Source: a virus
Length of the DNA stretch: 64,000 bases
IMG/VR virus record: IMGVR_UViG_3300042907_000878
Coordinates: 27,283 to 91,282 of that record
Reading direction: 5' to 3' (one strand)
Shown here: one piece after another, positions 1-64,000 of the stretch
Numbering within the stretch: position 1 is the first letter of the stretch
How the letters are laid out: every line of letters starts with the position of its first letter
The notes under the pieces: model-generated
Seen by the model: only the letters and a program-made list of their open reading frames with translations
The model's database searches: none
Told to the model about the DNA's origin: nothing
Translations under genes and position numbers: made by a program

Positions 1-3000
1 TTGTCTAGCGGAGAGCTTCCATTATATTTAAAACAAACCCCAAATAGGAGCGGCATTTTAAAAGCCGAGACTAACTGGGACTTGTCTCTTAATTCAAATT
101 CTCATATTAATCATTTTTCTAATGGCGATATTGAATATGAACAACGAGACTTTTCATCAAATAAATATGACTCATATTATGGAAATAATCGTGGGCAAGA
201 AGCAATTAAATATACACTATCTCATGACTGGTCGATAACAGATATTGCCGCCGAAAAGGATGTTATGGCAGTGTCTACAAAAGGCTGGACCAGCTTTGAA
301 AAGTACACTACTGATATATCTGACAATGATATTTTTTCAACATATATTAGTCCAGTATTTTACTATCCTTTGCCACAACCAATTACACAAACTATTACCG
401 TATATACATTTACAATAGTATGGGATTCAAAAACTGGATGTCGCATCAATACTCCCGGAAATATAGTTGTTAACTATATATATAATGGTGAATATTTAAC
501 TGAAACACAATATGTTATAGATGATGACGCTGATACTATTGGGCCACTCCAAGCTACCTCATGGCCTCCAATCATTAGTTGGACAGGAGATCCGAGTGAT
601 GAACCATGCATAGAGCCACCCGTCTATACAACTTCAACAGTCACAACAACTACATATCCAGATTTGCCCAGCGATGCAATTGTACTTGAAAATAGTTATA
701 TTAGAACATCGGAGTTATCTCCTAAAATATCAAGATATATTATACCAGAAGTTTCAAACATATTTAAAGATCAAAATTTTAATTGGATGAATATAAATTC
801 ACCAAACTTTGAAGTTCCTGATTATAGTGATATTTATATTAGAGTAGTTTATGACTCCGCTGCAATAAATCCAATTCAAACAAAATATTTACAACCAGTG
901 GTTACAGTTGGAAATGAAGAAAAAATCTATAAATTTGGTGGATTTTTAAATATTGATAATTTTTATAATGGTTTATATGATAATGCTATATTAACATCAA
1001 AGCCAACACTTGACGATGACTATGATGAGCTTTGGTATATTGTTACTAAAGACGATGGGACTTATTGTTTTGTTGGATTGTCAAGTTATACAACATGGGA
1101 ATACTCTCTTGATTTTAATTTTCCATTCGACCAAACTAATTTAATAACGGCAGATCATTTAATTGTAGGCTGGAAAAAGCCGAGCTTTCGTAGTTTTGAA
1201 ATTATAAAAGTTGCAGGATTTCCAAACTGTGGCAAAGTTGATATTTATTTTCCAAAAGTGGGTGTTATTAACACATTTGCAAGTGGTACAAATGAGGTGA
1301 CATCCTCTAATCACGGGCTTTCAACAGGCGACCGTATCAAGATCACAGAAGCTCTTGGTAGTGGAAATACAATGAACGGAGTTAGATATGTATCCACTAT
1401 AGATCCAAATAAATTTGCATTGTATTATGATAGTTCTTTATCTTATGGAGCTGCTATATATAATACCACAACAGCTTCGGGCGTTAGGTGGTCTGCAATT
1501 GATGGTAATACTTGGGGTTATAATTTAACTCTGTATTCTCCAATGGGTAAAAATGGCTATTCCACAACGTCCCAATTAAGAACTTCTATCGAGCAACCAC
1601 AGGGCGAAACCCCATATGAAAGAGCTGTTGAGAGCAGCGACACAAACAAGCCCCAAGCAAATTTAACTGGTCAAAGATCTTGGAATAATTATTATCCATA
1701 CGAAAGATTTGATTCGGGCGATAATATTATATTTGGCGTCGTCAATGGTAATAAATTTGGTGCTGACATATCGCTTAAAAAATATGGCGATAATTATATT
1801 CTTATGGTTGCCGAAGAAGGCGCTAGTGAATCTTTTCAGTTAGTAAGCTCATACGCAACAAAAATAACTGAAACAGTGCCACAAAATAAAAAAGTAATAC
1901 CTTCGTTTTTTCCATATGGGCGAATCCATTTTTATACAATTAATCCATCTGCAAGATCTATAGATTATTTAACAACATATTCTCCATCAGACAACCCTTG
2001 GGCTGCTTACGAAACAATTAATCGTCAAGAAAAATTATTGAATCAATTGAGTTTATATGAAAATAAAAAATTACAGATTTCAGATATAAATTTATACAAC
2101 ACAACAACAAATAATTTTTGGAATGGGGCTAGATTTCTTCAGTGGAGTAAAAATTATATTTATAATTCAGATCTAGATTTTAATCTTCCTGATCAAAATG
2201 GTAATCAGTACGATTACGGTTTTGTAGATAGACTTAAAACTGCGGATTTTGAAATTTCTAACGACACTATATATTGTTCAGCAATATCTAATGTAAAAAA
2301 TGCAGACTTTAATAATTATTTAAGACTTAAAAATATAGATAGATATATTAAATTAATATATTTTGATATCGCCACTCCATTTGTCAAATCTACAGATCTT
2401 ATAAATTTAAATAATTCATCATATGCAACAGTGGATGTTAGCATTCAGAAGGAAGAGATGGATTTATTTGGAAATAAACTTTACGCATTTGATAATAGAG
2501 TCGTAACTGGATGGGCATCTGACTATAGACAATCTGAATATATTTATAACTATATAAGAAATGGCAATATATTAACATTGTCTGATACAATATCAAGCGA
2601 TGGAAATAGAGGGTTTGGTAATTATTTAGTTACACAAGGTACAATTTTAATAACTAATAAATATAATATTTATGATGAAAATGAAAATGTTACAACAAAT
2701 CCACTGCAATCGCTAGAAGTTTATAGATATGATAGAATTGCTAATAGATATTATTATGTTAGCTCTTTAAGTCCAACAATTAATTTAAATAATTCTATAT
2801 ATTCTGATATAAATAGTGACACTTATGAGTTAACAACAAATCTCGCCTACGATGGAACTTCGGATAACTCTGCCACATATATTATTAATTTAGATGGCAA
2901 GTACGATCTTAAGAATGACTGTTTAGTGATGAGAGACTGGAACGAGTGCGTTGGTTTTCAGTTTGATTATTCTTCAAACACTTTTAAAAATAAATTTCAT

Positions 3001-4044
3001 AATTTTTCAACAAAGTCTTCTCAAAATTCAATCATTAGATTGGCAGAAGGAAAACAAAGTTCATTATTTGACACTTCCATAGAATATGACACTGGCGATT
3101 ATCACCAGTCTCTTCAGATTTTTGACGCTGTTCAAATTGATGAAAACTCATTAAATAATTATGTTATAATAATGGATACTCATTATCCAAACTATGTGCC
3201 TTTATTTATGAAGACAATTGAAGGCTATTCATCAGGCAACCCAATTTTATATACAGCTGGTCATGCGCCATATGCAACGGGCGCGCCTTTGTATATGCAG
3301 CCCCCCATGCCTTTAGCTACTGGAATGTCTCTTTTTGCAAAACAGATTGATATTGCAGATACGGGCTTGTCATTGTTTCATAAATCAACAAGTATATTGG
3401 AAACTGGTGTTGATTTATTTATTAGAAATGGATTCGCTACTGGTGGGTTCCCATTAGTGTTCAGTTCTGTTGAAAAGATGAATTTTCCATTATATATTTC
3501 TAACATAGTTCCAACTGTACTAATTGACAATGATATAAATTTATTTATCTATTCTGCATATAATGTAGCTCAATCACCAACTCCTTCATCCTATAATGAT
3601 TATCCTGATTTGATAAATAATCCAGTAGTTCCAAATAACTACTTTGTTATGCCATTATTTATCTCAACTATACAGTATGACGATAATGCAAATGGTTTAA
3701 ATTTATATTTAGATGCTCCCGGATTTTCTTCGACTGGATCAATTAGTTTATACCAAAACGCAGGTAGCGCAAATGGTTTATCTGGACAAACATTTAAGAG
3801 TCCTTCTTTATATACTTATGGATCAGGATATAAAGGCAACGAATTAAATGCAGGAGCAAATTTATTTATTAAATGTCCAATAACAACACAAGTTCCTCTA
3901 TTTGTGTATAATACTACATCAACAGGAAACATTCCACTGTATGTAAGTGGGGCAAACGTAGTAACAACTGGTGTAAGTTTATACTGTTCTGGTGTTCATT
4001 ATCCAAACAGCACGGTAACACTTATGATTGATGGGGACTTATAA
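1..4044 (+). CDS. Repeat-rich tail fibre/adhesin-type virion protein, 5' end outside window
   Basis: Open from the first base of the window to a TAA at 4042-4044 (1347 codons visible). The first residues, SGELPLYLK, look like one unit of the repeat that fills the C-terminus, so the true start is very likely upstream. The C-terminal part (nt about 3190-4040) repeats short units of the form TG-x-x-LF/LY-(x) roughly every 15-25 residues (ATGAPLYM, ATGMSLFA, DTGLSLFH, ETGVDLFI, TTGVSLYC), a pattern expected of an extended beta-strand fibre. The middle is rich in Asn, Tyr, Ser and Thr, with no enzymatic motif recognised. It is the first gene of a plus-strand block of large virion-type proteins, and its stop overlaps the next ATG by one base. 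Role as host-binding fibre is inferred from composition and context. Confidence 0.6.
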   Translation: MSSGELPLYLKQTPNRSGILKAETNWDLSLNSNSHINHFSNGDIEYEQRDFSSNKYDSYYGNNRGQEAIKYTLSHDWSITDIAAEKDVMAVSTKGWTSFEKYTTDISDNDIFSTYISPVFYYPLPQPITQTITVYTFTIVWDSKTGCRINTPGNIVVNYIYNGEYLTETQYVIDDDADTIGPLQATSWPPIISWTGDPSDEPCIEPPVYTTSTVTTTTYPDLPSDAIVLENSYIRTSELSPKISRYIIPEVSNIFKDQNFNWMNINSPNFEVPDYSDIYIRVVYDSAAINPIQTKYLQPVVTVGNEEKIYKFGGFLNIDNFYNGLYDNAILTSKPTLDDDYDELWYIVTKDDGTYCFVGLSSYTTWEYSLDFNFPFDQTNLITADHLIVGWKKPSFRSFEIIKVAGFPNCGKVDIYFPKVGVINTFASGTNEVTSSNHGLSTGDRIKITEALGSGNTMNGVRYVSTIDPNKFALYYDSSLSYGAAIYNTTTASGVRWSAIDGNTWGYNLTLYSPMGKNGYSTTSQLRTSIEQPQGETPYERAVESSDTNKPQANLTGQRSWNNYYPYERFDSGDNIIFGVVNGNKFGADISLKKYGDNYILMVAEEGASESFQLVSSYATKITETVPQNKKVIPSFFPYGRIHFYTINPSARSIDYLTTYSPSDNPWAAYETINRQEKLLNQLSLYENKKLQISDINLYNTTTNNFWNGARFLQWSKNYIYNSDLDFNLPDQNGNQYDYGFVDRLKTADFEISNDTIYCSAISNVKNADFNNYLRLKNIDRYIKLIYFDIATPFVKSTDLINLNNSSYATVDVSIQKEEMDLFGNKLYAFDNRVVTGWASDYRQSEYIYNYIRNGNILTLSDTISSDGNRGFGNYLVTQGTILITNKYNIYDENENVTTNPLQSLEVYRYDRIANRYYYVSSLSPTINLNNSIYSDINSDTYELTTNLAYDGTSDNSATYIINLDGKYDLKNDCLVMRDWNECVGFQFDYSSNTFKNKFHNFSTKSSQNSIIRLAEGKQSSLFDTSIEYDTGDYHQSLQIFDAVQIDENSLNNYVIIMDTHYPNYVPLFMKTIEGYSSGNPILYTAGHAPYATGAPLYMQPPMPLATGMSLFAKQIDIADTGLSLFHKSTSILETGVDLFIRNGFATGGFPLVFSSVEKMNFPLYISNIVPTVLIDNDINLFIYSAYNVAQSPTPSSYNDYPDLINNPVVPNNYFVMPLFISTIQYDDNANGLNLYLDAPGFSSTGSISLYQNAGSANGLSGQTFKSPSLYTYGSGYKGNELNAGANLFIKCPITTQVPLFVYNTTSTGNIPLYVSGANVVTTGVSLYCSGVHYPNSTVTLMIDGDL
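3190..4040 (+). repeat. Degenerate protein repeat region (TG-x-x-LF/LY units)
   Basis: The translated C-terminus of the first gene contains more than ten degenerate units sharing a Gly, a two-residue spacer and a Leu-Phe/Leu-Tyr pair. Repetition is clear at protein level but not exact at DNA level, which suggests an old, selected repeat and not a recent expansion. Confidence 0.6.
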
Positions 4045-5606
4045 TGGCAACAGTAACTTTGACTTGGACTGGCACTTCTATTTCTTTTGACTATGGGTTT
4101 TCAACATCTGTGCAAAAAGAATTTGGAAGAGCGGACGATGGCTCTATTTTAAATGAGAAACACACAATTAGTATCAGAGGGCAGATTGTTTCTAGTGGAG
4201 CAGAAGCAGATGCTAGATATTCTAATCTAGTTACTCAGATGTTTTCGCGAGCTAAAAAACTTGCGACTGGAGCTGGTAGAGTTGTAACTCTGCAAGCTGG
4301 ACTATTAGTAATTACTGGGGATTCTGGAGAGATCGTAAGATATGATTCTGCATCGTTATTGAGTGTCAATGTTAGCGAAGCTCCAGAAGATACTGCTGGA
4401 TTGCACTATCAAGAAGTGTCAATGACTTTTGAATCATACAATACTCCTTCAGATCCCGTAAGTGCATATAAACTAAGATCAGTTAGTGAAAATATAGAAT
4501 ATAAAAAAGAAGAAAATCAATTTTCTTATAAAGGTAACGAAATTGACACAGAAGATGAACCATATCACGCATTTACAGTAACTCATACTATATCCGCACA
4601 AGGATTTTTTAACAACGGATCTTCAAAAAAAGAGGCATTTGAAGAGGCTTATACATATGTCACTTCTCGCAAAAAAAATAGTCTTGGAACTATAAATACA
4701 GATGCATTTGCTAAGAATTATCTTGGCAGTTCAAAACTTGAAATGAAAGAGTATAAGATTGCAGGACAAGCTTCTGACGTTGTAACCTCTGCTGATATTT
4801 CAAATTATAGTGAATATAATAAAGTACGTACATCGTCTACCGATGTTACATCTGGATCATACTCTTTAACTACTACATTTTTATTAGCCAGAGAATCTGC
4901 AAATATAGATATCACAGGAAATTATACCAGAGACGAGTCGGGCGATGCTTCAATTACTGTAGAAGGGACTATTCAGGGTTTATCTACAAAGAGTGCAGAC
5001 GCTGCTCAGCATGATAAAATAATTGAAGCTAAAAAAGCTTATGATGCAATTGCAGGAAATTTAAGAAGTGGATCTAAAATATATAAGTACGCAAATACTA
5101 AAATATACGATAAATTCCAAATAGATAAAGCTGGAGTTACTTTAAGAGATGTGCCATTAAATTATTCTTTTGGCGAGAATAAGAGCAATGGAACAATTAC
5201 ATTTAACGTAACTTATAAAGTTTGTCCGGGTGAATTAAAGTCTCTATTGGACAGTATAACGGGCGCTCTTGTTGCTCAAGCGACTATTGTAGATAACAAC
5301 AGAAGTGGAGGGGGAAATGACTATAATCAAATTGTAATCATTCCAATTATCGGAAGAGCTGATGGTCCAGTTATTCAAGATATGAATACAACAAAGGAAA
5401 GATCAAGAAATGTCACAGTCGATGTTACATTAGAACCCCAATATAGAACTTCAACCAATAGCTTAGTAAGAACTCAAACCTTAGCAAAAGTAAATAGTTA
5501 TAAACCAACATCATATTCGGAACTTTATATTCAAAACTTTAATGAATCTTGGGATTGGATAGCAGGAAAATACAATGTGTCAATAGATTGGATTTATACA
5601 ACATGA
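4044..5606 (+). CDS. Tail-associated virion protein, 520 aa, unrecognised family
   Basis: ATG at 4044 overlaps the preceding TAA by one base. The protein is Thr/Ser-rich and predicted beta-rich by eye. Two segments look alike: TISIRGQIVSSGAEADARY near residue 42, followed by an Ala/Lys-rich helix, and SITVEGTIQGLSTKSADAAQ near residue 304, also followed by a helix. An internal duplication is therefore plausible, each half being a beta hairpin plus helix. No catalytic motif was seen. Its place between a fibre-like gene and hub-like genes suggests a tail tube, tail-completion or baseplate component; this is inference. The stop overlaps the next start (ATGA). Confidence 0.55.
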   Translation: MATVTLTWTGTSISFDYGFSTSVQKEFGRADDGSILNEKHTISIRGQIVSSGAEADARYSNLVTQMFSRAKKLATGAGRVVTLQAGLLVITGDSGEIVRYDSASLLSVNVSEAPEDTAGLHYQEVSMTFESYNTPSDPVSAYKLRSVSENIEYKKEENQFSYKGNEIDTEDEPYHAFTVTHTISAQGFFNNGSSKKEAFEEAYTYVTSRKKNSLGTINTDAFAKNYLGSSKLEMKEYKIAGQASDVVTSADISNYSEYNKVRTSSTDVTSGSYSLTTTFLLARESANIDITGNYTRDESGDASITVEGTIQGLSTKSADAAQHDKIIEAKKAYDAIAGNLRSGSKIYKYANTKIYDKFQIDKAGVTLRDVPLNYSFGENKSNGTITFNVTYKVCPGELKSLLDSITGALVAQATIVDNNRSGGGNDYNQIVIIPIIGRADGPVIQDMNTTKERSRNVTVDVTLEPQYRTSTNSLVRTQTLAKVNSYKPTSYSELYIQNFNESWDWIAGKYNVSIDWIYTT

Positions 5607-8353
5607 AAATAACTAAACCTGTAGAATTTTTGGGCGCTTATGTAGTTAGTGCAGATCTTAGTATGGGTTGGGGTGGCGAATCAGGATATTGTAATTTAGA
5701 ACTAGTAGAAGAACCCAAAGATGGTAAACTTTTTAAACCACCGTCACTAGGAACTGGATGTATATTTAATTTTGATAAATTAAGCTTTGGTGGAATTTTA
5801 AAAAGGTGGACGTATAGTGAAGATACCGGAAATGGAAGAAGATATTCGGTAGTGCTGGAGTCTCCGGCTTCAATTTTAGCAGGAACGCAAATCGTATTAA
5901 ATCGTTTTCAAGGAACCATATACACAGACGATAGTAATATTGACGCATTGCAAAATAAAGATGTAATGACATACGGAGGAAAATATCCTACAAATATTAT
6001 TAATATCTTTGCATCTAAAGAAAATTATGAATATGGCGGTATTTTTGGCGCTGCCAATTTAAATGAACTTGGGTATCCAGCAGCTAATATTATTGGGGAT
6101 ATTAATAAAGCAATCTCAGATGGTGTATTTGGTGGCAAGATATTTTTTGCAGATACTGAATATGAGTTAGATTTATCAGAGTTATCAGAAGTTATATCAT
6201 CTATTGCGGATTATAGAATTGGTGGTGACTTTGTAGATTTATCTACGCTGATTAGTGATATATGTGATACAGCGGTCTATGACTATACATTAACACTAAC
6301 AGGAACTACGAACACTTTGGGCGTAATCACCAAGGACGCTAAAATAAAAATAAAAGTGCTGTCAAGAAGAAGCGCCCCAAATCCAAATGTGATAAGCGAA
6401 ACGATCCAAAATTTAAAAAATAAGCCGGATAAACAAAAAAATCTGATTAGTTACAATACTGGAAAAGAGTTTGCAGATAACATAACTCAAAAGGTTTTAA
6501 TTGGTAGTCAAGCTAGTAGATATTGGCTTGCTGGTAGACCTTATATGCTTCCTATCTGGGGCCAATTGGGGCAAGGTCAATCTGCCGTTTATTTCTACGG
6601 CAATAGCGTTTACGAATACGGAAATATGTTTGCCCCCATTAGAGTAACTATCGACGGGGCAAATCAATACGGCGAAGGAAGCTTTAGCTATGTTGATACA
6701 AATCTATTAGAGTTAAGATGTGCAATGTCTGAAACAAAAGATACTTGGACAGCATATCATATTTTAATGGCTTTGAAAGAAGGCAGAGAAGGCTTAACAT
6801 TTGGTAATTTTTCTATAACAAAAGATGATTTTAAAAACTTGCTTCAGGGCAAGCTAGCCCCCGCTGATGTTATGGATACCGGACTTGACAATGCAGAAAT
6901 GGCCGCAGCTTACTTGTATGGTCCTGCGGTAGCAGCAAAAACTGCCGCCCAAAGACTTATGGATACAAGATATAATTCATTAAAAGCAGCCGCGAACACT
7001 TTTTATGGTAGGTCTTTCTTAGTTGCTATTCCTGCTGAAGTTGGTGGAGCAAGCAATAATTTTAGATGGATTGAACTAGATAAAAAAATTGAAAACTCTT
7101 GGGATATAGCTGGAAATTCTTGGGCTGGCGACAATGCTTCGGCTTATTTTCCAGATACTAAATTTTATGATGACAATGGAAAACTAGGAGCTGTTGCCGT
7201 TTTTCCAAACTATACTAATATAGATTTTTCAGATTTTAAGAGCGACTATGGCAGATCTGTACTTGGTACAAATAATGGTGTAGTTGTTAATGTTACTGTT
7301 GATACATCTTGGGGGATAAGGTGGATTGACACTGCGACTTCGGATGTAGATAGTTCAGGCAATGCTAAAACTGATTCTGCGGGTAAGCGAATAAGCACTT
7401 CTCGTACAGTTGGATATGTTAAAGTTGATATACCATCCTGTGATATTTACGATGAATATACAACACAGGTTAATGGCTTTAATATGTTGTGCAAATTAAT
7501 TATGGGTACAGATCTACTTCCGGGATATCATAATATGTTCGGCTTTGAAAATTTTGATTTCCCCCTTCCCCCGTCTAGGGTTGCTCCAGAATATATTGGC
7601 GTCCCACAACAAAGCAACCGATATGTTTGGGGTCCGTGGTTTTCATTCAATAGTGATTCTGGACAGAAAGGTAAACTATCTATAGATCAAGACACTAGTC
7701 TAAATCCTGAAACTTTTGGGACTATTGCAAAAATGAATGAATATGCCAATAGTACTGTTAATATAGATATGAATATGCTTCTTGAAGCTGAAACTGGATC
7801 GGTCGAACTTGCTGAATCCCCGGCCTTTAGCTTAGCTGATAGATTCTTTGGCAGCGGACCTTATGTTACAAACATGTCAATTAGAATTGATGCAACTGCT
7901 GGATATAGAACTACTTATTCATTTGCTAATTGGACTAAATCTTTTGGTAAACTATCAAGATATAATATAGATTCATTTAAAAAATCTAGGCAAAACGCTT
8001 TTAAATTTCAGAAGAATATCAGAGACTTATTTCGCTATCCACCGGGAAGACCTATAAATACTAAATTATTAAAATTATTTGAGCCTAAGTTGCCCCGTAT
8101 GCCAATGCAATCTACAAATATGATAGTAGGAAATTTTTCAAATGCAATAGGATATGCTATTAATAATCCTAATAACTTATCGCCGGGAATTAATATGCAA
8201 GCGGCCCCAACAAATGCTGCTACAAGAGGAATGGGGCTTAATTACATGGAAAGCTTTGGCGCGGGATATGAACAAATATTTACACCAATTTTTGCCTACG
8301 ATCAAAGAGATCCTGCAAGGGTAAAGAGAAACTTTAATTTAGGAAATTATTAA
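5603..8353 (+). CDS. Putative baseplate hub-like virion protein, 916 aa
   Basis: The start is placed at ATG 5603 because it overlaps the upstream stop as ATGA, as elsewhere in this genome; an in-frame ATG at 5549 would force a 58-base overlap. The N-terminus (FLGAYVVSADLSMGWGG..., then FGGILKRWTYSED and GRRYSVVLESP near residues 55-85) resembles the opening beta domain of phage hub proteins, in which a coordinate-system or function argument is followed by a 'G-R-R-Y-x-V-x-L-E-S' strand. The rest is long, Tyr/Asn/Gly-rich and lacks recognised enzymatic motifs; no lysozyme-like catalytic pattern was found. Hub assignment is tentative. The following gene starts on the last base of its stop codon. 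Confidence 0.5.
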   Translation: MKITKPVEFLGAYVVSADLSMGWGGESGYCNLELVEEPKDGKLFKPPSLGTGCIFNFDKLSFGGILKRWTYSEDTGNGRRYSVVLESPASILAGTQIVLNRFQGTIYTDDSNIDALQNKDVMTYGGKYPTNIINIFASKENYEYGGIFGAANLNELGYPAANIIGDINKAISDGVFGGKIFFADTEYELDLSELSEVISSIADYRIGGDFVDLSTLISDICDTAVYDYTLTLTGTTNTLGVITKDAKIKIKVLSRRSAPNPNVISETIQNLKNKPDKQKNLISYNTGKEFADNITQKVLIGSQASRYWLAGRPYMLPIWGQLGQGQSAVYFYGNSVYEYGNMFAPIRVTIDGANQYGEGSFSYVDTNLLELRCAMSETKDTWTAYHILMALKEGREGLTFGNFSITKDDFKNLLQGKLAPADVMDTGLDNAEMAAAYLYGPAVAAKTAAQRLMDTRYNSLKAAANTFYGRSFLVAIPAEVGGASNNFRWIELDKKIENSWDIAGNSWAGDNASAYFPDTKFYDDNGKLGAVAVFPNYTNIDFSDFKSDYGRSVLGTNNGVVVNVTVDTSWGIRWIDTATSDVDSSGNAKTDSAGKRISTSRTVGYVKVDIPSCDIYDEYTTQVNGFNMLCKLIMGTDLLPGYHNMFGFENFDFPLPPSRVAPEYIGVPQQSNRYVWGPWFSFNSDSGQKGKLSIDQDTSLNPETFGTIAKMNEYANSTVNIDMNMLLEAETGSVELAESPAFSLADRFFGSGPYVTNMSIRIDATAGYRTTYSFANWTKSFGKLSRYNIDSFKKSRQNAFKFQKNIRDLFRYPPGRPINTKLLKLFEPKLPRMPMQSTNMIVGNFSNAIGYAINNPNNLSPGINMQAAPTNAATRGMGLNYMESFGAGYEQIFTPIFAYDQRDPARVKRNFNLGNY

Positions 8354-10098
8354 TGAGCGTTGTAGTATCAAAATTAACATTTTGCGGTGGATATATAGGC
8401 TCATTTACAGCTAGCACATCTCCAGATGGTGGACAATTGATAGTTAGAGTATTTGACTCTAAGGCCGATGGAATTACTACAAGTCCACCAGCCACTGGCA
8501 GCTTAAAGATGTTTAACTATGGCAACTTTGGATTTAGTTTTTTAGGAGCGGTTCAAACTGTAGTAACGAATCCTGAGACAGCAACCGAACCAAAATCATA
8601 TACTTTAAACTTAACTTGTAATCAAAATATAAGTAATTTATCGGATACTATTGTTGGATTATATCCATATAATATTAATGTAGCATATATAGCTAAACTC
8701 CCTCAAGATGTTGTTGCTGTAGAAGCTTATGGCTATAGTGAAAATTCGCCAAACTCAAACTATGGTAGTTTTTTTGACTGGAATATATCTACAGGATCAG
8801 ATGATTTTTCATTAAATGCTGTTTTGTACAAGTCATATATTAAACATCCTTACAATGCTCCAAATGGAAGTCCTCTATATAAAATTGATGGATCAATCAC
8901 ACCTAGCGCTGCTACGCAAAATATTGTTATATATTCCTCTTCTGAAAATCCACCAGCAGTGACAGATCCTAATGCCGACACTTCTCCTCCTATTACTATT
9001 ATTACGCCACCAGCACAAGGTACGCCACCAGCACAAGGGTCTACGGGTGCTGTTGGCAGTTCAACTACAACACAGACAAATGACTACGGCGCTGGATCTG
9101 TTATAATTAAATATCCAAATAACGGCACAGTTCCAGTTGGAACAACAGTGACTACATCGTCATCGGATGGACTCACTTCCACTAAGACAATCTATGCCGA
9201 TTCTTCTGAAGTAACTGAAACTACATTAACGACATTTTCTCCTACTAGAAATGTTGCTTCACAAAATATTGCACAAAAACAACAAGCGTTTAATCAACCC
9301 GCATCCTTTCAGGGGTCAATCGATCCAACAAAATTATTTCCCAGCACTGAAATTTACCCTTCTAGTACATATTCAGGAAAAGATTCTGGTGTTTTTTTTG
9401 GAAAAAGCGCTAGCCCAACCTCCTTTGATTTAGATCCATACTTTTATTTTTCTAAAAATGACTATGGTTTAGTCGCGAAAGATGGAAAAAGTAATTCTAA
9501 AAATATTAATACAAAAAAGGAACCAGTCAAAGACCATGTTAGAACAATGGGCCTTAAGGGACCAATGTATTATTCTGGATGGGGCTATGATACCAGAGGA
9601 CTGCCTGTTCCGAATGCAGCAAATCAAATTATTCAAACTGGAGTTGGAACTAATAAACAACCATTGTATGGAACCGATGTAAATGGATCTTATAAATTTC
9701 ATGAAAAAACCCCCATAGAAAGAAAACTTTGGAAAACTGGTCCAGTGGATTTAAGATGGCATGATAAAAGAAAAACTTGGGTGGGTGGACATGAAATGCT
9801 TGAGGGGTATTTAATGTCTGACTTAGCAGCGCCAAAAAAACAGGGAGTAACAACTGCAAAAATGGCAGTATTAAGGATAGCCTCTCCATCGGGTCTTACG
9901 GGGCAAAATTTATTAGCAAGTCCTGCTGTAGACTTAAAAGATGAGACAGGAAAAGTGACTGGAGTTCGCCCTGCTGTTTACACTAATGAATTTATAAGTG
10001 TATCAAATCGTGACCCTTCACTATCTGCGTCTTCGGGCGCATATTGCATGGTTGCAGACATTAATTATGAATGGAGGCCGATTTATATCGGATGTTAA
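8353..10098 (+). CDS. Baseplate/tail-associated virion protein, 581 aa
   Basis: ATG 8353 overlaps the upstream TAA by one base. The N-terminal about 180 residues (FCGGYIGSFTASTSPDGG...) look like another beta-rich tail domain related in style to the preceding protein. A low-complexity Pro/Thr/Gly linker follows (residues about 195-240, with a perfect PPAQGT duplication). The C-terminus contains GPVDLRWHDKRKTWVGG, a segment of a type often seen at the end of phage baseplate proteins, and a Cys-terminated tail. Structural role from context and style only; no enzyme domain recognised. Confidence 0.55.
   Translation: MSVVVSKLTFCGGYIGSFTASTSPDGGQLIVRVFDSKADGITTSPPATGSLKMFNYGNFGFSFLGAVQTVVTNPETATEPKSYTLNLTCNQNISNLSDTIVGLYPYNINVAYIAKLPQDVVAVEAYGYSENSPNSNYGSFFDWNISTGSDDFSLNAVLYKSYIKHPYNAPNGSPLYKIDGSITPSAATQNIVIYSSSENPPAVTDPNADTSPPITIITPPAQGTPPAQGSTGAVGSSTTTQTNDYGAGSVIIKYPNNGTVPVGTTVTTSSSDGLTSTKTIYADSSEVTETTLTTFSPTRNVASQNIAQKQQAFNQPASFQGSIDPTKLFPSTEIYPSSTYSGKDSGVFFGKSASPTSFDLDPYFYFSKNDYGLVAKDGKSNSKNINTKKEPVKDHVRTMGLKGPMYYSGWGYDTRGLPVPNAANQIIQTGVGTNKQPLYGTDVNGSYKFHEKTPIERKLWKTGPVDLRWHDKRKTWVGGHEMLEGYLMSDLAAPKKQGVTTAKMAVLRIASPSGLTGQNLLASPAVDLKDETGKVTGVRPAVYTNEFISVSNRDPSLSASSGAYCMVADINYEWRPIYIGC
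9004..9038. repeat. Short tandem repeat, 18-bp period, two copies
   Basis: The 17-base string ACGCCACCAGCACAAGG occurs at 9004-9020 and again at 9022-9038. It encodes TPPAQG twice inside the flexible linker of the 581-aa tail protein. The period is a multiple of three, so copy-number changes would only alter linker length. Confidence 0.85.
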
Positions 10099-10099
10099 T

Positions 10100-11968
10100 A
10101 TGGGACGAGGATGTGGCTGTTGTAAAACTTTAAATAATTATAATATTTTTGTAAAATTTGTTCCATATGTGGCAACATCATATTCTGTACCCTTTCCCCC
10201 GCCACCTTCTGGTGACGGTTGTAATGATTTAGAATATATAAATAAATATTTTTATGATTTATCTTTAACTGGATGTGGTGGCGCTCCACCATTACCCGCT
10301 ATCCAAGATTCTATAAATATACCTTCATGTGTTTCTGAAGTTAAAAAAAATACACTAAAAAGAAATTATGATAGTAATAAATTATATATATCTCCATTAA
10401 TAGAAGATTTTAATTTATATATAAATGATAATTTAGAATTATCTGATGAATTTTCTTATTTATTACCAAGACAAGTAACTTATAATGAATATAATCCCGG
10501 TGGCGAAAAGTATAACTACTGGAGAGGTAATGCAATAAATTATATATATAATTATGATTTAGGTGTAATAAATCCAGAAGATAAAAAATTATCTACTTCC
10601 ACCCAAATAAATGGATATAAAGGCTTTAATTATACTCCACTTTCAACATTATGCACAGTACTATTAGGAAAAGTAAGATATATCTCTAATAGAGATTGTT
10701 TAATCAAAGCTGATGCTGATTTTTATAATAGTTCTGATGTCTACACTCAGTATGGATTTGTACCATGTGGTGACGGAGCGATCTTAAAAGGATCATATAT
10801 TATAGATGAAGGTATTGTTTATGATATAAATGAATATATATCTAAAATTGAAGTGCCTTCTACTAGTTATCAAAGTGTAACTATAACTTATCCGATAATA
10901 ATTACATATTCTGGAAATAAAGCTAATGTTACAGGAAGTAATTCTGGATCAGCAACATATAAAACTACACTTTCATTTACTTCAGTTAATAGTGCCAGTA
11001 CTAATATTCAACCTCAAGTTGAATATGTTCGAGACTCTTTTAGAATTATAGGTAATACAGAAGTATCTTCAAACGCTTCGGAATCATATGAAAATTGCGC
11101 AACTACTGAACGATTTAAAAAATATCCTTTTAATCCTGTGAATCCTTGTGGACTTCCAATTATTAAAGATCAATATATTTGCGGTAGACATATCGAAAAC
11201 TCCGGTCCAAAAAGACTAGTAATATCAATGGCTCCAAAATTTACATTTGGCTCAGCTTTTGTTAGATTAAAATATATAAATAATGGTGAATTTGCAGTTA
11301 AATTTATAGATTTACCTATAATATCACTTTCTTCATCATATGCATCAATATATTCTTCAGCCCGTATAGAGGCTTATGCTTTACTAAAAGGTTCTATATC
11401 TAAAAATGGAGAATATATTTATACAAATAATTTTCAAATAACTATTTGTGAAGACAATGCAGATGTGACTTCGGAAGATGGGGAGGTTTTGATTGAATAT
11501 TCTGGATACGAAAGACCAGTAATTACTGATTCATTGCAAGCTATACCAAATGGAATTGGCGCTAATGCCGCAATAACTAGTTATAATTGTGGAGTAGACT
11601 TTAAAGTTGATAAGGTTCCAGCTAAAACAATTGGTATTTATTATGCATATTCTCCTTTTGCCTTGTCTAACTTAGGAGTTCCTTTTTTGGGAGGCTTTAT
11701 AAGTAAAATAGTAAATGATCCATGCGAAGAGCCACAACCCAATGTATCGGACCCTCCTTTATTTACGCAATGGAATACTAGATTTGCTTATGAAACAAGA
11801 TATGAGTTTGGAGAAGGCGCTGGAACGCCTATAAATTCAAGACCAGTAGGAGCGGAAATAAATATAGATGGAAAAATATTTCCAGTAGATGGATTGACTG
11901 ACGCTTTGTATCTATATTTTAGAGATTTTAATTATGACCTTATATATATAAATCAGGAAATTAACTAA
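10100..11968 (+). CDS. Virion-type protein, 622 aa, unrecognised
   Basis: The start is placed at ATG 10100, one base after the preceding stop; in-frame codons upstream would overlap the previous gene by about 100 bases. The N-terminus is Cys-rich (MGRGCGCCKTL), and further Cys residues are scattered through a Tyr/Asn/Ser-rich, beta-type sequence. No known domain was recognised. It lies in the tail block, and its stop overlaps the next ATG by one base, so it is probably co-translated with the small zinc protein that follows. A tail or baseplate role is inferred from position. Confidence 0.5.
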   Translation: MGRGCGCCKTLNNYNIFVKFVPYVATSYSVPFPPPPSGDGCNDLEYINKYFYDLSLTGCGGAPPLPAIQDSINIPSCVSEVKKNTLKRNYDSNKLYISPLIEDFNLYINDNLELSDEFSYLLPRQVTYNEYNPGGEKYNYWRGNAINYIYNYDLGVINPEDKKLSTSTQINGYKGFNYTPLSTLCTVLLGKVRYISNRDCLIKADADFYNSSDVYTQYGFVPCGDGAILKGSYIIDEGIVYDINEYISKIEVPSTSYQSVTITYPIIITYSGNKANVTGSNSGSATYKTTLSFTSVNSASTNIQPQVEYVRDSFRIIGNTEVSSNASESYENCATTERFKKYPFNPVNPCGLPIIKDQYICGRHIENSGPKRLVISMAPKFTFGSAFVRLKYINNGEFAVKFIDLPIISLSSSYASIYSSARIEAYALLKGSISKNGEYIYTNNFQITICEDNADVTSEDGEVLIEYSGYERPVITDSLQAIPNGIGANAAITSYNCGVDFKVDKVPAKTIGIYYAYSPFALSNLGVPFLGGFISKIVNDPCEEPQPNVSDPPLFTQWNTRFAYETRYEFGEGAGTPINSRPVGAEINIDGKIFPVDGLTDALYLYFRDFNYDLIYINQEIN

Positions 11969-12243
11969 TGTTACTAGATTCTATTAAAAATTATATTATC
12001 AGTGGATTTTCAAATGTAAGTGACAACACAAAACAAAATAGATTAAATATATGTAAATCCTGCGAGCATTTTAATGAATCTTTACATCAATGCAAGCACT
12101 GCGGATGTTTTCTTCATATAAAAACCTCTTGGGCAACTGAGAAATGCCCACTTGACAAATGGGTTGCTGAAATTGAACAAATCCAACATCCTCCAATCGA
12201 CCAAAATACACCTTCTGGAGATTGCGGATGCAACAAAAAATAA
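11968..12243 (+). CDS. Small zinc-ribbon protein, 91 aa
   Basis: Contains CKSCEHF near residues 29-35, then CKHCGCFL, and a further CPLDKW about 17 residues later, giving a Cys-x2-Cys / Cys-x2-Cys knuckle plus an extra Cys; the tail ends GDCGCNKK. This resembles small phage proteins grouped as DUF6171-like, whose function is unknown. Encoded directly downstream of the tail genes with a one-base overlap. A metal-binding accessory role in tail assembly is possible; nothing in the sequence decides this. Confidence 0.6.
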   Translation: MLLDSIKNYIISGFSNVSDNTKQNRLNICKSCEHFNESLHQCKHCGCFLHIKTSWATEKCPLDKWVAEIEQIQHPPIDQNTPSGDCGCNKK

Positions 12244-12252
12244 TGTGTATAT

Positions 12253-12282
12253 TATAATGACATGTCAAAAAACCTTTAAAGG
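12253..12282 (+). promoter_or_regulatory. Possible promoter -10 and palindrome before the 320-aa virion gene
   Basis: The 65-base gap before 12309 carries a TATAAT at 12253-12258 and a perfect 10-bp palindrome CCTTTAAAGG at 12273-12282. No good -35 hexamer lies 16-18 bases upstream of the TATAAT, so if this is a promoter it either needs an activator or is read by another sigma factor. Weak call. Confidence 0.25.
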
Positions 12283-12308
12283 TAAAATAGTAACTTAGGA
12301 GATCTCTT

Positions 12309-13271
12309 ATGGCAAGTATTAGTTTTGAAGTATTAGATAATAGCAATCCGGGCATCGGAAGCGGCATTAGCGCTTCGGGCCTCGGATTCTATGGAAGTGG
12401 AGGTTTTGGAACAAGTGTTCCTCTGCTTAATTATCAAGGTAAAACATTTGTAACAAGCTCTGATGGAACTAATCAAGGTCCAGAAGCAAGAAACGTACAA
12501 TTTACAAGCGTATCTGGATGTACAATTTCTGCTGGCACAGGATTATTATCCAAGATTAATTCTTCAGAAGCTACACTAGTTGTTAATTTTGACCATACAG
12601 CAAGTGTTAAAGTTCAAAACGCACAGCTCCGTATTTATGACCGCGATAACATTGACAACCCTGCGAGTGGAGTTATCACTAAAATTGCAGAAGTTGCTAA
12701 TTTTGGTGGTGGTACAATTAGCTACAGCACATGGGTTGGCAATAATGGCAACGATATTTTAACCACTGTTGGTTCGGGCGATGCATTCTGGTGGGGCGCT
12801 CCTTGGCCAAATAATCACTGCTATGTTCCATTCCAAGGGACAACAGTTAATCGTCCATACTATCAAAACTCTGTGGGTGTTAAATTCTATAATTTTACAG
12901 ATGTTCAAGACGCTGCAAATAGTGGTAATCCTCACCCAAGCCTTTCTGGATTATCAAGTCCCGGCAAGCAAACAGTTGGTGGAAGTGGATTAATTGTTCC
13001 CTTGTCAGACTCTCCGGGAAGTGGTGGTCGCGGCCTTGCCTCTCCATTACACACGGGCGCTCCAAAATATTGCCAATATATCAATGCAACTTCTCAGGGG
13101 ACTTTACTGGGAGCCAATACAACATTTGATAGTGGCAGTTTGTTAGCTAGTATGTATGGTGGAACTGGTGCTGATACACGCCACACTTGGAGGGTTGCGA
13201 TTTCTTCCGCTCCTCTAAGCATTGGAAGTAAAACCCAGTTTGGTATGTATATCAGTCTAGAATATCTATAA
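12309..13271 (+). CDS. Virion-type protein, 320 aa, Gly/Ser-rich
   Basis: ATG 12309 follows a TAGGAG ribosome-binding site at 12296-12301. The protein is rich in Gly, Ser and Thr, with a GSGGFGTS-like N-terminus and a C-terminal beta-type region. The gene is visibly richer in G+C than the preceding tail genes and is the only one in the block with a sizeable gap upstream, suggesting strong or separate expression. No family recognised; a structural component (decoration, fibre or collar) fits its position as last gene before the convergent terminator. Confidence 0.55.
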   Translation: MASISFEVLDNSNPGIGSGISASGLGFYGSGGFGTSVPLLNYQGKTFVTSSDGTNQGPEARNVQFTSVSGCTISAGTGLLSKINSSEATLVVNFDHTASVKVQNAQLRIYDRDNIDNPASGVITKIAEVANFGGGTISYSTWVGNNGNDILTTVGSGDAFWWGAPWPNNHCYVPFQGTTVNRPYYQNSVGVKFYNFTDVQDAANSGNPHPSLSGLSSPGKQTVGGSGLIVPLSDSPGSGGRGLASPLHTGAPKYCQYINATSQGTLLGANTTFDSGSLLASMYGGTGADTRHTWRVAISSAPLSIGSKTQFGMYISLEYL

Positions 13272-13278
13272 TTATAAA

Positions 13279-13375
13279 TTACCGAGAGATTAGCTGGCGA
13301 TCTTTTTATCGTTTCGAATCGCGACTCATTCTCGTAATATAACTGAAGACGAACGATTGCAAGTTATATCGGTAA
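13279..13375 (+). other. Candidate structured RNA element (three-way junction with pseudoknot)
   Basis: In the non-coding stretch after the last plus-strand gene, several complementary segments nest: TTACCGA (13279-13285) with TCGGTAA (13369-13375); GAGA (13286-13289) with TCTC (13330-13333), directly abutting the first stem; and TATAAC (13338-13343) with GTTATA (13363-13368), also directly abutting it. ATCGTTT (13308-13314), inside the second arm, can pair with GAACGAT (13351-13357), in the loop of the third arm, as a pseudoknot with one G-U. An intrinsic terminator follows 8 bases later. The pairings are read from the sequence; that they form and matter is inference. Confidence 0.35.
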
Positions 13376-13383
13376 TAAATAAA

Positions 13384-13410
13384 AAAGCCCCGTTTTACCG
13401 GGGCTTTTTT
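13384..13410. terminator. Bidirectional intrinsic terminator at convergent boundary
   Basis: GCCCCG (13387-13392) pairs with CGGGGC (13399-13404) around a six-base loop, extended by flanking A-T pairs, with a run of A before it and six T after it. It can therefore terminate plus-strand structural transcripts and minus-strand transcripts ending at 13415. It separates the two convergent gene blocks. Confidence 0.9.
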
Positions 13411-13414
13411 GTCT

Positions 13415-13759
13415 TTACACTTCTTTATTTTGTGACTTGTCCCATCTCATCCAGCCACCATCAGGTAGCCACTTATCGTCCTTGTCTTTTCGTCTTGGAA
13501 ATAAACCTCCACCTTTTTTATGAACACCGAAAGCGAGTTTAGCTCGACACTCTCTGCTTGTACATCTAAGTTCATAATATTCATTTTCTTCTGCATCTTT
13601 ACGAACAACGTGACTCAATCCATCATATCCGCACTTTCCGCAAATTGAAATAGCAAAAACTTCTTCAAGGTCTGCTAATTGCTTAAAAGCGTCTGTCATC
13701 TTATCTGCTTCAACACTAATTGTAGAATTGCCAACCTTTTGTGAAATCGTAAAACTCAT
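13415..13759 (-). CDS. Small zinc-binding protein next to annealing protein, 114 aa
   Basis: A middle segment holds CGKCGYDG and, about 22 residues on, CTSRECRAKLAFG: a Cys-x2-Cys / Cys-x4-Cys zinc knuckle. The C-terminus reads GGGLFPRRK...WLPDGGWMRW. This architecture is familiar from small phage proteins encoded beside Rad52/Erf-type annealing proteins, though its biochemical role is not known. The start ATG (13757-13759) overlaps the stop of the upstream gene, so the two are probably translated together. It is the last gene of the long minus-strand operon and runs into the boundary terminator. Confidence 0.6.
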   Translation of the reverse strand: MSFTISQKVGNSTISVEADKMTDAFKQLADLEEVFAISICGKCGYDGLSHVVRKDAEENEYYELRCTSRECRAKLAFGVHKKGGGLFPRRKDKDDKWLPDGGWMRWDKSQNKEV

Positions 13760-14511
13760 TCAGCACTCTCCTTTAAAATTTCTACCGGAATTGATTTGCT
13801 ATTGTTTTGATAGTCATTCAATAGCTTAATCATATTAATTGCAGTCTTCTTACTCACACTCTCAAGTTTATCATAATTCTTTTCTCCAATATTAATATAC
13901 TTGAGGACATCAATATTAAGCTCTCTACATTTATTAGTTAATAGACGAATTTGAGCATCGCTAATAGGATCTTCTTCTCTATAACTACCATCCGTAGGAG
14001 ATGTTTTCATAACTTCTCGCACTGCCTTAGCAACATCTCTATTTCTGGTAAGCTCTTCAGCAGCAACACAGTTAAGCATTAGTAGCTTTCTTAAGCATCT
14101 GCCTTCTGCTCTTGTTGCAGCAGTTTCATCTGGATATCCTAAGAATAAGTCGTCAGTATTAACTGCCGATACACCAGCCATATCGCCAATTGTAACCAAC
14201 TGTCCGCTATCAGTTTCTATAGTTACTTCATATCGAACAACTGTTCTTGGAGTCGGGCTTTGCACGTTGATAACCTCTACGGGGCGACTAACAATAATCT
14301 CTCCCATTAAAAGTCGAGCAACTCTTCGCAGTCCATAACAGTTAGGATATTTTTTATCATTAATCTCAATTAGTTCGTTATCGGCGAATTTACTCATAAC
14401 GAAATCATGCCACTCTGGAGATAGTGGGTCTGGGGTTTCTGGGTCTGTTACACCTTCAACAATATCTACAAGGCTCCGTTTGTCGAATACGCTATCGCTA
14501 TCATCAATCAT
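13756..14511 (-). CDS. Putative Rad52/Erf-like single-strand annealing protein, 251 aa
   Basis: The central region (residues about 50-150) shows alternating strands, with KYPNCYGLRRVARLL, then RYEVTIETDSGQ, then ETAATRAEGRCLRKLLML. The last segment resembles the 'A-E-T-R-A-x-G-R-A-L-R' helix of phage Rad52/Erf-type annealing proteins. The C-terminus (ISDAQIRLLTNKCRELN) is a short helical domain of the kind that follows such cores. A neighbouring zinc protein, a RecA and an SSB in the same genome fit a recombination role. The family assignment rests on motif resemblance, so it is moderate. Confidence 0.45.
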   Translation of the reverse strand: MIDDSDSVFDKRSLVDIVEGVTDPETPDPLSPEWHDFVMSKFADNELIEINDKKYPNCYGLRRVARLLMGEIIVSRPVEVINVQSPTPRTVVRYEVTIETDSGQLVTIGDMAGVSAVNTDDLFLGYPDETAATRAEGRCLRKLLMLNCVAAEELTRNRDVAKAVREVMKTSPTDGSYREEDPISDAQIRLLTNKCRELNIDVLKYINIGEKNYDKLESVSKKTAINMIKLLNDYQNNSKSIPVEILKESAE

Positions 14512-15280
14512 TTGATAACTCCACTTCTATAAGTCTATGTGTTTTGTCGGGAAATTTGGATTCAATCTTTTGTAACTCAGATTTGATTAGCTGTAATAAC
14601 TTATTGTTATTAAATGCAGAAACATGTTTGACTAGATACTTAACTCTGATAACGCAAAAACCTCTTGTTATCAATGCCCCACTTTTTATAGCATCATATT
14701 TGATTGCCCTTTGTAAACTCTTTTCACCAAAAACTGGAATAAAGTGTTGTGGCCCATCAATTTCAATAGCAGTTAACAGATCTGGCAAGTACAAATCTAT
14801 TTCATACTTTTCGCCGGGAATCAATCCGACCTTATGCATTATAACATTGTAACCAGCTTTTGTCAAGTGTTCATAGAGATATTTTTCAGCTTTTGATCCC
14901 TCGGTACTCGCCTTCCTGAGAGCCTCTCCTGCGAGCTGTTGTTTGTGACTTTTTTCTTCTGGGGTTTGCGAGTTCCACCTTTCTTGGGCGTTTTTCTTAA
15001 ATTCTTCCACAGCATCTTCAGACATTAAAGCCCACTGCTTCGCCCTGCCAGCCCCAATTTTAGCTTTCTCCTCGTCTGTTCTAGTTTTGCCAAGCGTAGG
15101 AGGCTTTAACCTACCGCTTTCCACTGCCGCTTTTGCTGCATCTTCTTTGTTTCTTAATTCTTTGCCAGCTTTTTTTAAAGATCTAGCAATCTTATTAGGA
15201 TAAGTACTAAATATCTTGGCGATATCTCTTATACTTTTCCCTTCGTCATACATTTTAATGATTTCATTTATTTCAAGCAT
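14504..15280 (-). CDS. HTH plus PD-(D/E)xK-type endonuclease, 258 aa
   Basis: The N-terminus (residues 5-45, MYDEGKSIRDIAKIFSTYPNK) is a resolvase-like helix-turn-helix. A basic, Ala/Glu/Lys-rich middle resembles modular DNA-binding segments of phage homing nucleases. The C-terminus (about 130-240) has KYEIDLYLPD followed by TAIEIDGPQHF, the acidic core of VSR/DUF559-like nucleases. It overlaps the putative annealing protein downstream by 8 bases. Probably a site-specific or homing-type endonuclease that cuts DNA; the target is unknown. It could instead be a host-DNA degrading or repair nuclease. Confidence 0.65.
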   Translation of the reverse strand: MLEINEIIKMYDEGKSIRDIAKIFSTYPNKIARSLKKAGKELRNKEDAAKAAVESGRLKPPTLGKTRTDEEKAKIGAGRAKQWALMSEDAVEEFKKNAQERWNSQTPEEKSHKQQLAGEALRKASTEGSKAEKYLYEHLTKAGYNVIMHKVGLIPGEKYEIDLYLPDLLTAIEIDGPQHFIPVFGEKSLQRAIKYDAIKSGALITRGFCVIRVKYLVKHVSAFNNNKLLQLIKSELQKIESKFPDKTHRLIEVELSND

Positions 15281-15699
15281 TCTATCAATCCTTTAATAGA
15301 CTTAGCTACTTTAACTTCTTGGCCACAGTAATTTTCAATAATTTTTTTATGACTTTCGCTTCTTGCAAAGATAGTAAAATTTTTAAGTAATTCTATAGCT
15401 GCTTGATAATTAATTGAGGCGTATAACCATTCAATATTATATAAGTATAAATAATTTTTAGTCTTGCAATTTGTTTGACTAATAATAGACGCACTTTGTA
15501 GGTCAAATGCCACTGCCACACCTTTAAAGTTTGACAATCCATAAACGCCCATAGTTAAGCATTCTGGAATTAGAATTGACGGCATGTGATTTTGAAAAAA
15601 TATGCATTGTGATATTTCTGGCCTTGAGTTGATTTCTTTTAACAAATCATAGTTCAATTCCGAATTTCCCAAATTGTTTACAACAAATCCTAAATTCAT
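15268..15699 (-). CDS. Unrecognised 143-aa protein at edge of sugar cluster
   Basis: The sequence starts NLGFVVNNLGNSELNYDLLKEI and is alpha/beta in character, with a short Rossmann-like pattern. No catalytic motif recognised. It is joined to the upstream gene by an ATGA-type overlap and overlaps the endonuclease downstream by 13 bases. Similar short proteins sit beside glycosyltransferases in other phages as far as I recall, so an accessory role in sugar transfer is possible, but nothing in the sequence proves it. Confidence 0.5.
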   Translation of the reverse strand: MNLGFVVNNLGNSELNYDLLKEINSRPEISQCIFFQNHMPSILIPECLTMGVYGLSNFKGVAVAFDLQSASIISQTNCKTKNYLYLYNIEWLYASINYQAAIELLKNFTIFARSESHKKIIENYCGQEVKVAKSIKGLIECLK

Positions 15700-16451
15700 A
15701 ATATTTCCTTTAGCTTTTCAAGAATAACTTTAGCTTCACGATCATATCCAAGATTTTTTACTACTGATGAGAGTGTATGGAAATTCGTGGAACCGCTTAA
15801 AATGCTCTCCTTCGCCTCTTTGATGTTAATGGTGTAATCTGTCTCGATTTCATTCCGAGCGTCACAGAGGCTTGTTATGGGCCAGCAATCGCATAGATAA
15901 CAGTTTATACGGTTTTTCATATCTACAATCGCGTAGGCTGAAGAGTTTAAAGCAGATGCTTTTAGCTGATCTGGTAAAACCCCGCAATAGTTATTGTGAT
16001 TAATAATTCTTTTATCAGAAAAGATTTTATATCGCAAAGATGGTTTAAAATAAAAGGACTCGATATTTTCGATAAAGTCCTCTTCAATACAAACTAGATC
16101 ACTTTTTAAAAAATCTAATTTTGATTTTTTATAATATTTAATCACATCTGCATGAGCTGCATCATCAATAAGTAAAAATGAATTCCCAATTCTTTTGTTT
16201 AAATTAGAAATAGCTTCATTATCTGATTCCTGTGACCTAACAAAACACGTTTTTAGAGCTGGCCTTTCTTCAATGTTTCTAATGATCGATTCGCTTATAT
16301 TCCCTAGACTCCCGATATATATATCTGGATTTACAATATCGAATGAATCGTAAACAGGCATTAATTTTGGATCTAACAAACTAGCTGAAAACCCAGAAAA
16401 AACTCCGGGCGTTGCGTAACTAACAATATTGCTATCTACTAGAATTTTCAT
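15696..16451 (-). CDS. Possible GT-B-like glycosyltransferase, 251 aa
   Basis: The protein has an N-terminal alpha/beta half containing NPDIYIGSLGNIS, and a C-terminal half with NNYCGVLPDQLKASALNSS, reminiscent of the nucleotide-sugar binding half of CgeB-like GT-B enzymes. The canonical E-x7-E motif is not evident. It overlaps the downstream 143-aa gene by four bases and the upstream nucleotidyltransferase by 20. Glycosyltransferase activity is an inference from weak motif similarity and from five sugar-related neighbours. Confidence 0.4.
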   Translation of the reverse strand: MKILVDSNIVSYATPGVFSGFSASLLDPKLMPVYDSFDIVNPDIYIGSLGNISESIIRNIEERPALKTCFVRSQESDNEAISNLNKRIGNSFLLIDDAAHADVIKYYKKSKLDFLKSDLVCIEEDFIENIESFYFKPSLRYKIFSDKRIINHNNYCGVLPDQLKASALNSSAYAIVDMKNRINCYLCDCWPITSLCDARNEIETDYTINIKEAKESILSGSTNFHTLSSVVKNLGYDREAKVILEKLKEIL

Positions 16452-17145
16452 TATTTATATCCTTTAAGCTATCTATCTCTTTTATAAAATTATTTTCAAT
16501 ATCTATACATTCAAATTCAGATCCAAATTCAATCATCTTATTAATAATTTCAAAAGTTAGCAAATGTCTAGTATCGAAATCACTTCTGACCAACAACCTT
16601 CGTAATAAATTTGTGTCATTTGTATTTAAATATGCTATTTGACACCATTTCATTGGCAAGTTATAAGAAAGCATTGTAGCTTTACCATCAACAATAGTTA
16701 TCCCAACTTCTTTTTCTTCAATTCTGTTAGCTTTATCAAATAGTAATGCAGATTTATCCATGTCAATCTTATCAAATATTTTACTCGAAAAAACTAAATC
16801 CCCGTGAAGGAATAATATATTATCTTGCATTGTATTGTTTACGGCTAATCTTAAGCTCTCACCACTATTGCTATCTTCGTGGACTTGATTTTCAACAAAT
16901 CTGGCGGTTTTTCCTATTTTCTTTACAATTTTATGACCTTCTACCCCGCCTACCACTGTTATTTCTGATTTTGTAAATCTGTTTTGGACAATTTCCATTT
17001 GCAAATCTAAAATGATTTTTCCGTCATATTTTAACAAGCATCTTGGTTCATAAGATCTTGTTCTAGCTCCAGCGCCAGCGGCAAGTATGATAACTTGGAC
17101 TGGCAACTGGGCCTTATTTTTAATTTTACGAGTAAATCTATTCAT
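16432..17145 (-). CDS. Sugar-nucleotidyltransferase-like protein, 237 aa
   Basis: ATG 17145 overlaps the upstream TGA (ATGA), which is why it is preferred over an in-frame codon 30 bases upstream. Near residue 18 it has VIILAAGAGARTRS, a close match to the G-x-G-x-R nucleotide-binding signature of NTP transferases, followed by PRCLLKYDGK (the usual 'P-K-x-L'). FLHGDLVFS supplies the metal-binding Asp. The protein probably activates a phosphorylated sugar or polyol with an NTP to supply the glycosyltransferases around it. Substrate unknown. Confidence 0.7.
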   Translation of the reverse strand: MNRFTRKIKNKAQLPVQVIILAAGAGARTRSYEPRCLLKYDGKIILDLQMEIVQNRFTKSEITVVGGVEGHKIVKKIGKTARFVENQVHEDSNSGESLRLAVNNTMQDNILFLHGDLVFSSKIFDKIDMDKSALLFDKANRIEEKEVGITIVDGKATMLSYNLPMKWCQIAYLNTNDTNLLRRLLVRSDFDTRHLLTFEIINKMIEFGSEFECIDIENNFIKEIDSLKDINNENSSR

Positions 17146-17744
17146 ATTACATAAAGTTCTTCTGGAATATGGCAAATAATTGAAACGCTAAATAGATCCA
17201 TTACAAAATCAAAGCTATTGATCTTAAATAAATTTTCTAATAATAGAGTTTTTCTCACTGCAAATTCTTTGATATTGATTTGTGAAGACAGCATTGGTTG
17301 AATGTATTGCAAGTGTACCGGGTGGCCATCTGAGATGTAATCAGAGTATACCAATCCAATTGAACTATCATTAAATTTCTCTATCACTCTTTCAATATAA
17401 TTTTTACTATAAATAGATCCTGAAGTTGCAGTAAATACAATCTCGGTATCTTCGGGTAAAATTGATTTTGCATAGTTCATTATATCAACATTGCTGGCCG
17501 TATTTTTTTCAACAACAATAAAATTATTTTTAGTAGAAATTGTATAGCCCTGATCTTCTCGCGACACAGTTGTTTGTCCACAACAATTGCCACTTAATGA
17601 TTTAGAAATACTTTGGTTTGCATCGCTTGTGTTTGAATTAACCAATATAATATAATTATCTGGCTTTACAGAATTTTCTTCTAGGCTAACAATTGTTTTT
17701 GCAAGGTATGGTTTTTCTGCCAATATTAAAAATGCTATTTTCAT
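17142..17744 (-). CDS. Glycosyltransferase-like protein (GT-A/GT2-like), 200 aa
   Basis: Begins MKIAFLILAEKPYLAKTIVSLEENS, the usual first strand and helix of a GT2 fold. Near residue 130 it has SIGLVYSDYIS, resembling the 'G-x-V-Y-S-D' strand of GT2 enzymes. It is shorter than typical GT2 domains and the standard DxD is not obvious, so it may be a reduced or accessory enzyme. Overlaps both neighbours by four bases. Confidence 0.5.
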   Translation of the reverse strand: MKIAFLILAEKPYLAKTIVSLEENSVKPDNYIILVNSNTSDANQSISKSLSGNCCGQTTVSREDQGYTISTKNNFIVVEKNTASNVDIMNYAKSILPEDTEIVFTATSGSIYSKNYIERVIEKFNDSSIGLVYSDYISDGHPVHLQYIQPMLSSQINIKEFAVRKTLLLENLFKINSFDFVMDLFSVSIICHIPEELYVI

Positions 17745-18448
17745 AAATCACCCCATTTAACTATCATGTTTGGATCTTTTTCATACACCTTGTGGGCAAA
17801 TGATTTTGTATAATAAGCTTTTTCTTCTTCATTTAATTCGGGTTTGTTGCCGTTCAAGTACTTATATATAAAATTAAAGTAACAAATACCATTAATTTCT
17901 ATATCATCTGGGTTATCGCTATTTTTTAATATGGCAGCTTTTCTTCCATCTTTAAGAATAAACCACTCTAATTTATCTTTAGCTTCTGCGTCAAAATCTT
18001 GTCCTACTATATTTACTAGAGTCCAACCATTTTTATACACTTTTATAAATTGGTCAAGTTTGTAAATATCGTCTAATTGTCCATAGTTTGCAATAATGTC
18101 GTATTTACAGTTGGCAGATTCAAGAATTTTTATTACCTGATAGTTTTTAGTTGGATCATTTGTACTAACTCCAATCCATAATGGATTACTGTCTTTTATT
18201 GCTAGTATATTAGATTCCAAAACTGGCAAGTCTTTAAAATCCTTTAATATGAATAGATATCCCAATTTGATATCTACATCTTCTGGAGTTTTATTTTTAA
18301 CTAAACAAGTTCTATCTAAAATATAGAATTTGTCAAACTTTTGAGCGTTTAACATGCCTAATAAATTAAAAGCGCAGCCAGATTGTTCGGTTTCTACGAT
18401 TGCGTGAACGCAACCCTCGCATGTTAAAGGTGATTCAGTTTTATCCAT
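17741..18448 (-). CDS. Cys-rich N-terminus plus GT-like domain, 235 aa, unrecognised
   Basis: ATG 18448 is chosen because a GGAG lies 10 bases upstream; ATG 18469 is also possible. The N-terminal 35 residues contain CEGCVHAI...GCAFNLL, and CLV follows about 25 residues later, suggesting metal binding. Repeated strands after that (GYLFILKDFKDL, NPLWIGVSTND, GWTLVNIVGQDF) look like an alpha/beta transferase fold. Lies inside the first glycosyltransferase cluster and overlaps both neighbours. Function not assigned. Confidence 0.45.
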   Translation of the reverse strand: MDKTESPLTCEGCVHAIVETEQSGCAFNLLGMLNAQKFDKFYILDRTCLVKNKTPEDVDIKLGYLFILKDFKDLPVLESNILAIKDSNPLWIGVSTNDPTKNYQVIKILESANCKYDIIANYGQLDDIYKLDQFIKVYKNGWTLVNIVGQDFDAEAKDKLEWFILKDGRKAAILKNSDNPDDIEINGICYFNFIYKYLNGNKPELNEEEKAYYTKSFAHKVYEKDPNMIVKWGDL

Positions 18449-18860
18449 TGCGTTTGAACTCCGCATCAAATTCGATATTTTGAATGTTCATAGATTGTAA
18501 ACTTAATTTTGGATATTGCTGGGTAATTTCTTTTAATAAATCTACACTAAGGAATGATCTAATTTCCGAAGGGGCAAATATCGCTTGATTTAGACTTGCT
18601 AAATTTTTAGATTTGCCATAAACGTAAACGAGAAGATCAAAATCGATATCTACGATTTTTAATATTCCCCCAATCCTTAGTTTTTTATATGCTAATGCAA
18701 TTGTTTGTGCAACTTGATCGATGGGTAATTTTCTTAAAACCCCATCCAGAACAATTGCCGTGCATTCGGAATCTTCTGCAATATAATTCATAATCTGAGG
18801 TTCGCTAATATTTTTATACGAACCGTTGTCAACAGCTCTACTACCAATATAAATTTTCAT
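18441..18860 (-). CDS. Methyltransferase-like fragment, 139 aa
   Basis: Contains LRKLPIDQVAQTIALAYKKLRIGGILKIVDIDFD, which resembles the middle of class I SAM methyltransferases around the 'L-R-P-G-G-x-L' segment. The SAM-binding motif I (E/D-x-G-x-G-x-G) is missing from its N-terminus, so it is either a degenerate, non-catalytic form or a partner of another protein. Sits between a GT4-type enzyme and the Cys-rich protein, with four-base overlap upstream. Confidence 0.4.
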   Translation of the reverse strand: MKIYIGSRAVDNGSYKNISEPQIMNYIAEDSECTAIVLDGVLRKLPIDQVAQTIALAYKKLRIGGILKIVDIDFDLLVYVYGKSKNLASLNQAIFAPSEIRSFLSVDLLKEITQQYPKLSLQSMNIQNIEFDAEFKRNG

Positions 18861-19936
18861 ATCAATCCTTTCAAAATATCACTATTTCTGTAATCGTAGT
18901 ATTTCATTTCCTCGACCTTTGCTTTTTTATTAGCAAGGTAATATTCTCTATTGTTTATAAAAGAATCGTATATTCCTCTCATTTTTTTCTGTAAGTGAAG
19001 TATGCTTGGCTCTAGCCAAAAATCTTCGCACGTATAAAGTCCTTCAATTGTATCAAGAACTCCGTAGCACCCTTCATGCATCGAAGGTATGGCATTTGAT
19101 TCCTTTGAGTATTCTTCGACGCCTGTTCCGGCAGTATAAATGACTGGCATTCCCATAGCGGAAGCTTCCATCGCTGGATAACACCAAGCGTCACCATAGC
19201 TTGGATTAACAAAACAATGACATTGTATCATAGTTGACCACAGTATTTGGTCTGGCATATATGAATTAACGATTACTTCCTTTTTATATTTGCCATTTTT
19301 ACGAAGTCTTTGCTTTATTGCTTCGCAAAATTCTTCTACAACTTTTAGATCCTTTTCAACTTTGATATATAAACTTACTGGTTCTATGTATTCGAACTCA
19401 GCATGAAAAGCGCGAAGTAATCCTTCAAGATTTTTCTGTTTTGCAAATTCTCCAACGAACATAAAATTAAATGTATTATTTAATTCCATGATCTCTGCCG
19501 CTTTATTTAAATTAACTATTTTATCGTAATTAAATAAGTGCGGAAAAATATCAATTGGAACTTTTATTCCAGAGTTTATTAGCGATTGTTTTGAAGCTTT
19601 ATTTGGAACAAAAATTTGATCCATCATAGACAATTTTTTAATCCAAAATGTATTTGATAAATTCAATGTATCAATTTCAAATACGCCTATATTCTTAGCG
19701 CTTGGATAATATTTGTATTCGCTAGGAAGAACGTGTTGCATTATTATATCAAACTGATCAGATTTTTTATCTAATAGTTGACTGATTCTATCTTCTAATA
19801 CAATGGAGACATTGTTATACTTAAGCTCTTCGCAATAAACATCGTATCCGGCATGGTCTAAAGCTAAAGCTTTGTATGTCGCAGCTTTAGCCCAGCCAGT
19901 ACCATCGTTAAAATTTGCAATGTATTTTATTTTCAT
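18857..19936 (-). CDS. Glycosyltransferase, GT4-like, 359 aa
   Basis: GT-B architecture. The N-terminal half opens KIKYIANFNDGTGWAKAATY, and the C-terminal half has FMFVGEFAKQKNLEGLLRAF followed by SYGDAWCYPAMEASAMGMPVI, the glycine- and Glu-rich donor-binding signature of GT4/'group 1' enzymes. Expected to transfer a sugar from a nucleotide donor in the cytoplasm; acceptor unknown. Overlaps the neighbouring GT upstream by four bases, so the pair is co-expressed. Confidence 0.75.
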   Translation of the reverse strand: MKIKYIANFNDGTGWAKAATYKALALDHAGYDVYCEELKYNNVSIVLEDRISQLLDKKSDQFDIIMQHVLPSEYKYYPSAKNIGVFEIDTLNLSNTFWIKKLSMMDQIFVPNKASKQSLINSGIKVPIDIFPHLFNYDKIVNLNKAAEIMELNNTFNFMFVGEFAKQKNLEGLLRAFHAEFEYIEPVSLYIKVEKDLKVVEEFCEAIKQRLRKNGKYKKEVIVNSYMPDQILWSTMIQCHCFVNPSYGDAWCYPAMEASAMGMPVIYTAGTGVEEYSKESNAIPSMHEGCYGVLDTIEGLYTCEDFWLEPSILHLQKKMRGIYDSFINNREYYLANKKAKVEEMKYYDYRNSDILKGLI

Positions 19937-21585
19937 TTATTAGTACCTATTTTTTGAATTCTCATTTGTTCCCATTGATTAAAAGCGTTTCTCATATATA
20001 AGCAGATATTAAAAGCTTTCTCAATATTAAATTCTTCGAATCTCTTTTCCACGTCTGGATGAGAGTAGTCATTATAATAATATCCGGGAATATTTAATGA
20101 CATTGAAGCACGATATGTCATGTCTTTTATCATTCTTCTCCACATTGACTTGTTAATTAGATCTGGCATTCCTAAAACATTCGTAAACAACCAATTCACT
20201 TGGTCAGTTACTGGGATTTGGTTTATGTCTTGAGGTAATGACTGATGGGGATTAAAGAATCTAGGTGGTGATTTCCAAGTTCTTGAATGGTCTAAAGTTG
20301 GCGTTTCTAAAAAATACTTTAACCATTTATTTGCTGTATAGTCCCAATTGTAAATTTTTCTGGCGTTGGCATGGCATCGATTTGCTACGTCATCTCTAAA
20401 GGATTTATCATTTGCAAGTTTGCCTAATATCTTAGCCAATTCATTGTTATCAGGAACCGCTCTAAAGCAACCTGTTTCAAGTTCTTTATAATAACTAATA
20501 GGATCGACTGGAATACCTTCTATGCTTGCCACTAATGATTCCATCGCTGAATAGTTAATGGACACAACTGGTAATCCCGCATATGCAGCTTCTAGCTGAG
20601 GCATACCCCAACCTTCCGAATTTGCCCATTGGATATACACATCAAATATATTGTATATTTTATTCAAATCAGTATCGGCCATCTTATTAGATACGCCAAC
20701 AATTGTAGATGAAAATATTTTACAATCATTGCAAAATTTAACAGCCTCATTAAAGAATGAAACAGTAATCTTACCGCAGTTCTTACACTTATAAGTAATT
20801 AATACTTTATTGCTAAGATTTGACTCTTTAATAAGATCTGGTATGTCCCAGCCAACATCTGGAAATCCTGTGTGGCAATACAAATAACAATTAGTTAATG
20901 ATGGGTTATCATCTAGAAATTTTCTAAACGCTTTAAATAAATCTGGATATAGTTTACGTCTTTGATTACGCATAACTGTTCCAAATATAATTGCGTTTTT
21001 ATCTAGTCCAAACTCTTCTCTAAGCGATTTCTTATCTTCTATTTTAAAGAAGGTTTCGCTAGCACAAGGAGATGCGATGTCTACAAATTTAATGTTATTG
21101 GTTTGAGCTAGCATTGTATCTCTACCAAACTCAGAATATGCAAAAACACCATCAGCAGATGAGTAAGTGTCGATCCATTGACTGTTTTGTGGTTCCGCAT
21201 CAACTGTTGGCATGATCGCCCAATTAAAAAATTCTCTAAAAGGAGACCTTTCTTCAAATTCTAGCATCCACCAATCACGAATATCCATAACGAAATCTGG
21301 CTCAAAGTCTAATAAAACGCTATTAAAAGCAAAGTCACCAAATTTATTCGACATTGACGAGTTATAATTATTCATCGCCTCTTGATTGGTTGCATCTGGA
21401 ATATTTGGATATACTTTCCAAGGTATATTCTTTAGTTCTTCTGGTTCAGGACCAGTAAAACATGCCAATTCAGCAACTTCAATCTCTGGATTTTTATACA
21501 ATCTACTAAGAACTTCTTTTGTATAAACCGAATAGCCAGTGGGGTGAAAGCTGGCTTCAGTCACAAATAAAACTTTTTTCTTCAT
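19933..21585 (-). CDS. Glycosyltransferase, GT4-like with zinc-ribbon insert, 550 aa
   Basis: The N-terminus (KVLFVTEASFHPTGYSVYTKEVL) and C-terminal signature (NSEGWGMPQLEAAYAGLPVV, about residues 324-344) define a GT4-type GT-B enzyme. Inserted before the C-terminal half is YKCKNCGK...FCNDCKIF, a four-Cys zinc ribbon unusual for ordinary GT4 enzymes. About 140 extra residues follow the donor domain and are Trp/Pro/Tyr-rich (TWKSPPRFFNPHQ...), possibly an acceptor-binding extension. Starts 5 bases after the SSB gene ends, so sugar and replication genes share a transcript. Confidence 0.75.
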   Translation of the reverse strand: MKKKVLFVTEASFHPTGYSVYTKEVLSRLYKNPEIEVAELACFTGPEPEELKNIPWKVYPNIPDATNQEAMNNYNSSMSNKFGDFAFNSVLLDFEPDFVMDIRDWWMLEFEERSPFREFFNWAIMPTVDAEPQNSQWIDTYSSADGVFAYSEFGRDTMLAQTNNIKFVDIASPCASETFFKIEDKKSLREEFGLDKNAIIFGTVMRNQRRKLYPDLFKAFRKFLDDNPSLTNCYLYCHTGFPDVGWDIPDLIKESNLSNKVLITYKCKNCGKITVSFFNEAVKFCNDCKIFSSTIVGVSNKMADTDLNKIYNIFDVYIQWANSEGWGMPQLEAAYAGLPVVSINYSAMESLVASIEGIPVDPISYYKELETGCFRAVPDNNELAKILGKLANDKSFRDDVANRCHANARKIYNWDYTANKWLKYFLETPTLDHSRTWKSPPRFFNPHQSLPQDINQIPVTDQVNWLFTNVLGMPDLINKSMWRRMIKDMTYRASMSLNIPGYYYNDYSHPDVEKRFEEFNIEKAFNICLYMRNAFNQWEQMRIQKIGTNK

Positions 21586-21589
21586 GTTA

Positions 21590-21928
21590 TCAATTTTCCA
21601 ATCGTTCGGTAGTTTTACATCCTATGGACTTAAATGTTTTAACTCTAAAAACAATTTTTTGTCTTTTTTGATCCCCAGAATTCCACTTATGCTGGCGAGC
21701 CTCTGCTTCAATCGCTAAAAGTTCGCCCTTTTTAAAGTGTTTTGCAATTGTAGTAGCACCAGTATCCCAAGCTTCAAAATCTAAATAATCCACTCTGCGA
21801 TGTTTTTCGCCTTCTTTGTCTTTTCTGTAATCCTCTACAGCTAAGGAAAAGTTGACAACATACGTATTATTAGTTTCTTTAAGTTCAGGATCAGCAACTA
21901 ATTTACCAACAAAGCAACAAATATTCAT
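21590..21928 (-). CDS. ssb: Single-stranded DNA-binding protein, 112 aa
   Basis: OB-fold SSB pattern: NICCFVGKLVADPELKET at the N-terminus, VNFSLAVEDYRK, then VDYLDFEAWDTGATTIAKHFKKGE, and a final strand IVFRVKTF. It is shorter than bacterial SSB (about 170 aa), and the typical acidic D-D-I-P-F tail is absent, so it probably lacks the usual protein-docking tip. Encoded between the polymerase C-terminal half and a glycosyltransferase; coats ssDNA at the phage fork. Confidence 0.85.
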   Translation of the reverse strand: MNICCFVGKLVADPELKETNNTYVVNFSLAVEDYRKDKEGEKHRRVDYLDFEAWDTGATTIAKHFKKGELLAIEAEARQHKWNSGDQKRQKIVFRVKTFKSIGCKTTERLEN

Positions 21929-21941
21929 CTAGTTCTCCCAA

Positions 21942-23534
21942 TTATATCTGAGTCACAATTTTAACAATAAAAGAAAGATCATTTTCCTTTTGTTTGATCT
22001 CTCCATATAATAGTACCGTATTGCCTTCAAAAAGCAACTTCTTGTATCGAGAAAATTCTTCAGAAAAAACCGTAATAGAATCAAGTTCACCTGAGCTATC
22101 TTCGGCAATTACAAATGCCATAAATTCGCCCTCATGCTGACCTCTTTTAAGTTTATATTCTCTAACTTGATTTATCTTCACTGCTAATTTGGCATCTTGC
22201 ATTTTTTTAACTTCACCATTAGCAATTTCTTTGCATGTGACATTTACATCATCCAAAGCAAGGTTGTCTGACTGTGAACAAGTCAAAGAACATCCCATAA
22301 GCTTCTGTTCAATATCTGCAATCCACACATAATCATCCTCAAGTGAATAAGGTGGATCTTGCAAAGCTTGATAGATATCTAACACAGAAGTAATCCTGCG
22401 AGAATTAATCTTATCGTTGTTGTTAATCATGAGATTAACTAAATCAATAAATGGAGAATTAGACATTCTGGAGCTTTTCCAATGAGATATGATCCACCCT
22501 TGCTCTTTGATAGTCAGCTTATTCCAAATATCAAATTCAAAGACCATTCTATTCCTGTTTAGCTTATTGTTCTTTCCCGTTAAGCCACCAACACTAATAA
22601 TAGAAATAAATGCATTCTTCTTGATCTCATTACCAATAAGAAATAAGCACTCCAACCAGTTAAACTCTTTAATTGATTTACCAGTGATATCCTCAGCTTC
22701 TTGCACAACTCTAGCTAGTGTTTCTTGCTCACCCTCTCCAACATTCTTGACATCGCTATATCCAAAGTATATGACGTTCTTAGCTCTATCCATTGTAAAG
22801 CGACGATAGAAGAAGTCAAGTCTAGGAGGAAGAACTTCAATTCCTTGAAGTTTAGCGTCCATAATCAACTCCTTAATCTCTCGCTGCTTATCTGGTTTAC
22901 TAGATGCATTATTTAGATATACAGTATAGAACTTAATTGGATCGTGTGTTTTACAATAAGCTGAAGCAAATGAATTGATAGCATATGCAACAGCGTGAGA
23001 TTTATTAAATGAATAGCGAGCAGATGCCGCAATCCATTCAAAAATCTTAGCTGCTGACACGTCATCTACTAATCCTTTAGTCTTAGACCCATTGATAAAC
23101 TTCTCTTCAACTTCTTTCATAAGTGCCGCATCTTTTTTACCCATAGCTTTTCTTAGTGAGTCAGCTTCTTCGGGTGTAAATCCAGCAATTTCTGTGGCAA
23201 TACGCATAGCTTGCTCTTGATAAACGATAATTCCATAAGTTTTACCCAGCACTGTTTCCAATGCTGGGTGTAAATATTTGGTTTCGTCAATCTTAGCTTT
23301 GCGATCTGTGTAGTGCTTGGTCATAGATTTGCCGTCTAATTCGGCCTCTAACGTACCGGGGCGAATAATGGATACCAAGTCAGCTAACTCGTCAATAGAG
23401 CGAGGCTGCGCCCTTTTTGCCCAACTGGAACCCAATCTGGACTCCAATTGAAAAACTCCCTTGGTTCTTCCGCTGCAAATCAGATCCCAAGTCGCTTCGT
23501 CGTCAAAATTTTTGATATCTTCAATATGAACCAT
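21942..23534 (-). CDS. DNA polymerase III alpha (DnaE), C-terminal half as separate gene, 530 aa
   Basis: Starts at ATG 23534 after an AGAGGAAC ribosome-binding site. It begins with the DnaE segment TKGVFQLESRLG, continues with ADLVSIIRPGTLEAEL and IIVYQEQAMRIATEIAGFTPEEAD, then SFNKSHAVAYA, the fingers of family C polymerases, and ends in an OB-fold (FMAFVIAEDSSGELDSITVF). The PHP, palm motifs and all three catalytic Asp lie in the other gene (24464-25966). The two proteins (500 + 530 aa) must assemble to give one polymerase. No intein-like ends are seen. Catalyses phage DNA synthesis. Confidence 0.88.
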   Translation of the reverse strand: MVHIEDIKNFDDEATWDLICSGRTKGVFQLESRLGSSWAKRAQPRSIDELADLVSIIRPGTLEAELDGKSMTKHYTDRKAKIDETKYLHPALETVLGKTYGIIVYQEQAMRIATEIAGFTPEEADSLRKAMGKKDAALMKEVEEKFINGSKTKGLVDDVSAAKIFEWIAASARYSFNKSHAVAYAINSFASAYCKTHDPIKFYTVYLNNASSKPDKQREIKELIMDAKLQGIEVLPPRLDFFYRRFTMDRAKNVIYFGYSDVKNVGEGEQETLARVVQEAEDITGKSIKEFNWLECLFLIGNEIKKNAFISIISVGGLTGKNNKLNRNRMVFEFDIWNKLTIKEQGWIISHWKSSRMSNSPFIDLVNLMINNNDKINSRRITSVLDIYQALQDPPYSLEDDYVWIADIEQKLMGCSLTCSQSDNLALDDVNVTCKEIANGEVKKMQDAKLAVKINQVREYKLKRGQHEGEFMAFVIAEDSSGELDSITVFSEEFSRYKKLLFEGNTVLLYGEIKQKENDLSFIVKIVTQI

Positions 23535-23543
23535 TAGTTCCTC

Positions 23544-24251
23544 TTATATAGTAATATCCATAGGAGTATCTGCAAATGACTTCTCAAAATTAGTCTTAGA
23601 ATTTAACTTACGCTGATACTTCATAAATCTGACAAAGATATTTGCAGTGTCAACAACATCATAAATGGCATTGTGGGCATTTGCTTTACTCTCTTCGGGA
23701 AACCCAAAGAACTCTCTAAGATATCCCATGTTTAATTTCTTAACTGAGTCGTTATCTTCAAACCATCCAAACAATACATCCATCATGTCTACTTTATAAA
23801 TTTGATGGACTAACTTTTGCTTTCCGGTTTTTTCTTCAGATGGTCCATACATTTGACAATACCTATTTAAGATTGGCATATCGTAGTTATTGATATTAAA
23901 TCCTACAGGAATTGGGGCAAAGTATGGAGACCCCTTCATATTAAACTTAGTTACAAAGTTAGAGAACTGCTGCCAAGCAACTTTAGGCCCAACAGCTTTT
24001 TCCAATTGTTCGCGGGTTTTACGTGTTACATCAAGAGCTTCTTGTTCAACAGGATCAAATCCCGCTTTAATAGCTTTTTCATCATCAAACTCAGGTCGCA
24101 CTTCAATGTCAAACACTCCACCCGGCTGAAGTGTTAACTTCTTACCATGCAATACGATTGCTGATATTTGAGTTAGCTGACACTTATTAGGGTTTTTACC
24201 TGTAGTCTCAAAATCGAACACTAAAAAATCACGATTGCTGTTTAGTGACAT
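23544..24251 (-). CDS. DnaQ-like 3'-5' exonuclease, DEDDh type, 235 aa
   Basis: Exo I motif FLVFDFETTGKNP near residue 10, Exo II region GFNINNYDMPIL near residue 125, and Exo III NAHNAIYDVVDTANIF near residue 195, giving the D-E-D-H-D set. It lies between the two halves of the DnaE polymerase gene and is very likely the proofreading subunit (epsilon equivalent). A 23-base overlap links it to the small gene upstream. Confidence 0.88.
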   Translation of the reverse strand: MSLNSNRDFLVFDFETTGKNPNKCQLTQISAIVLHGKKLTLQPGGVFDIEVRPEFDDEKAIKAGFDPVEQEALDVTRKTREQLEKAVGPKVAWQQFSNFVTKFNMKGSPYFAPIPVGFNINNYDMPILNRYCQMYGPSEEKTGKQKLVHQIYKVDMMDVLFGWFEDNDSVKKLNMGYLREFFGFPEESKANAHNAIYDVVDTANIFVRFMKYQRKLNSKTNFEKSFADTPMDITI

Positions 24252-24462
24252 AGGTTTTTCTCAATTCTAAAAATTTATCAATAGCTTCATTTAGGTCGTA
24301 AAATATTTGTGAATACTTATTATTATGGACTTGGTATATTCCATTCTTCTTCTCTCTGTACCAAGGAACATGATTTCTTAGATCGGATAAGCTCAAATCT
24401 TTAAAGTCAATGTCATTACCATCCCTGATAACAGTTGCGTAGTCTAGAAATTTTTCCTTCAT
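24229..24462 (-). CDS. Small protein inside the split polymerase operon, 77 aa
   Basis: Starts one base after the DnaE N-terminal gene ends and overlaps the exonuclease by 23 bases, so it is translated in the polymerase operon. Sequence (FLDYATVIRDGND...HVPWYREKKNGIY) gives no recognised family. Its place suggests a structural bridge or regulator of the split polymerase, comparable in position but not in sequence to a theta-like accessory subunit. Purely contextual. Confidence 0.55.
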   Translation of the reverse strand: MKEKFLDYATVIRDGNDIDFKDLSLSDLRNHVPWYREKKNGIYQVHNNKYSQIFYDLNEAIDKFLELRKTYVTKQQS

Positions 24463-24463
24463 G

Positions 24464-25966
24464 TTAATCCTTCTCTGTAATCTGCATAATTTTATCTAGT
24501 AAGTTAATCCCAAGCACATCAAATTTAGTCAAACCAACCTTATCCAAGTCATGCATTTCAAATGCGACTAATCTATGACCATTCTTATCTGTGATAAGAG
24601 GTGCGTCATTGATTAGATCTTCATTAGAAATAATCACTCCTGCCGGATGTTTTCCTTGAGATTTATAAGTTCCTTCTATTCTTATAGCAAGAGAGAAAAG
24701 ATCTGACAACTCACCAGACAAATTGCCCTCCTTATCAATTCTACACCACTTTTCAAGTTTCTTTGGATCATTTTCAAGAGTCCATCGAATAACTGATTTG
24801 ATATCCATTTCTTCCAATTCATCTGAGATGCTAGCTTCTTGTGGTAAACTCTCAGTGATCTCATTTAACTCACTAAAAGATAAGTCCCCATAAACTCTAG
24901 CAACATCCTTGACTGCTGATCGACCTTGCAGACGCCCGAATGTAATCATCTGGTAAACTCTTTCATTGCCATACTTATTCTTGATATAGTCAATAATTTC
25001 ATCGCGGTGAACAGATGGAACATCCATATCAATATCGGGTAAAGAGATATTATCTTTAGTAAATCGGCCAGCGTTTAAAAATCTAGAGAATAGTAAATCG
25101 TATTTCAAGGGATCAATATCAATAATCCCAAGTAAATATGACACTAAACATCCACCAGCACTTCCACGTCCCGGTCCCGGTAGCCACTCATTCTTTCTTA
25201 CGAAGTTAATAATGTCTTGCACAATTAAAAAGTATCCAGACAGTTCAAATCCATGAATAACAGACAACTCGTACTTAATACGATCAGTATATTCCTTCTT
25301 CTTATCATCTTTTAAATGCATAAGTTTTGCTCGCCAACCATTTCTACATAACTGTGTTAGATAATCATTCTCAGACATATCTGCACAATCTACGCGAGGT
25401 AGTTTAGGCTTAGAAAGAATGCTATACTGTTGTAATTCAGAGTATAGTTGTTTAGTTCCAAAGTATTGCTTTTCGCTAGGTATAATCCTATGAACTGGAT
25501 GAAAGAAGTAATGATCAGACTCGAAGAACTTTTTATATTCTCCCATATCCACATCTTTAGCTCTCTTGAGTGTAGTTTTAAAGTTAAGACATAATACCAT
25601 CCTATGAAGAATTGCGTCATTTTGTTCAGCATAATAAACCGGCATAATTGCTAGTTGATCTTCTGTATAAAATTGCAAGTCTTCTTTGTCGTATTCTATC
25701 TTTTCTTTAGATGCTAACTTAATTAAAGCTCTATATCCTTTTAGAGATTTAGCAATATAATACCCATTATCGGCTTGCATTCCAAGAATGGGTACGATCC
25801 CAGCTTTATTCATGGCATTGAAGAAATCAACAACACCACTAATAGTTTCAATATCTGCAATTAAGCAATGTGTATAGCCTAATTCTTTACATTTTTTAGC
25901 GGCTTCATCGGGCTTGATGAAACCTTTCAATAATGAATAGTGTGTTGTTATTACTGGCAATATCAT
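24464..25966 (-). CDS. DNA polymerase III alpha (DnaE), N-terminal half with PHP and palm, 500 aa
   Basis: N-terminal PHP-like domain (VITTHYSLLKGFIKP... GIVPILGMQ), in which the usual D-H-G metal motif reads ADIETISG, so its metal site looks degenerate. The polymerase core follows: GPGRGSAGGCLVSYLL (about residue 268), LPDIDMDVPS (about 309-318, the two palm Asp) and KVGLTKFDVLGINLL (near 482, the third catalytic Asp). The gene ends only about 15 residues after that Asp, whereas DnaE normally continues for some 600 residues; those are encoded at 21942-23534. The start overlaps the upstream nuclease stop. Confidence 0.9.
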   Translation of the reverse strand: MILPVITTHYSLLKGFIKPDEAAKKCKELGYTHCLIADIETISGVVDFFNAMNKAGIVPILGMQADNGYYIAKSLKGYRALIKLASKEKIEYDKEDLQFYTEDQLAIMPVYYAEQNDAILHRMVLCLNFKTTLKRAKDVDMGEYKKFFESDHYFFHPVHRIIPSEKQYFGTKQLYSELQQYSILSKPKLPRVDCADMSENDYLTQLCRNGWRAKLMHLKDDKKKEYTDRIKYELSVIHGFELSGYFLIVQDIINFVRKNEWLPGPGRGSAGGCLVSYLLGIIDIDPLKYDLLFSRFLNAGRFTKDNISLPDIDMDVPSVHRDEIIDYIKNKYGNERVYQMITFGRLQGRSAVKDVARVYGDLSFSELNEITESLPQEASISDELEEMDIKSVIRWTLENDPKKLEKWCRIDKEGNLSGELSDLFSLAIRIEGTYKSQGKHPAGVIISNEDLINDAPLITDKNGHRLVAFEMHDLDKVGLTKFDVLGINLLDKIMQITEKD

Positions 25967-26994
25967 TCAACCGCTCCCGGATCTTTATATTTCCCAATTG
26001 TGAATCCCGGTTTAGAACAATTCTTGACCGTTTCTGTCATTCCAATAGTTTTTAGCTGGTCTTCAATATGATGACACATTGTACTATCTGTTCCGGGCCA
26101 ATTAGTTTTATAATAATGACAAAGTTTTTGACATTTAAAACTGGCTCTTTCTCTAGAAATTGGTTGTGGCGTTTGATTTGATACAATTTCTTTAAATGTA
26201 CTTTTTAAATACTTTATAAAGTCGGCATCATCATCTTTATCAAACGCTAGCGAAAATGGGCCACCATCTCTACAAAAGAAAATAGTCATAATGGAATGTC
26301 TATGCTTAGGATACATTTTGCCAATAGCATAGTGGTACAGCAATAGTTGGGTGTCCTTCATAAGTTTATCATAATCTTTCTTTTCTCCGGTAGCCCAATC
26401 AAGCCTTTGCCCAGTCTTCCAATCGATTACTTCTATTGTACCATCTTCCATCTCAGTTACAAGATCAATTGTTCCTTTGATCGCAAGATTTCCAGAAATT
26501 TTTTCCCCATTTGGCCCATCAAACTCAAACTTTGCCCAATCTTCTAAGATAGGAATGTCAAAGTGGGGTTCCGTATCAATAACTTTACGGTTTCGTGGAT
26601 CAAACTGACCATTGTTATATCCTAAAGTATCCCAAACCATTTTATAACAGAATTCATAATCTTTTTGATTAAATTCATTATGTGGTGAATTTTTTTTGTA
26701 GAAATCAAAACTTCTACCAAGTATATAATTTACAAAATCATCTGTGTGTAATTGATCATTGGTGAAAGAAAAATCACCCAAGGGATCTTGAGTGACTTTC
26801 ATTGTACTTCTTTTATTGAACTGCGTCCGTTTTTTACAGATTGCTAATGTTTCAAGTACTGCGTGAGTAATTGTTCCCAAATCAGCCTTTTTCCCGGAAG
26901 GAGAATAGTGGCCTAAAACATAAGTCATAAAATATTGCAACTGACAATATTTCCAGTTGTTCAATGAGGAACTTCGAAAATATGTAGTTATCAT
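25963..26994 (-). CDS. PD-(D/E)xK nuclease, RecB/Cas4-like, probable Fe-S protein, 343 aa
   Basis: Contains KGTIDLVTEMEDGTIEVIDWKTGQ (the D...E-x-K catalytic core) and DTQLLLYHYAIGKMY (the Q-x3-Y motif) of RecB-type nucleases. One Cys near residue 17 (WKYCQLQY) and a C-terminal group (FKCQKLCHYY...STMC) match the four-Cys 4Fe-4S arrangement of AddB/Cas4-like nucleases. Probably processes DNA ends or recombination intermediates. Four-base overlaps on both sides place it in the replication operon. No CRISPR array is present, so a Cas4 spacer-acquisition role is not supported. Confidence 0.8.
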   Translation of the reverse strand: MITTYFRSSSLNNWKYCQLQYFMTYVLGHYSPSGKKADLGTITHAVLETLAICKKRTQFNKRSTMKVTQDPLGDFSFTNDQLHTDDFVNYILGRSFDFYKKNSPHNEFNQKDYEFCYKMVWDTLGYNNGQFDPRNRKVIDTEPHFDIPILEDWAKFEFDGPNGEKISGNLAIKGTIDLVTEMEDGTIEVIDWKTGQRLDWATGEKKDYDKLMKDTQLLLYHYAIGKMYPKHRHSIMTIFFCRDGGPFSLAFDKDDDADFIKYLKSTFKEIVSNQTPQPISRERASFKCQKLCHYYKTNWPGTDSTMCHHIEDQLKTIGMTETVKNCSKPGFTIGKYKDPGAVE

Positions 26995-27815
26995 CGGATT
27001 TTTGTGAATCTTTCTTTTTTAACTGCCGGTTCAAGATCTTGCGGAGTTCCAATTACAATTTCTTTTGGTATCCAGTTCCATTCGTATAAAATCTCAAATA
27101 ATTGTTTGCAAGACTCATGAATGGTAAGATTTGCATTGTCAATCACAGCATCGTATTCATTAAATGAGTCTAAATCGACTTCACTTGCGTGACTATCGTG
27201 CGTTTCGCCGCGAGTTAGCCTAATGACTTTTCCTCCAGCAGCTTGAATTGCCTTGACTTCGTTTTCAAATCTTGCATCTGAAATTACCGCAAGTGCCGAT
27301 TCTTCATTTTTGATATCTGAAATTGTTCTATTTGTCCAGACATCGGAATATATTTTTCGACAAACATCTGTTCCAAAATATTGAAGTAACTCTCTTCCAC
27401 TCATATAGCCTGTTTTACCCTTGACTTTTGTAGGCATATCTTCCCATTTATATTGTGTTGGAGCATTCTTTTCTTCTTCAGTACCATATACAGACTCTTT
27501 TGGAACATTAAATAGCCCAACAAGAATATCTTTTAATGGTGTTGCAAAAGCGTAGTGCTTAACAAAAGGCCAAACATTGTCTATTGCCCACATTGCAAAT
27601 GGTACGTCTGTACGAGTAACATCAATAATCCCTTTTCCTCTTTTTTCTTCTCCTGTTTCATCTCGCACCAAAGTGTCAATAATTAAGTCGCCTTCATCTA
27701 TAATTTCAAAACCATCAATAATACCAAATGATTTCAAAAAGTATCCATGTAGAAAATTACACATGGTGTTTTTACCGGCTTGCTTTTTACCAGAGAATGC
27801 TAAAATCTTACTCAT
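26991..27815 (-). CDS. Deoxynucleoside monophosphate kinase, 274 aa
   Basis: P-loop GKKQAGKNT at residues 9-17, then a long lid/NMP-binding region with GRELLQYFGTDVCRKI and VISDARFENEVKAIQAAGGKVIRLTRG, the pattern of phage T4 gp1-like dNMP kinases. Converts dNMPs to dNDPs for phage DNA synthesis; works with the dCMP deaminase, dUTPase and class II reductase in this window. Its start overlaps the primase stop by one base. Confidence 0.8.
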   Translation of the reverse strand: MSKILAFSGKKQAGKNTMCNFLHGYFLKSFGIIDGFEIIDEGDLIIDTLVRDETGEEKRGKGIIDVTRTDVPFAMWAIDNVWPFVKHYAFATPLKDILVGLFNVPKESVYGTEEEKNAPTQYKWEDMPTKVKGKTGYMSGRELLQYFGTDVCRKIYSDVWTNRTISDIKNEESALAVISDARFENEVKAIQAAGGKVIRLTRGETHDSHASEVDLDSFNEYDAVIDNANLTIHESCKQLFEILYEWNWIPKEIVIGTPQDLEPAVKKERFTKIR

Positions 27816-28888
27816 TAAAATAATCCTTTGATTTGTGGTTTAAGTTCGTTATTTATATCTTCAATAGACATTTCTCCAATGTCTTTTTTAGATATCTTAG
27901 GTGTAAAGTAATTAAATCTTCTGTCGCCCTTTTTTATAATACCCTCTGCTGCCTTTTGTCCCGCCTCGTCATTGTCAGTTAATATAACAATATTCATTAC
28001 TCCAAGCTCTTCAAGATTGATTAATTGGTCTTCGCTAAGGTCAGATCCAAATATACCTGCACAATTTTTAATGCCCGATTCGTATAATCTCCAAACATCA
28101 CCTTGACCTTCAACCAATACAATCGTTGACGACTTTTGAATATAAGGTTTAGTAACCCATAATCCATACAAAAAGAAAGATTTTTTAAAACCTTTGCTAT
28201 TGAGCCATTTTGGTTTGGTCTGTTCGTCTGTTGCTCTCCCAACACATCCAATATATTGAGAGGTTTCATTATAGACAGGAACTACTGCTCGATTGAACAT
28301 TTGCCTATTAGAATTATAACACTCTCCAACATCAAAAGCTATTAAAGTTTCTGGTAAAAATCCTCTATTTATATAGTATTTTGAAGGAATGTCAAGAGTT
28401 GATACTACTTGCTCTCTAGATATGTTTAATTCTATCTTTTCAGATTTACGAGTTAATATTTCATTAATCTTATTAATCTCATATATACTTTCGCTAATCT
28501 TTTCTTCTGGTATATCTATGATTTTTTTATTTAAAAATGATAGTGAAAAATTAATAGCTTGGTAGAAATTAACTTCTTTACCTTCTCTTTGTGAAAGAAC
28601 TCCTCTCACAAAGCCTATCATATTTTTACCATAATCTTTTTCACATGAATGCGTCCAGCAAACCCAATTTCCTTTAGTTTTAGAGCCATCAGTAAATATA
28701 CACGACCCCTCACAGTTATCTCCTCCATGCACTGGGCATGGGAATGCTAGTCTATTGGGAAATTCTATGTATTCAATTTTTAAAGCGTTAAGTAGAGATG
28801 GTGCTTTTTCTGATAATTCGTTACATATCGAATAAATCTTCTCCCGACTCACTTTCTCGAATTTCGAAGGAGTTGTCTTGACTTGCAT
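27815..28888 (-). CDS. DNA primase, DnaG-like, 357 aa
   Basis: N-terminal zinc site: FPCPVHGG (C51, H54), then NWVCWTHSC (C77, H80, C82). TOPRIM domain with VLVEGQGDVWRL and IVILTDNDEAGQKA. It synthesises RNA primers for the DnaE-type polymerase and probably acts with the helicase encoded next to it. ATG 28888 is preferred because GGAG lies six bases upstream, though this overlaps the helicase by 68 bases; an in-frame GTG at 28852 would overlap less but has a weaker ribosome-binding site. At about 357 aa it is shorter than bacterial DnaG, lacking a large C-terminal helicase-binding domain. Confidence 0.82.
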   Translation of the reverse strand: MQVKTTPSKFEKVSREKIYSICNELSEKAPSLLNALKIEYIEFPNRLAFPCPVHGGDNCEGSCIFTDGSKTKGNWVCWTHSCEKDYGKNMIGFVRGVLSQREGKEVNFYQAINFSLSFLNKKIIDIPEEKISESIYEINKINEILTRKSEKIELNISREQVVSTLDIPSKYYINRGFLPETLIAFDVGECYNSNRQMFNRAVVPVYNETSQYIGCVGRATDEQTKPKWLNSKGFKKSFFLYGLWVTKPYIQKSSTIVLVEGQGDVWRLYESGIKNCAGIFGSDLSEDQLINLEELGVMNIVILTDNDEAGQKAAEGIIKKGDRRFNYFTPKISKKDIGEMSIEDINNELKPQIKGLF

Positions 28889-30269
28889 TTGCCGCTCCAT
28901 TCTTAATTTCATCTCTAGTATACCATTCAGTAAGTTTAGCAATTGCACCATTCATTTTAACATTGATATAGTTACCATATTCAAGTCCAGATCCATGCCT
29001 AGCTTTAATAATAACAAGTTTACGATTTCCATTCTCATCACCATCATCTGCCACTTCTTCATCACTTTTCATTTGAAACTTAGCAACAGTGGATGCAAGC
29101 CACTGAAGTCTATCAGATTGTGCGATTTCCTCTTCTCGATTAAGCTGCACAAAAGATAAACATGGTAAGTCGTATTTAATACAGAAATCATTCATCTTTG
29201 TAATCTGAAAGCCTAAAGCCTGATATTCTTGCATAGCAGCTGTTAGCCCAGCTGAACTCATCAACTTGAAATAATCGTATATGATTAAGCAGTCTTTAGT
29301 TCTACCGTTCTCATCAAATCCAACATATTGATGGACCCATCTTTTAATAATGTTAAGGATATTATCAAATGGTTGGCCAGCAATTGATATATAGTGATAC
29401 GGTATCTTTTCAATCAGCTTAGCTGCGGCAATCACCTTTTCTTTAGAGTTAAAACTCTTAGCAAAAACCCCTTTTGCAATGTCATTGATCTTAATTCCGC
29501 TAATGTTTGCTAGCATACGGTTTCTTTGGTCTCCAAGATCCATTTCTGTATCTAAATACAGCACTGGAATATTATAAACCTCTGAAACATATTTTGCAAC
29601 ATTAGTAGAGATAACACTTTTACCAACCCCAGTTCTAGCACCTATTAGAGTGACCGACTTTCTTCTAAGACCACCTCCGATAGCTTCGTCAAATCTAGGA
29701 AAACCCGTAGGAATGCCAAGATAATCAGAGGGATTATTAATAAGATACTCAACATACTCATCAATGTCTTCGCCAAGAAGAACAGTCTTATTATTTTGCT
29801 CTTTATATGCAAGTGAAGTGATCTCCATGATTGGGGTTTCAACCATGCCAATAATATCTTCTACACTTTCATCGCCTGTAACTTTAGCCATAGACTTGTC
29901 ACAGATAGATAATGTTTTCTTAATATCTCTAGCTAATTTAAGCTTAGTTAATTTAGCTGCAAATTTAGGAATGTTATCTTTGTTTATGGGGAAATTAAAA
30001 AGCGACCGGATGAAACTCATCTCGGTCGATTTATTAATTAATTCATATACACCCAACTTTTGAGCTGTTGAAAATATAGAGAGATATTCAATATTCTGAT
30101 TATTGTTGATAACATCCTGCAAGCATGTAAATATAACCTGATTTAATTCGTGGCTAAAGTACTCTGCTTGCAAGAAATCGAGTTCAACATAAACCTCTAG
30201 CCCGAACTGGCAGATGCCAGCGAGGACGGCACGTTCAACTGGAAGGTTCTGCAATTCGGACTGGCTCAT
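28821..30269 (-). CDS. Replicative DNA helicase, DnaB-like, 482 aa
   Basis: N-terminal helical domain opening LPVERAVLAGICQFG, linker, then RecA-like core: GIPTGFPRFDEAIGGGL (about 185-201), Walker A GARTGVGKS at 210-218, Walker B CLIIYDYFKLM, and LSFVQLNREEE (H3/sensor). A hexameric 5'-3' helicase that unwinds the phage fork. The C-terminal 30 residues are acidic and disordered. It precedes the primase gene in transcription and overlaps it. Confidence 0.88.
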   Translation of the reverse strand: MSQSELQNLPVERAVLAGICQFGLEVYVELDFLQAEYFSHELNQVIFTCLQDVINNNQNIEYLSIFSTAQKLGVYELINKSTEMSFIRSLFNFPINKDNIPKFAAKLTKLKLARDIKKTLSICDKSMAKVTGDESVEDIIGMVETPIMEITSLAYKEQNNKTVLLGEDIDEYVEYLINNPSDYLGIPTGFPRFDEAIGGGLRRKSVTLIGARTGVGKSVISTNVAKYVSEVYNIPVLYLDTEMDLGDQRNRMLANISGIKINDIAKGVFAKSFNSKEKVIAAAKLIEKIPYHYISIAGQPFDNILNIIKRWVHQYVGFDENGRTKDCLIIYDYFKLMSSAGLTAAMQEYQALGFQITKMNDFCIKYDLPCLSFVQLNREEEIAQSDRLQWLASTVAKFQMKSDEEVADDGDENGNRKLVIIKARHGSGLEYGNYINVKMNGAIAKLTEWYTRDEIKNGAANASQDNSFEIRESESGEDLFDM

Positions 30270-30270
30270 A

Positions 30271-30651
30271 TTAATTTACTCCATAAAACTTCTTCACAAG
30301 TCGAGGCAATTTCTTATACGCAGAAATTATTTTATCTGCCTGATCTTGTGTCAGTTGGCGATTTTCTAAGGCTAGATTCTTTTCGGAGATAAGTTGATTA
30401 TTTGCTTCAAGTAATCTCTTGTTTGAGTCTAATATACTGTCAATATAAGATTGCGAGTCTGCAAGTTGCAATTCATACTCAAGAATTTGTTTATCTAACT
30501 CGTCGATTCGCACCTTTAGCTCTTCTTCTGTTGAAGTTCCAAATTGGCGATTGGCAAGTTCATATACATGAATTGTTTCAATCTGGTCAACAGCATTTTT
30601 AATAATCTCTAGTTGATTATAAACATTTAATGGATTCTTTTCTTCACTCAT
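30271..30651 (-). CDS. Coiled-coil protein, 126 aa
   Basis: Good ribosome-binding site (AAGGAGAA) before ATG 30651. Residues about 40-105 have a heptad-like pattern of Leu/Ile with Glu/Lys/Gln (LKVRIDELDKQILEYELQL...), predicting a coiled coil. No known family. Located just upstream of the helicase (one-base gap), so it may be a helicase-associated or scaffold protein; that is inference. Confidence 0.6.
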   Translation of the reverse strand: MSEEKNPLNVYNQLEIIKNAVDQIETIHVYELANRQFGTSTEEELKVRIDELDKQILEYELQLADSQSYIDSILDSNKRLLEANNQLISEKNLALENRQLTQDQADKIISAYKKLPRLVKKFYGVN

Positions 30652-30661
30652 TGTATTCTCC

Positions 30662-30889
30662 TTAAGGGTAAATTCTATAGATTGGATATGGGTAGTACAC
30701 AGGTTGATATGTTTGAACCTGTACTGGCATATAAATTACTCTAGGTACGATTATGTACTGTGGTTGTTGTACTACATACTGATATTGGACTACGATTGGT
30801 TGAGGTTGCTGAACCACAACTGGAATTTGTGGATTAACCACAAACAATTGACCTAACGACATTGCTGCTAGTGCTACTAGTGTATTCAT
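30662..30889 (-). CDS. Exported-type Pro/Gln/Val/Tyr-rich small protein, 75 aa
   Basis: Starts with a hydrophobic stretch (NTLVALAAMSLGQLFVV) that looks like a signal peptide or anchor without the usual Lys. The rest is low complexity: alternating VVQQPQP and VQYQYVVQQPQY units, then a Tyr/Pro-rich tail ending YPYPIYRIYP. Ribosome-binding site AGGAGA precedes the ATG. First gene downstream of a near-consensus sigma70 promoter, so it should be well expressed early. Function unknown; the composition suggests an extended, envelope-exposed peptide. Confidence 0.6.
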   Translation of the reverse strand: MNTLVALAAMSLGQLFVVNPQIPVVVQQPQPIVVQYQYVVQQPQYIIVPRVIYMPVQVQTYQPVYYPYPIYRIYP

Positions 30890-30961
30890 TTGTCACCCAT
30901 TTCTCCTATGATTGTACTGCTAATTATTCTATATGATACTATACAGTAAAACGCTATGAAT

Positions 30962-30990
30962 AGTATAAAACCTATTTTGAAATATGTCAA
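30962..30990 (-). promoter_or_regulatory. Sigma70-type promoter TTGACA-N17-TATACT
   Basis: Read on the minus strand: -35 TTGACA at 30990-30985, 17-base spacer, -10 TATACT at 30967-30962. It lies in the 97-base gap after the dUTPase gene and points into the 75-aa exported protein, the coiled-coil protein and the helicase-primase-polymerase operon. Confidence 0.85.
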
Positions 30991-31433
30991 GACCCCGAAC
31001 TCCCAAATCCATTTTCTCCGCGAGAAGTTTCATTCAAATTATCAACTGACACAGGGGTGAAATCTGGAGCTTGCTGAATAATAATCTGAGCAATTTTATC
31101 TCCGGGTGAGTAGACTTGATAATCCTCATCATGATTTACTAACAAGACTTTTACCTCTCCACGATATGGGGAATCAATAACTCCAGCCATTGTGTCTAAT
31201 CCCTTTTTTACTGCATGTCCAGATCTCGGCCAGATCAATCCTACGAAACCCCTTGGTATTGCCATAGAAATGCCCGTGGAGAAGAGTTTGCGTTGTCCCG
31301 GTGCTAATGTGACCACTTCTTTTTCATCGCAATACAGGTCAAGTCCTGCGTCAAATAGATTTGCCTTATCTGGTAGTTTTGCTGTATTTGTAAGTAATTT
31401 GACTGGCAGCTCATGACTAATAAATGTACTCAT
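30987..31433 (-). CDS. dut: dUTPase, 148 aa
   Basis: All five trimeric dUTPase motifs are visible: DAGLDLYC, PRSGHAVKKG, GVIDSPYRGEV, GDKIAQIII and the C-terminal RGENGFGSSG arm. Hydrolyses dUTP to dUMP and PPi, limiting uracil in phage DNA and feeding dTMP synthesis. ATG 31433 overlaps the upstream stop (ATGA); longer forms would extend into the preceding gene. Length is normal for the family. Confidence 0.93.
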   Translation of the reverse strand: MSTFISHELPVKLLTNTAKLPDKANLFDAGLDLYCDEKEVVTLAPGQRKLFSTGISMAIPRGFVGLIWPRSGHAVKKGLDTMAGVIDSPYRGEVKVLLVNHDEDYQVYSPGDKIAQIIIQQAPDFTPVSVDNLNETSRGENGFGSSGS

Positions 31434-31921
31434 CTGGCCTTTCCTTTCATTATGCAATCGTCGCAACGATATGCTTCTGTATACAATAGATCTTTCAATA
31501 CTTTTTTTTGCTTTCCGCATACTGTACAAGTCATTTCAACCTTATTGACTTTACGTATGATTTTTGGTTTTGCTGGTGGAGTTTTACCTTTTAGATCAGC
31601 AGCTTCTACTCCATCGTCGAGAAATTTATTACTTCTTTCCCCAACTGCTAATGCAATCTTTTTACCGTATTTAAGATCAATTGGGGCTTTATTTTCGACT
31701 CTAAATTGTTCTGTTATATCAGAATTTCTAATTGAAGAAGAAATCTGTTTCATTAGTTCGACTTTTGGCTTTGCCGATTGTTCTACAGCAGTTAATTCTA
31801 AATCAACTTCATAGCTTGGCAAAGCCTCAAGCATATCAAGTCCCATATTGATCAATTCAACATCGTTTAATAGTTTGCCTTTGGCAATTATTTTTTTTGC
31901 CTGTTCCTTAAGATCGCTCAT
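31430..31921 (-). CDS. Protein with C-terminal zinc ribbon, 163 aa
   Basis: Helical N-terminal half (DLKEQAKKIIAKGKLLNDVELI). C-terminal four-Cys ribbon MTCTVCGKQKK...YRCDDCIMKG. Start ATG 31921 has GGAG eleven bases upstream; ATG 31948 is an alternative. No family recognised. A DNA- or RNA-binding role is plausible from the ribbon. Overlaps dUTPase downstream by four bases. Confidence 0.55.
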   Translation of the reverse strand: MSDLKEQAKKIIAKGKLLNDVELINMGLDMLEALPSYEVDLELTAVEQSAKPKVELMKQISSSIRNSDITEQFRVENKAPIDLKYGKKIALAVGERSNKFLDDGVEAADLKGKTPPAKPKIIRKVNKVEMTCTVCGKQKKVLKDLLYTEAYRCDDCIMKGKAR

Positions 31922-32390
31922 AACTTTTATTTCTCCCCATATTTTCAAAAACCTTCATAGCAGTTTCCACTGATCCAATTGTTGCTTCCCCCGCTAATAT
32001 TCTAGCCTCAGCTGTTGTTTTAAGCACTTGCAATTTTAATCCTAGTTTATGATTTCTAATAGCTGAATGATACTTCTCTTCCCATTTTGCATATTTGTCA
32101 TGACTAACGCCTGTAACAATATACCATATACCTTGTTCTGCCCAAGCTTTAACAGCTTTTTCCCTTGCTATAATGCTTTTAAGATGCATAAGGTATTGGT
32201 TGAGCAAGAAGATCGAGGCTTGATAATCTGGAAATGTCATGGATTTTAATTCTTCGCGAGAGTAGTGTAGTATCTTTCCCACCTCATCTGCCTTGTCTCC
32301 AAAATCAGTGCCATAATCTATTTTACTCTCTTTAATCCAATTGTCAATGTTTTCATGAAACTTTTTTATCTTATCTTCTAATTCCTCCAT
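31908..32390 (-). CDS. Unrecognised helical protein, 160 aa
   Basis: ATG 32390 follows GGAGAGG with suitable spacing; the in-frame codon 15 bases upstream is GTG and is disfavoured. Mostly alpha-helical by composition (EELEDKIKKFHENIDNW..., LMHLKSIIAREKAVKAWAEQG). No motif recognised. Overlaps its neighbours on both sides within the recombination/nucleotide operon. Confidence 0.5.
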   Translation of the reverse strand: MEELEDKIKKFHENIDNWIKESKIDYGTDFGDKADEVGKILHYSREELKSMTFPDYQASIFLLNQYLMHLKSIIAREKAVKAWAEQGIWYIVTGVSHDKYAKWEEKYHSAIRNHKLGLKLQVLKTTAEARILAGEATIGSVETAMKVFENMGRNKSYERS

Positions 32391-32791
32391 ATCTTGCCTC
32401 TCCACTCTTCAATAGATTCGTTATGAAACAGTTCTATTAACTCTAAATTATTTATTTCACACCACTGCTTCTTATCTCTATCTCTAGCTTGAGCCTTGTA
32501 AAAATCCATTTTACTCTTGAAAAAGAAGTTATTAAACTCTGTGTGCTGTTCACCATGAACTTCAACAATAAGTTTTCTCATAGGAATGAAAAAATCCGCC
32601 TTGAGGGTGGATTTTCTAGTTGATGTCTTTGTCCCCGGTAACACTAGCTCTTCTAAAATTCTATCATTAGGATATTTTTCCTTTAATAGTTCTTTAGCTT
32701 TATTATGTAGTCCAGATCTTTTTTCTGTGTCAACAATATTATTACTTGGAATCCATGAATATTCTTGCTGATCCAATCCTATGATTTTCAA
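32378..32791 (-). CDS. VSR/DUF559-like endonuclease, 137 aa
   Basis: Core segment LKADFFIPMRKLIVEVHGEQHTEF (given in parts: LKADFFIP then LIVEVHGEQH) is the acidic PD-(D/E)xK-like centre seen in small phage endonucleases. A conserved KQWCEINNLELIEL strand follows. The start is a TTG at 32791 overlapping the RecA stop as TTGA; no ATG is available near the expected N-terminus. Probably a DNA-repair or mobile endonuclease; related in fold class, not closely in sequence, to the C-terminal domain of the protein at 14504-15280. Confidence 0.65.
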   Translation of the reverse strand: MKIIGLDQQEYSWIPSNNIVDTEKRSGLHNKAKELLKEKYPNDRILEELVLPGTKTSTRKSTLKADFFIPMRKLIVEVHGEQHTEFNNFFFKSKMDFYKAQARDRDKKQWCEINNLELIELFHNESIEEWRGKIWRN

Positions 32792-33795
32792 TATAACATT
32801 TCCTTAACTTTAAGTTCAAGCAAAGCATAAAATTCTGGATGTTCGCCAAGATAATTATATACTTTTTCCTGCCCCTGAAGTTTAACCTTTTCACTCTCGA
32901 TAAAATCTAGATTATACCATGATCCAGCAACTGAAATTAAACCAAGGTCAATAGCAATCATAAGAATTTCTTGAACTTTATCAATGCCATGACCAAACCT
33001 AATCCAACTGTCACAGGTTTTATATGGCGATCCGATAGAAGAACACAACACATCCCATGTTACCTTAAGGCCGATGACATTCTTATTCTCTTTAGAAGAC
33101 CCCGCTGCTTCCCAAGGTACTACTGTCTTGACTTCCATGCGAGTATCTGCTTGGAATTGGATCTTAACACCACCATCGGCCATTTTTGACTTGCCATAAC
33201 CACTCGTATTAGTAATCATGTGCGTAATAAGAATAATTAAACACTTTTGATTAGGAACTGTTTGCCCCAACTTCTTAACAAAGTCAGAAAGAATCTTAGG
33301 TAGCCCCGGCCTTGTCATTCCACTAATATCCTCATCAAGATCTCGCAAAGGAATAAGTGATGAGATGGAATCAATTACTAGAACACAACCTTCATTTTCT
33401 TTCGCAGCTACTAGTTTTCTTGCAATGTCAAGAAATGTTTCTGCTGCCAGTGGCTCATCACCAGAACGAATGACCTGAACTTTAGATGGGTCGATTCCCG
33501 GAACTTCAAAGTTCATTTCTTTTAAACGACCCTCAACATCAAGATAGATGATCTTACGACCAAGGGCTTGACAGTTGGCGATAATCTGCATAGTTGTTGT
33601 AGTTTTTCCGACCTTTGGGGGGCCGGACAAGATCATCCAAGAACCCTCTTTAACACCACCACCGAGAGCCAAATCAATAGCAGGACTAATTGATATGGTT
33701 TTGTAATTTCTCTTTGTCTCAAGGACTTTATCTCCTGTAGTAACGTAGTCGCCATACTTTTTTATAAATTCTTTATCCATCACAGTATCAGCCAT
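32788..33795 (-). CDS. RecA/UvsX-like recombinase, 335 aa
   Basis: Walker A GPPKVGKTT near residues 58-66, Walker B CVLVIDSISSLIPL, and ILITHMITNTSG in the L2-like position. ATG 33795 has an AAGGAAA ribosome-binding site; the upstream in-frame codon is TTG. Catalyses ATP-dependent strand exchange and probably supports recombination-dependent replication together with the SSB and the putative annealing protein. At 335 aa it is close to bacterial RecA length, but the sequence looks like a phage-type divergent form. Confidence 0.85.
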   Translation of the reverse strand: MADTVMDKEFIKKYGDYVTTGDKVLETKRNYKTISISPAIDLALGGGVKEGSWMILSGPPKVGKTTTTMQIIANCQALGRKIIYLDVEGRLKEMNFEVPGIDPSKVQVIRSGDEPLAAETFLDIARKLVAAKENEGCVLVIDSISSLIPLRDLDEDISGMTRPGLPKILSDFVKKLGQTVPNQKCLIILITHMITNTSGYGKSKMADGGVKIQFQADTRMEVKTVVPWEAAGSSKENKNVIGLKVTWDVLCSSIGSPYKTCDSWIRFGHGIDKVQEILMIAIDLGLISVAGSWYNLDFIESEKVKLQGQEKVYNYLGEHPEFYALLELKVKEMLY

Positions 33796-34231
33796 TTTCA
33801 ATTTCCTTTAGTCTCTGCAATAGTGTCTTGTTTCCAAAAGATTGTCTAGGTGTATAAATAGACTCCTTGACTTCTATTATTTCAATTGTATCATGTTTTG
33901 GGGCGTTGTCAAGTTCAATTCTAATTCTTTGTAAGGAATTTTTGACATTTCTAGCTCCCAGAGAAATAGTCCTGATGCCTTCCTTAGAATTAACAAATTT
34001 CATCATAGCATCTTCGCCAAACTCTTTGATTAGTTTATTTGCTAATCCAATTTGACGAATGTATATACTTTTCCATTTACCTTTATTCCAAAACTTATAA
34101 GGTAATGTCCCAGCTTTTTCATGCTTTGCCTGTCTTTGGCAAATAATCTCAGCAACGTATTGAGCAGGAGTGCAAAAATCCCCGGTAGACGGGGATTTAT
34201 ATTTGCTTAGATCTGTTCGTCTTTTTGACAT
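33788..34231 (-). CDS. Unrecognised protein upstream of recA, 147 aa
   Basis: ATG 34231 has GGAG ten bases upstream; the longer in-frame start is a TTG. Basic, Lys/Arg-rich (MSKRRTDLSKYKS..., KFWNKGKWKSIYIRQI), so nucleic-acid binding is possible. No known family recognised. Overlaps recA by 8 bases, suggesting coupled expression and perhaps a recombination-mediator role. Confidence 0.5.
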   Translation of the reverse strand: MSKRRTDLSKYKSPSTGDFCTPAQYVAEIICQRQAKHEKAGTLPYKFWNKGKWKSIYIRQIGLANKLIKEFGEDAMMKFVNSKEGIRTISLGARNVKNSLQRIRIELDNAPKHDTIEIIEVKESIYTPRQSFGNKTLLQRLKEIENG

Positions 34232-34698
34232 GAACAATTTTCTCCACAAAGATTTATTCTACGATAAATCAAGTTTTCATTTTCTGGCGTAATCTCTCTG
34301 ATTTCTTCAGATGTTCCAAACGCGCACTCAGGCCAATAAAATCTACGGACATGAATTAATCCGTCATCTTCTATTTTTCCAAATGTTATAAAAGAATAAA
34401 TGGTTTCGCCTAAATCACTTACATCTTTTGCAGTTCCGCGAACGATTAGAAGACCGTCTAGTCCAAGATCATTTCTAAACACTTGAACTTCTGGTTGTCC
34501 CGGAACAATAACTTTCACTTCAACAATATCTTTTGTGTTATTATTGCAGTATTGCCTAGCCCTTGTCCAAGGGTCTTTTTTATCTGGAACGTCGAAATCT
34601 GACCAAATTTCAGTTCCATCATTTAAAATAAGTTTCCATAGGACTTGTTGTTGCATTAACAGTCCTGTAATGTGAGCGTTATATCCTGTACAAATCAT
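34207..34698 (-). CDS. Unrecognised protein with Cys-rich tail, 163 aa
   Basis: Alpha/beta sequence with LWKLILNDGTEIWSDFD near the N-terminus and a Cys-rich end (NLCGENCSCQKDEQI). Start overlaps the upstream stop by one base; ends inside the next gene by 25 bases. No domain recognised. Confidence 0.5.
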   Translation of the reverse strand: MICTGYNAHITGLLMQQQVLWKLILNDGTEIWSDFDVPDKKDPWTRARQYCNNNTKDIVEVKVIVPGQPEVQVFRNDLGLDGLLIVRGTAKDVSDLGETIYSFITFGKIEDDGLIHVRRFYWPECAFGTSEEIREITPENENLIYRRINLCGENCSCQKDEQI

Positions 34699-34964
34699 TA
34701 GTCTTCCTTGATTTTATGAATGCAAGAGGTGACTCTAGATGGTAATACAATGCCATTCGCTCGCCTTTGTTGCGCCGATTCATCAGCCCTCATAGATGCT
34801 TGCTCTGTCATTGCTACAAATCCACGATCTTTTTTACGAGCGAACATAGTGTGCGTATTTGGCAAAGGTGGTGGATCAACTGGGCCATCGGTTTTAACTT
34901 CTTCTGGTTTTATCTTATTGATATCTGTAGGCTTAGCATTAAGGTCTACTTTTTTCTTTGCCAT
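34698..34964 (-). CDS. Small charged protein, 88 aa
   Basis: Lys/Asp/Pro-rich, apparently disordered N-terminal half (KKKVDLNAKPTDINKIKPEE), then GFVAMTEQASMRADESAQQRRANG. No family recognised. Tightly packed between neighbours (two-base gap upstream, one-base overlap downstream), which supports it being expressed. Confidence 0.5.
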   Translation of the reverse strand: MAKKKVDLNAKPTDINKIKPEEVKTDGPVDPPPLPNTHTMFARKKDRGFVAMTEQASMRADESAQQRRANGIVLPSRVTSCIHKIKED

Positions 34965-34966
34965 TA

Positions 34967-35329
34967 TTAATATCCTTTCCTAATAAATTCTCTTTTAGCT
35001 TCAAGTAAAAATGTTTCGCGTCTAGTCTTTAGATAATCGTTATATTTATTAAAAATATATTCATCTACTTTTTTATATCTTGTATCTTGTGCATTTGCTT
35101 TTAAAGCATCTACCCCATATGGATCAAAAAGCTGGCCTCTACGATGCTTTATATAATAATAAAGACTTGTTTTTTCATCATTGTTTTCTTTGGCAAACTG
35201 AACTACTTTGGCAACACCGTCTCGTTCTTCACAGTCTTTGCCCGTTTTATCCTTAAAATATATAGAATCCTTTTCTTGAGATATTCCAATTTCGTTTAAT
35301 TCTTCGGGACTTGAATTTTTAGCAACCAT
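34967..35329 (-). CDS. Unrecognised helical protein, 120 aa
   Basis: Charged, mainly helical sequence with a Tyr/Lys-rich C-terminal half (YKKVDEYIFNKYNDYLKTRRET). Start overlaps the upstream stop by one base. No motif or family recognised. Confidence 0.5.
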   Translation of the reverse strand: MVAKNSSPEELNEIGISQEKDSIYFKDKTGKDCEERDGVAKVVQFAKENNDEKTSLYYYIKHRRGQLFDPYGVDALKANAQDTRYKKVDEYIFNKYNDYLKTRRETFLLEAKREFIRKGY

Positions 35330-35559
35330 TATTTACCTAAGCTTTCTAATTTTTCTTTTACCTTTTTTGCACAATCCCATTTGTCAAATCCAGTTACATG
35401 GAACTCTCCAGCTTGAGTCATGCTATGATCTTTAAATAGATCTGAACAATCAACTACCTCTGGGTCTAGGCTTCCATCTGGCAGCATTCTATGTATAAAA
35501 ATATTAAATCTTACGATTCCAATATGTGGACCAATATTTCGTTTTGTTCGTTCAATCAT
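35329..35559 (-). CDS. Unrecognised 76-aa protein
   Basis: Small alpha/beta protein (GPHIGIVRFNIFIHRMLPDG..., GFDKWDCAKKVKEKLESLG). ATGA-type overlap with the zinc-ribbon gene upstream. No family recognised. Confidence 0.5.
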   Translation of the reverse strand: MIERTKRNIGPHIGIVRFNIFIHRMLPDGSLDPEVVDCSDLFKDHSMTQAGEFHVTGFDKWDCAKKVKEKLESLGK

Positions 35560-35897
35560 AATTTACCCGTTTCGATGTATTTTATTTTCTTATCAGGTGA
35601 TAGACTAGCGATTTTTCGGTATTCGCTCATTTTTGCCTGATCTTGCATTTTCTTCAAAGATCCGTCCTCTTCCATTCGACGCTGAAGCTGTTCTTTGCCC
35701 ATTGCCTTGGCGTTCGCCTCTGCTAATTGGCCAATGGTTTTGACTTCCTTATTCATTATATCAGGTGCGCCGTCTAAGACAACCGAAAGATTTTCGGTTT
35801 TACAAGAAGGACAAACCTTCCATAAGGATTCCTTTATACTGTGAAAGGTTTCAAAATCAGTTGGGCAATTTGAGCATTTGTAGTGATAAATTGGCAT
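35556..35897 (-). CDS. FmdB-type zinc ribbon protein, 113 aa
   Basis: N-terminus PIYHYKCSNCPTDFETF... VCPSCKTENL gives the Cys-x2-Cys / Cys-x2-Cys ribbon with the Y-x-Y-x-C start typical of the FmdB regulatory-protein family. The remaining two thirds are helical and charged. Role unknown; small ribbons like this often bind nucleic acid or are transcription-related. Confidence 0.65.
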   Translation of the reverse strand: MPIYHYKCSNCPTDFETFHSIKESLWKVCPSCKTENLSVVLDGAPDIMNKEVKTIGQLAEANAKAMGKEQLQRRMEEDGSLKKMQDQAKMSEYRKIASLSPDKKIKYIETGKL

Positions 35898-35898
35898 A

Positions 35899-36162
35899 TT
35901 ATTCCTCTAATAAATATTCGTTTGGGTCGTATTCTCTATATTCTTCACCACTCCATATTAAGAATGTTCTATAGCTTTCTCTATATGCAGTTCTTTCCTC
36001 TTCTGATAATTTAGATTCATCTAATAGCATTTCATAAAATTGAATAAAATCTTCATTGATATATAAGGACTCTTGTTTTATATCTTGAGTTTCTGATTCA
36101 TAATATACTATGGAGCCAATTAAGGCTCCACAGATTAGTATAACAGGTATGATCTTCTTCAC
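35899..36162 (-). CDS. Small membrane-anchored protein, 87 aa
   Basis: GTG start at 36162 overlaps the PhoH stop as GTGA. N-terminal hydrophobic segment KKIIPVILICGALIGSIVYY (one transmembrane helix or uncleaved signal), followed by an acidic Glu/Tyr-rich domain. No lipobox of normal form. Predicted to sit in the inner membrane with the acidic part outside; function unknown. Confidence 0.55.
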   Translation of the reverse strand: MKKIIPVILICGALIGSIVYYESETQDIKQESLYINEDFIQFYEMLLDESKLSEEERTAYRESYRTFLIWSGEEYREYDPNEYLLEE

Positions 36163-36848
36163 TTTAATCTTTCTAATATTCTACCAATAATTTTATTTCT
36201 AACGATGTCGCTAGCTTCTAATTCGCATATGCCTACACCATCTAGATTTTCTAGTTTGTGGCTGACGCTTTCTAATCCTCCTCTGATACTCATTGGAAGA
36301 TCCGATTGGTCTGCATCTCCATTAATCACTGCACGCGAATGTATGCCAATTCTCGTTATAAACATTTTTATTTGCTCAAATGTAGCATTTTGAGCTTCGT
36401 CAAGTATCATAAAACAATCGTGAAAATTTCTTCCTCTCATATATTCAAGCGGACACATTTCAATAATATCACCATCTCTAAGTTTTTTAACCATATCTCT
36501 ACCGAGATAAGCATTCATCTCCTCGATGATTGGTACTAGATAAGGTTGGATTTTTTCGTCTTTATTTCCCGGTAAAAATCCTAGCCCTCTTCCCGCTTCA
36601 ACTGTAGGACGTGTAATAATTATCTTTGAAATTTTTCCATCTAAAAGCCAACTACAAGCTAAACCGACCGCAACAGATGATTTACCAGATCCTGCTGGTC
36701 CGGTACATATAGTCACATCATTTTCTACCATTGATATAATGTAGTTTTCTTGATTAATGCTCTTCGGCTGAAGAACTTTACGATGTGGATTAGTAACGGC
36801 GGTTGTTTTTGCCTTCTGAGCTTCTTTTCTATTTCTTGATCTTGACAT
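36159..36848 (-). CDS. phoH: PhoH-like ATPase, 229 aa
   Basis: Walker A CTGPAGSGKSS near residues 49-58, IITRPTVEAGRGLGFLPG, Walker B CFMILDEAQNA, and INGDADQSDLP, all hallmark PhoH segments. ATG 36848 avoids overlap with the upstream gene; a longer form would begin inside it. Common in large phages; believed to be an RNA-related ATPase/helicase-like protein, though the phage role is unsettled. Confidence 0.88.
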   Translation of the reverse strand: MSRSRNRKEAQKAKTTAVTNPHRKVLQPKSINQENYIISMVENDVTICTGPAGSGKSSVAVGLACSWLLDGKISKIIITRPTVEAGRGLGFLPGNKDEKIQPYLVPIIEEMNAYLGRDMVKKLRDGDIIEMCPLEYMRGRNFHDCFMILDEAQNATFEQIKMFITRIGIHSRAVINGDADQSDLPMSIRGGLESVSHKLENLDGVGICELEASDIVRNKIIGRILERLK

Positions 36849-36858
36849 GTTGTTTTTC

Positions 36859-37731
36859 TCACGATACTGTGAAAGAATTATCATTATTTTTGTAGGTGAA
36901 TTTGAGGATCGAATAGTCGCTATTTCCTGCGTCGCCTCCATTTCTTTCTATATTGGCCAAGAAATTTTTAGATCCTAAATCTATTGTTGGAACTCCACCA
37001 ATTGATATAGTTCTATTGGTTACTTGATCATTGATTAAGTTATAGTTTACTCCTCCGATTGACTCAGCCGAGTAATCCACTCTAGATTGTGAGTATTCTC
37101 TATCTAAAATTTCATATGCGCAGCTAATATCAACTGGGTAAGTGATATACTTATTTCTTGCAGTGTAGAATCTACCGTATGACGGAACTTCTCCGTAATT
37201 AATATTCAATGACGCTTGTACTGAAATCAAAGTCGAACTAGTTAATTCTGCTGGACGCGCAACATTTTTATCAAAATCTTGTCTTCTTTTTACATCGCCG
37301 TCTTGTACTGCTGGGGCCGATATGCTAGCTATCGCTTCAGATACATGGCCGATATAATTTAATTCCTCTGTGAAGAATCCTTGGTTTGTAAAAGTATATG
37401 TTACACCCGCAAATACAGTGTCTACAAATTTATATCCCCCTCCTCCAACTACTCCAATTTTAATTTCATGAGTCTCTGGAGGAGTGACATATATACTATC
37501 CCTAATGTCAAATCCACTTAATGCAGAGCTATAATCATCAGATATAAACTTTGTAAAACTAATATTTAGACTAGGCTTTTTATAGAAATTTTTTACATTA
37601 GTTGGATTTCCTTTGCCTACAATTGAAGTTGAGTCAAAAGATTTTGTTACATTCACTGTCTGTACGCCCCCGACTTTAGTTCCGTCGAGGAGTACAGTGT
37701 GAACATTATACTGAATTAGTATGAGTGGCAT
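36859..37731 (-). CDS. Virion-like beta-rich protein, 290 aa, inside replication block
   Basis: Starts PLILIQYNVHTVLLDGTKVGGVQTVNV and alternates beta strands with Ser/Thr/Asn/Gly throughout (YTFTNQGFFTEELNYIGHVSEA). No enzymatic motif. This style resembles tail-tube or other structural proteins, similar in feel to the 520-aa gene of the plus-strand tail block. It lies between PhoH and the reductase, far from the other structural genes, with a one-base overlap to the reductase stop. A structural role is inferred from composition. Confidence 0.45.
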   Translation of the reverse strand: MPLILIQYNVHTVLLDGTKVGGVQTVNVTKSFDSTSIVGKGNPTNVKNFYKKPSLNISFTKFISDDYSSALSGFDIRDSIYVTPPETHEIKIGVVGGGGYKFVDTVFAGVTYTFTNQGFFTEELNYIGHVSEAIASISAPAVQDGDVKRRQDFDKNVARPAELTSSTLISVQASLNINYGEVPSYGRFYTARNKYITYPVDISCAYEILDREYSQSRVDYSAESIGGVNYNLINDQVTNRTISIGGVPTIDLGSKNFLANIERNGGDAGNSDYSILKFTYKNNDNSFTVS

Positions 37732-39911
37732 TAAATTTCACAATTTCCCCCAGAACAAGCCAAGGCTTGCTCCAATTGAGTATCATCGTATTGTTCTTCT
37801 ACAATTGTATAATCTACTTCTTTGTATTCTCTTTTGAGTTCTGTCCAAAGTTTGAAATTATAAATATCTTTCATACAATAAGTAAGTTCTTTTACATCGC
37901 CTTCAAAATATTTATTAGCAAACTTTTTACATCTTTCAACCCATTCGACTTTTGCCTTACCTTTAATAGCACTCCCAAGTCCAGAAATGCTATCACAAGC
38001 TGCCCAAAGATTGTCTTCCCATAAAGTAAGCGCGACTTCAATTAAACCACTTACAAACATCACGCCTTCACCATAATGAGAAATCATCTCTGTAGGTAAA
38101 TACACAGCCGTGAATGGGGCTTGTGGATAATCTTTATCGCCAGTAACTGGAAGCAATGAAATGCCGCAGAAAAATTCTCTATTTGCATAGATAAAATCTT
38201 CTACTTCATTCCATTCATCAGGTTTAACATTGATTGTATTACTTACATTGTGAGTTAACCAAGGCTTAGTGCAAAGCTCAATATTAGTTCCGGGCAATAC
38301 CCAGTTCTGTTGTGTTGACTTTACGATCTTAAGCAACTCAATAGCTGTAATCTTATTCTTTGTTTTGCTACCGTCTGGAACTTCAATACAGAAGGCGATT
38401 ACATCATCGGTCCTATTGGCCGACCAAACAGATTCTTCGCACGCCCTTGGATTGACTTTGTTGAATTGCTGGTATAACGCTTCTGCCTTATTCGCCTGTA
38501 CACGCCTAATGTAGCGTTTAGCATGATGAGGATGAATACCACTGGCAGTGCCAAGGATACAACTAGCAGTGCCTTCAGGCTTGACACAGGTGACTCTCGC
38601 CGCTTGATTAATTCCAATCTTTTCGGCGATAAGTTTGTTTGTTTCTTTTGCAAGCTCTGCCGCCTTTCGTTGAATATCTGGATTCAAGCAGATTTCTGGC
38701 CTTTCCAGCCAGCCAGTTCCTGAGACTCCAAGTAATGCTTCTCTAGCAAAAATCTTTTCACTAGTCTCGCCTAGATATGGAAAACTATTAAATCCGGCTT
38801 GAAGAGTGCCAATAATAGTTACGGCTTTAACTGCATCATAAAAGTCTTGCTCTGAATTAACTTTTGCACAATTAACCGTAGAAAGATTACACCCTTGCCA
38901 TCCACTCTTGCCAGTTTCTACATCTACTGGATACATTCCAATTTCAACGCATGGGTTAACAATAAAATCTTCATCATCAGCCCATACGAATCCCGGTTCG
39001 CCAAACTGCTTAACCGATTGCATTAACTCTGCGAACTGTTCAGGAGTTGTTTTACCTCTTAGAAGAAGTGCCGAGTTATTTGAGCGACCCCGTTGAGGAT
39101 TATCAGTAAACCAATTGCCAGTTTTAGCTGTAGCCATCTCTTTATCGTCTGGCGAGAAGAGACAAATGGTAGCACTACGGCGCACTCCACCACTAATAAC
39201 AGCATCGGCGGCGTGCATAACAATATCGTATGCTTCGATTGACTTAAGTCTACCATCTCCTCTATTAACTGCATTATCTAGCACTTTCTTAATATTGCCA
39301 AGAGCTTTTTTTAGTGGTTCTGCTCCCGGAGCTTTTCCACCTCCAGAAATTCTTGTTCCTTTGGCTCTGATCTTGTCGAAATTAAACTGAACTTCTTTTC
39401 CGTTGTATTCTGGAAAATCAGTTTCGCCTTCAAAATATGAGCTGAGCAACACTCCAATCGCATCACTCCAGCCTTCAATTTCATCTGGTACTGTATATTT
39501 TACTTTGCCAGATCTTTCTTTAGATAAGTTAGGAAGTTTATCAATATGCTTTTTCTGCACTGAAAATCCTACACCACAACCACAAAGAAGCATATACATG
39601 CACTCTTGAAAGAATCTAATTCTATCAATGAAAGATACTGTACAATTAAACATACGGGCGTTATGTTTAAAAATAGGATCTCCACCGAATTGCAATGCTC
39701 TCTGCGACCCCAACCCCTTCTTCTTGAGCATCATATCATATGCCCAATCGATATCTGCGTGCAAGTCTTCACTTTTATCTGCATATTGTTTATGCATCAT
39801 ATTCCTAACACGATCAACACTTTCCTTGTATGTTTCTCGTCTTTTCTTATCTGGTAAATATCTTGCGTATTTTGCAGAGAACGTGTAATCCTGTAAAGCT
39901 TTAATCGACAT
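37731..39911 (-). CDS. Adenosylcobalamin-dependent (class II) ribonucleoside-triphosphate reductase, 726 aa
   Basis: Monomeric class II pattern: MFNCTV (C90, first active-site Cys), NPCVEI (thiyl-radical Cys), WQGCNLSTVNC (its redox partner region), GGVRRSATICLFS, and C-terminal ACSGGNCEI (C719/C724, Cys-x4-Cys shuttle pair). Reduces ribonucleotides using vitamin B12 and needs no separate radical subunit, consistent with the absence of an NrdB gene. Works in both oxic and anoxic conditions but depends on host cobalamin. Overlaps the dCMP deaminase gene by 11 bases. Confidence 0.88.
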   Translation of the reverse strand: MSIKALQDYTFSAKYARYLPDKKRRETYKESVDRVRNMMHKQYADKSEDLHADIDWAYDMMLKKKGLGSQRALQFGGDPIFKHNARMFNCTVSFIDRIRFFQECMYMLLCGCGVGFSVQKKHIDKLPNLSKERSGKVKYTVPDEIEGWSDAIGVLLSSYFEGETDFPEYNGKEVQFNFDKIRAKGTRISGGGKAPGAEPLKKALGNIKKVLDNAVNRGDGRLKSIEAYDIVMHAADAVISGGVRRSATICLFSPDDKEMATAKTGNWFTDNPQRGRSNNSALLLRGKTTPEQFAELMQSVKQFGEPGFVWADDEDFIVNPCVEIGMYPVDVETGKSGWQGCNLSTVNCAKVNSEQDFYDAVKAVTIIGTLQAGFNSFPYLGETSEKIFAREALLGVSGTGWLERPEICLNPDIQRKAAELAKETNKLIAEKIGINQAARVTCVKPEGTASCILGTASGIHPHHAKRYIRRVQANKAEALYQQFNKVNPRACEESVWSANRTDDVIAFCIEVPDGSKTKNKITAIELLKIVKSTQQNWVLPGTNIELCTKPWLTHNVSNTINVKPDEWNEVEDFIYANREFFCGISLLPVTGDKDYPQAPFTAVYLPTEMISHYGEGVMFVSGLIEVALTLWEDNLWAACDSISGLGSAIKGKAKVEWVERCKKFANKYFEGDVKELTYCMKDIYNFKLWTELKREYKEVDYTIVEEQYDDTQLEQALACSGGNCEI

Positions 39912-40395
39912 TATCTTTTGCCCTTTTGTTTTTTAATTTTATATTTAGATTACTGAATACACTATATTCAAAATCCACTTCTTTAATTTGTAATCCGTTT
40001 TCTATTAAGAAATTAATTATCTTAATATCATCATCACTCATGGAATAAATTACTCCATGCTTATCTACTATAATTTTTCTAATACCGTTCTGCCATAGGA
40101 TTTTTGAACAGACAGAACATGGATACCCAGTTATATAAGCTCGCAAGTTTTTTTCTTTTACGATCATATTGGCTAAGGCATTTTGTTCCGCATGAATCAT
40201 ATAAGGATATTTGTATGGTCGTATCATTGGCAGATTTTCATCTTTGGTATCGGCTGGAAAGCCGTTATATCCTATGCTAACGACATGATTGTCTTCGTTA
40301 ACAATAACACAGCCCACTTGCGTTTGAGCGTCATGTGAACGCACAGCGGCTAAATGGGCCATTGCCATAAAGTATTGATCCCAGTCGGTTCTCAT
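39901..40395 (-). CDS. dCMP deaminase, 164 aa
   Basis: Zinc site HAEQNALAN (H68, E70) and GYPCSVCSKIL (C93, C96); also TQVGCVIVNEDN and the GYNGFPADT substrate loop. Deaminates dCMP to dUMP, feeding dTMP synthesis with the dUTPase. ATG 40395 overlaps the upstream stop (ATGA). Confidence 0.9.
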   Translation of the reverse strand: MRTDWDQYFMAMAHLAAVRSHDAQTQVGCVIVNEDNHVVSIGYNGFPADTKDENLPMIRPYKYPYMIHAEQNALANMIVKEKNLRAYITGYPCSVCSKILWQNGIRKIIVDKHGVIYSMSDDDIKIINFLIENGLQIKEVDFEYSVFSNLNIKLKNKRAKDNVD

Positions 40396-40595
40396 TTTGT
40401 AAGATACTCTTTGTGAATCCAAGAGAGTTGTAAAGTTTCGTCTTGAGGCCCATAAGCTACTAACTTATTATAGCCTTCTCTTGCCTCAAAGTATCCAAAA
40501 AATCCAGAAAGTCTTTTATTTGTTTCGGTTCCGGGAACTGGTTGTCGAGTTAACTTCTGAAGCTTCTCCAAGTCCACTGTCTTTAAATTAATCAT
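40392..40595 (-). CDS. Unrecognised 67-aa protein
   Basis: Small protein (TVDLEKLQKLTRQPVPGTET...LSGFFGYFEARE) with an AGGAC ribosome-binding site before ATG 40595 and an ATGA overlap downstream with dCMP deaminase. No family recognised. Confidence 0.5.
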   Translation of the reverse strand: MINLKTVDLEKLQKLTRQPVPGTETNKRLSGFFGYFEAREGYNKLVAYGPQDETLQLSWIHKEYLTK

Positions 40596-40609
40596 TGTTT
40601 TGTCCTGTA

Positions 40610-40957
40610 TTATTCTTCGATTTTGAGGAGCGAAATTGCATCTTCTTTATCCATTTGTCCTACATATTCGATCTGTTCACTAGAAGGATCTTCATCTGCA
40701 AACGATAAGAAGTAAAACTCTTTAATCTCATATTTAATAAGCTCATGAAGCATTTTAATATTGTAATCGCTTTCTTTAAAAAGCTTAGCTAGTTTACTAG
40801 AAAGAGAGAAAGCTAAATAACCCTCTCTCTCGTCTAGTAATTGGATGCTTGTACAATAATAAGAAACTTTATTTTGCTTAAAACTAAAGAAGCTCAAAAT
40901 ATCATTTGACCAATCAAATTCTTCTTTAATATCAATATTGCCAATTTTAATACTCAT
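40610..40957 (-). CDS. Unrecognised 115-aa protein
   Basis: Alpha/beta, acidic protein (KIGNIDIKEEFDWSND, YIKMLHELIKYEIKEF-like helix). Start lies inside the upstream gene by 11 bases. No motif recognised. Confidence 0.5.
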   Translation of the reverse strand: MSIKIGNIDIKEEFDWSNDILSFFSFKQNKVSYYCTSIQLLDEREGYLAFSLSSKLAKLFKESDYNIKMLHELIKYEIKEFYFLSFADEDPSSEQIEYVGQMDKEDAISLLKIEE

Positions 40958-41132
40958 TCTTATCGCTTTCTAAAACTACGGTTATTTTATTGAGTCTGAT
41001 ATCAATGAAGGTCTTGTCGCCAACCTTCCTTACATTGATATTATCCAACACTGCTTTCACTTTGTCAAGGTCTGACTGGGAGAAATTCAGCTGATTCAGC
41101 AAAATCTCAACTAACTTATCTTTTAATTCCAT
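40947..41132 (-). CDS. Unrecognised 61-aa protein
   Basis: Helical start (LKDKLVEILLNQLNFSQSDLDK) then a beta hairpin (KTFIDIRLNKITVVLES). Overlaps both neighbours, which supports expression. No family recognised. Confidence 0.5.
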   Translation of the reverse strand: MELKDKLVEILLNQLNFSQSDLDKVKAVLDNINVRKVGDKTFIDIRLNKITVVLESDKNEY

Positions 41133-41517
41133 TTGAAGCTCCAGCGGCAGCAGTCGCCATTCCGTTAGACATCGGGATTACTTTTTTTTTAGCATCTTCT
41201 AAGATTTCATTTAGCTCTACATTACCATGCATTATTTTATCTAATTTATTTGTATGATCATTTAATATATTTGCATGTATGGTAAAATTTTGCACTAAGA
41301 TTTCATTTTGCTTTTCTAGAATAGTTACAGTCCTGCCCGTTGAATCTTTTAATTGTGTGACTAATTCGAAGTGGGCATCTATTATTGGTTCAACTTTAAC
41401 AAATATCTTTTTACCAAGTTTATATACTACAAATCCAGTAATTAGCCATAACCCAACCGGAAATCCAGTTTTATTAATGAATTCACCTAAATTGGGAAGT
41501 ATTTCATGCCAACTCAT
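41116..41517 (-). CDS. Single-pass membrane protein with coiled coil, 133 aa
   Basis: ATG 41517 is preceded by a strong GGAGGTG ribosome-binding site, placing the start 38 codons inside the longest reading frame. One transmembrane helix (FPVGLWLITGFVVYKLG, about residues 18-34) is followed by a long heptad-like helix and an Ala/Gly-rich tail. Topology resembles some small phage holin/antiholin or scaffold proteins, but no family is recognised. Confidence 0.6.
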   Translation of the reverse strand: MSWHEILPNLGEFINKTGFPVGLWLITGFVVYKLGKKIFVKVEPIIDAHFELVTQLKDSTGRTVTILEKQNEILVQNFTIHANILNDHTNKLDKIMHGNVELNEILEDAKKKVIPMSNGMATAAAGASNGIKR

Positions 41518-41527
41518 GTTCACCTCC

Positions 41528-41561
41528 AAAAAAAGGAGGGCTAGGCCGAAACCCAGCCCTC
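41528..41561 (-). terminator. Intrinsic terminator after 210-aa virion-type gene
   Basis: On the minus strand GAGGGCT pairs with AGCCCTC around a 12-base loop that can close further with two G-C pairs, and is followed by seven T (41534-41528). It lies directly after the stop at 41567 and before the GGAGGTG of the next gene, so downstream genes rely on read-through or another promoter. Confidence 0.85.
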
Positions 41562-41566
41562 GTATA

Positions 41567-42199
41567 TTATTTGCCTGTAATTGCTGGGTAAGAATACTTG
41601 TTAGAACTTGTTGCAGGATCGTATGTAACAAAGTTGCTTAGAATGTACAATTCGCCCGGAACTGCTCTGGTTGGAATCGACCCAGAAGTACCAAAATCCG
41701 CAGTAGCTGGTGTTGCTCCTGTTGGATCGGTAATCCATGTTGTTCTTTTCTTGATCTTAGTTCCATCTGTATTCCAGCCAGTTAAGCTGAATTGCATTTT
41801 ACGAATTAATGTTGTGGTATTTTCGTAGTGATCAGAAATGAAATATGGGAACTTAGGACCACTTGGGGTTCCACCCATAAATTGTAAGAATGTTTTAGAT
41901 ACGCCAGCAAGAGTTGTTGCTACTCTAGCTATGACATAAGTATTAGCGCCTCTAATATTTGAATTATAGGCAAATGTTCCAGCCGAAAGAATCTTTTGTG
42001 TGTTATATAGTTTAGCACCACTAAGTTCTTTTGGATAGGTGTAAATTGATTGATTTATCATATTGACATCTTTTACCTGAATAGCCTTGGTAATGATGGT
42101 TGTAGCTGTTGATAAGCCAATTATCGTACCGCCCTGAGTTTGCTTTGTGAATGATCCACCCGCTGTATTCTTAAGGTGGTTATTTGAACTTGGAACCAT
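41567..42199 (-). CDS. Probable virion protein, 210 aa, own terminator
   Basis: Ser/Thr/Gly/Asn-rich beta-type protein (FTKQTQGGTIIGLSTATTI, GANTYVIARVATTLAGVS). No family recognised. A 70-base leader precedes it and an intrinsic terminator follows, which suggests regulated, perhaps abundant, expression. It is next to the sigma factor gene. A structural role (e.g. capsid decoration) is inferred from composition only. Confidence 0.45.
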   Translation of the reverse strand: MVPSSNNHLKNTAGGSFTKQTQGGTIIGLSTATTIITKAIQVKDVNMINQSIYTYPKELSGAKLYNTQKILSAGTFAYNSNIRGANTYVIARVATTLAGVSKTFLQFMGGTPSGPKFPYFISDHYENTTTLIRKMQFSLTGWNTDGTKIKKRTTWITDPTGATPATADFGTSGSIPTRAVPGELYILSNFVTYDPATSSNKYSYPAITGK

Positions 42200-42269
42200 A
42201 GTGAAAACCCTCGATATTCATTTTATAATTTTATTTCCTTAATTATCCTTTTATAATCCTGTTCCTATA
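42200..42269 (-). promoter_or_regulatory. AT-rich leader with two ATTATAAAA boxes, possible late promoter
   Basis: Read on the minus strand, the gap between the sigma factor gene and the 210-aa gene contains ATTATAAAA twice, about 20 bases apart. These resemble the TATAAATA-type late promoters recognised by gp55-like sigma factors, but no -35 element is needed there and the match is imperfect. Weak, contextual call. Confidence 0.25.
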
Positions 42270-42770
42270 TTACATATACACAATTTCACGACATAACTCA
42301 AGAGCTTTTTTAAGTTTTTTTCGAGCGGCCTCTTTTCCATACCCGTTAGCTTGGCCAATTTCTTTATTTGTCATTCCACAGAAAAATTTTTGAAACAATA
42401 CATTGTAAAGTTCTTTATTCTTTTCTTGAACAGACATAAGAATATCTCTTGCTTCTTCCTTGTCTTTTGGATCAAAAGTTAGCTCTGGTTGATTTATAAA
42501 CAACTGTTTTTCTTTTTTTGTCTTTATTTTCTTTTTGTACAACCGTCTACTATTGTTTTGAATACTTCTATATAAATAGGAAGAAAACTTTGCATTTTCA
42601 TTATTTTTATATTTTTGCAAACAGTTCCATAATGTAGTGAGTGCTATTGATTGTATTTCATCTTTTGAACATACGTCTCTTAGATTTTCATTACATACTT
42701 TATATAAGATTTTTTTATAGTATTCATTATTGATTGCTTCTTGGAAAATATCATTGTTTACAGATTGCAT
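42270..42770 (-). CDS. Sigma-70-like RNA polymerase sigma factor, 166 aa
   Basis: ATG 42770 follows AAGGATATTGAGA; the longer in-frame start is TTG. Region 2-like segment: DEIQSIALTTLWNCLQKYKNN...FSSYLYRSIQNNSRR (about residues 37-75). Region 4-like helix-turn-helix: LFQKFFCGMTNKEIGQANGYGKEAARKKLKKAL (quoted in parts: MTNKEIGQANGYG, KEAARKKLKKAL). Length and layout fit ECF-type or T4 gp55-like late sigma factors. It probably redirects host RNA polymerase to late phage promoters. Confidence 0.7.
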   Translation of the reverse strand: MQSVNNDIFQEAINNEYYKKILYKVCNENLRDVCSKDEIQSIALTTLWNCLQKYKNNENAKFSSYLYRSIQNNSRRLYKKKIKTKKEKQLFINQPELTFDPKDKEEARDILMSVQEKNKELYNVLFQKFFCGMTNKEIGQANGYGKEAARKKLKKALELCREIVYM

Positions 42771-43158
42771 TCTCAATATCCTTTCTTACGCTGTTAAATT
42801 CAAAAAGTTTGCCAACTCCAATACAAAATGTATATCTACTCATTACCTTGATTGCTTCTACGCCTTCAATGGTTTTAATTTTATCAGAAATTTTATGAGT
42901 GACTCCAAAATTTGTATATCCTAACCAGCAGTCCCATCTATCCGATGGCTTTAGAATTGAATCAAATGAAACTGTACCCCAAGGAGTTTGTATTGTTTGG
43001 GGTTTCATCTCACCGAACAAAGGAGATAGAAAATTCTCTGATTGCATTGTTTGCTCTGAATCTGCTTCTTCCTCCATTTCATAGTTTTCTAAATCGGACG
43101 TATCCACTAATTCTTTTTCTTTTTCGTTCCAGCTTTCCCATGCTACTATTTTTTTCAT
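42751..43158 (-). CDS. Unrecognised protein upstream of sigma factor, 135 aa
   Basis: Acidic N-terminal half (YEMEEEADSEQ), then a compact C-terminal domain with WDCWLGYTNFGVT, GVEAIKVMSRYTFCIGVG and FNSVRKDIENA. The second part looks like a conserved phage fold I have not been able to name. Overlaps the sigma gene by 20 bases, so a transcription-linked role is possible. Confidence 0.5.
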   Translation of the reverse strand: MKKIVAWESWNEKEKELVDTSDLENYEMEEEADSEQTMQSENFLSPLFGEMKPQTIQTPWGTVSFDSILKPSDRWDCWLGYTNFGVTHKISDKIKTIEGVEAIKVMSRYTFCIGVGKLFEFNSVRKDIENAICKQ

Positions 43159-43485
43159 TTAGTTTAGCTCCACGTTTGCGGGGTCGATAACTAGTTCGCT
43201 TGGCATTTGAGAATCTTTTACAATCTTTTGCAGTGCTAAGAATTTTTTATTGCCATTCTCAATACCTTTTGCTTGTTCTTTTAATTGTTCAAGCATCATA
43301 TTGTTAAAGTCTCCACTAGTGACTTTAGACAACAGAACTGCAAATTTCTTAACATCGTCTATAGATTCGCCCCATGAAGCTTCGAAGGCTATATTATTTT
43401 CTTGATCTAAACAAAATATAATAAATGATTTTGGAACAAATTCATCTGAAGGATTCTGGGGAGTTGCTTGATATGATTTTGACAT
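43159..43485 (-). CDS. Unrecognised 108-aa protein
   Basis: ATG 43485 is chosen to reduce the overlap with the upstream gene; ATG 43494 is equally possible and neither has a strong ribosome-binding site. Mixed alpha/beta sequence (SFIIFCLDQENNIAFEASWGES) with a helical, Gln/Glu-rich C-terminus. No family recognised. One of five short genes served by the promoter at 43874-43902. Confidence 0.45.
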   Translation of the reverse strand: MSKSYQATPQNPSDEFVPKSFIIFCLDQENNIAFEASWGESIDDVKKFAVLLSKVTSGDFNNMMLEQLKEQAKGIENGNKKFLALQKIVKDSQMPSELVIDPANVELN

Positions 43486-43837
43486 AGTATTCATCCAGTT
43501 TAATATCTAAAAAGTCGCTTATATTAATTAATCTGCCCATTTTATAACAACCTTCAAGCATTGGAAGTCTGCAAAGATATGTTATTTCAATTATATTCTT
43601 TACTCTCCTACAGTTCGCCAGATATTTAGTTGGCCAATCATAATCTATTTTTATATAGTCATTGTATAAATTCTGTAAGCAATCTTCTGGTGTTTTGAAT
43701 ATAGCTGACAGTTCTTTTTTTATAATACATTTATTTTCATCTAGTAATATTTTATAATAATTTGGATCTGTTTGAGAATATTTTTTATCTGCGAATATAA
43801 ATATAACCGATACCTCTGCTCTATATTTTATTTCCAT
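43442..43837 (-). CDS. Unrecognised 131-aa protein, first gene after promoter
   Basis: ATG 43837 has GGAGAAGCT directly upstream; a GTG 30 bases further is disfavoured. Begins EIKYRAEVSVIFIFADKKYS and is Tyr/Asp/Lys-rich. No family or catalytic motif recognised. First gene downstream of a consensus promoter, so it is probably expressed early with the sigma factor. Confidence 0.5.
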   Translation of the reverse strand: MEIKYRAEVSVIFIFADKKYSQTDPNYYKILLDENKCIIKKELSAIFKTPEDCLQNLYNDYIKIDYDWPTKYLANCRRVKNIIEITYLCRLPMLEGCYKMGRLINISDFLDIKLDEYYVKIISSNSPESFR

Positions 43838-43873
43838 AGCTTCTCCAAAAATATGGGCTTGATACACTATTAC

Positions 43874-43902
43874 ATTATACCAAGCCCAATCATAAAAGTC
43901 AA
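43874..43902 (-). promoter_or_regulatory. Sigma70-type promoter TTGACT-N17-TATAAT
   Basis: Minus strand: -35 TTGACT at 43902-43897, 17-base spacer, -10 TATAAT at 43879-43874, in the 67-base gap between 43905 and 43837. It drives the short genes leading to the sigma factor and probably the 210-aa virion-type gene. Confidence 0.85.
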
Positions 43903-43904
43903 GT

Positions 43905-44378
43905 TTAATTTAACAATATCCATGCTATTGCTCGCATTTTTTCAGATAAAGCTACTTGCTCTTCTTTTGTAATAATAGCTTCATTCTCTCCCAGTGTAGA
44001 CAATATAATCTCATGCATTTTATCTCCAAGAGATTTATACTTATTGCTAAGTCTATTATTAAAAGTAAGTTTAGCAGAGTCTATGTAAAAATTTTCAAAA
44101 GAAATGGAATTTACATTTTCATAAGAGGGCAATCTTTTGCCCATCTCATTGTTGAAAATTGCAATTATCTCTCTGTCAAAAACTTCGTCCGATCCCGAAA
44201 CAATACTTTTAACATCTTTTAACTCTTCGAATAATTTATCTGTAGGCTTTTTTAAGTCTAACATTTTATTATAATCTGTAGATGGAATAACCGGCTTATT
44301 AATATTGGGTATTGAGATGCTATCCCAAAAGAATCCAATGATTACCAAAGCTATTCCTAAATATACTCTAGAATTCAT
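43905..44378 (-). CDS. Membrane-anchored protein, 157 aa
   Basis: N-terminal transmembrane helix (VYLGIALVIIGFFWDSISI) followed by about 130 residues of mostly helical, charged sequence. No family recognised. One of five consecutive small membrane proteins between here and the cysteine protease gene; a role in lysis or envelope modification is inferred from this grouping. Confidence 0.55.
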   Translation of the reverse strand: MNSRVYLGIALVIIGFFWDSISIPNINKPVIPSTDYNKMLDLKKPTDKLFEELKDVKSIVSGSDEVFDREIIAIFNNEMGKRLPSYENVNSISFENFYIDSAKLTFNNRLSNKYKSLGDKMHEIILSTLGENEAIITKEEQVALSEKMRAIAWILLN

Positions 44379-44379
44379 A

Positions 44380-44664
44380 TTATTTGTCCACTTTAATTAA
44401 CATGGGGAAAATTTCATCTAGTTTAACAACGGCTTCGCTTAGATTATTTTCTTCGCAAGCATCCTTCAGCACCTGCCACTTTTGAACGATTTCAACCAAA
44501 TTGTCTTTTGTTTCTACTGGAGTTGGTGCTGGAGTTGGGATAATATTTGGAATATCTATTTCACTAGCCTTCTTCTCTAATCTTTTAAGAAGAGAGGAGA
44601 AATCAAATGATGATAGGATTACAGCAAGCCCAAGACCTAAAAAAATCATTTGGCCTGTACTCAT
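44380..44664 (-). CDS. Small membrane protein with Pro-rich linker, 94 aa
   Basis: One N-terminal transmembrane helix (MIFLGLGLAVILSSF), a Pro/Thr-rich linker (IIPTPAPTPVETK) and a short helical domain. Pro-rich linkers after an anchor are typical of proteins that span the periplasm. Overlaps the holin-like gene by four bases. Confidence 0.55.
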   Translation of the reverse strand: MSTGQMIFLGLGLAVILSSFDFSSLLKRLEKKASEIDIPNIIPTPAPTPVETKDNLVEIVQKWQVLKDACEENNLSEAVVKLDEIFPMLIKVDK

Positions 44665-44849
44665 TGGGACACCTCAGTCTTTCTAACTGAATCACCAACA
44701 ATCCAGCTCGCACAAAGTAGTACGATATTTTGAATTTGCTCTGAGCTTAGAGTAGTAACTCCTAGACCTTCTGTTGTTACAGCTAAGACGCCAGCCACTG
44801 CGACCCAGAACCTACGAGATTGTAATAATGCTTGAATTTTAGTTTGCAT
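44661..44849 (-). CDS. Holin-like small membrane protein, 62 aa
   Basis: Strong GGAGG ribosome-binding site. Short N-terminal basic segment (QSRRFWVAVAGVLAVTTEGLG) and a second hydrophobic helix (IQNIVLLCASWIVGDSV): two predicted membrane helices in 62 residues with charged ends, resembling small phage holins of the 'R-R/K-F-W-x-A' type. Would permeabilise the inner membrane at lysis. Assignment from topology, not from a defined motif. Confidence 0.55.
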   Translation of the reverse strand: MQTKIQALLQSRRFWVAVAGVLAVTTEGLGVTTLSSEQIQNIVLLCASWIVGDSVRKTEVSQ

Positions 44850-45183
44850 TTTTTGCCTCCTGAACGATTGATTGAAAATTTTCCGATGTTATTTTTTTTG
44901 ACTCTGCCAATATAAGATCTTGTACCTGTGGTCTTAAGTGGGCATATTCCTTCGGAAGCTTATCTTTTACAGCTTTACGCAATAGAATTTTGTCGAGTGG
45001 GCCGGGATTTTTAACCCGGTCTTCTAGACTTCTTCCGAACACATTACATTTCATTAGCAGTTGAAGAACTCCAATAATGATTGATCCAATAATTATGATT
45101 AGACCAAAATCAAAAGAGTAGTTGTTCTCGCCATCCTCTATATTTGAGGCTATCTCTTTAGCTAGATCGTCTGTTGCACTCAT
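44839..45183 (-). CDS. Small membrane protein, 114 aa
   Basis: Acidic N-terminus, one long transmembrane helix (FGLIIIIGSIIIGVLQLLM, about residues 27-45), then a basic/helical C-terminal domain with DRVKNPGPLDKILLRKAVKDK. ATGA-type overlap with the gene upstream and 11-base overlap with the holin-like gene. No family recognised. Confidence 0.5.
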   Translation of the reverse strand: MSATDDLAKEIASNIEDGENNYSFDFGLIIIIGSIIIGVLQLLMKCNVFGRSLEDRVKNPGPLDKILLRKAVKDKLPKEYAHLRPQVQDLILAESKKITSENFQSIVQEAKNAN

Positions 45184-45578
45184 GGATTCACCTGAATATA
45201 TTGTACTTGGGGTTGTACTTGAGGCTGAGTTGTCTGAACTGGCGGCTCTTCTTTTGGTTTACATTTACATACGCCGCCATCTTTTGAACATTGACATTTG
45301 AGCTTATTGCCGTCTGCCTGAACTATTTCGCCAGTCCCATTGCATTTACATGCGATTTCGGGGGCTGGAGGAGCTGGCTTTGGCACATTTTCCTTTTTAA
45401 TATTTTTCTTTTCTGTAGTATCTAAAATACTATTAACTCTCTCAACTTCTTTTTTTAGATCTGATTGAATGTCTCTAGATCCATATGCTTGAGATTGTTT
45501 ATCTGCTACATTATATTCGCTATAACTATAGCCAATAATTAGTCCAATCCCAAGAGCTACCACACTTTTTAAATTCAT
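45180..45578 (-). CDS. Membrane-anchored Cys-rich protein, 132 aa
   Basis: N-terminal membrane helix (LKSVVALGIGLIIGYSYSE), a Lys/Glu helix, a Pro-rich stretch (PKPAPPAPE), then IACKCNGTGEIV...KCQCSKDG...CKCKPKEE: six or more Cys in CxC and a DnaJ-like CxGTG arrangement, and a Gln/Pro-rich tail (QPQVQPQVQYIQ). Likely anchored in the inner membrane with a disulfide- or metal-bearing periplasmic domain. ATG 45578 overlaps the protease stop (ATGA), so the two are translationally coupled. Confidence 0.55.
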   Translation of the reverse strand: MNLKSVVALGIGLIIGYSYSEYNVADKQSQAYGSRDIQSDLKKEVERVNSILDTTEKKNIKKENVPKPAPPAPEIACKCNGTGEIVQADGNKLKCQCSKDGGVCKCKPKEEPPVQTTQPQVQPQVQYIQVNP

Positions 45579-46513
45579 GCGAAAATCTCCTTCACTCTTG
45601 TCCAATCCATCTTGCGTTTAAAGCCATTGAAGTTGCTATAGGCAAATGTTGCTCCAGCACCGATCATGCCCTCGGCAACCTTTTGTCTAACCCAGAAACT
45701 TCCATCTGGTTGTTCATACCACTTAGGACCACTATTCCAAAGACCCCAGCTATTTTGAACTAGGAATAGCATTTCATTAAATCTCTCGTAAGTGTCATCA
45801 CATGCAATTAGTGTCATTGCGTGCGCCCAACTACCTTGAGGTTCAGCTATTCCATTCTTATCTCTGTGAGAAGAGAATCCATAGTTAGAGCAAACAGATA
45901 AAGCATATCCATTAGCCAATAAGTCTCTAGCTTGCTCAACGCTATTTACAGTTGTTACTGTAGTGATTTTATGCTCTGCACATTCTTTGATAACTGGTTC
46001 TGGAATGCCTCTGCCGCCCCAGTTCATTCCTATTTTAGCATTGTACGTGGATAAGTCAATGCCGAGTTTTTCATATTTTTGACGGAGTAAGAATCCACCC
46101 GTCACACTCACAAATCTTGCGGCTTGTGAACAGTGCATTCCTTGGCCGCTAGACCCCCTAGACCCGTAGATTGGTTCAGTAGCACCTCTAGCAACAAAAG
46201 ACTCTTTCTCTTTACCATAGAGAATCTCATAAGCTCTAGTGATGTCCACAGCATTACGTGTTGCATGGCTAACGCAGTCGCCAGTAGTTTGTGATTCATC
46301 TCCTCCAAAGGAAGGAAAGAAATATTGAATTGCTTTGTATGGCAAAGATAAAACACCTTTTCCTGTGCCATACAATAGTTGATCGCCAACATCTCCAAAT
46401 AGTGGATGCGGTAATTCATCCATAAGTTTTAACATATCTACTGGATCACATACCGCGCCTTGCAATCCATTATTGTATTGTTCTAAAAGTTCTTCTGGAC
46501 TATTAAATTCCAT
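45575..46513 (-). CDS. Papain-like (C1) cysteine protease, 312 aa
   Basis: Catalytic triad in C1 order: Q75 and C80 in SQTTGDCVSHA, H231 in GSWAHAMTLIAC, N254 in LVQNSWGLW followed by the typical S-W-G. No signal peptide is visible. This family cleaves peptide bonds; no peptidoglycan-specific motif is apparent. It lies immediately before a run of five small membrane proteins including a holin-like one, so it may be the lytic enzyme, an envelope-processing enzyme or a prohead protease. The capsid genes that would favour the last option are not in the window. Confidence 0.8.
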   Translation of the reverse strand: MEFNSPEELLEQYNNGLQGAVCDPVDMLKLMDELPHPLFGDVGDQLLYGTGKGVLSLPYKAIQYFFPSFGGDESQTTGDCVSHATRNAVDITRAYEILYGKEKESFVARGATEPIYGSRGSSGQGMHCSQAARFVSVTGGFLLRQKYEKLGIDLSTYNAKIGMNWGGRGIPEPVIKECAEHKITTVTTVNSVEQARDLLANGYALSVCSNYGFSSHRDKNGIAEPQGSWAHAMTLIACDDTYERFNEMLFLVQNSWGLWNSGPKWYEQPDGSFWVRQKVAEGMIGAGATFAYSNFNGFKRKMDWTRVKEIFA

Positions 46514-47555
46514 TTAAGATCTCCCTTGCCGTATTTTCCCAAGAGAATTTTATAGCAGTTTCAATACCTGCTAAGTTTAGTTCTAGTTCACTATCTTGTT
46601 TTAATCTATGAGTTTCTCTCATATGATTTATAATTTGATCTTCCTGCCTTTTGCCAAGTTCAGCCCATTCGCCTTGACCATGAAACCAAATTCCATCTTG
46701 AGCCGATACTAATTTATCTGTTTCTACGATATAAGAGTTATTTCTATTCGTGAATTCCGTATGACCAGAGTAATCAGTTGTAATCACATGTTTTCCACAT
46801 GAAAGAAGTTCTAATAATTCTAGATTCCAACCTTCAGCCCGAACTGGAAAAACTCCAACATCAACTTGTCTCATAATATTATACACATCGCGATGATATT
46901 TTTGCCTTGGAATGAATCTAATTTTATCAGCAATGCGAGAACCCTTATAATAATTGATCCAATCGTTATTTTTTTCGCCCAAGAAAGGATTTTCGCACAT
47001 CATCCAAAGTTCTACGTTATCGTCTTTGTTAAAAGCCTTGTCGAAGCACTGTCTAATAATATCATGACCTTTGCGAATTTCCCACTTACCACAATTAAAG
47101 AAAATAGTGGGCTTTCTTCTTACATTATTATTTTCATTAAAGATTGATCTATCAATACCCAATGGTATAACTTTTGGGGTTGTGCCAAGCTCGTCTTCAA
47201 CAATATTTTTAGCCCACTCAGAGCATACTACAAGTTGATGACAAGATTTCATACTCCTTTTTTCTTCTGGAGTGAATTTATTTAATTCGAAGATTGGAAA
47301 TCCAACTTTCTCTCCTCTGCCTACAGATTCGTGTAGTCCATTTTGATGCCAAATTTTAAGACATGGTTGAGACCATTTTAGGTTCTCGTCTTTGTTTCTC
47401 CAGTCAAACTGGGCTAATTCTTCATATAGTTCTGGCTCAGGCTGGCCGATTGGAAAAATTGTTAAATTATCTCCAAGTTTTTCAGCTAATTGTTTTGCTA
47501 TATTAAATCCAACTTGGCCATATCCTAGACTGTTAATTGGAGCTTGTAGAAACAT
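46503..47555 (-). CDS. Glycosyltransferase, GT4-like, 350 aa
   Basis: N-terminal half opens INSLGYGQVGFNIAKQLAE; the central KVIPLGIDRSIFN is the classic hinge motif of GT4 enzymes. The C-terminal half has IFFNCGKWEIRKGHDII and RAEGWNLELLELLSCGKHVITT, the donor-binding Glu motif. Transfers a sugar in the cytoplasm to an unknown acceptor. Overlaps the protease gene by 11 bases. Confidence 0.8.
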   Translation of the reverse strand: MFLQAPINSLGYGQVGFNIAKQLAEKLGDNLTIFPIGQPEPELYEELAQFDWRNKDENLKWSQPCLKIWHQNGLHESVGRGEKVGFPIFELNKFTPEEKRSMKSCHQLVVCSEWAKNIVEDELGTTPKVIPLGIDRSIFNENNNVRRKPTIFFNCGKWEIRKGHDIIRQCFDKAFNKDDNVELWMMCENPFLGEKNNDWINYYKGSRIADKIRFIPRQKYHRDVYNIMRQVDVGVFPVRAEGWNLELLELLSCGKHVITTDYSGHTEFTNRNNSYIVETDKLVSAQDGIWFHGQGEWAELGKRQEDQIINHMRETHRLKQDSELELNLAGIETAIKFSWENTAREILNGI

Positions 47556-47564
47556 TTTTACCCT

Positions 47565-47642
47565 TTATCTATAGTTATGTAATTCGCCAATTATTTTAAA
47601 TATCAATATAAGTATTAATGTAAATAGTATAACTTTAATCAT
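47565..47642 (-). CDS. Possible 25-aa single-helix membrane microprotein
   Basis: In the gap between the macro-domain gene and the GT4 gene, ATG 47642 directly follows the upstream stop and opens a 25-codon frame ending at 47565. The product starts MIKVILFTLILILIF, almost entirely hydrophobic, and ends in a short polar tail (GELHNYR). Position, tight spacing on both sides (9 bases to the next ATG) and perfect transmembrane character make it plausible; only a weak GGGAAAC ribosome-binding site is seen. Confidence 0.45.
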   Translation of the reverse strand: MIKVILFTLILILIFKIIGELHNYR

Positions 47643-48002
47643 TTAAGTTTCCCATAGTTTAATTATATTATCTGGAAAATATAGATCTTTAATAGCATTG
47701 TTCAAATCTTCGATTGTTTGTCCCGCAAGACCTGTTCCTAGTGCAGTTAATAGAAATACAAGATCATCATTTCTCTGTGCGTATTTCATAAGGACTTCCA
47801 GTTGAATTCTTATAAAGTCCCATCCTATAAAACCTGTTCTTAGATCTTTAGTTATTATAGCATAAGTTTGCCCCTGACGCCCACTATTCTTTCCATATTC
47901 TGCACCCCAAACCATTGCAGCTTTAGCTGCCCCAGCTCCATGTCTACCTTCAGTATTACTACCAAATACAAATATCTCATTCTGCAATAGAAATTCTACC
48001 AT
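47643..48002 (-). CDS. Macro-domain-like protein, 119 aa
   Basis: ATG 48002 has GGAGAAAATA upstream. The N-terminal part EIFVFGSNTEGRHGAGAAKAAMVWGA is a macro-domain-type ADP-ribose binding loop ('F-G-S-N-x-x-G-x-H-G-A-G-A-A'), followed by GQTYAIITKD and TALGTGLAGQTIEDL. Similar small proteins occur in many phages. It probably binds or hydrolyses ADP-ribose-type molecules (possibly removing host ADP-ribosylation or recycling NAD products). Phage role unproven. Lies between the pilin terminator and a membrane microprotein. Confidence 0.65.
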   Translation of the reverse strand: MVEFLLQNEIFVFGSNTEGRHGAGAAKAAMVWGAEYGKNSGRQGQTYAIITKDLRTGFIGWDFIRIQLEVLMKYAQRNDDLVFLLTALGTGLAGQTIEDLNNAIKDLYFPDNIIKLWET

Positions 48003-48012
48003 TATTTTCTCC

Positions 48013-48041
48013 AAAAAAAGAGTCGCCCAAAAGGACGACTC
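48013..48041 (-). terminator. Intrinsic terminator after the pilin-like gene
   Basis: Minus strand: GAGTCGTCC pairs with GGGCGACTC (9 bp, one G-U) around TTTT, followed by seven T. It ends the pilin-like transcript 23 bases after its stop. Confidence 0.92.
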
Positions 48042-48063
48042 ATATTTATTAACTTTTGTTATA

Positions 48064-49188
48064 TCAATAAGAATCGGCTGAGATAACTTCGTTGCCAGCT
48101 CGCGTAATCAAAGCTCTGACAATCGCTGCATTTGTTGTATCTTTAACAAATCTCACAGATCCATCTGTCATTGCCATGTTAGCTCCACCGGGATGCCATG
48201 AGAAGATCTCATTATTTGGGCCGCAGTCATGAATACCCCAGTCATTAGCACCACAGCTTGGCTTGCCAAATCCACCAGTTTTATTGTTGTTGATAACATT
48301 TGAAACGCCAGCAGCATTGTCAGGATCGCCCCATCTCCATGAGCGACGAGCGCCCTGAACGTAAGGAGCGGGAGCATTCAAGTCAGGAGCGTAATCGGTT
48401 GTTGGAGAAGCATAGTTACCAACACCTTGCATCTTTGGGCTGCGACCAGTGTCTTCATAAAACATAGCAGTGTTAGATGTGCCATCTGTCGTTGCACCAA
48501 TCGTTGCTCCACCCTTATTAATATCGACTGTTCCATCCAAAACTTTTGCTGGGTCGATTTGATAAATCTTACTAGAGGAGCATACTGTACATCCATACGC
48601 TTTATAAGCAGATGTGCCATAAGCATTGCCAGTCAATGATCCGGGAGCTGGTGTTGGCCCAACATAACCCGCTTGCCACTTTGTAGTGCCATCGGGCATG
48701 ATCTCAGTATAAGGAGCTGTTGCATAGTCAATACAACCAAATCCAATACTATCGCGTCCATTCTGTCGATCACTTTCAAGTGCGTTTGTTGGACACAAGA
48801 ATGCGTTAATCACTGTTGCACTTGCAGTTACATTACCAGAAAAATTATATGGTAGTTGCAAGTTAAGCTGATTATAAACATTACCCTGTTCAATACTCCC
48901 AAGGATCATTGTGAATGCACTATGATAATCCTGCGTCTTATAAGTTGTGCTGCCGACTGTTACATTATGCTCTCCAGAGCGTGGAAATGTGCCTTGGGCG
49001 TTTTCAAAATTATGCGCGGCCAAAGCTAACTGTTTGAGGTTGTTCGTGCATTGCGCTCGCCTAGCTGCTTCTCTAGCTGATTGTACTGCTGGAAGTAAGA
49101 GTGAGATAAGCACTGCGATAATGGCAATAACCACAAGCAGTTCAATAAGGGTAAAACCACGACGATTAGCATTTTGTGTTTTGATCAT
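48064..49188 (-). CDS. DUF1559-family type IV pilin-like protein, planctomycete type, 374 aa
   Basis: Type III signal: [15 protein letters not shown] with prepilin-peptidase cleavage expected after G11, F12 at +1 and E16 at +5, then the hydrophobic helix and [16 protein letters not shown], a hallmark of DUF1559 proteins. The C-terminus has [18 protein letters not shown], the H-x-G-G-A/D-G-S-V-x-F signature of the family. DUF1559 is abundant in Planctomycetes and rare elsewhere. Base composition is richer in G+C than the flanking genes, consistent with transfer from a host. It has its own promoter, leader hairpin and terminator. No prepilin peptidase is in the window, so host processing is required. 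Confidence 0.93.
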
Positions 49189-49218
49189 TTTTATTTTTCT
49201 CTCAAGTGTTTAAAGAAG

Positions 49219-49241
49219 AAGGACACCAACGTGATGTCCTT
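49219..49241 (-). promoter_or_regulatory. 5'-leader hairpin of the pilin-like mRNA
   Basis: Minus strand: AAGGACATCA pairs with TGGTGTCCTT (10 bp, one G-U) around a three-base loop. It lies about 5 bases after the predicted transcription start, so the transcript would begin with this hairpin. Such 5' stem-loops commonly protect mRNA from decay. The sequence after it is pyrimidine-rich but not a proper U-run, so a terminator is less likely. Confidence 0.6.
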
Positions 49242-49252
49242 CGTACTCAATT

Positions 49253-49281
49253 ATTATAACCGGCTTCAACCCCATTGTCAA
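49253..49281 (-). promoter_or_regulatory. Perfect-consensus sigma70 promoter of the pilin-like gene
   Basis: Minus strand: TTGACA at 49281-49276, 17-base spacer, TATAAT at 49258-49253. Both hexamers and the spacing match the consensus exactly. It lies between the glycosyltransferase stop at 49291 and the pilin-like ATG at 49188. Confidence 0.92.
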
Positions 49282-49290
49282 GTTAAGATT

Positions 49291-50016
49291 TCATGAAGAT
49301 TTTTGATTTTTGTTGAACAAGAATAGATCTTCGATCTCATTATAGTTCATTCCTTCAAATTCTTCAATGGATCTGCTCACTGGAACATCCGCTCTGCCTC
49401 TCATGACCTTTTCCATATATTCATGTTTTGTTTTACAAACATAATGATTTAACTGCACTACGTCATCAGTTCCATTGTGATTGAACGGTCCAGTTCCAAA
49501 ATTTCCATTTGTATCTTTCCATTGTACATTTGCATGATGCGGATTTATCATTGAAATGTTAGGTTCAAGCTTTATAATGGATTTAATATGTTCATTTACT
49601 TTTTTTTGTCTCATTTTAAATCTATTAATTAAACTATTATTGTTTGGATCATAATCTTCTATAAAATTATTTCCAAAAAATATCCAATTAATGGCTAATG
49701 AGTGAGTATCAAATCCATATTCATATATAAAATCTTTAATATTTGAATGTTTTTTCAATACTAAAAATTCATCAATGTCAAAAAAAGCGGCCCAATCATA
49801 AGATAGGCCGTAGTTTTGTATAAAATGATTATATGCATACCCTTGCTTGCATTCCCCATCGCATGGTATTTTTAACATTGAGCTGTCATTTATATTTGAT
49901 CTATAATTATTCTCGTATAAATATATTTGATCAAATCCTAATTTTTTATAATGATCAATCCATTCTTTTAAATATTTGTCTTCATCTTTTGCGATTGCAA
50001 CTAACGCCAATTTCAT
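49291..50016 (-). CDS. GT92/GT2-like glycosyltransferase, 241 aa
   Basis: KLALVAIAKDEDKYLKEWIDHYKKLGFDQIYLYENN is the standard opening of the DUF23/GT92-like family (quoted in parts: VAIAKDEDKYLKEW, GFDQIYLYENN). DWAAFFDIDEFLVL supplies the DxD metal motif. C-terminal PHHANVQW and QLNHYVCKTKHEYMEKVMRG match the acceptor half. Probably transfers a hexose onto a surface glycan. Only a two-base gap separates it from the gene upstream. Confidence 0.7.
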   Translation of the reverse strand: MKLALVAIAKDEDKYLKEWIDHYKKLGFDQIYLYENNYRSNINDSSMLKIPCDGECKQGYAYNHFIQNYGLSYDWAAFFDIDEFLVLKKHSNIKDFIYEYGFDTHSLAINWIFFGNNFIEDYDPNNNSLINRFKMRQKKVNEHIKSIIKLEPNISMINPHHANVQWKDTNGNFGTGPFNHNGTDDVVQLNHYVCKTKHEYMEKVMRGRADVPVSRSIEEFEGMNYNEIEDLFLFNKNQKSS

Positions 50017-50017
50017 A

Positions 50018-50290
50018 TTATTTTTGAGCCTCTTTTAGAGCTTTTGGATCTGGTCGATCAGGATCGCCCATTTTTGCTGGCTTGTAATTTTTACCCATCT
50101 TTTCTTTTTTCTTTTGAATATTTTCCCAAAGCCCCGGTTTATCCCCAGCTTTTAGAATTGAATTTTTTTCGTCTGGGTCTGGTTCGCCTTCTCTGCGACC
50201 CGCAGTCGGTGGATCGTATTTTGGATAATTAACTGGTTTTTTTTCAGCTTCTGCGTATTCATTCATTGCTTCTAAATAATTCTTTTTCAT
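50018..50290 (-). CDS. Small charged, apparently disordered protein, 90 aa
   Basis: Lys/Glu/Pro/Asp-rich throughout (AGRREGEPDPDEKNS, KMGDPDRPDPKALKEAQ). No hydrophobic core and no family recognised. AGGAGAA precedes its ATG. May be a scaffold or disordered linker protein. Confidence 0.45.
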   Translation of the reverse strand: MKKNYLEAMNEYAEAEKKPVNYPKYDPPTAGRREGEPDPDEKNSILKAGDKPGLWENIQKKKEKMGKNYKPAKMGDPDRPDPKALKEAQK

Positions 50291-50298
50291 ATCTTCTC

Positions 50299-50937
50299 CT
50301 AGTTATGTATAAAAAGGTAATTGTTGATCTTTATGATGTCATTTCTATCTACTGACTTTCCGATTTCTTCTACTAATTTTCCATCGGCCTCGAAGCAGTC
50401 ATCGCTTAAATCGAAATCAAAATTTTTTATAATATTTTTATTAAAAAATAAACAACCTAAGTCAACACGTGATTTAACAAAATGCGTTTCTAGTATTCCC
50501 CATCTATTATGACTTGATATCATATTTGAAAATACAATCTTTTTGTTGTATTCTTGTGCTGTTGCTATTAATGATTCAAATGCAACTGGAACATAATAAT
50601 TATCATCATTTGTATATATAAGCCAATCAAAATTTTCATCAATAAAAGCATATTTTTTTCTATGCGGATATCCAAATTTACCAAGTTTATTTTCTGTTTG
50701 AATAATTTTAATTCTATTATCTAATTCAATAAAATTTAATAAACTCGTTTTCTCTTCGCAGTCATTTATTGGACCGTCATGAACGATTATTAATTCAAAA
50801 TTTTCATACGTCTGAGCCAATACGCTACTTATAAATGATTTGCAATACTTATATCTTTTTTTATTATCATTAAGATACGAAGCAGCCACAATTCTTATTT
50901 TTTCTTTTCTTATGCTCAAGCTTTCCCAATATCTCAT
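50299..50937 (-). CDS. GT2-type glycosyltransferase, 212 aa
   Basis: FISSVLAQTYENFELIIVHDGP is the GT2 'S-V-L-x-Q-T-Y-x-x-x-E-I-I-V-x-D-G' motif, and DWLIYTNDDNYYVP gives the metal-binding D-D. Transfers a sugar from a nucleotide donor. Overlaps the DUF5672 gene by four bases. Confidence 0.75.
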   Translation of the reverse strand: MRYWESLSIRKEKIRIVAASYLNDNKKRYKYCKSFISSVLAQTYENFELIIVHDGPINDCEEKTSLLNFIELDNRIKIIQTENKLGKFGYPHRKKYAFIDENFDWLIYTNDDNYYVPVAFESLIATAQEYNKKIVFSNMISSHNRWGILETHFVKSRVDLGCLFFNKNIIKNFDFDLSDDCFEADGKLVEEIGKSVDRNDIIKINNYLFIHN

Positions 50938-51596
50938 TTATTATTCCTGCTAATTAAAAAATTTCCGTGAAAGCCAAATGACTTATCTTTCATTTCTGGC
51001 ACGGGACGCTCTATAGAAAAATTTGCGGCAGTTTGTGGATCTGCAAATTTTACACCTCTGTCAATAAATTCCTTATAATATATATTACACGATAAGAAGT
51101 CTTCATTGACCGATATATCGTATACGCTCCTATTTAAACTGGTGTTAAAATTAAAATCTTTAAAAATACTATACGATGTTTTTAGAAATTTCTTTGACTT
51201 TAAGCAGAACCCCCCGTTTCCAACTCTATTTTTATAACCCCATTCAATAGGCCAAGGAGCGCCGATGTAATCAGATTCTAAAAATTTATCTGTCCAACAC
51301 TCTGGATTAATTATATATCCATCATGCTGGATTGTCAAGCAGAAATCTGTGGGAATATATTTATTTAAATCTACCAAACAGAATTTTGAATATTCAGCTT
51401 TATTTTTTATAATTGGTATTCTAAATATTTCTAGATTAACACTAGAAAGATTTTTAAACCTATTGATATTTATATCTTCTATGTCATCTGTAAAAAAATA
51501 ATATTTATCAAAATATATATTTTCTATTGATTTATCTAGAGCAATTAAAGCTTCTATTTTATTTTTTGTATCTATGCAACAAATAGATATAGTCAT
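50934..51596 (-). CDS. DUF5672-like glycan-modifying protein, 220 aa
   Basis: ATG 51596 has GGAG six bases upstream. LTIQHDGYIINPECW, YIGAPWP, VGNGGFCLKSKKFL, GVKFADPQTAANFS and FGFHGNF match the DUF5672 family, which is found among glycosyltransferases and has a GT-A-like fold; catalytic activity not firmly established. A member of the second sugar cluster. Confidence 0.7.
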   Translation of the reverse strand: MTISICCIDTKNKIEALIALDKSIENIYFDKYYFFTDDIEDININRFKNLSSVNLEIFRIPIIKNKAEYSKFCLVDLNKYIPTDFCLTIQHDGYIINPECWTDKFLESDYIGAPWPIEWGYKNRVGNGGFCLKSKKFLKTSYSIFKDFNFNTSLNRSVYDISVNEDFLSCNIYYKEFIDRGVKFADPQTAANFSIERPVPEMKDKSFGFHGNFLISRNNK

Positions 51597-51597
51597 T

Positions 51598-52329
51598 TTA
51601 TTCTCCAATTAATATATTATCGTAATATTTTGTTTCATTTTTATAACTATCTCCATCTACATATCCAATCTCGCATACAATATTTTTCATCAATGCGTAA
51701 GCTATTGCCATGGGAGCCGAGAGATTTCCACAGAATAAACTGCATGAATTTATAATTTCAAATAAATTTTGTATATTATCTATATATAATGACTGTACTA
51801 AATTTTTATGTGGAAAATTTACATATTGATTTACGTCTGTATATATAAAAAATGAATTTTCTTTTCCATGTTCATGTATATATTTTATATATAAATCATT
51901 TGCTGAATGTCTTCTATAGTCTAAGCTTCTGTTAATTATTAGAGAATTATTATATTTTTTAATATTTTTGATGTTTTTTATAATTTGAAAATTTCTTATA
52001 TTGAAATTTGCGCTTTGTAAATATATCGATGATAACTTTTCAGTCCAACACAATTGGGGATTTTCATTTCTCCAAAATGATAGATTAAAATTTATGTTTT
52101 GATTATTGTATATTTCAAATGTGTTTATATATTCTTGTTTAGATATAATATCATGCAATTCATTAAAAGTATTCTCTAGACCAAATGAAAAGTGATCTCC
52201 AATTTCAGATATATATAAATTAGTTTTAATGTTGTATACATTATATATAATAGCAGGTATATATAGTTGATGTATAAAATCTCCGAGCTTTCCCCCGGAG
52301 ATCATGTTTAAGGTTTTATTACTTTCCAT
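51598..52329 (-). CDS. GT-B-like glycosyltransferase-type protein, 243 aa
   Basis: MISGGKLGDFIHQLYIPAIIYN near the start resembles the 'G-x-L-G-D-x-I/L' of heptosyltransferase-type GT-B enzymes. NSCSLFCGNLSAPMAIAYALM near the end resembles their donor-binding 'S-G-N-x-x-x-x-x-A-A-A' helix. ATG 52329 lies inside the DUF4254-like gene end by 11 bases. Extremely A+T- and Asn/Ile-rich. Activity inferred. Confidence 0.5.
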   Translation of the reverse strand: MESNKTLNMISGGKLGDFIHQLYIPAIIYNVYNIKTNLYISEIGDHFSFGLENTFNELHDIISKQEYINTFEIYNNQNINFNLSFWRNENPQLCWTEKLSSIYLQSANFNIRNFQIIKNIKNIKKYNNSLIINRSLDYRRHSANDLYIKYIHEHGKENSFFIYTDVNQYVNFPHKNLVQSLYIDNIQNLFEIINSCSLFCGNLSAPMAIAYALMKNIVCEIGYVDGDSYKNETKYYDNILIGE

Positions 52330-52570
52330 ACATTTTTGTTGAACCTTGGTTATAAAGCTTTTGAGGTTTGCCAGATATGACAAGCTGATTGATTTCTTGA
52401 TCAATCTCTTGAATTAAGTCGTTCCTTTGTTGGTTTGCCACATTGGTTACTTTTGTCGCCTTTGCAATTTCACCATCTGTTGCTACTGGATTTCTTTTAA
52501 TGTCTTCACACATCCAGATACGAATATTTACTACAGTCAATTTATCAATTAAATTTCCTATTGTTTCCAT
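52319..52570 (-). CDS. DUF4254-like small helical protein, 83 aa
   Basis: TIGNLIDKLTVVNIRIWMCEDIKR and TNVANQQRNDLIQEIDQEI match the pattern of DUF4254-type helical proteins that accompany lipopolysaccharide or glycosyltransferase genes. Function unknown; by position a partner of the neighbouring GT-B-like enzymes. One-base overlap with the gene upstream. Confidence 0.6.
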   Translation of the reverse strand: METIGNLIDKLTVVNIRIWMCEDIKRNPVATDGEIAKATKVTNVANQQRNDLIQEIDQEINQLVISGKPQKLYNQGSTKMYGK

Positions 52571-53505
52571 TATATAGTCCTGTCTAATATTGATTTAGTT
52601 TGATTTTTTATATTTTCATATGAATTTATATATGTGGTATTAATTTGTTCCTGATATTTTTCAAAATTATGGTATATTTCAGTTAGTGTAGTTTCTGGAT
52701 ATATTGAAAGCTCTGGAGCAAAAGATCGAAACATATTTGATCCTGTAATTAGTACTGGTTTTTGAGCTGATACTAAGTAATCTAGAGATGATGATATGCC
52801 AACATCTTTTTCCGCTTCATAGAATAAGCAGTTTATATCATTTTCATTTAGTTTATTAATTACTTCATACTCAGATAAAAAATTAGTTGTTATGTTTAAT
52901 TTGATTCCGGGCTTAGTGATTGCATTGTAACACGCTCTAATTACATTTCCAGTTTCATTTATTCCATCAAAATATGCTTTGGGCATATGGAAGTTAATGA
53001 TGGCTTTGTCAAAACAATCATTGACATGACGCACTATTCTATCAAAAAATTTATGACCAAGAGCAAAGCCAAAACTTCCAATCGTTGGAATAGCATTTTT
53101 TTGTGTGCTGTTGTTATAATAGGCAGAAAGAGGTCTATCAGTTTTAAAGCAACAATTATTTTCTAAAGAAAATTTATCTAGTATTATATAGTAGTTAAAA
53201 ATATTATCATTTCTAAATGTTTCTAAATTATTTTTACTAAATAAGTGAGGAACGCAGAATTTTATACATTTATATTTATTAATTTCTTCATTTACCCAAG
53301 GTAAAGTCATATGCATATAATTGAATATAACTGCATCTGGATTGTATTCTTGACATATATTAAAAAATGAGGATATATCATTTAATTCTGCATATATCAT
53401 ATTATAATTTTCAATTTCTTGTATTGATATAAAATGGCGCAGACCTAGATCATAAACTCCACAAGCTTTTGTAATTCCATGATTTATATATAATACTGTT
53501 TTCAT
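52570..53505 (-). CDS. GT-B-like protein, 311 aa, paralogue of next gene
   Basis: Shares with the 299-aa protein upstream the segments IPTIGSFGFALGHK, ITKPGIKLNITTNF and SAQKPVLITGSNMFR, spaced alike, so the two are tandem paralogues. The layout (N-terminal alpha/beta half, then a half with a 'T-I-G-S-F-G-F' strand) fits a GT-B fold. Catalytic residues not assigned. Four-base overlap with its paralogue. Confidence 0.5.
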   Translation of the reverse strand: MKTVLYINHGITKACGVYDLGLRHFISIQEIENYNMIYAELNDISSFFNICQEYNPDAVIFNYMHMTLPWVNEEINKYKCIKFCVPHLFSKNNLETFRNDNIFNYYIILDKFSLENNCCFKTDRPLSAYYNNSTQKNAIPTIGSFGFALGHKFFDRIVRHVNDCFDKAIINFHMPKAYFDGINETGNVIRACYNAITKPGIKLNITTNFLSEYEVINKLNENDINCLFYEAEKDVGISSSLDYLVSAQKPVLITGSNMFRSFAPELSIYPETTLTEIYHNFEKYQEQINTTYINSYENIKNQTKSILDRTI

Positions 53506-54401
53506 TGGATAATACTTTCAAACTTTTTACAAAAATTGATAGGAGACCAATCCTCATTCATATCAAGAACTCCTTTGTGATTTTGCTGTATAGCGTCCTT
53601 TAGTGATATGTCTGGGTATGGCTTTATATATTTAAGTAAATGTCTAAATGTTGGATTTTTAGTTGTCAGGATTGGTCTTTTTGCTGATATGGCCTGATCT
53701 GTTACCGCTGCTAATCCATGCATATTTCTGTAATATGGAAAATAATTAATTGTATTTCTAGAACACCATTTAACAAGTTGCTCTTTATCCATATAGTTAT
53801 GTGTTAACTCGATCCTAATTCCCGGCTTTGTAATGTGTGATTTTATATCGGATATAATTTTCTGCGTCCTTTGCCATGAATCAGTCACATATGTAGCAAA
53901 AGGAATATTTATTTTTACTACTGCATTGTCAAAATTCTGTTGAGCCAGTTCTATTATTTCGGTCCAATTCTTGCCATCGGTTGCAAAGCCAAAACTTCCT
54001 ATAATTGGATACCCGCGATCAATATAAGTATCCGTCTCATAATTTTCAATCGGCCTTGGGAACCCATATATATTATCGTTATCTGGGATTGTTGGATCAA
54101 TCACTATGTAGCCATCGAATATTTTTGGGGTTAATGGCATTATATCATCGCCTTGTCCGACTTCAAGAACAATGCAATATTTTTTTCCTTTAAAATTAGA
54201 TAAGATGTCAGTTGTCATCCAGTTGTTTACTGCGACATGCTGATTAAAAACTGCAAAGTCATAATCCAAATGTAAAGAATTTTCTTCTGTATAATCTAGC
54301 ATGTATTTTATTGATTGATTAAGCGCGTTGTAGCACATTAATCCCGACTCATAAATGCTGCACTGCGCTTTTTTTGAATTGTAAAAAATTCCTCTTATCA
54401 T
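53502..54401 (-). CDS. GT-B-like protein, 299 aa, paralogue of previous gene
   Basis: ATG 54401 follows GAGAGATAAA; the upstream in-frame codon is TTG. Contains YPIIGSFGFATDGKN, ITKPGIRIELTHNYM and SAKRPILTTKNPTFRH, each matching the neighbouring 311-aa protein. The pair likely arose by tandem duplication and may act on successive residues of one glycan. Confidence 0.5.
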   Translation of the reverse strand: MIRGIFYNSKKAQCSIYESGLMCYNALNQSIKYMLDYTEENSLHLDYDFAVFNQHVAVNNWMTTDILSNFKGKKYCIVLEVGQGDDIMPLTPKIFDGYIVIDPTIPDNDNIYGFPRPIENYETDTYIDRGYPIIGSFGFATDGKNWTEIIELAQQNFDNAVVKINIPFATYVTDSWQRTQKIISDIKSHITKPGIRIELTHNYMDKEQLVKWCSRNTINYFPYYRNMHGLAAVTDQAISAKRPILTTKNPTFRHLLKYIKPYPDISLKDAIQQNHKGVLDMNEDWSPINFCKKFESIIQ

Positions 54402-54402
54402 T

Positions 54403-55173
54403 TTATCTCTCAATCATATTTTGTCTTATTGGTTGGTGAATTAAATCTGTTAATGCGGTATGAATTATTCCCATTTTTGTCATCATTTCATATACTAAAG
54501 TTTCGCTACAAAATATTTTATCTACATTATTTACATCATTTACAATTCTTTGAATATAATTGAATGCACTCGCATATATATTCATATTTTCACTTGATGA
54601 AAATCCAAACCAATCTTCTATCATCCTAGGAGGAAGGGTGTGAATTTTTTTGTCTGTCCATAAAATATTTTTGTCATAATTGGCGCATATAATTGATCTA
54701 CTTAGTGTTGAATCAAATCTAGCTCTAATGACATAATCATATTGTATATCATTTTCAAGTCTATATTCTTCTTTTAACATGTTACATTTCATTATGCTTA
54801 GCCATGAGGAGTAAATCATATTTACAAAATAATCTCTAGAGTAATGCCTAGCATTATCTGTTGTTAATATATGATCCAGCGGTATAACTGAATCCTTTAT
54901 GACTTTCTGATTCTCAAAAAGATATTTTTTTGGTTGATATAATTTTGTGATTATTTTATCTACATGTGGAGGATATTTACTATTTTGGCTTGAGTAATTC
55001 CATCCATTTGCCCACTCTGCGTAGTTTACAAACTGCTGTCCAATTAACGATTCATCATACCAAGAATGCACAAAAACATCTGCATTATTAGGATCAATCA
55101 GTGTATTTTTAATATTTTGATATGCATATTCTACAAATCTAGGTTGTCCTGAAATACAAAGCGCGACTTTCAT
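54403..55173 (-). CDS. GT-A-like surface-glycan transferase, 256 aa
   Basis: ATG 55173 overlaps the upstream stop (ATGA). KVALCISGQPRFVEYAYQNI and ADVFVHSWYDES form a typical opening of a family of bacterial/phage glycan transferases. YDYVIRARFDSTLS gives the likely DxD-equivalent site, and RMIEDWFGFSSSENM the substrate pocket. Family name not certain. Confidence 0.6.
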   Translation of the reverse strand: MKVALCISGQPRFVEYAYQNIKNTLIDPNNADVFVHSWYDESLIGQQFVNYAEWANGWNYSSQNSKYPPHVDKIITKLYQPKKYLFENQKVIKDSVIPLDHILTTDNARHYSRDYFVNMIYSSWLSIMKCNMLKEEYRLENDIQYDYVIRARFDSTLSRSIICANYDKNILWTDKKIHTLPPRMIEDWFGFSSSENMNIYASAFNYIQRIVNDVNNVDKIFCSETLVYEMMTKMGIIHTALTDLIHQPIRQNMIER

Positions 55174-55985
55174 TTGTGGTATCGACTCCAATATTTATAA
55201 CACTTCAAAAGATCTTCTTCATTTTTTACCTGAGTGGCTTTTATAATTGTAGACCACGCTTCAAAGTTTTCCACTTCATCCGGCGTTCCAAAAACAGAAA
55301 CAAATGGTGTATCATAGTATCCAACTTTTAGCCCGTCTTTAATTAATAGATTATAAGTTAAAGTTACGTAATATTCTCCGTTATGATTAATATTTTGCTG
55401 GACCGTTTCGTTGAAATACTTTTTTACATATTTACCTTTGCTAAAATAGTAAACGCCTGTAGAAGCATGTTCACTCATTGGATTGTTTGTATAACACTCT
55501 TTTTCTTTTATTTCTGACACAATTCCATCCGACTCTTTTAGGAATGCCATTTTTGTACTAGCAAGTGTGTGCGGGTGGAATCCAGTGTGAGTTAAAATAC
55601 ATCCATCCAAATTATTGTCTTTGACATGCCTATTAAAATCCTCTCTATCCCATAAATGTGGATTATCGCAATATGATACTATAACTTCTTCATTGTCATT
55701 TATAAACTCATAAGCCTGTTGAACAGTATATATTGGTCCAAATTTGTGCTGCTTCATAGAAACTATTGATGCATCAGGTCTTAAGGAATTTAATATTGAC
55801 CTCATGTCTGTTTCTTCAAGATGTCTGTCGTTACATATAAAAACTATCTCATCACCTTCATTAAACATATCTAGGATATATTCAATAATCCTTTTGCTAT
55901 TAACTTTAATAAGAGGTTTTGGATCTTTATATCCACGCTCTACAAATCTATTTCCTGATCCAGCCATTGGAATAATAATTTTCAT
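55170..55985 (-). CDS. Sugar nucleotidyltransferase, 271 aa
   Basis: N-terminal KIIIPMAGSGNRFVERGYKDPKPLIKV: the G-x-G-x-R...K-P-L/M-I signature of NTP transferases (quoted as MAGSGNRF and DPKPLIKV). VIVSYCDNPHLW holds the metal Asp. Together with the kinase-aldolase fusion directly upstream (four-base overlap), it likely makes an activated nucleotide-sugar or nucleotide-polyol for the glycosyltransferases downstream. Confidence 0.78.
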   Translation of the reverse strand: MKIIIPMAGSGNRFVERGYKDPKPLIKVNSKRIIEYILDMFNEGDEIVFICNDRHLEETDMRSILNSLRPDASIVSMKQHKFGPIYTVQQAYEFINDNEEVIVSYCDNPHLWDREDFNRHVKDNNLDGCILTHTGFHPHTLASTKMAFLKESDGIVSEIKEKECYTNNPMSEHASTGVYYFSKGKYVKKYFNETVQQNINHNGEYYVTLTYNLLIKDGLKVGYYDTPFVSVFGTPDEVENFEAWSTIIKATQVKNEEDLLKCYKYWSRYHK

Positions 55986-57382
55986 TTGGCTACCTTTCTC
56001 ATTTTTTCCGCTGTCATATTATTTAATTTATTGATTTCTTCATCACTTAGAAATTTTGGAGTTAGATTGCAAGCGGTCATCATTTGAAATATATTTTTAT
56101 TTATATCTTCCATTTCTTCCTTTAAAACTGCCGCATCTGGGAATAATGGTTTTATTCCAGTATTTATTTCTGAACTGATTAATGGTTGGCTATTTTTGAT
56201 TAGCCATTCTTTACATTTTTCATTGACTAATTCTGTTAATAAAAATGCTCGTTCTGATGTTTCTGATCCAATAATTAAACCATGATTTTCTAAAAATATA
56301 ATTTCTCTGCCTATATTTATTTTATCAATTAACTCAAATCCCGGAGTGGTATACTCTACAAAATTAAATTGAGAATCTTTAAATAAATCAGATATTATAT
56401 CTTTACTTTCTTGACTGCACAGTATTGCATTTAAATGTATTGGATGTGTGTGACATACTATTTTAGATTTTATTTTTAAGTGAAATCCAGTTTCCATTGA
56501 CGGATTATTTTTGCCACCTCTTTTAAGATTTGATATGTATGTCATATATTCATTTTCATTCCTGAATATTGGTAATATTTCTGGTATATTACAAACACAA
56601 TATCCATTTGATAAGCTAATATCTGACATTCTAGATCCTGAAGATTTAATAATTAATCCATTGTTGGTTTTTCTGGATATATTTCCACCTTTATCTTGTA
56701 CGATTGCTGGATCTAATGATATCTTTCGGCATAATTCAATAAAATCTATAGTAGACTCATAAAATATATCTAGTTTTTGAATAATTTCTTGAGCTGATTC
56801 GCTTAAGTTATTATTTATATAACTAGGAACAACTTTTCCATTTATCTTTTTAAAAGTGATAATTATATCAGCATTATTTTTTTGAGGCTCTATGTATTTT
56901 AGTTCATCTTCTTTTCTAATATTTATATTTTTTAAAACTTGTTCTTTTGTATATCCTCTTTCGTGAGTGTCTCTTGTTATTTTCCACTCTTTCTTTAATT
57001 CTTCATCTGTTTCAACAAAAATATTTAGATTAGATATATTAGCGACTGGTTCATAAAGAGCGTGTAGCCCCACGTATATTATATACTGTTTAGGATATAT
57101 TTCTATAGGCTCATCAAATTTACCAGTAGTATGATTATATAAAGATCTTTGTATTGAAGATCCTTTCATTAAATCTCTTATATGAATATAGCCTATTTCT
57201 AAGTTATTTGAATCTGGATTAAGATGTGTTTTATTTTTCCAGTGATGACTATTTCTTTTCCACTTATGAAGATCATCCCCGCTTAGATACAGGGATTGAT
57301 CTTCACCTAAAATATATTGTAATAATTTAGCTACAGTGGTTTTTCCAACTCCAGAGCTGCCAGATATGCATATTAAATTCAT
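55982..57382 (-). CDS. Uridine kinase/PRK-like kinase fused to class II aldolase, 466 aa
   Basis: Residues 1-180: P-loop kinase with ISGSSGVGKTT (Walker A, 6-16), SGDDLHKW, YNHTTGKFDEP and YIIYVGLHALYEP, the order seen in uridine kinase/phosphoribulokinase proteins. Residues about 205-420: class II aldolase/adducin domain with DKGGNISRK, IIKSSGSRMSD, CHTHPIHLNAIL (metal His-x-His) and LENHGLII (third metal His). The fusion suggests successive phosphorylation and aldol cleavage/condensation (or dehydration) of a small sugar. Linked by four-base overlaps to the nucleotidyltransferase and the C-methyltransferase. Confidence 0.8.
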   Translation of the reverse strand: MNLICISGSSGVGKTTVAKLLQYILGEDQSLYLSGDDLHKWKRNSHHWKNKTHLNPDSNNLEIGYIHIRDLMKGSSIQRSLYNHTTGKFDEPIEIYPKQYIIYVGLHALYEPVANISNLNIFVETDEELKKEWKITRDTHERGYTKEQVLKNINIRKEDELKYIEPQKNNADIIITFKKINGKVVPSYINNNLSESAQEIIQKLDIFYESTIDFIELCRKISLDPAIVQDKGGNISRKTNNGLIIKSSGSRMSDISLSNGYCVCNIPEILPIFRNENEYMTYISNLKRGGKNNPSMETGFHLKIKSKIVCHTHPIHLNAILCSQESKDIISDLFKDSQFNFVEYTTPGFELIDKINIGREIIFLENHGLIIGSETSERAFLLTELVNEKCKEWLIKNSQPLISSEINTGIKPLFPDAAVLKEEMEDINKNIFQMMTACNLTPKFLSDEEINKLNNMTAEKMRKVAK

Positions 57383-58587
57383 GATTCTATTATTTCAAAT
57401 TTTGGACATGGGACAATGAATTTACCTCCGCACTGTAAAAAGTTCTGTTCTCTTTGAATGAACTCATTAATGAAATGCCAAGGTAGAACAAGCATATAAT
57501 CTGGAGGATTTTGTCTCATTTCTTCTTCCGAGATAATAGGAATATTTGTTCCTGCTGTATATAATCCAAATTTATACGGGCTACGCTCAACTAATTTTTG
57601 AACCAGTCTTGAATCAATACCAAAGTATTGAAGCAGCGTGTTGCCTTTAGTAGATGCCCCATAGCCATAAACTGTCTTTCCTTCAGCCCGTGCAGACTCA
57701 AGAAATTTAACGGTTTCATCTTTAAGATCATTAATTCTATTGAAAAAATGAATCCATGTATTTTGGTTATCTAATTCAAGTGTTTTTTCATATGCAAGTA
57801 AGGATTGTACATTAAAATCGTAGACATCTCTCTTTTGTTGATTTGCAAACTTTTTAACATCTGCAATATCTTTTACTGCATACACTCTAAAGCTTCCACC
57901 GTTAACATCGTTCAATTCGCAATTAAGAATCTTAAACCCATTTCTTTCGAAAATTTTCTTAATGTTGAATAGCGAGTAATAATACATATGCTCATGGCAG
58001 ATATTATCAAATGCTAATTGGTTAATCATCAGAGGAGTATAGGACATTTGCACGACCCATATTCCATTATCATCAAGTACATCGTACACATCTTTTACAA
58101 ACTTATCTGGATTTGGAACGTCATAAAACATTGCGATTGTAGTAACTACATCGGCTTTGAAATTTTCCGGTAGAACTTCTTTTGAAAAGTAATCTTGGAT
58201 AATTGTCGCATATTTACTAGATTCATTTTTAAAAGAGTCGTCTGCTGGATCAACACCATATTTTTTATAATTATTTGGAACTTGAGAAAGTAGAGTTCCA
58301 TCGTTACATGCAATATCCAGCCAAGTTTTTTCTCCTTGGTGATTTACAATGTGTGTGATATCGTCCACTATCTTTTTAAGCTCATTCTTCATTGTTTGAT
58401 TAGTGCCAGACCGATACCAATATTTCCCCCACATGGTATCGCATGGTGGCTGTTCCGATAACCTTACAGCTCCACTATCCTCTTCCAAGACAAGTTTTAG
58501 TTCATATTTTTCAATCGGGTTTTTTAGCTGATCCTCTGTTAAAAAATCAGAAACACATATCTTTCCTAAGCTAAATAATTCAATCAC
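57379..58587 (-). CDS. Sugar C-methyltransferase-like protein, 402 aa
   Basis: GTG start at 58587 preceded by GGAG. SAM motif I TWLDIACNDGTLLSQV near residue 90. NICHEHMYYYSLFN is the conserved H-E-H loop, and a C-terminal alpha/beta domain has VYGYGASTKGNTLLQYF, the layout of TylC3/NDP-hexose C-methyltransferases (two domains around the methyltransferase core). The usual N-terminal four-Cys zinc site is not complete. Probably adds a branch methyl to the NDP-sugar made by the neighbouring genes. Confidence 0.78.
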   Translation of the reverse strand: MIELFSLGKICVSDFLTEDQLKNPIEKYELKLVLEEDSGAVRLSEQPPCDTMWGKYWYRSGTNQTMKNELKKIVDDITHIVNHQGEKTWLDIACNDGTLLSQVPNNYKKYGVDPADDSFKNESSKYATIIQDYFSKEVLPENFKADVVTTIAMFYDVPNPDKFVKDVYDVLDDNGIWVVQMSYTPLMINQLAFDNICHEHMYYYSLFNIKKIFERNGFKILNCELNDVNGGSFRVYAVKDIADVKKFANQQKRDVYDFNVQSLLAYEKTLELDNQNTWIHFFNRINDLKDETVKFLESARAEGKTVYGYGASTKGNTLLQYFGIDSRLVQKLVERSPYKFGLYTAGTNIPIISEEEMRQNPPDYMLVLPWHFINEFIQREQNFLQCGGKFIVPCPKFEIIES

Positions 58588-58603
58588 TATATATTCTCCA
58601 AAA

Positions 58604-59155
58604 TTATGTTAAATCTGACACATTAGTATTGGACCACATCTTACAACTCCAGTAATTCGCTTTCCATTTTGGCCCCGGATTATCACATCCATGTCTAGCT
58701 CTGAAAGACTTTCGTCTTTCTGGATCGTCTCTCTTGATGCTCATGTTCGGGTCGCCAAAATTAACTTTAACAACATTACCTTTTTCATTTTTAACATATA
58801 CAGAAAATTTCTTTGGTCCGCCCGGAGTTCTGAATGGCTTATTAAGAGTTACTTTTTTATCTTTTTCGCCTACGCTTGTTGGGCCAAGCAAAGTTTTATC
58901 TCTGTCGTCTTCGTAAAATACGCCTCCAGCAAGTGAAATCTCATATGTGAATTCATTCCACTCCTCATCCCAAGAAGCGGTTGCGTACTGCTGATGAAGA
59001 TCTGCTTGATTAATTAAATCTGCCTTTGATTGTTGAATACATATGGCGACACGCTGCTTTTGATCTGGGTATTCCTTTTTCATCGTAGGATTTCCCATGC
59101 ATGTTGATAAGAATTTTTTAGGATCTTGATCTTTTCTTTTGTTTGGTATTGGCAT
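58604..59155 (-). CDS. Conserved phage protein with Cys motifs, 183 aa
   Basis: N-terminus KKFLSTCMGNPTMKKEYPD...QRVAICIQQ, then an insert, then KKFSVYVKNEKGNVVKVNFGD and RKSFRARHGCDNPG...YWSCKMWS. The last segment is widely shared among large phages, where it is often found in head-maturation or unnamed structural proteins. No protease triad seen. The insert in the middle (WDEEWNEFTYEISLAGG...) may be a lineage-specific extension. Confidence 0.6.
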   Translation of the reverse strand: MPIPNKRKDQDPKKFLSTCMGNPTMKKEYPDQKQRVAICIQQSKADLINQADLHQQYATASWDEEWNEFTYEISLAGGVFYEDDRDKTLLGPTSVGEKDKKVTLNKPFRTPGGPKKFSVYVKNEKGNVVKVNFGDPNMSIKRDDPERRKSFRARHGCDNPGPKWKANYWSCKMWSNTNVSDLT

Positions 59156-59634
59156 TATTTATCCTTTTTTTCTGATGATTTTGGATGATCTCTTGGTAAC
59201 AAATCATTATCTTGTACATAATTTGGATTTGAAGGTCTTCCATTATACATTAAATATAAGAAAGCTTTTACTCTTGCTATTCCCCAACCCCTTCTATCCA
59301 TAGATGGATGATGACTAGTAGAGAAAGCCCCTTCGCCCCTTCTCTGAACTGATTTCAATTGTCCCATTGTAGCCTTAGAACCTTTATTATTTTTTTCTAC
59401 CTTGGCATTATGCTCTTTCATCATTGATGATAAAGTATTAGTTGTTTGCTCGCCCTGTTTAATATTTTTATTGGGCTTACTTGCAGATTCTGGAGGATTT
59501 TTTTTAGAACCCTTCTTTCTTTCGCTTGGTTTAGCAGGAGTTTTTCTTGGATCATTTTTTGACGGTTTGCCATATTGTAAACTAATGGCTTCTTCCATCA
59601 TTTTAATAATCTCTGATCTTCTATCGTCTTTCAT
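59155..59634 (-). CDS. Conserved phage C-terminal domain protein, 159 aa
   Basis: Lys/Pro/Ser-rich, disordered first half. The second half, MGQLKSVQRRGEGAFST...GWGIARVKAFLYLMYNGRP, is a compact domain recognised from other large-phage proteins of unknown function. Overlaps its neighbours by one and four bases. Confidence 0.55.
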   Translation of the reverse strand: MKDDRRSEIIKMMEEAISLQYGKPSKNDPRKTPAKPSERKKGSKKNPPESASKPNKNIKQGEQTTNTLSSMMKEHNAKVEKNNKGSKATMGQLKSVQRRGEGAFSTSHHPSMDRRGWGIARVKAFLYLMYNGRPSNPNYVQDNDLLPRDHPKSSEKKDK

Positions 59635-60191
59635 TTTGATGACTGACCATAATAATTATTTTCTTCTTCTGCATCATCTTCCTCTTCGTCGTCTTCGCCG
59701 TCTTCGCCTTCTTGTTCAGATGAAATATAATCATGTACTGCCATGATATAATCTCTTGAAAGAGTTAATTTTTCTTGAACCCAAGGCTCTGCCAAACACT
59801 CTTGATTACCAGCTTGCACCATAACAATTAAAGATTGTAAATGCATTGTTAAAGATTTAATATTAGACATAGCCATCCCAATAGAATCTTCTACGATATC
59901 ATCTGGAGACTCTGCGGCTTTCGCCTTCATTTTTCTCCAGCCAACTTCAAGTTCATTAAGGTAGTGCGCTTTATCTTTTTTAGTTGCCAAGTTAGTATCC
60001 TCCACTTGTCTTGTGATTAATTCTTTTTTAGCTTTATGTTTCATCGGTTCGTCTTCGGGATTTTCATTTTGTTTATCTATTGTGTCTGGCGTATCTATTT
60101 TTTCACGAAAATCGACTGCTGATTTTGCTTGAGCATGGTTAAGAGCTTCTTGTAAGCCTTGCAATACTCTATTAAAAATTGGTTCTATCAT
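59631..60191 (-). CDS. Conserved phage helical protein with acidic tail, 186 aa
   Basis: ATG 60191 follows a strong GGAGG (GGAGGTTTA). A helical region with WVQEKLTLSRDYIMAVHDYISS matches small conserved large-phage proteins, and the C-terminus is strongly acidic (EGEDGEDDEEEDD). Unknown function. An intrinsic terminator lies just upstream. Confidence 0.55.
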   Translation of the reverse strand: MIEPIFNRVLQGLQEALNHAQAKSAVDFREKIDTPDTIDKQNENPEDEPMKHKAKKELITRQVEDTNLATKKDKAHYLNELEVGWRKMKAKAAESPDDIVEDSIGMAMSNIKSLTMHLQSLIVMVQAGNQECLAEPWVQEKLTLSRDYIMAVHDYISSEQEGEDGEDDEEEDDAEEENNYYGQSSK

Positions 60192-60206
60192 TAAACCTCC
60201 AAATAG

Positions 60207-60232
60207 AAAAAAACGGACGTAATTAAACGCCC
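60207..60232 (-). terminator. Intrinsic terminator after the ferritin-like gene
   Basis: Minus strand: GGGCGT pairs with ACGTCC (one G-U) around six bases, followed by GTTTTTTT. It begins 19 bases after the stop at 60251, within the leader of the downstream gene. Confidence 0.75.
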
Positions 60233-60250
60233 ATTCTAAAGTTTTATAAC

Positions 60251-60607
60251 TCAATTAAGAGTTAATAAGTATTGTGCCTTGTGTACTAGAGCTAGCATCT
60301 CATCTCTAATATTTAAAAGATCTGTATCTGTTGGCTGAATTTCATTAGTTAAGCTAATTAAAAAAGTTTCAAATGCAACGATTACTTCATTGACATTAGA
60401 GGTGTTATAACTGATTACGCTTCCTGCACTAGCTCCAACATTCCTTCCATACTTGCCCATATAAACTTCCATGAAGTTGTCAGTTAAGTCGTGGATACCA
60501 TCGTATAATTCACCTAAAGTTTGGTGCTGGGAATATGAAGTTGTTATCCAGTGAAAAACGTGAATCTGTACTACGAATCCAAGAAGAGTGCTTACTAAAT
60601 TTTGCAT
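60251..60607 (-). CDS. Ferritin-like/DUF5856-type four-helix protein, 118 aa
   Basis: ATG 60607 follows GGAAATTTG. HVFHWITTSYSQHQTLGELYDGIHDLTDNFMEVYMGKYG resembles the Dps/ferritin-like DUF5856 phage proteins (quoted as VFHWITTSYSQHQTLGELYDG). Its His and Glu/Asp could bind metal at a dimer interface as in Dps, but no oxidase activity can be claimed. It is flanked on both sides by intrinsic terminators, suggesting it is separately expressed. Confidence 0.6.
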   Translation of the reverse strand: MQNLVSTLLGFVVQIHVFHWITTSYSQHQTLGELYDGIHDLTDNFMEVYMGKYGRNVGASAGSVISYNTSNVNEVIVAFETFLISLTNEIQPTDTDLLNIRDEMLALVHKAQYLLTLN

Positions 60608-60624
60608 CAAATTTCCTTTAGTTA

Positions 60625-60655
60625 CAAAAAATTTCCTCCTATAAATATAGGAGGA
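60625..60655 (-). terminator. Intrinsic terminator between 60682 and the ferritin-like gene
   Basis: A 9-bp perfect stem (TCCTCCTAT / ATAGGAGGA) with a four-base loop, followed on the minus strand by AATTTTTT. The same A-flanked hairpin sits just before the ferritin-like gene's ribosome-binding region. Confidence 0.82.
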
Positions 60656-60681
60656 TATGTTATTCTATATTTCTATACACA

Positions 60682-60981
60682 TTATACCTTGTAGACATCC
60701 ATAAGAAAACCTTCTATCGATTTATAATCAGTTTTTTCGAACATATCAAAAACTTTTTTCTTTGCTTGTGATTTTTTCATACCCAAAGAGACCAAACATT
60801 CGATAGCTTCTTTTTTGATTGGATTTTCAACTACTACATTTTCATGAGGTGGCTGAGGTATGTATTTTACTACCTCAACCACTTCTTTTTTTATTACGGT
60901 CTGTTGTTTTGATATTGTGCTTAATATCATTGGAAGAAATATGCAGCAACCCATAAATATAATCACAGATACTTCTTCCAT
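60682..60981 (-). CDS. Membrane-anchored protein with RuvA-C-like helical end, 99 aa
   Basis: N-terminal hydrophobic helix (VSVIIFMGCCIFLPMILSTI) followed by a linker and a C-terminal domain IKKEAIECLVSLGMKKSQAKKKVFDMF, which resembles the three-helix domain III of RuvA. Membrane-tethered RuvA-C-like domains are unusual. GAGG precedes the ATG. Function unknown. Confidence 0.5.
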   Translation of the reverse strand: MEEVSVIIFMGCCIFLPMILSTISKQQTVIKKEVVEVVKYIPQPPHENVVVENPIKKEAIECLVSLGMKKSQAKKKVFDMFEKTDYKSIEGFLMDVYKV

Positions 60982-60994
60982 TTTAAAACCTCAT

Positions 60995-61894
60995 TTACTT
61001 GGTAAACCGACCTTTGTTATCTCTCTTGTTATGATAAGGACACTCATCAGAGCAATCGTCTAGCTCTTCGCGAAGTTGCTCGCACTCATCGGGTTCGTCG
61101 CAATCGCAGTTTGGAAATCCGCAATCGTCGTCCTCGTCTTCGTCCTCATCATTATTATACTGCGAAGAGTAGTCGTTGGCAAGAGGTTTTTCAAATTCTC
61201 CCACAACTTTATACTTCGCCGTTCGCAGCTTTTGATTCTGGCAGTCGTGAGGAACGCTCACAACGTCCGATGGGTCAACTTCGACAATCATCAGGCGATT
61301 AGACCCGCGATTAAACTCTGTAGCGTAGGCCAGTGTGCCAACGTGGAAACCATAGCTACAACCCAGATCAGGATCATCACACACATCATTCCGGGCCATT
61401 GTATGCTCACTGCCAACAGTGTTGGAGAACTTTCCGCTATACCAATCCTTGTAATTTTCTTGTACTGATTTATATGCCAAGAAATTTCCACTTGGAGTGA
61501 GTGGCATTTGACCATGCTCAAGGAACTTATAAAGCTCTTGCACTGCTCTGCGAGAAGGATTTGCCATTACCTTGCTTACAAAGTTTAGAAGAGGCTTAAC
61601 TGGAAGTTTTGCTTTCATAAACTCCATAATCTTTTGAGTGGCATAATTGTCAATATAATTGCCATTATACTTAACACCAATATCATCAACTTCAACTCCA
61701 GAAGCGGAAGCATATACTTCAACAGCTTTCTTAACACTAAGAAGTTCTTCAAGACCTTCATAGTCTTCAGCGTCTAGCTTATCTAAGACCACTTGCCAAT
61801 TTAGATGAGTTGCGTCAATATTATATACTTTAGCAGTATCCAAGAAGCTAACTGTCAGGGAGTTCTCTGTTCCGATAAATGCGATGTTACTCAT
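60995..61894 (-). CDS. rIIB: RIIB-like protein, 299 aa
   Basis: SGNFLAYKSVQENYKDWYSGKFSNTVG (quoted in parts) and GCSYGFHVGTLAYATEF are the core segments of T4 rIIB homologues, with MARNDVCDDP between them. After residue about 240 it carries a strongly acidic, Cys-rich tail (DEDEDEDDDCGFPNCDCDEPDEC...) not seen in T4. RII proteins affect the host membrane and superinfection or lysis in T4. Encoded with rIIA with a four-base overlap. Confidence 0.78.
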   Translation of the reverse strand: MSNIAFIGTENSLTVSFLDTAKVYNIDATHLNWQVVLDKLDAEDYEGLEELLSVKKAVEVYASASGVEVDDIGVKYNGNYIDNYATQKIMEFMKAKLPVKPLLNFVSKVMANPSRRAVQELYKFLEHGQMPLTPSGNFLAYKSVQENYKDWYSGKFSNTVGSEHTMARNDVCDDPDLGCSYGFHVGTLAYATEFNRGSNRLMIVEVDPSDVVSVPHDCQNQKLRTAKYKVVGEFEKPLANDYSSQYNNDEDEDEDDDCGFPNCDCDEPDECEQLREELDDCSDECPYHNKRDNKGRFTK

Positions 61895-63960
61895 ACTTCA
61901 CCATCCTTTTGAATTGTTGTAGAAACCAGATCAACGTATTGGGCCACTTGTTTAATTATACCGTCAAAATCCCTGTTGTCAATCAAAACTTTCAACAGGG
62001 GGTATTTTTCCTTGATTTTATTCTGAGCTTCGCAGTGCTTGATATCCAAGTCACCAATTGCCTTTTGGATTTCTTGATATAGCGAATGATTATGACGACG
62101 AATGATATTTGTAATCGCTTCGTAATATCCTATCTTTCTACTATCTAATTGACAATCGTTATATTCAAGTACATAGTCATCAATGATAGATGCAACATCA
62201 GTTAATTTATGAATATCTTGAAGAGCTTTCCACGTTCCATCACCACGCATATTATCTTTTGACAACATGTGAATGATCTCATCTTTATTAGTTTGCACTT
62301 CATCAACAAGATAATCCAGAAAATTTACAAAGTTACGCTCGCCCACTTTCAAACTATTGAATTGATTGTCAGTAAAAATATACACTGTCTTATCTCCAAT
62401 TACATCTCTGTTATTAACACTTGAAGTGTCTAAGCCATAATACTCGTTATCTTTAAGATAGTATCCATCTTTAGTATCTTTGTCTAGCTTAACGCCCTTT
62501 CTGTCTGCACCATTGATTGTATAGGTCATAGCAGTGCAGTTGTTGCCTGTACTAGTGCGAACTACGGCAGAATCCTTGTTAAAGGTCAGCTTTGAAGCAA
62601 AAAGAAAATCTGATTCCTCAAAGCCACATTCTTTAATGAGAACATCTTTATCTGCAACGTCAATTACAAAGATTGTCGATGTTGTCGCATTATCTGAAAC
62701 ACTTGCTTTTTGTAACTCCTTCATTTTAAGATTAAAATTAGTATTTTTATCCTTAATTACGATAACTATATCTTCGGTAACTCTATAGTTTCCATGAGTG
62801 CCAATTTTAATCATTTCGATTTTATCACGCCATCGGTCATATCTACAATACATTGCATCTTTTGACAGTTTTTCTTGATGAACAAGTGTAAAATATGAAA
62901 TATCATCATAGCTTGAAGGATATAATCCTCCCACTAGATCTTTTACAAATCTACGAGTCAATCCGCTATCATTCACAACTTTAAAGATTGACTTGAATTT
63001 CTCAAACTTAGATTGCGATGTATTAGTTTCAGCATTCTTAACTGACAAAGCGACCTCTTCAACAAGTTCATCTTTAACCTTTTGGATAAAACCGTTAGTT
63101 TTAGATCTATATTCAAGAGATTCGCGAGAAGGAGTGATATCAACATCGCCAATGCTAGCGTTGATGATTACAGCTTTATTGCCAATGAATGTATTCTTGA
63201 AGATCTCACTTTCACATGGATAAAGCACTTGACCCATACGAACGAAAACAGTAGAGGAGTAATCGGATGTATGCTCGTACTTGTCAAATCCATCAGCTTT
63301 ACTAAGCAATACAATCCTTTGATCTTTCTTGCCCTCCATCAAGTTTTTAATACTAAAGCTGTTGTTAATCTTTGGAGTAATATCAAACCAGCTCAGCACT
63401 CTAGTTACAGCTTTGTTAAAGTTAGTGCGATCTTCGTGCTTAACTGCAAAGCTAACCTTTACGCCTTTATCTTCAGTTGAACTATTTGCAAGTAATGAAA
63501 CAGAGGGTTCGCCGTTTTCATTTTCAAAACATAGGTATACATACTTATGTCCGTTGTAGTTATTCTCTACGGTGAATTGCTTTGTGTATGCGAAGGGGCT
63601 TTTTGAACCAAGGCCAAAGCACCCGACTTGAGTGTCAGAGCTTGTCTTGGTAGAATAGAAGTACGTAGTGTAGATCTTTTCAAATTCTTCGGGGTCGATA
63701 CCCTTGCCGTGATCGCGTACAGAGAACGAGTGGTCAATGAAGTCTGGGAAGTGGACTTCGATTGGAACATCGCCAATACCGGCATTTACGTGAGCATCTG
63801 AGGCATTTGTGCAAAGCTCTCGCACGATAGCCTGATATTGATCGCTATACAACTTAGATGAGAGAATGTTGAAAGCCTTGGAGCTGGTCTCGATCTTGAA
63901 TGTTGATTCTTGAAAACCACTTGAGCGAACAACTTTTCTTTTTTCATCTGCAATAATCAT
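61891..63960 (-). CDS. rIIA: RIIA-like GHKL ATPase-fold protein, 689 aa
   Basis: GHKL ATP-binding motifs in order: RELCTNASDAH (N box, near 47), VRDHGKGID (G1, near 82) and GCFGLGSKSPFAY (G2, near 112). This is the N-terminal arrangement of T4 rIIA homologues; the remaining about 500 residues are a family-specific extension. GGAGACAGAG precedes its ATG. Works with rIIB, probably at the host membrane. Its promoter lies outside the window. Confidence 0.8.
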   Translation of the reverse strand: MIIADEKRKVVRSSGFQESTFKIETSSKAFNILSSKLYSDQYQAIVRELCTNASDAHVNAGIGDVPIEVHFPDFIDHSFSVRDHGKGIDPEEFEKIYTTYFYSTKTSSDTQVGCFGLGSKSPFAYTKQFTVENNYNGHKYVYLCFENENGEPSVSLLANSSTEDKGVKVSFAVKHEDRTNFNKAVTRVLSWFDITPKINNSFSIKNLMEGKKDQRIVLLSKADGFDKYEHTSDYSSTVFVRMGQVLYPCESEIFKNTFIGNKAVIINASIGDVDITPSRESLEYRSKTNGFIQKVKDELVEEVALSVKNAETNTSQSKFEKFKSIFKVVNDSGLTRRFVKDLVGGLYPSSYDDISYFTLVHQEKLSKDAMYCRYDRWRDKIEMIKIGTHGNYRVTEDIVIVIKDKNTNFNLKMKELQKASVSDNATTSTIFVIDVADKDVLIKECGFEESDFLFASKLTFNKDSAVVRTSTGNNCTAMTYTINGADRKGVKLDKDTKDGYYLKDNEYYGLDTSSVNNRDVIGDKTVYIFTDNQFNSLKVGERNFVNFLDYLVDEVQTNKDEIIHMLSKDNMRGDGTWKALQDIHKLTDVASIIDDYVLEYNDCQLDSRKIGYYEAITNIIRRHNHSLYQEIQKAIGDLDIKHCEAQNKIKEKYPLLKVLIDNRDFDGIIKQVAQYVDLVSTTIQKDGEV

Positions 63961-64000
63961 CTCTGTCTCCTTGTTAAGTCCAATCTGACGTTTCTTGTAC
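63961..64000 (-). promoter_or_regulatory. 5' leader of rIIA, truncated by window
   Basis: The last 40 bases hold the rIIA ribosome-binding site (AAGGAGACAGAG on the minus strand). No promoter is recognisable in the part visible. Confidence 0.6.

Follow-up and report, generated by a model that had tools for sequence, protein, structure and literature searches.

A papain-like cysteine protease with conserved membrane partners in uncultured planctomycete phages: a candidate lysis cassette

In the textbook picture, phages lyse their hosts by hydrolysing peptidoglycan, and a virus that carries a papain-like cysteine protease directly ahead of a run of small membrane genes raises the question of how it leaves its host. 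We explored this question in a 64,000-nucleotide window (the whole stretch of DNA analysed, bases 27,283-91,282 of a 91,282-base uncultured virus record), which encodes on its minus strand, at 45575-46513, a 312-aa papain-like (C1-type) protease with an ATG start. The gene content and distribution of this locus and its relatives suggest that the phages concerned may break open host cells through proteolysis, which, if true, would be a new exit route from the cell.

The residues C80, H231 and N254, read as a complete C1 triad in a first-pass annotation of this DNA, are correctly numbered and are accompanied by Q75 at the oxyanion position and by the NSWG signature. The protein of the window virus has neither a signal peptide nor a TM helix, and it gave no match above the cut-off to Pfam or PHROG models, PF00112 included; among 45 family members, four matched PF00112, with a best E = 0.003. 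An AlphaFold2 model, for which the input alignment consisted of 45 diverse homologues, reached a pLDDT of 91.6 and a pTM of 0.91 and predicts a papain fold with confidence. A Foldseek search with this model returned 193 PDB structures at E ≤ 1e-3, papain-type proteases throughout among the matches listed, with the bacterial protease xylellain at the top (E = 3.8e-9) and cathepsins B, L and K next, and a profile search of PDB sequences gave weak matches to a cell-surface cysteine protease and to papain relatives. Viral BFVD models were matched as well, some of them labelled 'Peptidoglycan binding-like' and 'N acetylmuramidase'. The protease ORF is 93-98% identical in contigs of close relatives, against which a dN of 0.011-0.05 and a dS of 0.29-1.04 indicate strong purifying selection.

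Five small genes directly follow the protease on the same strand, each overlapping or abutting, and thus form one tight operon with it. They had been described as five small membrane proteins, one of them holin-like; the five genes are indeed there, but a 19-residue hydropathy window detected a clear TM helix in only three of them (hydropathy 1.84-2.64). The first gene (45180-45578, minus strand; cluster 1, 20/52 loci), whose start overlaps the protease stop as ATGA, encodes a small protein with the Cys motif CxCxGxG...C.C, in which a short hydrophobic N-terminus is the only hydrophobic stretch (hydropathy 1.27); its weak PHROG match as an Rz-spanin (E = 0.021) was not credible. The genes that follow, all on the minus strand, encode a small membrane protein with one strong TM helix (44839-45183; cluster 3, 7/52 loci), a holin-like protein of 62 aa in which two segments are weakly hydrophobic (44661-44849; cluster 9, 4/52 loci), a 94-aa protein with an N-terminal TM helix (44380-44664; cluster 2, 9/52 loci) and a 157-aa membrane-anchored helical partner (43905-44378; cluster 0, 31/52 clusters). 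The hydropathy of the 62-aa protein is borderline (1.59), and no Pfam or PHROG holin matched it; among 75 neighbour proteins, three holin PHROGs weakly matched one each (E 2e-4 to 1e-2). Inverted repeats near the operon were trivial only. On the other side, a glycosyltransferase gene (46503-47555, minus strand) overlaps the protease start and belongs to the same operon; since it adjoins the protease in only three clusters, it is probably not part of the module. Around the operon, at window positions 16432-21585 and 49291-58587, lie many further sugar-enzyme genes, glycosyltransferases and nucleotidyltransferases among them; they are poorly conserved between close relatives.

A close-relative search with the protease returned near-identical copies only. 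Two DNA-pattern scans of IMG/VR, based on the motifs NSWGxWN and QxxGDCVSHA, recovered at least 186 homologous ORFs in uncultured viruses, falling into at least 52 clusters below 70% identity. Among the matches listed, catalytic residues that were absent from the search pattern were present in 78/80 (C80), 178/178 (H231) and 90/91 (N254) cases, and the oxyanion Q75 in 75/80 in the scan that did not include it; checked in this way, independently of the search pattern, the triad is all but invariant. The protease had no match among cultured phage records, and three diverse members, searched by tblastn, had none in 50,697 phage records either. Two family members (L073:6279-8336, plus strand; L144:3816-5768, minus strand) carry an insertion with intein features, namely a Cys start and a LAGLIDADG-like motif; the one in L073 directly precedes the catalytic cysteine and has an Asn at its end, so that the catalytic Cys would itself be the splice nucleophile. 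Large Cys-rich paralogues were also found (L142:6064-8358, minus strand; L088:400-2166, plus strand), in which the His/NSWG half is kept and the catalytic cysteine is gone; the nearby intact protease copy in L142 suggests that the Cys-less paralogue there is a pseudo-protease partner.

The pairing of protease and small membrane proteins, first noticed in this window, turned out to be a conserved module across very diverse phages. When same-strand genes at positions -2 to +3 were compared with genes more than six positions away in the same loci, taking one locus per cluster, small TM proteins accounted for 78/180 genes near the protease vs 22/322 in the background (43% v 7%; odds ratio 10, p = 5e-22), and at least one was present in 15/15 loci with full context. 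Each of the five window neighbours has homologues in other loci. The most constant neighbour is the 157-aa partner family, found in 137 of the 185 member loci listed, many of which are truncated, vs 2/38 non-member loci. This partner is predicted to have a membrane helix at its N-terminus and, behind it, a helical domain (model pLDDT 85); neither model nor sequence revealed a known fold or a PDB relative, for which reason a spanin or propeptide-inhibitor role was not assignable. The Cys-motif family of 45180-45578 is fused to a thioredoxin-like domain with CxxC in nine clusters and in no background gene, and this domain usually stands behind a signal or membrane anchor. A subtilisin-type protease was found upstream of partner and protease on the same strand in nine member viral loci and two genome-bin contigs (L254, L253/L265, L082, L098, L125, L104, L123, L130, L133, L064 and L128), at a distance of about 0.5-1.3 kb from the papain-like gene; taken alone, the subtilisin association is not significant (p = 0.18, 38 control loci). 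Moreover, partner proteins in some loci bear Ig/PKD-like exported regions. In prophage G132 (G132:C4, about 1.508-1.529 Mb), as in the 52-kb phage record G414, TerL comes directly after the module, and terminase and portal genes follow it in several other clusters. The same placement just upstream of TerL is known from T7.

A planctomycete host, at first only a guess, is now supported. A family member was found in 14/392 Planctomycetota genomes vs 1/396 Bacteroidota genomes, the sole Bacteroidota genome being the one that had been used as the centre; with centres removed, the counts were 13/391 vs 0/395 (p = 1e-4). Of ten matches in genome contigs to a pattern built on the catalytic motif, one (L251) is not a family member. 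Where the gene sits in a planctomycete chromosome, the encoded protease mostly bears a TM helix or signal anchor at its N-terminus. In addition, the window encodes a pilin-like SBP_bac_10/DUF1559 protein (48064-49188, minus strand; PF07596, E = 3e-44; 0/14 control genomes), which is 98% identical in a 155-kb relative (G001); the gene is of host type, probably taken from the host, and fits a planctomycete as host.

The first-pass annotation had seen no peptidoglycan hydrolase in the window and had proposed looking for a muramidase elsewhere in the genome. For the families searched, the observation held on extension: no peptidoglycan hydrolase was recognisable in the 91-kb record, and none among the scanned genes of G001, of which about 20, mostly other enzyme kinds, were covered by one search only (best 25 of 40 families). 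The contig ends of G001 fall at the same place in tail genes, which indicates that this genome is nearly complete. A Pfam scan of all genes of G414 (52 kb) likewise found no peptidoglycan hydrolase, terminase, coat, tail and replication genes being present. Across 30 member records (about 3 Mb), Amidase_2, Phage_lysozyme and SLT gave 0 matches each, while Amidase_2 and Phage_lysozyme together gave four in 27 non-member contigs (p = 0.044 vs members); Peptidase_M15_3 was found in neither member phages nor controls. Even outside the family these models pick up few lysins in uncultured phages (4/27), and contigs of members may not be complete, so that the absence can be taken only as suggestive.

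Among other genes, the window contains an rIIA/rIIB-like pair (60995-63960) homologous to T4 lysis-inhibition genes, with the family matches seen in the G001 orthologues. The less conserved genes of G001 (L023-L025) include a CAP-domain protein, a Cas12f1-like TNB-domain protein, UvdE, an RNA ligase and a thioredoxin.

On these findings, we lean slightly towards reading the operon as a lysis cassette, serving to open the envelope, in which the papain-like cysteine peptidase would stand in for the usual peptidoglycan hydrolase. The first-pass annotation had not included what supports this case most strongly: the conserved partner with its membrane anchor, the redox partner, the subtilisin encoded in a subset of loci, and the prophage proteases that are anchored in the membrane. 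The course of events that we infer, from timing and export to activation, substrate and lysis itself, would be as follows. The protease would be made late, cytoplasmic in the window virus and membrane-tethered in prophage forms, and the small holin-like membrane proteins would give it access to the space outside the inner membrane, where the membrane-anchored helical partner would hold, tether or restrain it. The Cys-motif/thioredoxin partner would keep or make the catalytic thiol reduced, which a thiol enzyme working in an oxidising compartment might well need; alternatively, the thioredoxin could serve to open envelope disulfides. The protease would then cut a load-bearing envelope polypeptide, and the cell would burst. 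Planctomycetes make lysozyme-sensitive peptidoglycan (PMC4432640), so that a protease alone may not suffice, and the load-bearing substrate could be a protein layer or peptide cross-links. A more far-reaching version, in which a widespread lineage of planctomycete phages would lyse by proteolysis without any peptidoglycan hydrolase, the papain-like protease (sometimes with the subtilisin) being set free or anchored outside the inner membrane, where the encoded thioredoxin would keep it active while it digested load-bearing envelope protein, is tentative and in our judgement rather doubtful.

The operon logic would be identical if the enzyme were a peptidoglycan endopeptidase with a C1 papain fold, so that the cassette would lyse through an uncommon muralytic endolysin and not through protein digestion. 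Planctomycetes possess peptidoglycan (PMC4432640), the papain-superfamily folds CHAP and NlpC/P60 provide a precedent for peptidoglycan hydrolases (PMC10318531), and the two peptidoglycan-related labels among the similar phage structures point in the same direction. We nevertheless consider a muralytic enzyme unlikely, since the top structural matches are true proteases (xylellain, cathepsins), the C-H-N triad with NSWG is that of C1A, the window protein is without a wall-binding domain, and the subtilisin paired with it in some loci speaks for protein substrates. Comparably unlikely is an envelope-remodelling or superinfection-exclusion module, by which host surface or periplasmic proteins would be altered during infection and no lysis would follow. 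The many small membrane proteins without an assigned role, the glycosyltransferase overlapping the protease start and the Ig/PKD-like exported regions would all suit such a function, which leaves unexplained, however, the position ahead of TerL in several phages and prophages and the missing lysin.

Phages also use proteases in head assembly. A function in maturing the capsid or tail, or as a virion-borne enzyme, was considered too, but no finding here points that way. The window gene lies far from tail and structural genes, its neighbours are membrane proteins, and some forms of the protease are themselves membrane-anchored. Known prohead proteases have a fold unlike papain, being serine/ClpP-like or herpes-assemblin-like and encoded beside capsid genes. 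We therefore rejected the head-protease reading on fold and context, and regard any role in maturation or in the virion as very improbable.

Lysis by proteolysis, if true, would tell which layer of the planctomycete envelope, long disputed, bears the load, and would be a source of specific proteases as tools. Independently of function, the protease family is large and strictly conserved in phages, comes with partners and a host group, and has no Pfam or PHROG model to name it. In literature on planctomycete phages combined with lysis, endolysin or papain-like/C1 peptidase, within a coverage that most subscription journals fall outside, no description of the module was found.

Compared with known systems, the protease shares with peptidase family C1A (papain, cathepsins, xylellain) the common fold, the Q/C/H/N catalytic set and the NSWG motif, but it is only 9-17% identical to solved members, has about 55 additional N-terminal residues and no significant PF00112 match, and is phage-encoded within a membrane-gene operon. 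The C1 peptidases of uncultured Caudovirales in BFVD (A0A6J5QDM8, A0A6J5TCZ4 and A0A6J5MXS7) have the same papain fold at 14-16% identity to the window protease, some carrying the peptidoglycan-related labels. The holin-endolysin(-spanin) cassettes of tailed phages likewise combine one soluble hydrolase with several small, fast-diverging membrane proteins in an overlapping operon, and both they and the present module sometimes stand directly before TerL; in contrast to them, the module has an enzyme with a protease fold, in which Pfam and PHROG searches recognised no peptidoglycan-hydrolase domain, and adds thioredoxin and subtilisin partners and a conserved helical membrane partner without known fold. 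Phage P1 Lyz is a SAR endolysin, a membrane-tethered enzyme of lysozyme fold with thiol-controlled activation. Its tether and redox control would have a counterpart in the module, where prophage forms of the enzyme are TM-anchored and a thioredoxin partner is encoded; unlike in Lyz, the enzyme there is a cysteine protease, and redox control would fall to a protein of its own.

Follow-up and report, generated by a model that had tools for sequence, protein, structure and literature searches.

Why would a phage keep a gene for a pilin of the planctomycete kind? The window analysed here is a 64,000-nucleotide stretch of DNA (bases 27283-91282 of a 91,282-base IMG/VR virus record). A preliminary description, made from the sequence alone, read one of its minus-strand genes as a DUF1559 prepilin carried by a phage as a self-contained "moron." The features that bear on this question, in window positions, are as follows.

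48064..49188, minus strand: coding sequence of the 374 amino acid DUF1559 prepilin (PF07596, TIGR04294 and TIGR02532 over cut-off; dN/dS 0.018-0.022 within clade A)
49141..49164, minus strand: prepilin peptidase site and start of the polymerisation helix, RRGFTLIE, residues 9-16 (read from the sequence)
48142..48204, minus strand: H-X9-DG C-terminal signature, residues 329-349 (TIGR04294, 1.5e-10)
49253..49281, minus strand: perfect sigma70 promoter of early-phage type, TTGACA-N17-TATAAT (12 of 12 hexamer positions)
49218..49242, minus strand: hairpin at the 5' end of the mRNA leader (fold -17.8 kcal/mol, z = -3.4)
48020..48041, minus strand: intrinsic terminator after the pilin gene (other terminators stand instead in some relatives)
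47643..48014, minus strand: downstream neighbour, phrog_2072, syntenic in the relatives covering the locus
46503..47555, minus strand: downstream group 1 glycosyltransferase (PF13692 and phrog_2170)
49291..50016, minus strand: GT92/GT2-like glycosyltransferase (Pfam), last gene of a variable glycan island
50018..50290, minus strand: small conserved upstream ORF, directly adjoining the pilin promoter in L004, L009 and L010
61955..61982, minus strand: second perfect early-type promoter, TTGACA-N16-TATAAT, about 60 nt upstream of rIIB, found also in a 155-kb relative

The pilin gene and its phage setting

The HMM search bears out the family assignment. The product matches Pfam PF07596 (DUF1559) at 8.8e-43 (147.7 bits against a cut-off of 23.3) and the NCBIfam H-X9-DG profile TIGR04294 with 40.4 bits against a cut-off of 19; PF07963 (N_methyl; 3.2e-9) and TIGR02532 (7e-8) also score over their cut-offs. 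The N-terminus is that of a type IV prepilin, with a cleavage site and a glutamate at mature position 5, and the site is conserved in phage and host copies. The GspG equivalog profile TIGR01710 reaches 38.5 bits on the N-terminus, below its cut-off of 88.85. A PDB sequence search returns essentially N-terminal helix matches only (geopilin, GspG, PilA), and the AlphaFold model (pLDDT 47) is too weak for use.

Is the gene truly part of a phage genome? The contig codes for ribonucleotide reductase, a PolIII-type DNA polymerase in two genes, DnaB, primase, a UvsX/RecA-like recombinase, rIIA and rIIB. Orthologs of the pilin occur in 13 other viral contigs, one of them of 155 kb (IMGVR_UViG_3300034107_000314, with 15 tRNA genes), and the pilin-bearing relatives share the downstream genes. 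The preliminary description would have been undermined by a host chromosome on both sides of the contig or by absence of the gene from related phages. Neither is found: the pilin is syntenic in other phage contigs, including the 155-kb one, which excludes contamination and misassembly and makes the phage location genuine. No PF00589 integrase was detected in the window contig, the 155-kb relative or a 77-kb relative (records that are perhaps incomplete, searched for this integrase type), so the phage is apparently virulent.

Several neighbouring regions deserve mention. The two polymerase genes (window 24464-25966 and 21942-23534) are separated by an exonuclease-like gene, and this gap is the position of the pilin in some relatives. 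Adjoining the pilin, window 49291-58587 is an island of glycosyltransferases, a nucleotidyltransferase, a kinase/aldolase fusion and a C-methyltransferase, whose gene content differs strongly among relatives; its last gene (49291..50016) has no counterpart at the same spot in the relatives. This hypervariable island, bordering the pilin in group I (defined below), is likely another surface-modifying block. On the other side, window 45575-46513 encodes a conserved 312 amino acid protein, papain-like by eye (QTTGDCVSH...SWAHAM...NSWG), which gave no Pfam or PHROG match and has 61% relatives in distant phages (L127, L131).

Cassette, age and selection

Two phage clades carry the pilin at the same place, clade A with proteins 98-100% identical and clade B (L006, L007, L008 and L011) at 75%. 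Their comparison supports the promoter, 5' hairpin and terminator of the preliminary description, all of which we confirm. Across clade A neither the -35 nor the -10 hexamer changes, although several bases of the spacer do, and the terminator exists in different versions among relatives (GAGTCGTCC...GGGCGACTC; CCCCACTAGAAATAGTGGGG). The clade B cassette has the promoter TTGACT-17-TATAAT, a different 5' hairpin at the same place, and a terminator. The description as a single gene holds for the window phage and fails for clade B, where a gene for an HNH-type endonuclease (L011:6573-7331; phrog_3322, 1.3e-25) separates the leader from the pilin. This endonuclease might help the cassette to spread by homing.

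The cassette can also be lost. L077, a clade A relative, lacks the pilin gene and has the -35 box (AACTTGACA) with a terminator close by. Since the gene is present in clade B and in the other clade A phages, this state reads as a natural deletion, seen in one metagenomic contig. Together with the apparent movement of single pilin genes between related phages (see below), it agrees with the view of a self-contained unit. Of the usual marks of a moron, the locus thus shows its own promoter and terminator and, through this single contig, presence and absence between close relatives.

Does the promoter mark the gene as foreign? We considered and rejected this idea, as perfect promoters of this class crowd the presumed early region in the 155-kb relative. 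That genome has 26 perfect TTGACA-16/18-TATAAT promoters, mostly intergenic, 22 of which lie within 85-127 kb, where first-order Markov simulations predict 0.08. On the strength of these promoters, this segment (L147-L149) is likely the early region; it also holds most of the tRNA genes. The pilin promoter is among the few perfect ones outside it, and another precedes rIIB. A classic lysogenic moron gains no support from a promoter of the phage's own early type and from three contigs (perhaps incomplete) without a PF00589 integrase.

The third mark of a moron, foreign base composition, is missing. The pilin has a GC3 of 0.33, compared with a phage mean of 0.255 (sd 0.05) and 0.51-0.71 in the host orthologs. 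Its total GC of 44% results from its amino acid make-up, and the GC3, being near phage values, indicates that the gene has ameliorated to the phage. The proposed difference in base composition thus falls away, and so does a recent acquisition: GC3 is phage-like, and the gene sits at a common locus in two clades whose synonymous divergence is near saturation. Were there two captures, one for each clade? Clade B lies slightly nearer the hosts in the tree, but an AU test does not reject a monophyletic phage group (p = 0.21), and a single capture is the better fit to the common locus and promoter.

Within clade A, the pilin dN/dS (0.018-0.022) is the lowest among genes longer than 100 amino acids in an 11-kb stretch, in which ribonucleotide reductase has 0.036-0.039, other genes have up to 0.37, and only a 61 amino acid ORF falls below the pilin. 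This suggests that the whole protein matters. As synonymous divergence is also lower than in most neighbours, part of this constancy may come from recombination or codon bias. The pilin is an old phage resident under very strong purifying selection. A poison subunit with a degraded domain, another candidate that we considered, is not supported: all family signatures are intact and dN/dS is about 0.02.

Host donor and repeated capture

The closest cellular relatives of the pilin are orthologs at 77-79% in four planctomycete MAGs, which are all the sampled members of one genus. These four genomes contain 37-67 DUF1559 matches each, and the ortholog scores 658-678 bits against about 146 for the next best match in the same genomes. 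Among 45 genomes of the family, in which some members have more than 200 DUF1559 candidates, the next orthologs are at 57% and 42-47%; in a 392-genome sample of the phylum, with few candidates scored per genome, no further genome reaches an E-value of 1E-75. Orthology to one specific paralog among dozens, in a single genus, predicts the host, in line with the planctomycete host of the preliminary description. The host ortholog lies near ppk (Pfam) and, judged by eye, a gene for endonuclease IV, and is followed by a terminator in at least three of the four genomes. Three of the MAGs (L017-L019) are titled Candidatus Kuenenia stuttgartiensis and have dozens of DUF1559 genes; these titles seem to be mislabels.

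How often have phages acquired such genes? A broad DUF1559 alignment search yields about 50 further viral contigs, most of them AT-rich, with rIIA/rIIB, PolIII, UvsX, ThyX or UvdE commonly shared with the window phage. Terminases from five pilin-bearing genomes share 50-73% identity with one another, and among the best matches listed from 50,697 phage records none, cultured phages included, exceeds 27% identity to them. The lineage comprises over 560 stretches with a terminase, and the listed contigs are mostly fragments. Searches with three different phage pilins found no DUF1559 protein in cultured phages.

In a quick tree of 36 viral and 71 host proteins (SH-aLRT support only), the viral pilins fall into four groups. 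Group I, with the window phage, lies inside the ortholog group of the host genus, which answers the call of the preliminary description for a joint phylogeny. Group II (L159-L164) lies inside a different host ortholog group (47-50%; 294 bits versus 119), group III (L171/L172 and L190) is sister to the host protein L213, and group IV consists of 19 sequences, all of them viral. The starred branches require seven changes or more; because some of these involve doubtful contigs, we claim four acquisitions. The IMG/VR matches L186, L193, L205, L209, L210 and L211 (GC 0.42-0.68) are possibly host or prophage DNA and were not counted. Capture has been repeated, and judging from the sequences one uncultured lineage of large phages apparently took DUF1559 pilins at least four times.

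Within the lineage the pilin occupies at least six contexts: beside the counterpart of the 47643-48014 gene, in the exonuclease/PolIII-C gap, in a kinase-like gene/h506 gap, before rIIA, after rIIB, and near thyX/uvdE. In L167 (5983-7080) and L168 (6003-7101) it forms a 1.1-kb island, 92% identical at the DNA level, whereas the surrounding sequence otherwise differs; the two also have a thyX-like gene in common, in another position. Pilin genes thus appear to pass singly from phage to phage. In group II a perfect promoter stands 52-67 nt before the pilin start codon, and thyX and uvdE are no more than a few kb away; in the 155-kb relative these two genes map to 85-89 kb, inside the promoter-rich region. 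No perfect promoter was found upstream of group IV pilins.

Possible roles of the pilin

An intact pilin kept under strong selection points to an undescribed role at the surface of the infected cell. It is tempting to hypothesize that a virulent planctomycete phage domesticated one host DUF1559 pilin gene and uses it as follows. Host RNA polymerase would transcribe the gene from the early-type promoter, and the structured leader may protect the mRNA. Early expression would fit the promoter of the same type at the independently captured group II pilins and their closeness to thyX and uvdE, whereas the group IV pilins, which lack a perfect promoter, count against this reading. The host prepilin peptidase would then cut the prepilin; we propose the host enzyme because none was found in seven phage contigs, and one is present in the host genus. 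Given the intact processing site and signatures and the strong purifying selection, the processed pilin would enter a host type IV filament or pseudopilus, replacing the host ortholog or standing beside it. The changed or jammed filament may no longer serve as a receptor or entry point, so that superinfecting phages would be excluded, by analogy with T5 Llp. Exclusion proteins are expressed early by many phages, and T5 Llp is a precedent (PMC9586334). We hold tentatively to this reading, in which an early pilin joins and remodels the filament of the infected cell, with exclusion as its most likely effect. An exclusion factor need not be 98-100% conserved, and such constancy fits a transport or binding role as well.

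The chief rival is uptake, and the data do not decide between it and exclusion. DUF1559 filaments (crateriform, pili-like fibres) would capture macromolecules, and the phage, by an auxiliary metabolic gene, would keep or boost substrate uptake. The large repertoires of the host genomes and their family would suit a set of binding specificities, and the 77-79% likeness of phage and host orthologs fits a conserved task. An older paper terms the domain solute-binding (PMC2754498), and a role of pili-like fibres in polysaccharide uptake by planctomycetes has been proposed (PMC9028447). However, different phages took different paralogs, which fits no single substrate, and in the literature examined a binding function of DUF1559 is a proposal only. 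We regard uptake as somewhat unlikely.

Alternatively, the product might act as a pseudopilin that jams or redirects host type II secretion, sparing energy or blocking the export of defence proteins. The early-type promoter would suit such a role, as would the match of the N-terminus to GspG (TIGR01710, 1.1e-9, below cut-off), but jamming should not need a whole globular domain, which is under selection at a dN/dS of 0.02; we think this quite unlikely. Pilins commonly mediate adhesion, and the phage pilin could keep infected cells attached or in clumps, which would bring progeny into contact with new hosts. The glycosyltransferases next door could decorate pilins, yet Pfam recognises no adhesin-like domain in the protein and nothing speaks specifically for this idea, which we rate as improbable. 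Finally, DUF1559 pilin genes are very numerous in planctomycete genomes, but synteny in other phage contigs, phage-like GC3, purifying selection and repeated capture make host contamination, misassembly or a neutral passenger gene extremely improbable.

Returning to remodelling by an early pilin, at least four apparent captures and single-gene transfer argue for a repeated benefit. A possible, more speculative extension is a strategy of the whole lineage: different host DUF1559 paralogs, captured at least four times and passed between phages as one-gene cassettes, with perfect early-type promoters in two of the captures, would let a phage re-equip the infected cell with its own pilus subunit and so control further infection or uptake. 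Remodelling with exclusion would presuppose that DUF1559 proteins form pili and that a DUF1559 filament serves planctomycete phages as a receptor, both of them putative properties, and this weighs against it. In Planctopirus limnophila, DUF1559 forms the largest group of paralogs, with 68 copies, two of them essential (PMC10632474). Phages that repeatedly choose single members under strong selection offer a natural experiment for the function of this family, and the orthology predicts a specific host for a phage lineage that is not in culture.

The use by a phage was thought to be undescribed, and the literature searched agrees: papers on DUF1559 have nothing on phages in title or abstract, and we found no paper on planctomycete phages or on phage-borne pilins of the DUF1559 kind. 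Repeated DUF1559 capture by a lineage without close cultured members thus appears to be new within that literature. Phage pilins as such are known, since PHROGs has a pilin family in its moron category, phrog_3433. It resembles the window protein in having a pilin-like N-terminus in a phage gene, but the match is weak (2.5e-6, 41 residues) and limited to the N-terminal helix, and the profile, of 127 positions, does not share the DUF1559 domain. The planctomycete DUF1559 (PF07596)/H-X9-DG prepilins are far closer, with full-length homology, the prepilin site, the C-terminal signatures and 77-79% to one ortholog; in contrast to them, the window pilin is phage-borne, has phage-like GC3 and an early-phage promoter, and comes with its own regulatory cassette. 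T5 Llp, the superinfection exclusion lipoprotein, is likewise a single envelope-directed product of a lytic phage (PMC9586334), although the protein is unrelated and blocks FhuA, and exclusion by the window pilin would be an analogy only. Pseudomonas phage Tip, Aqs1 and Pf4 pVII (PMC11436027) are phage products that act on type IV filaments, as proposed for the window pilin. They inhibit the assembly ATPase or other pilus proteins, whereas the window phage supplies a pilin-like subunit, and the case would thus add a phage-supplied pilin to the known means by which phages alter type IV filaments.
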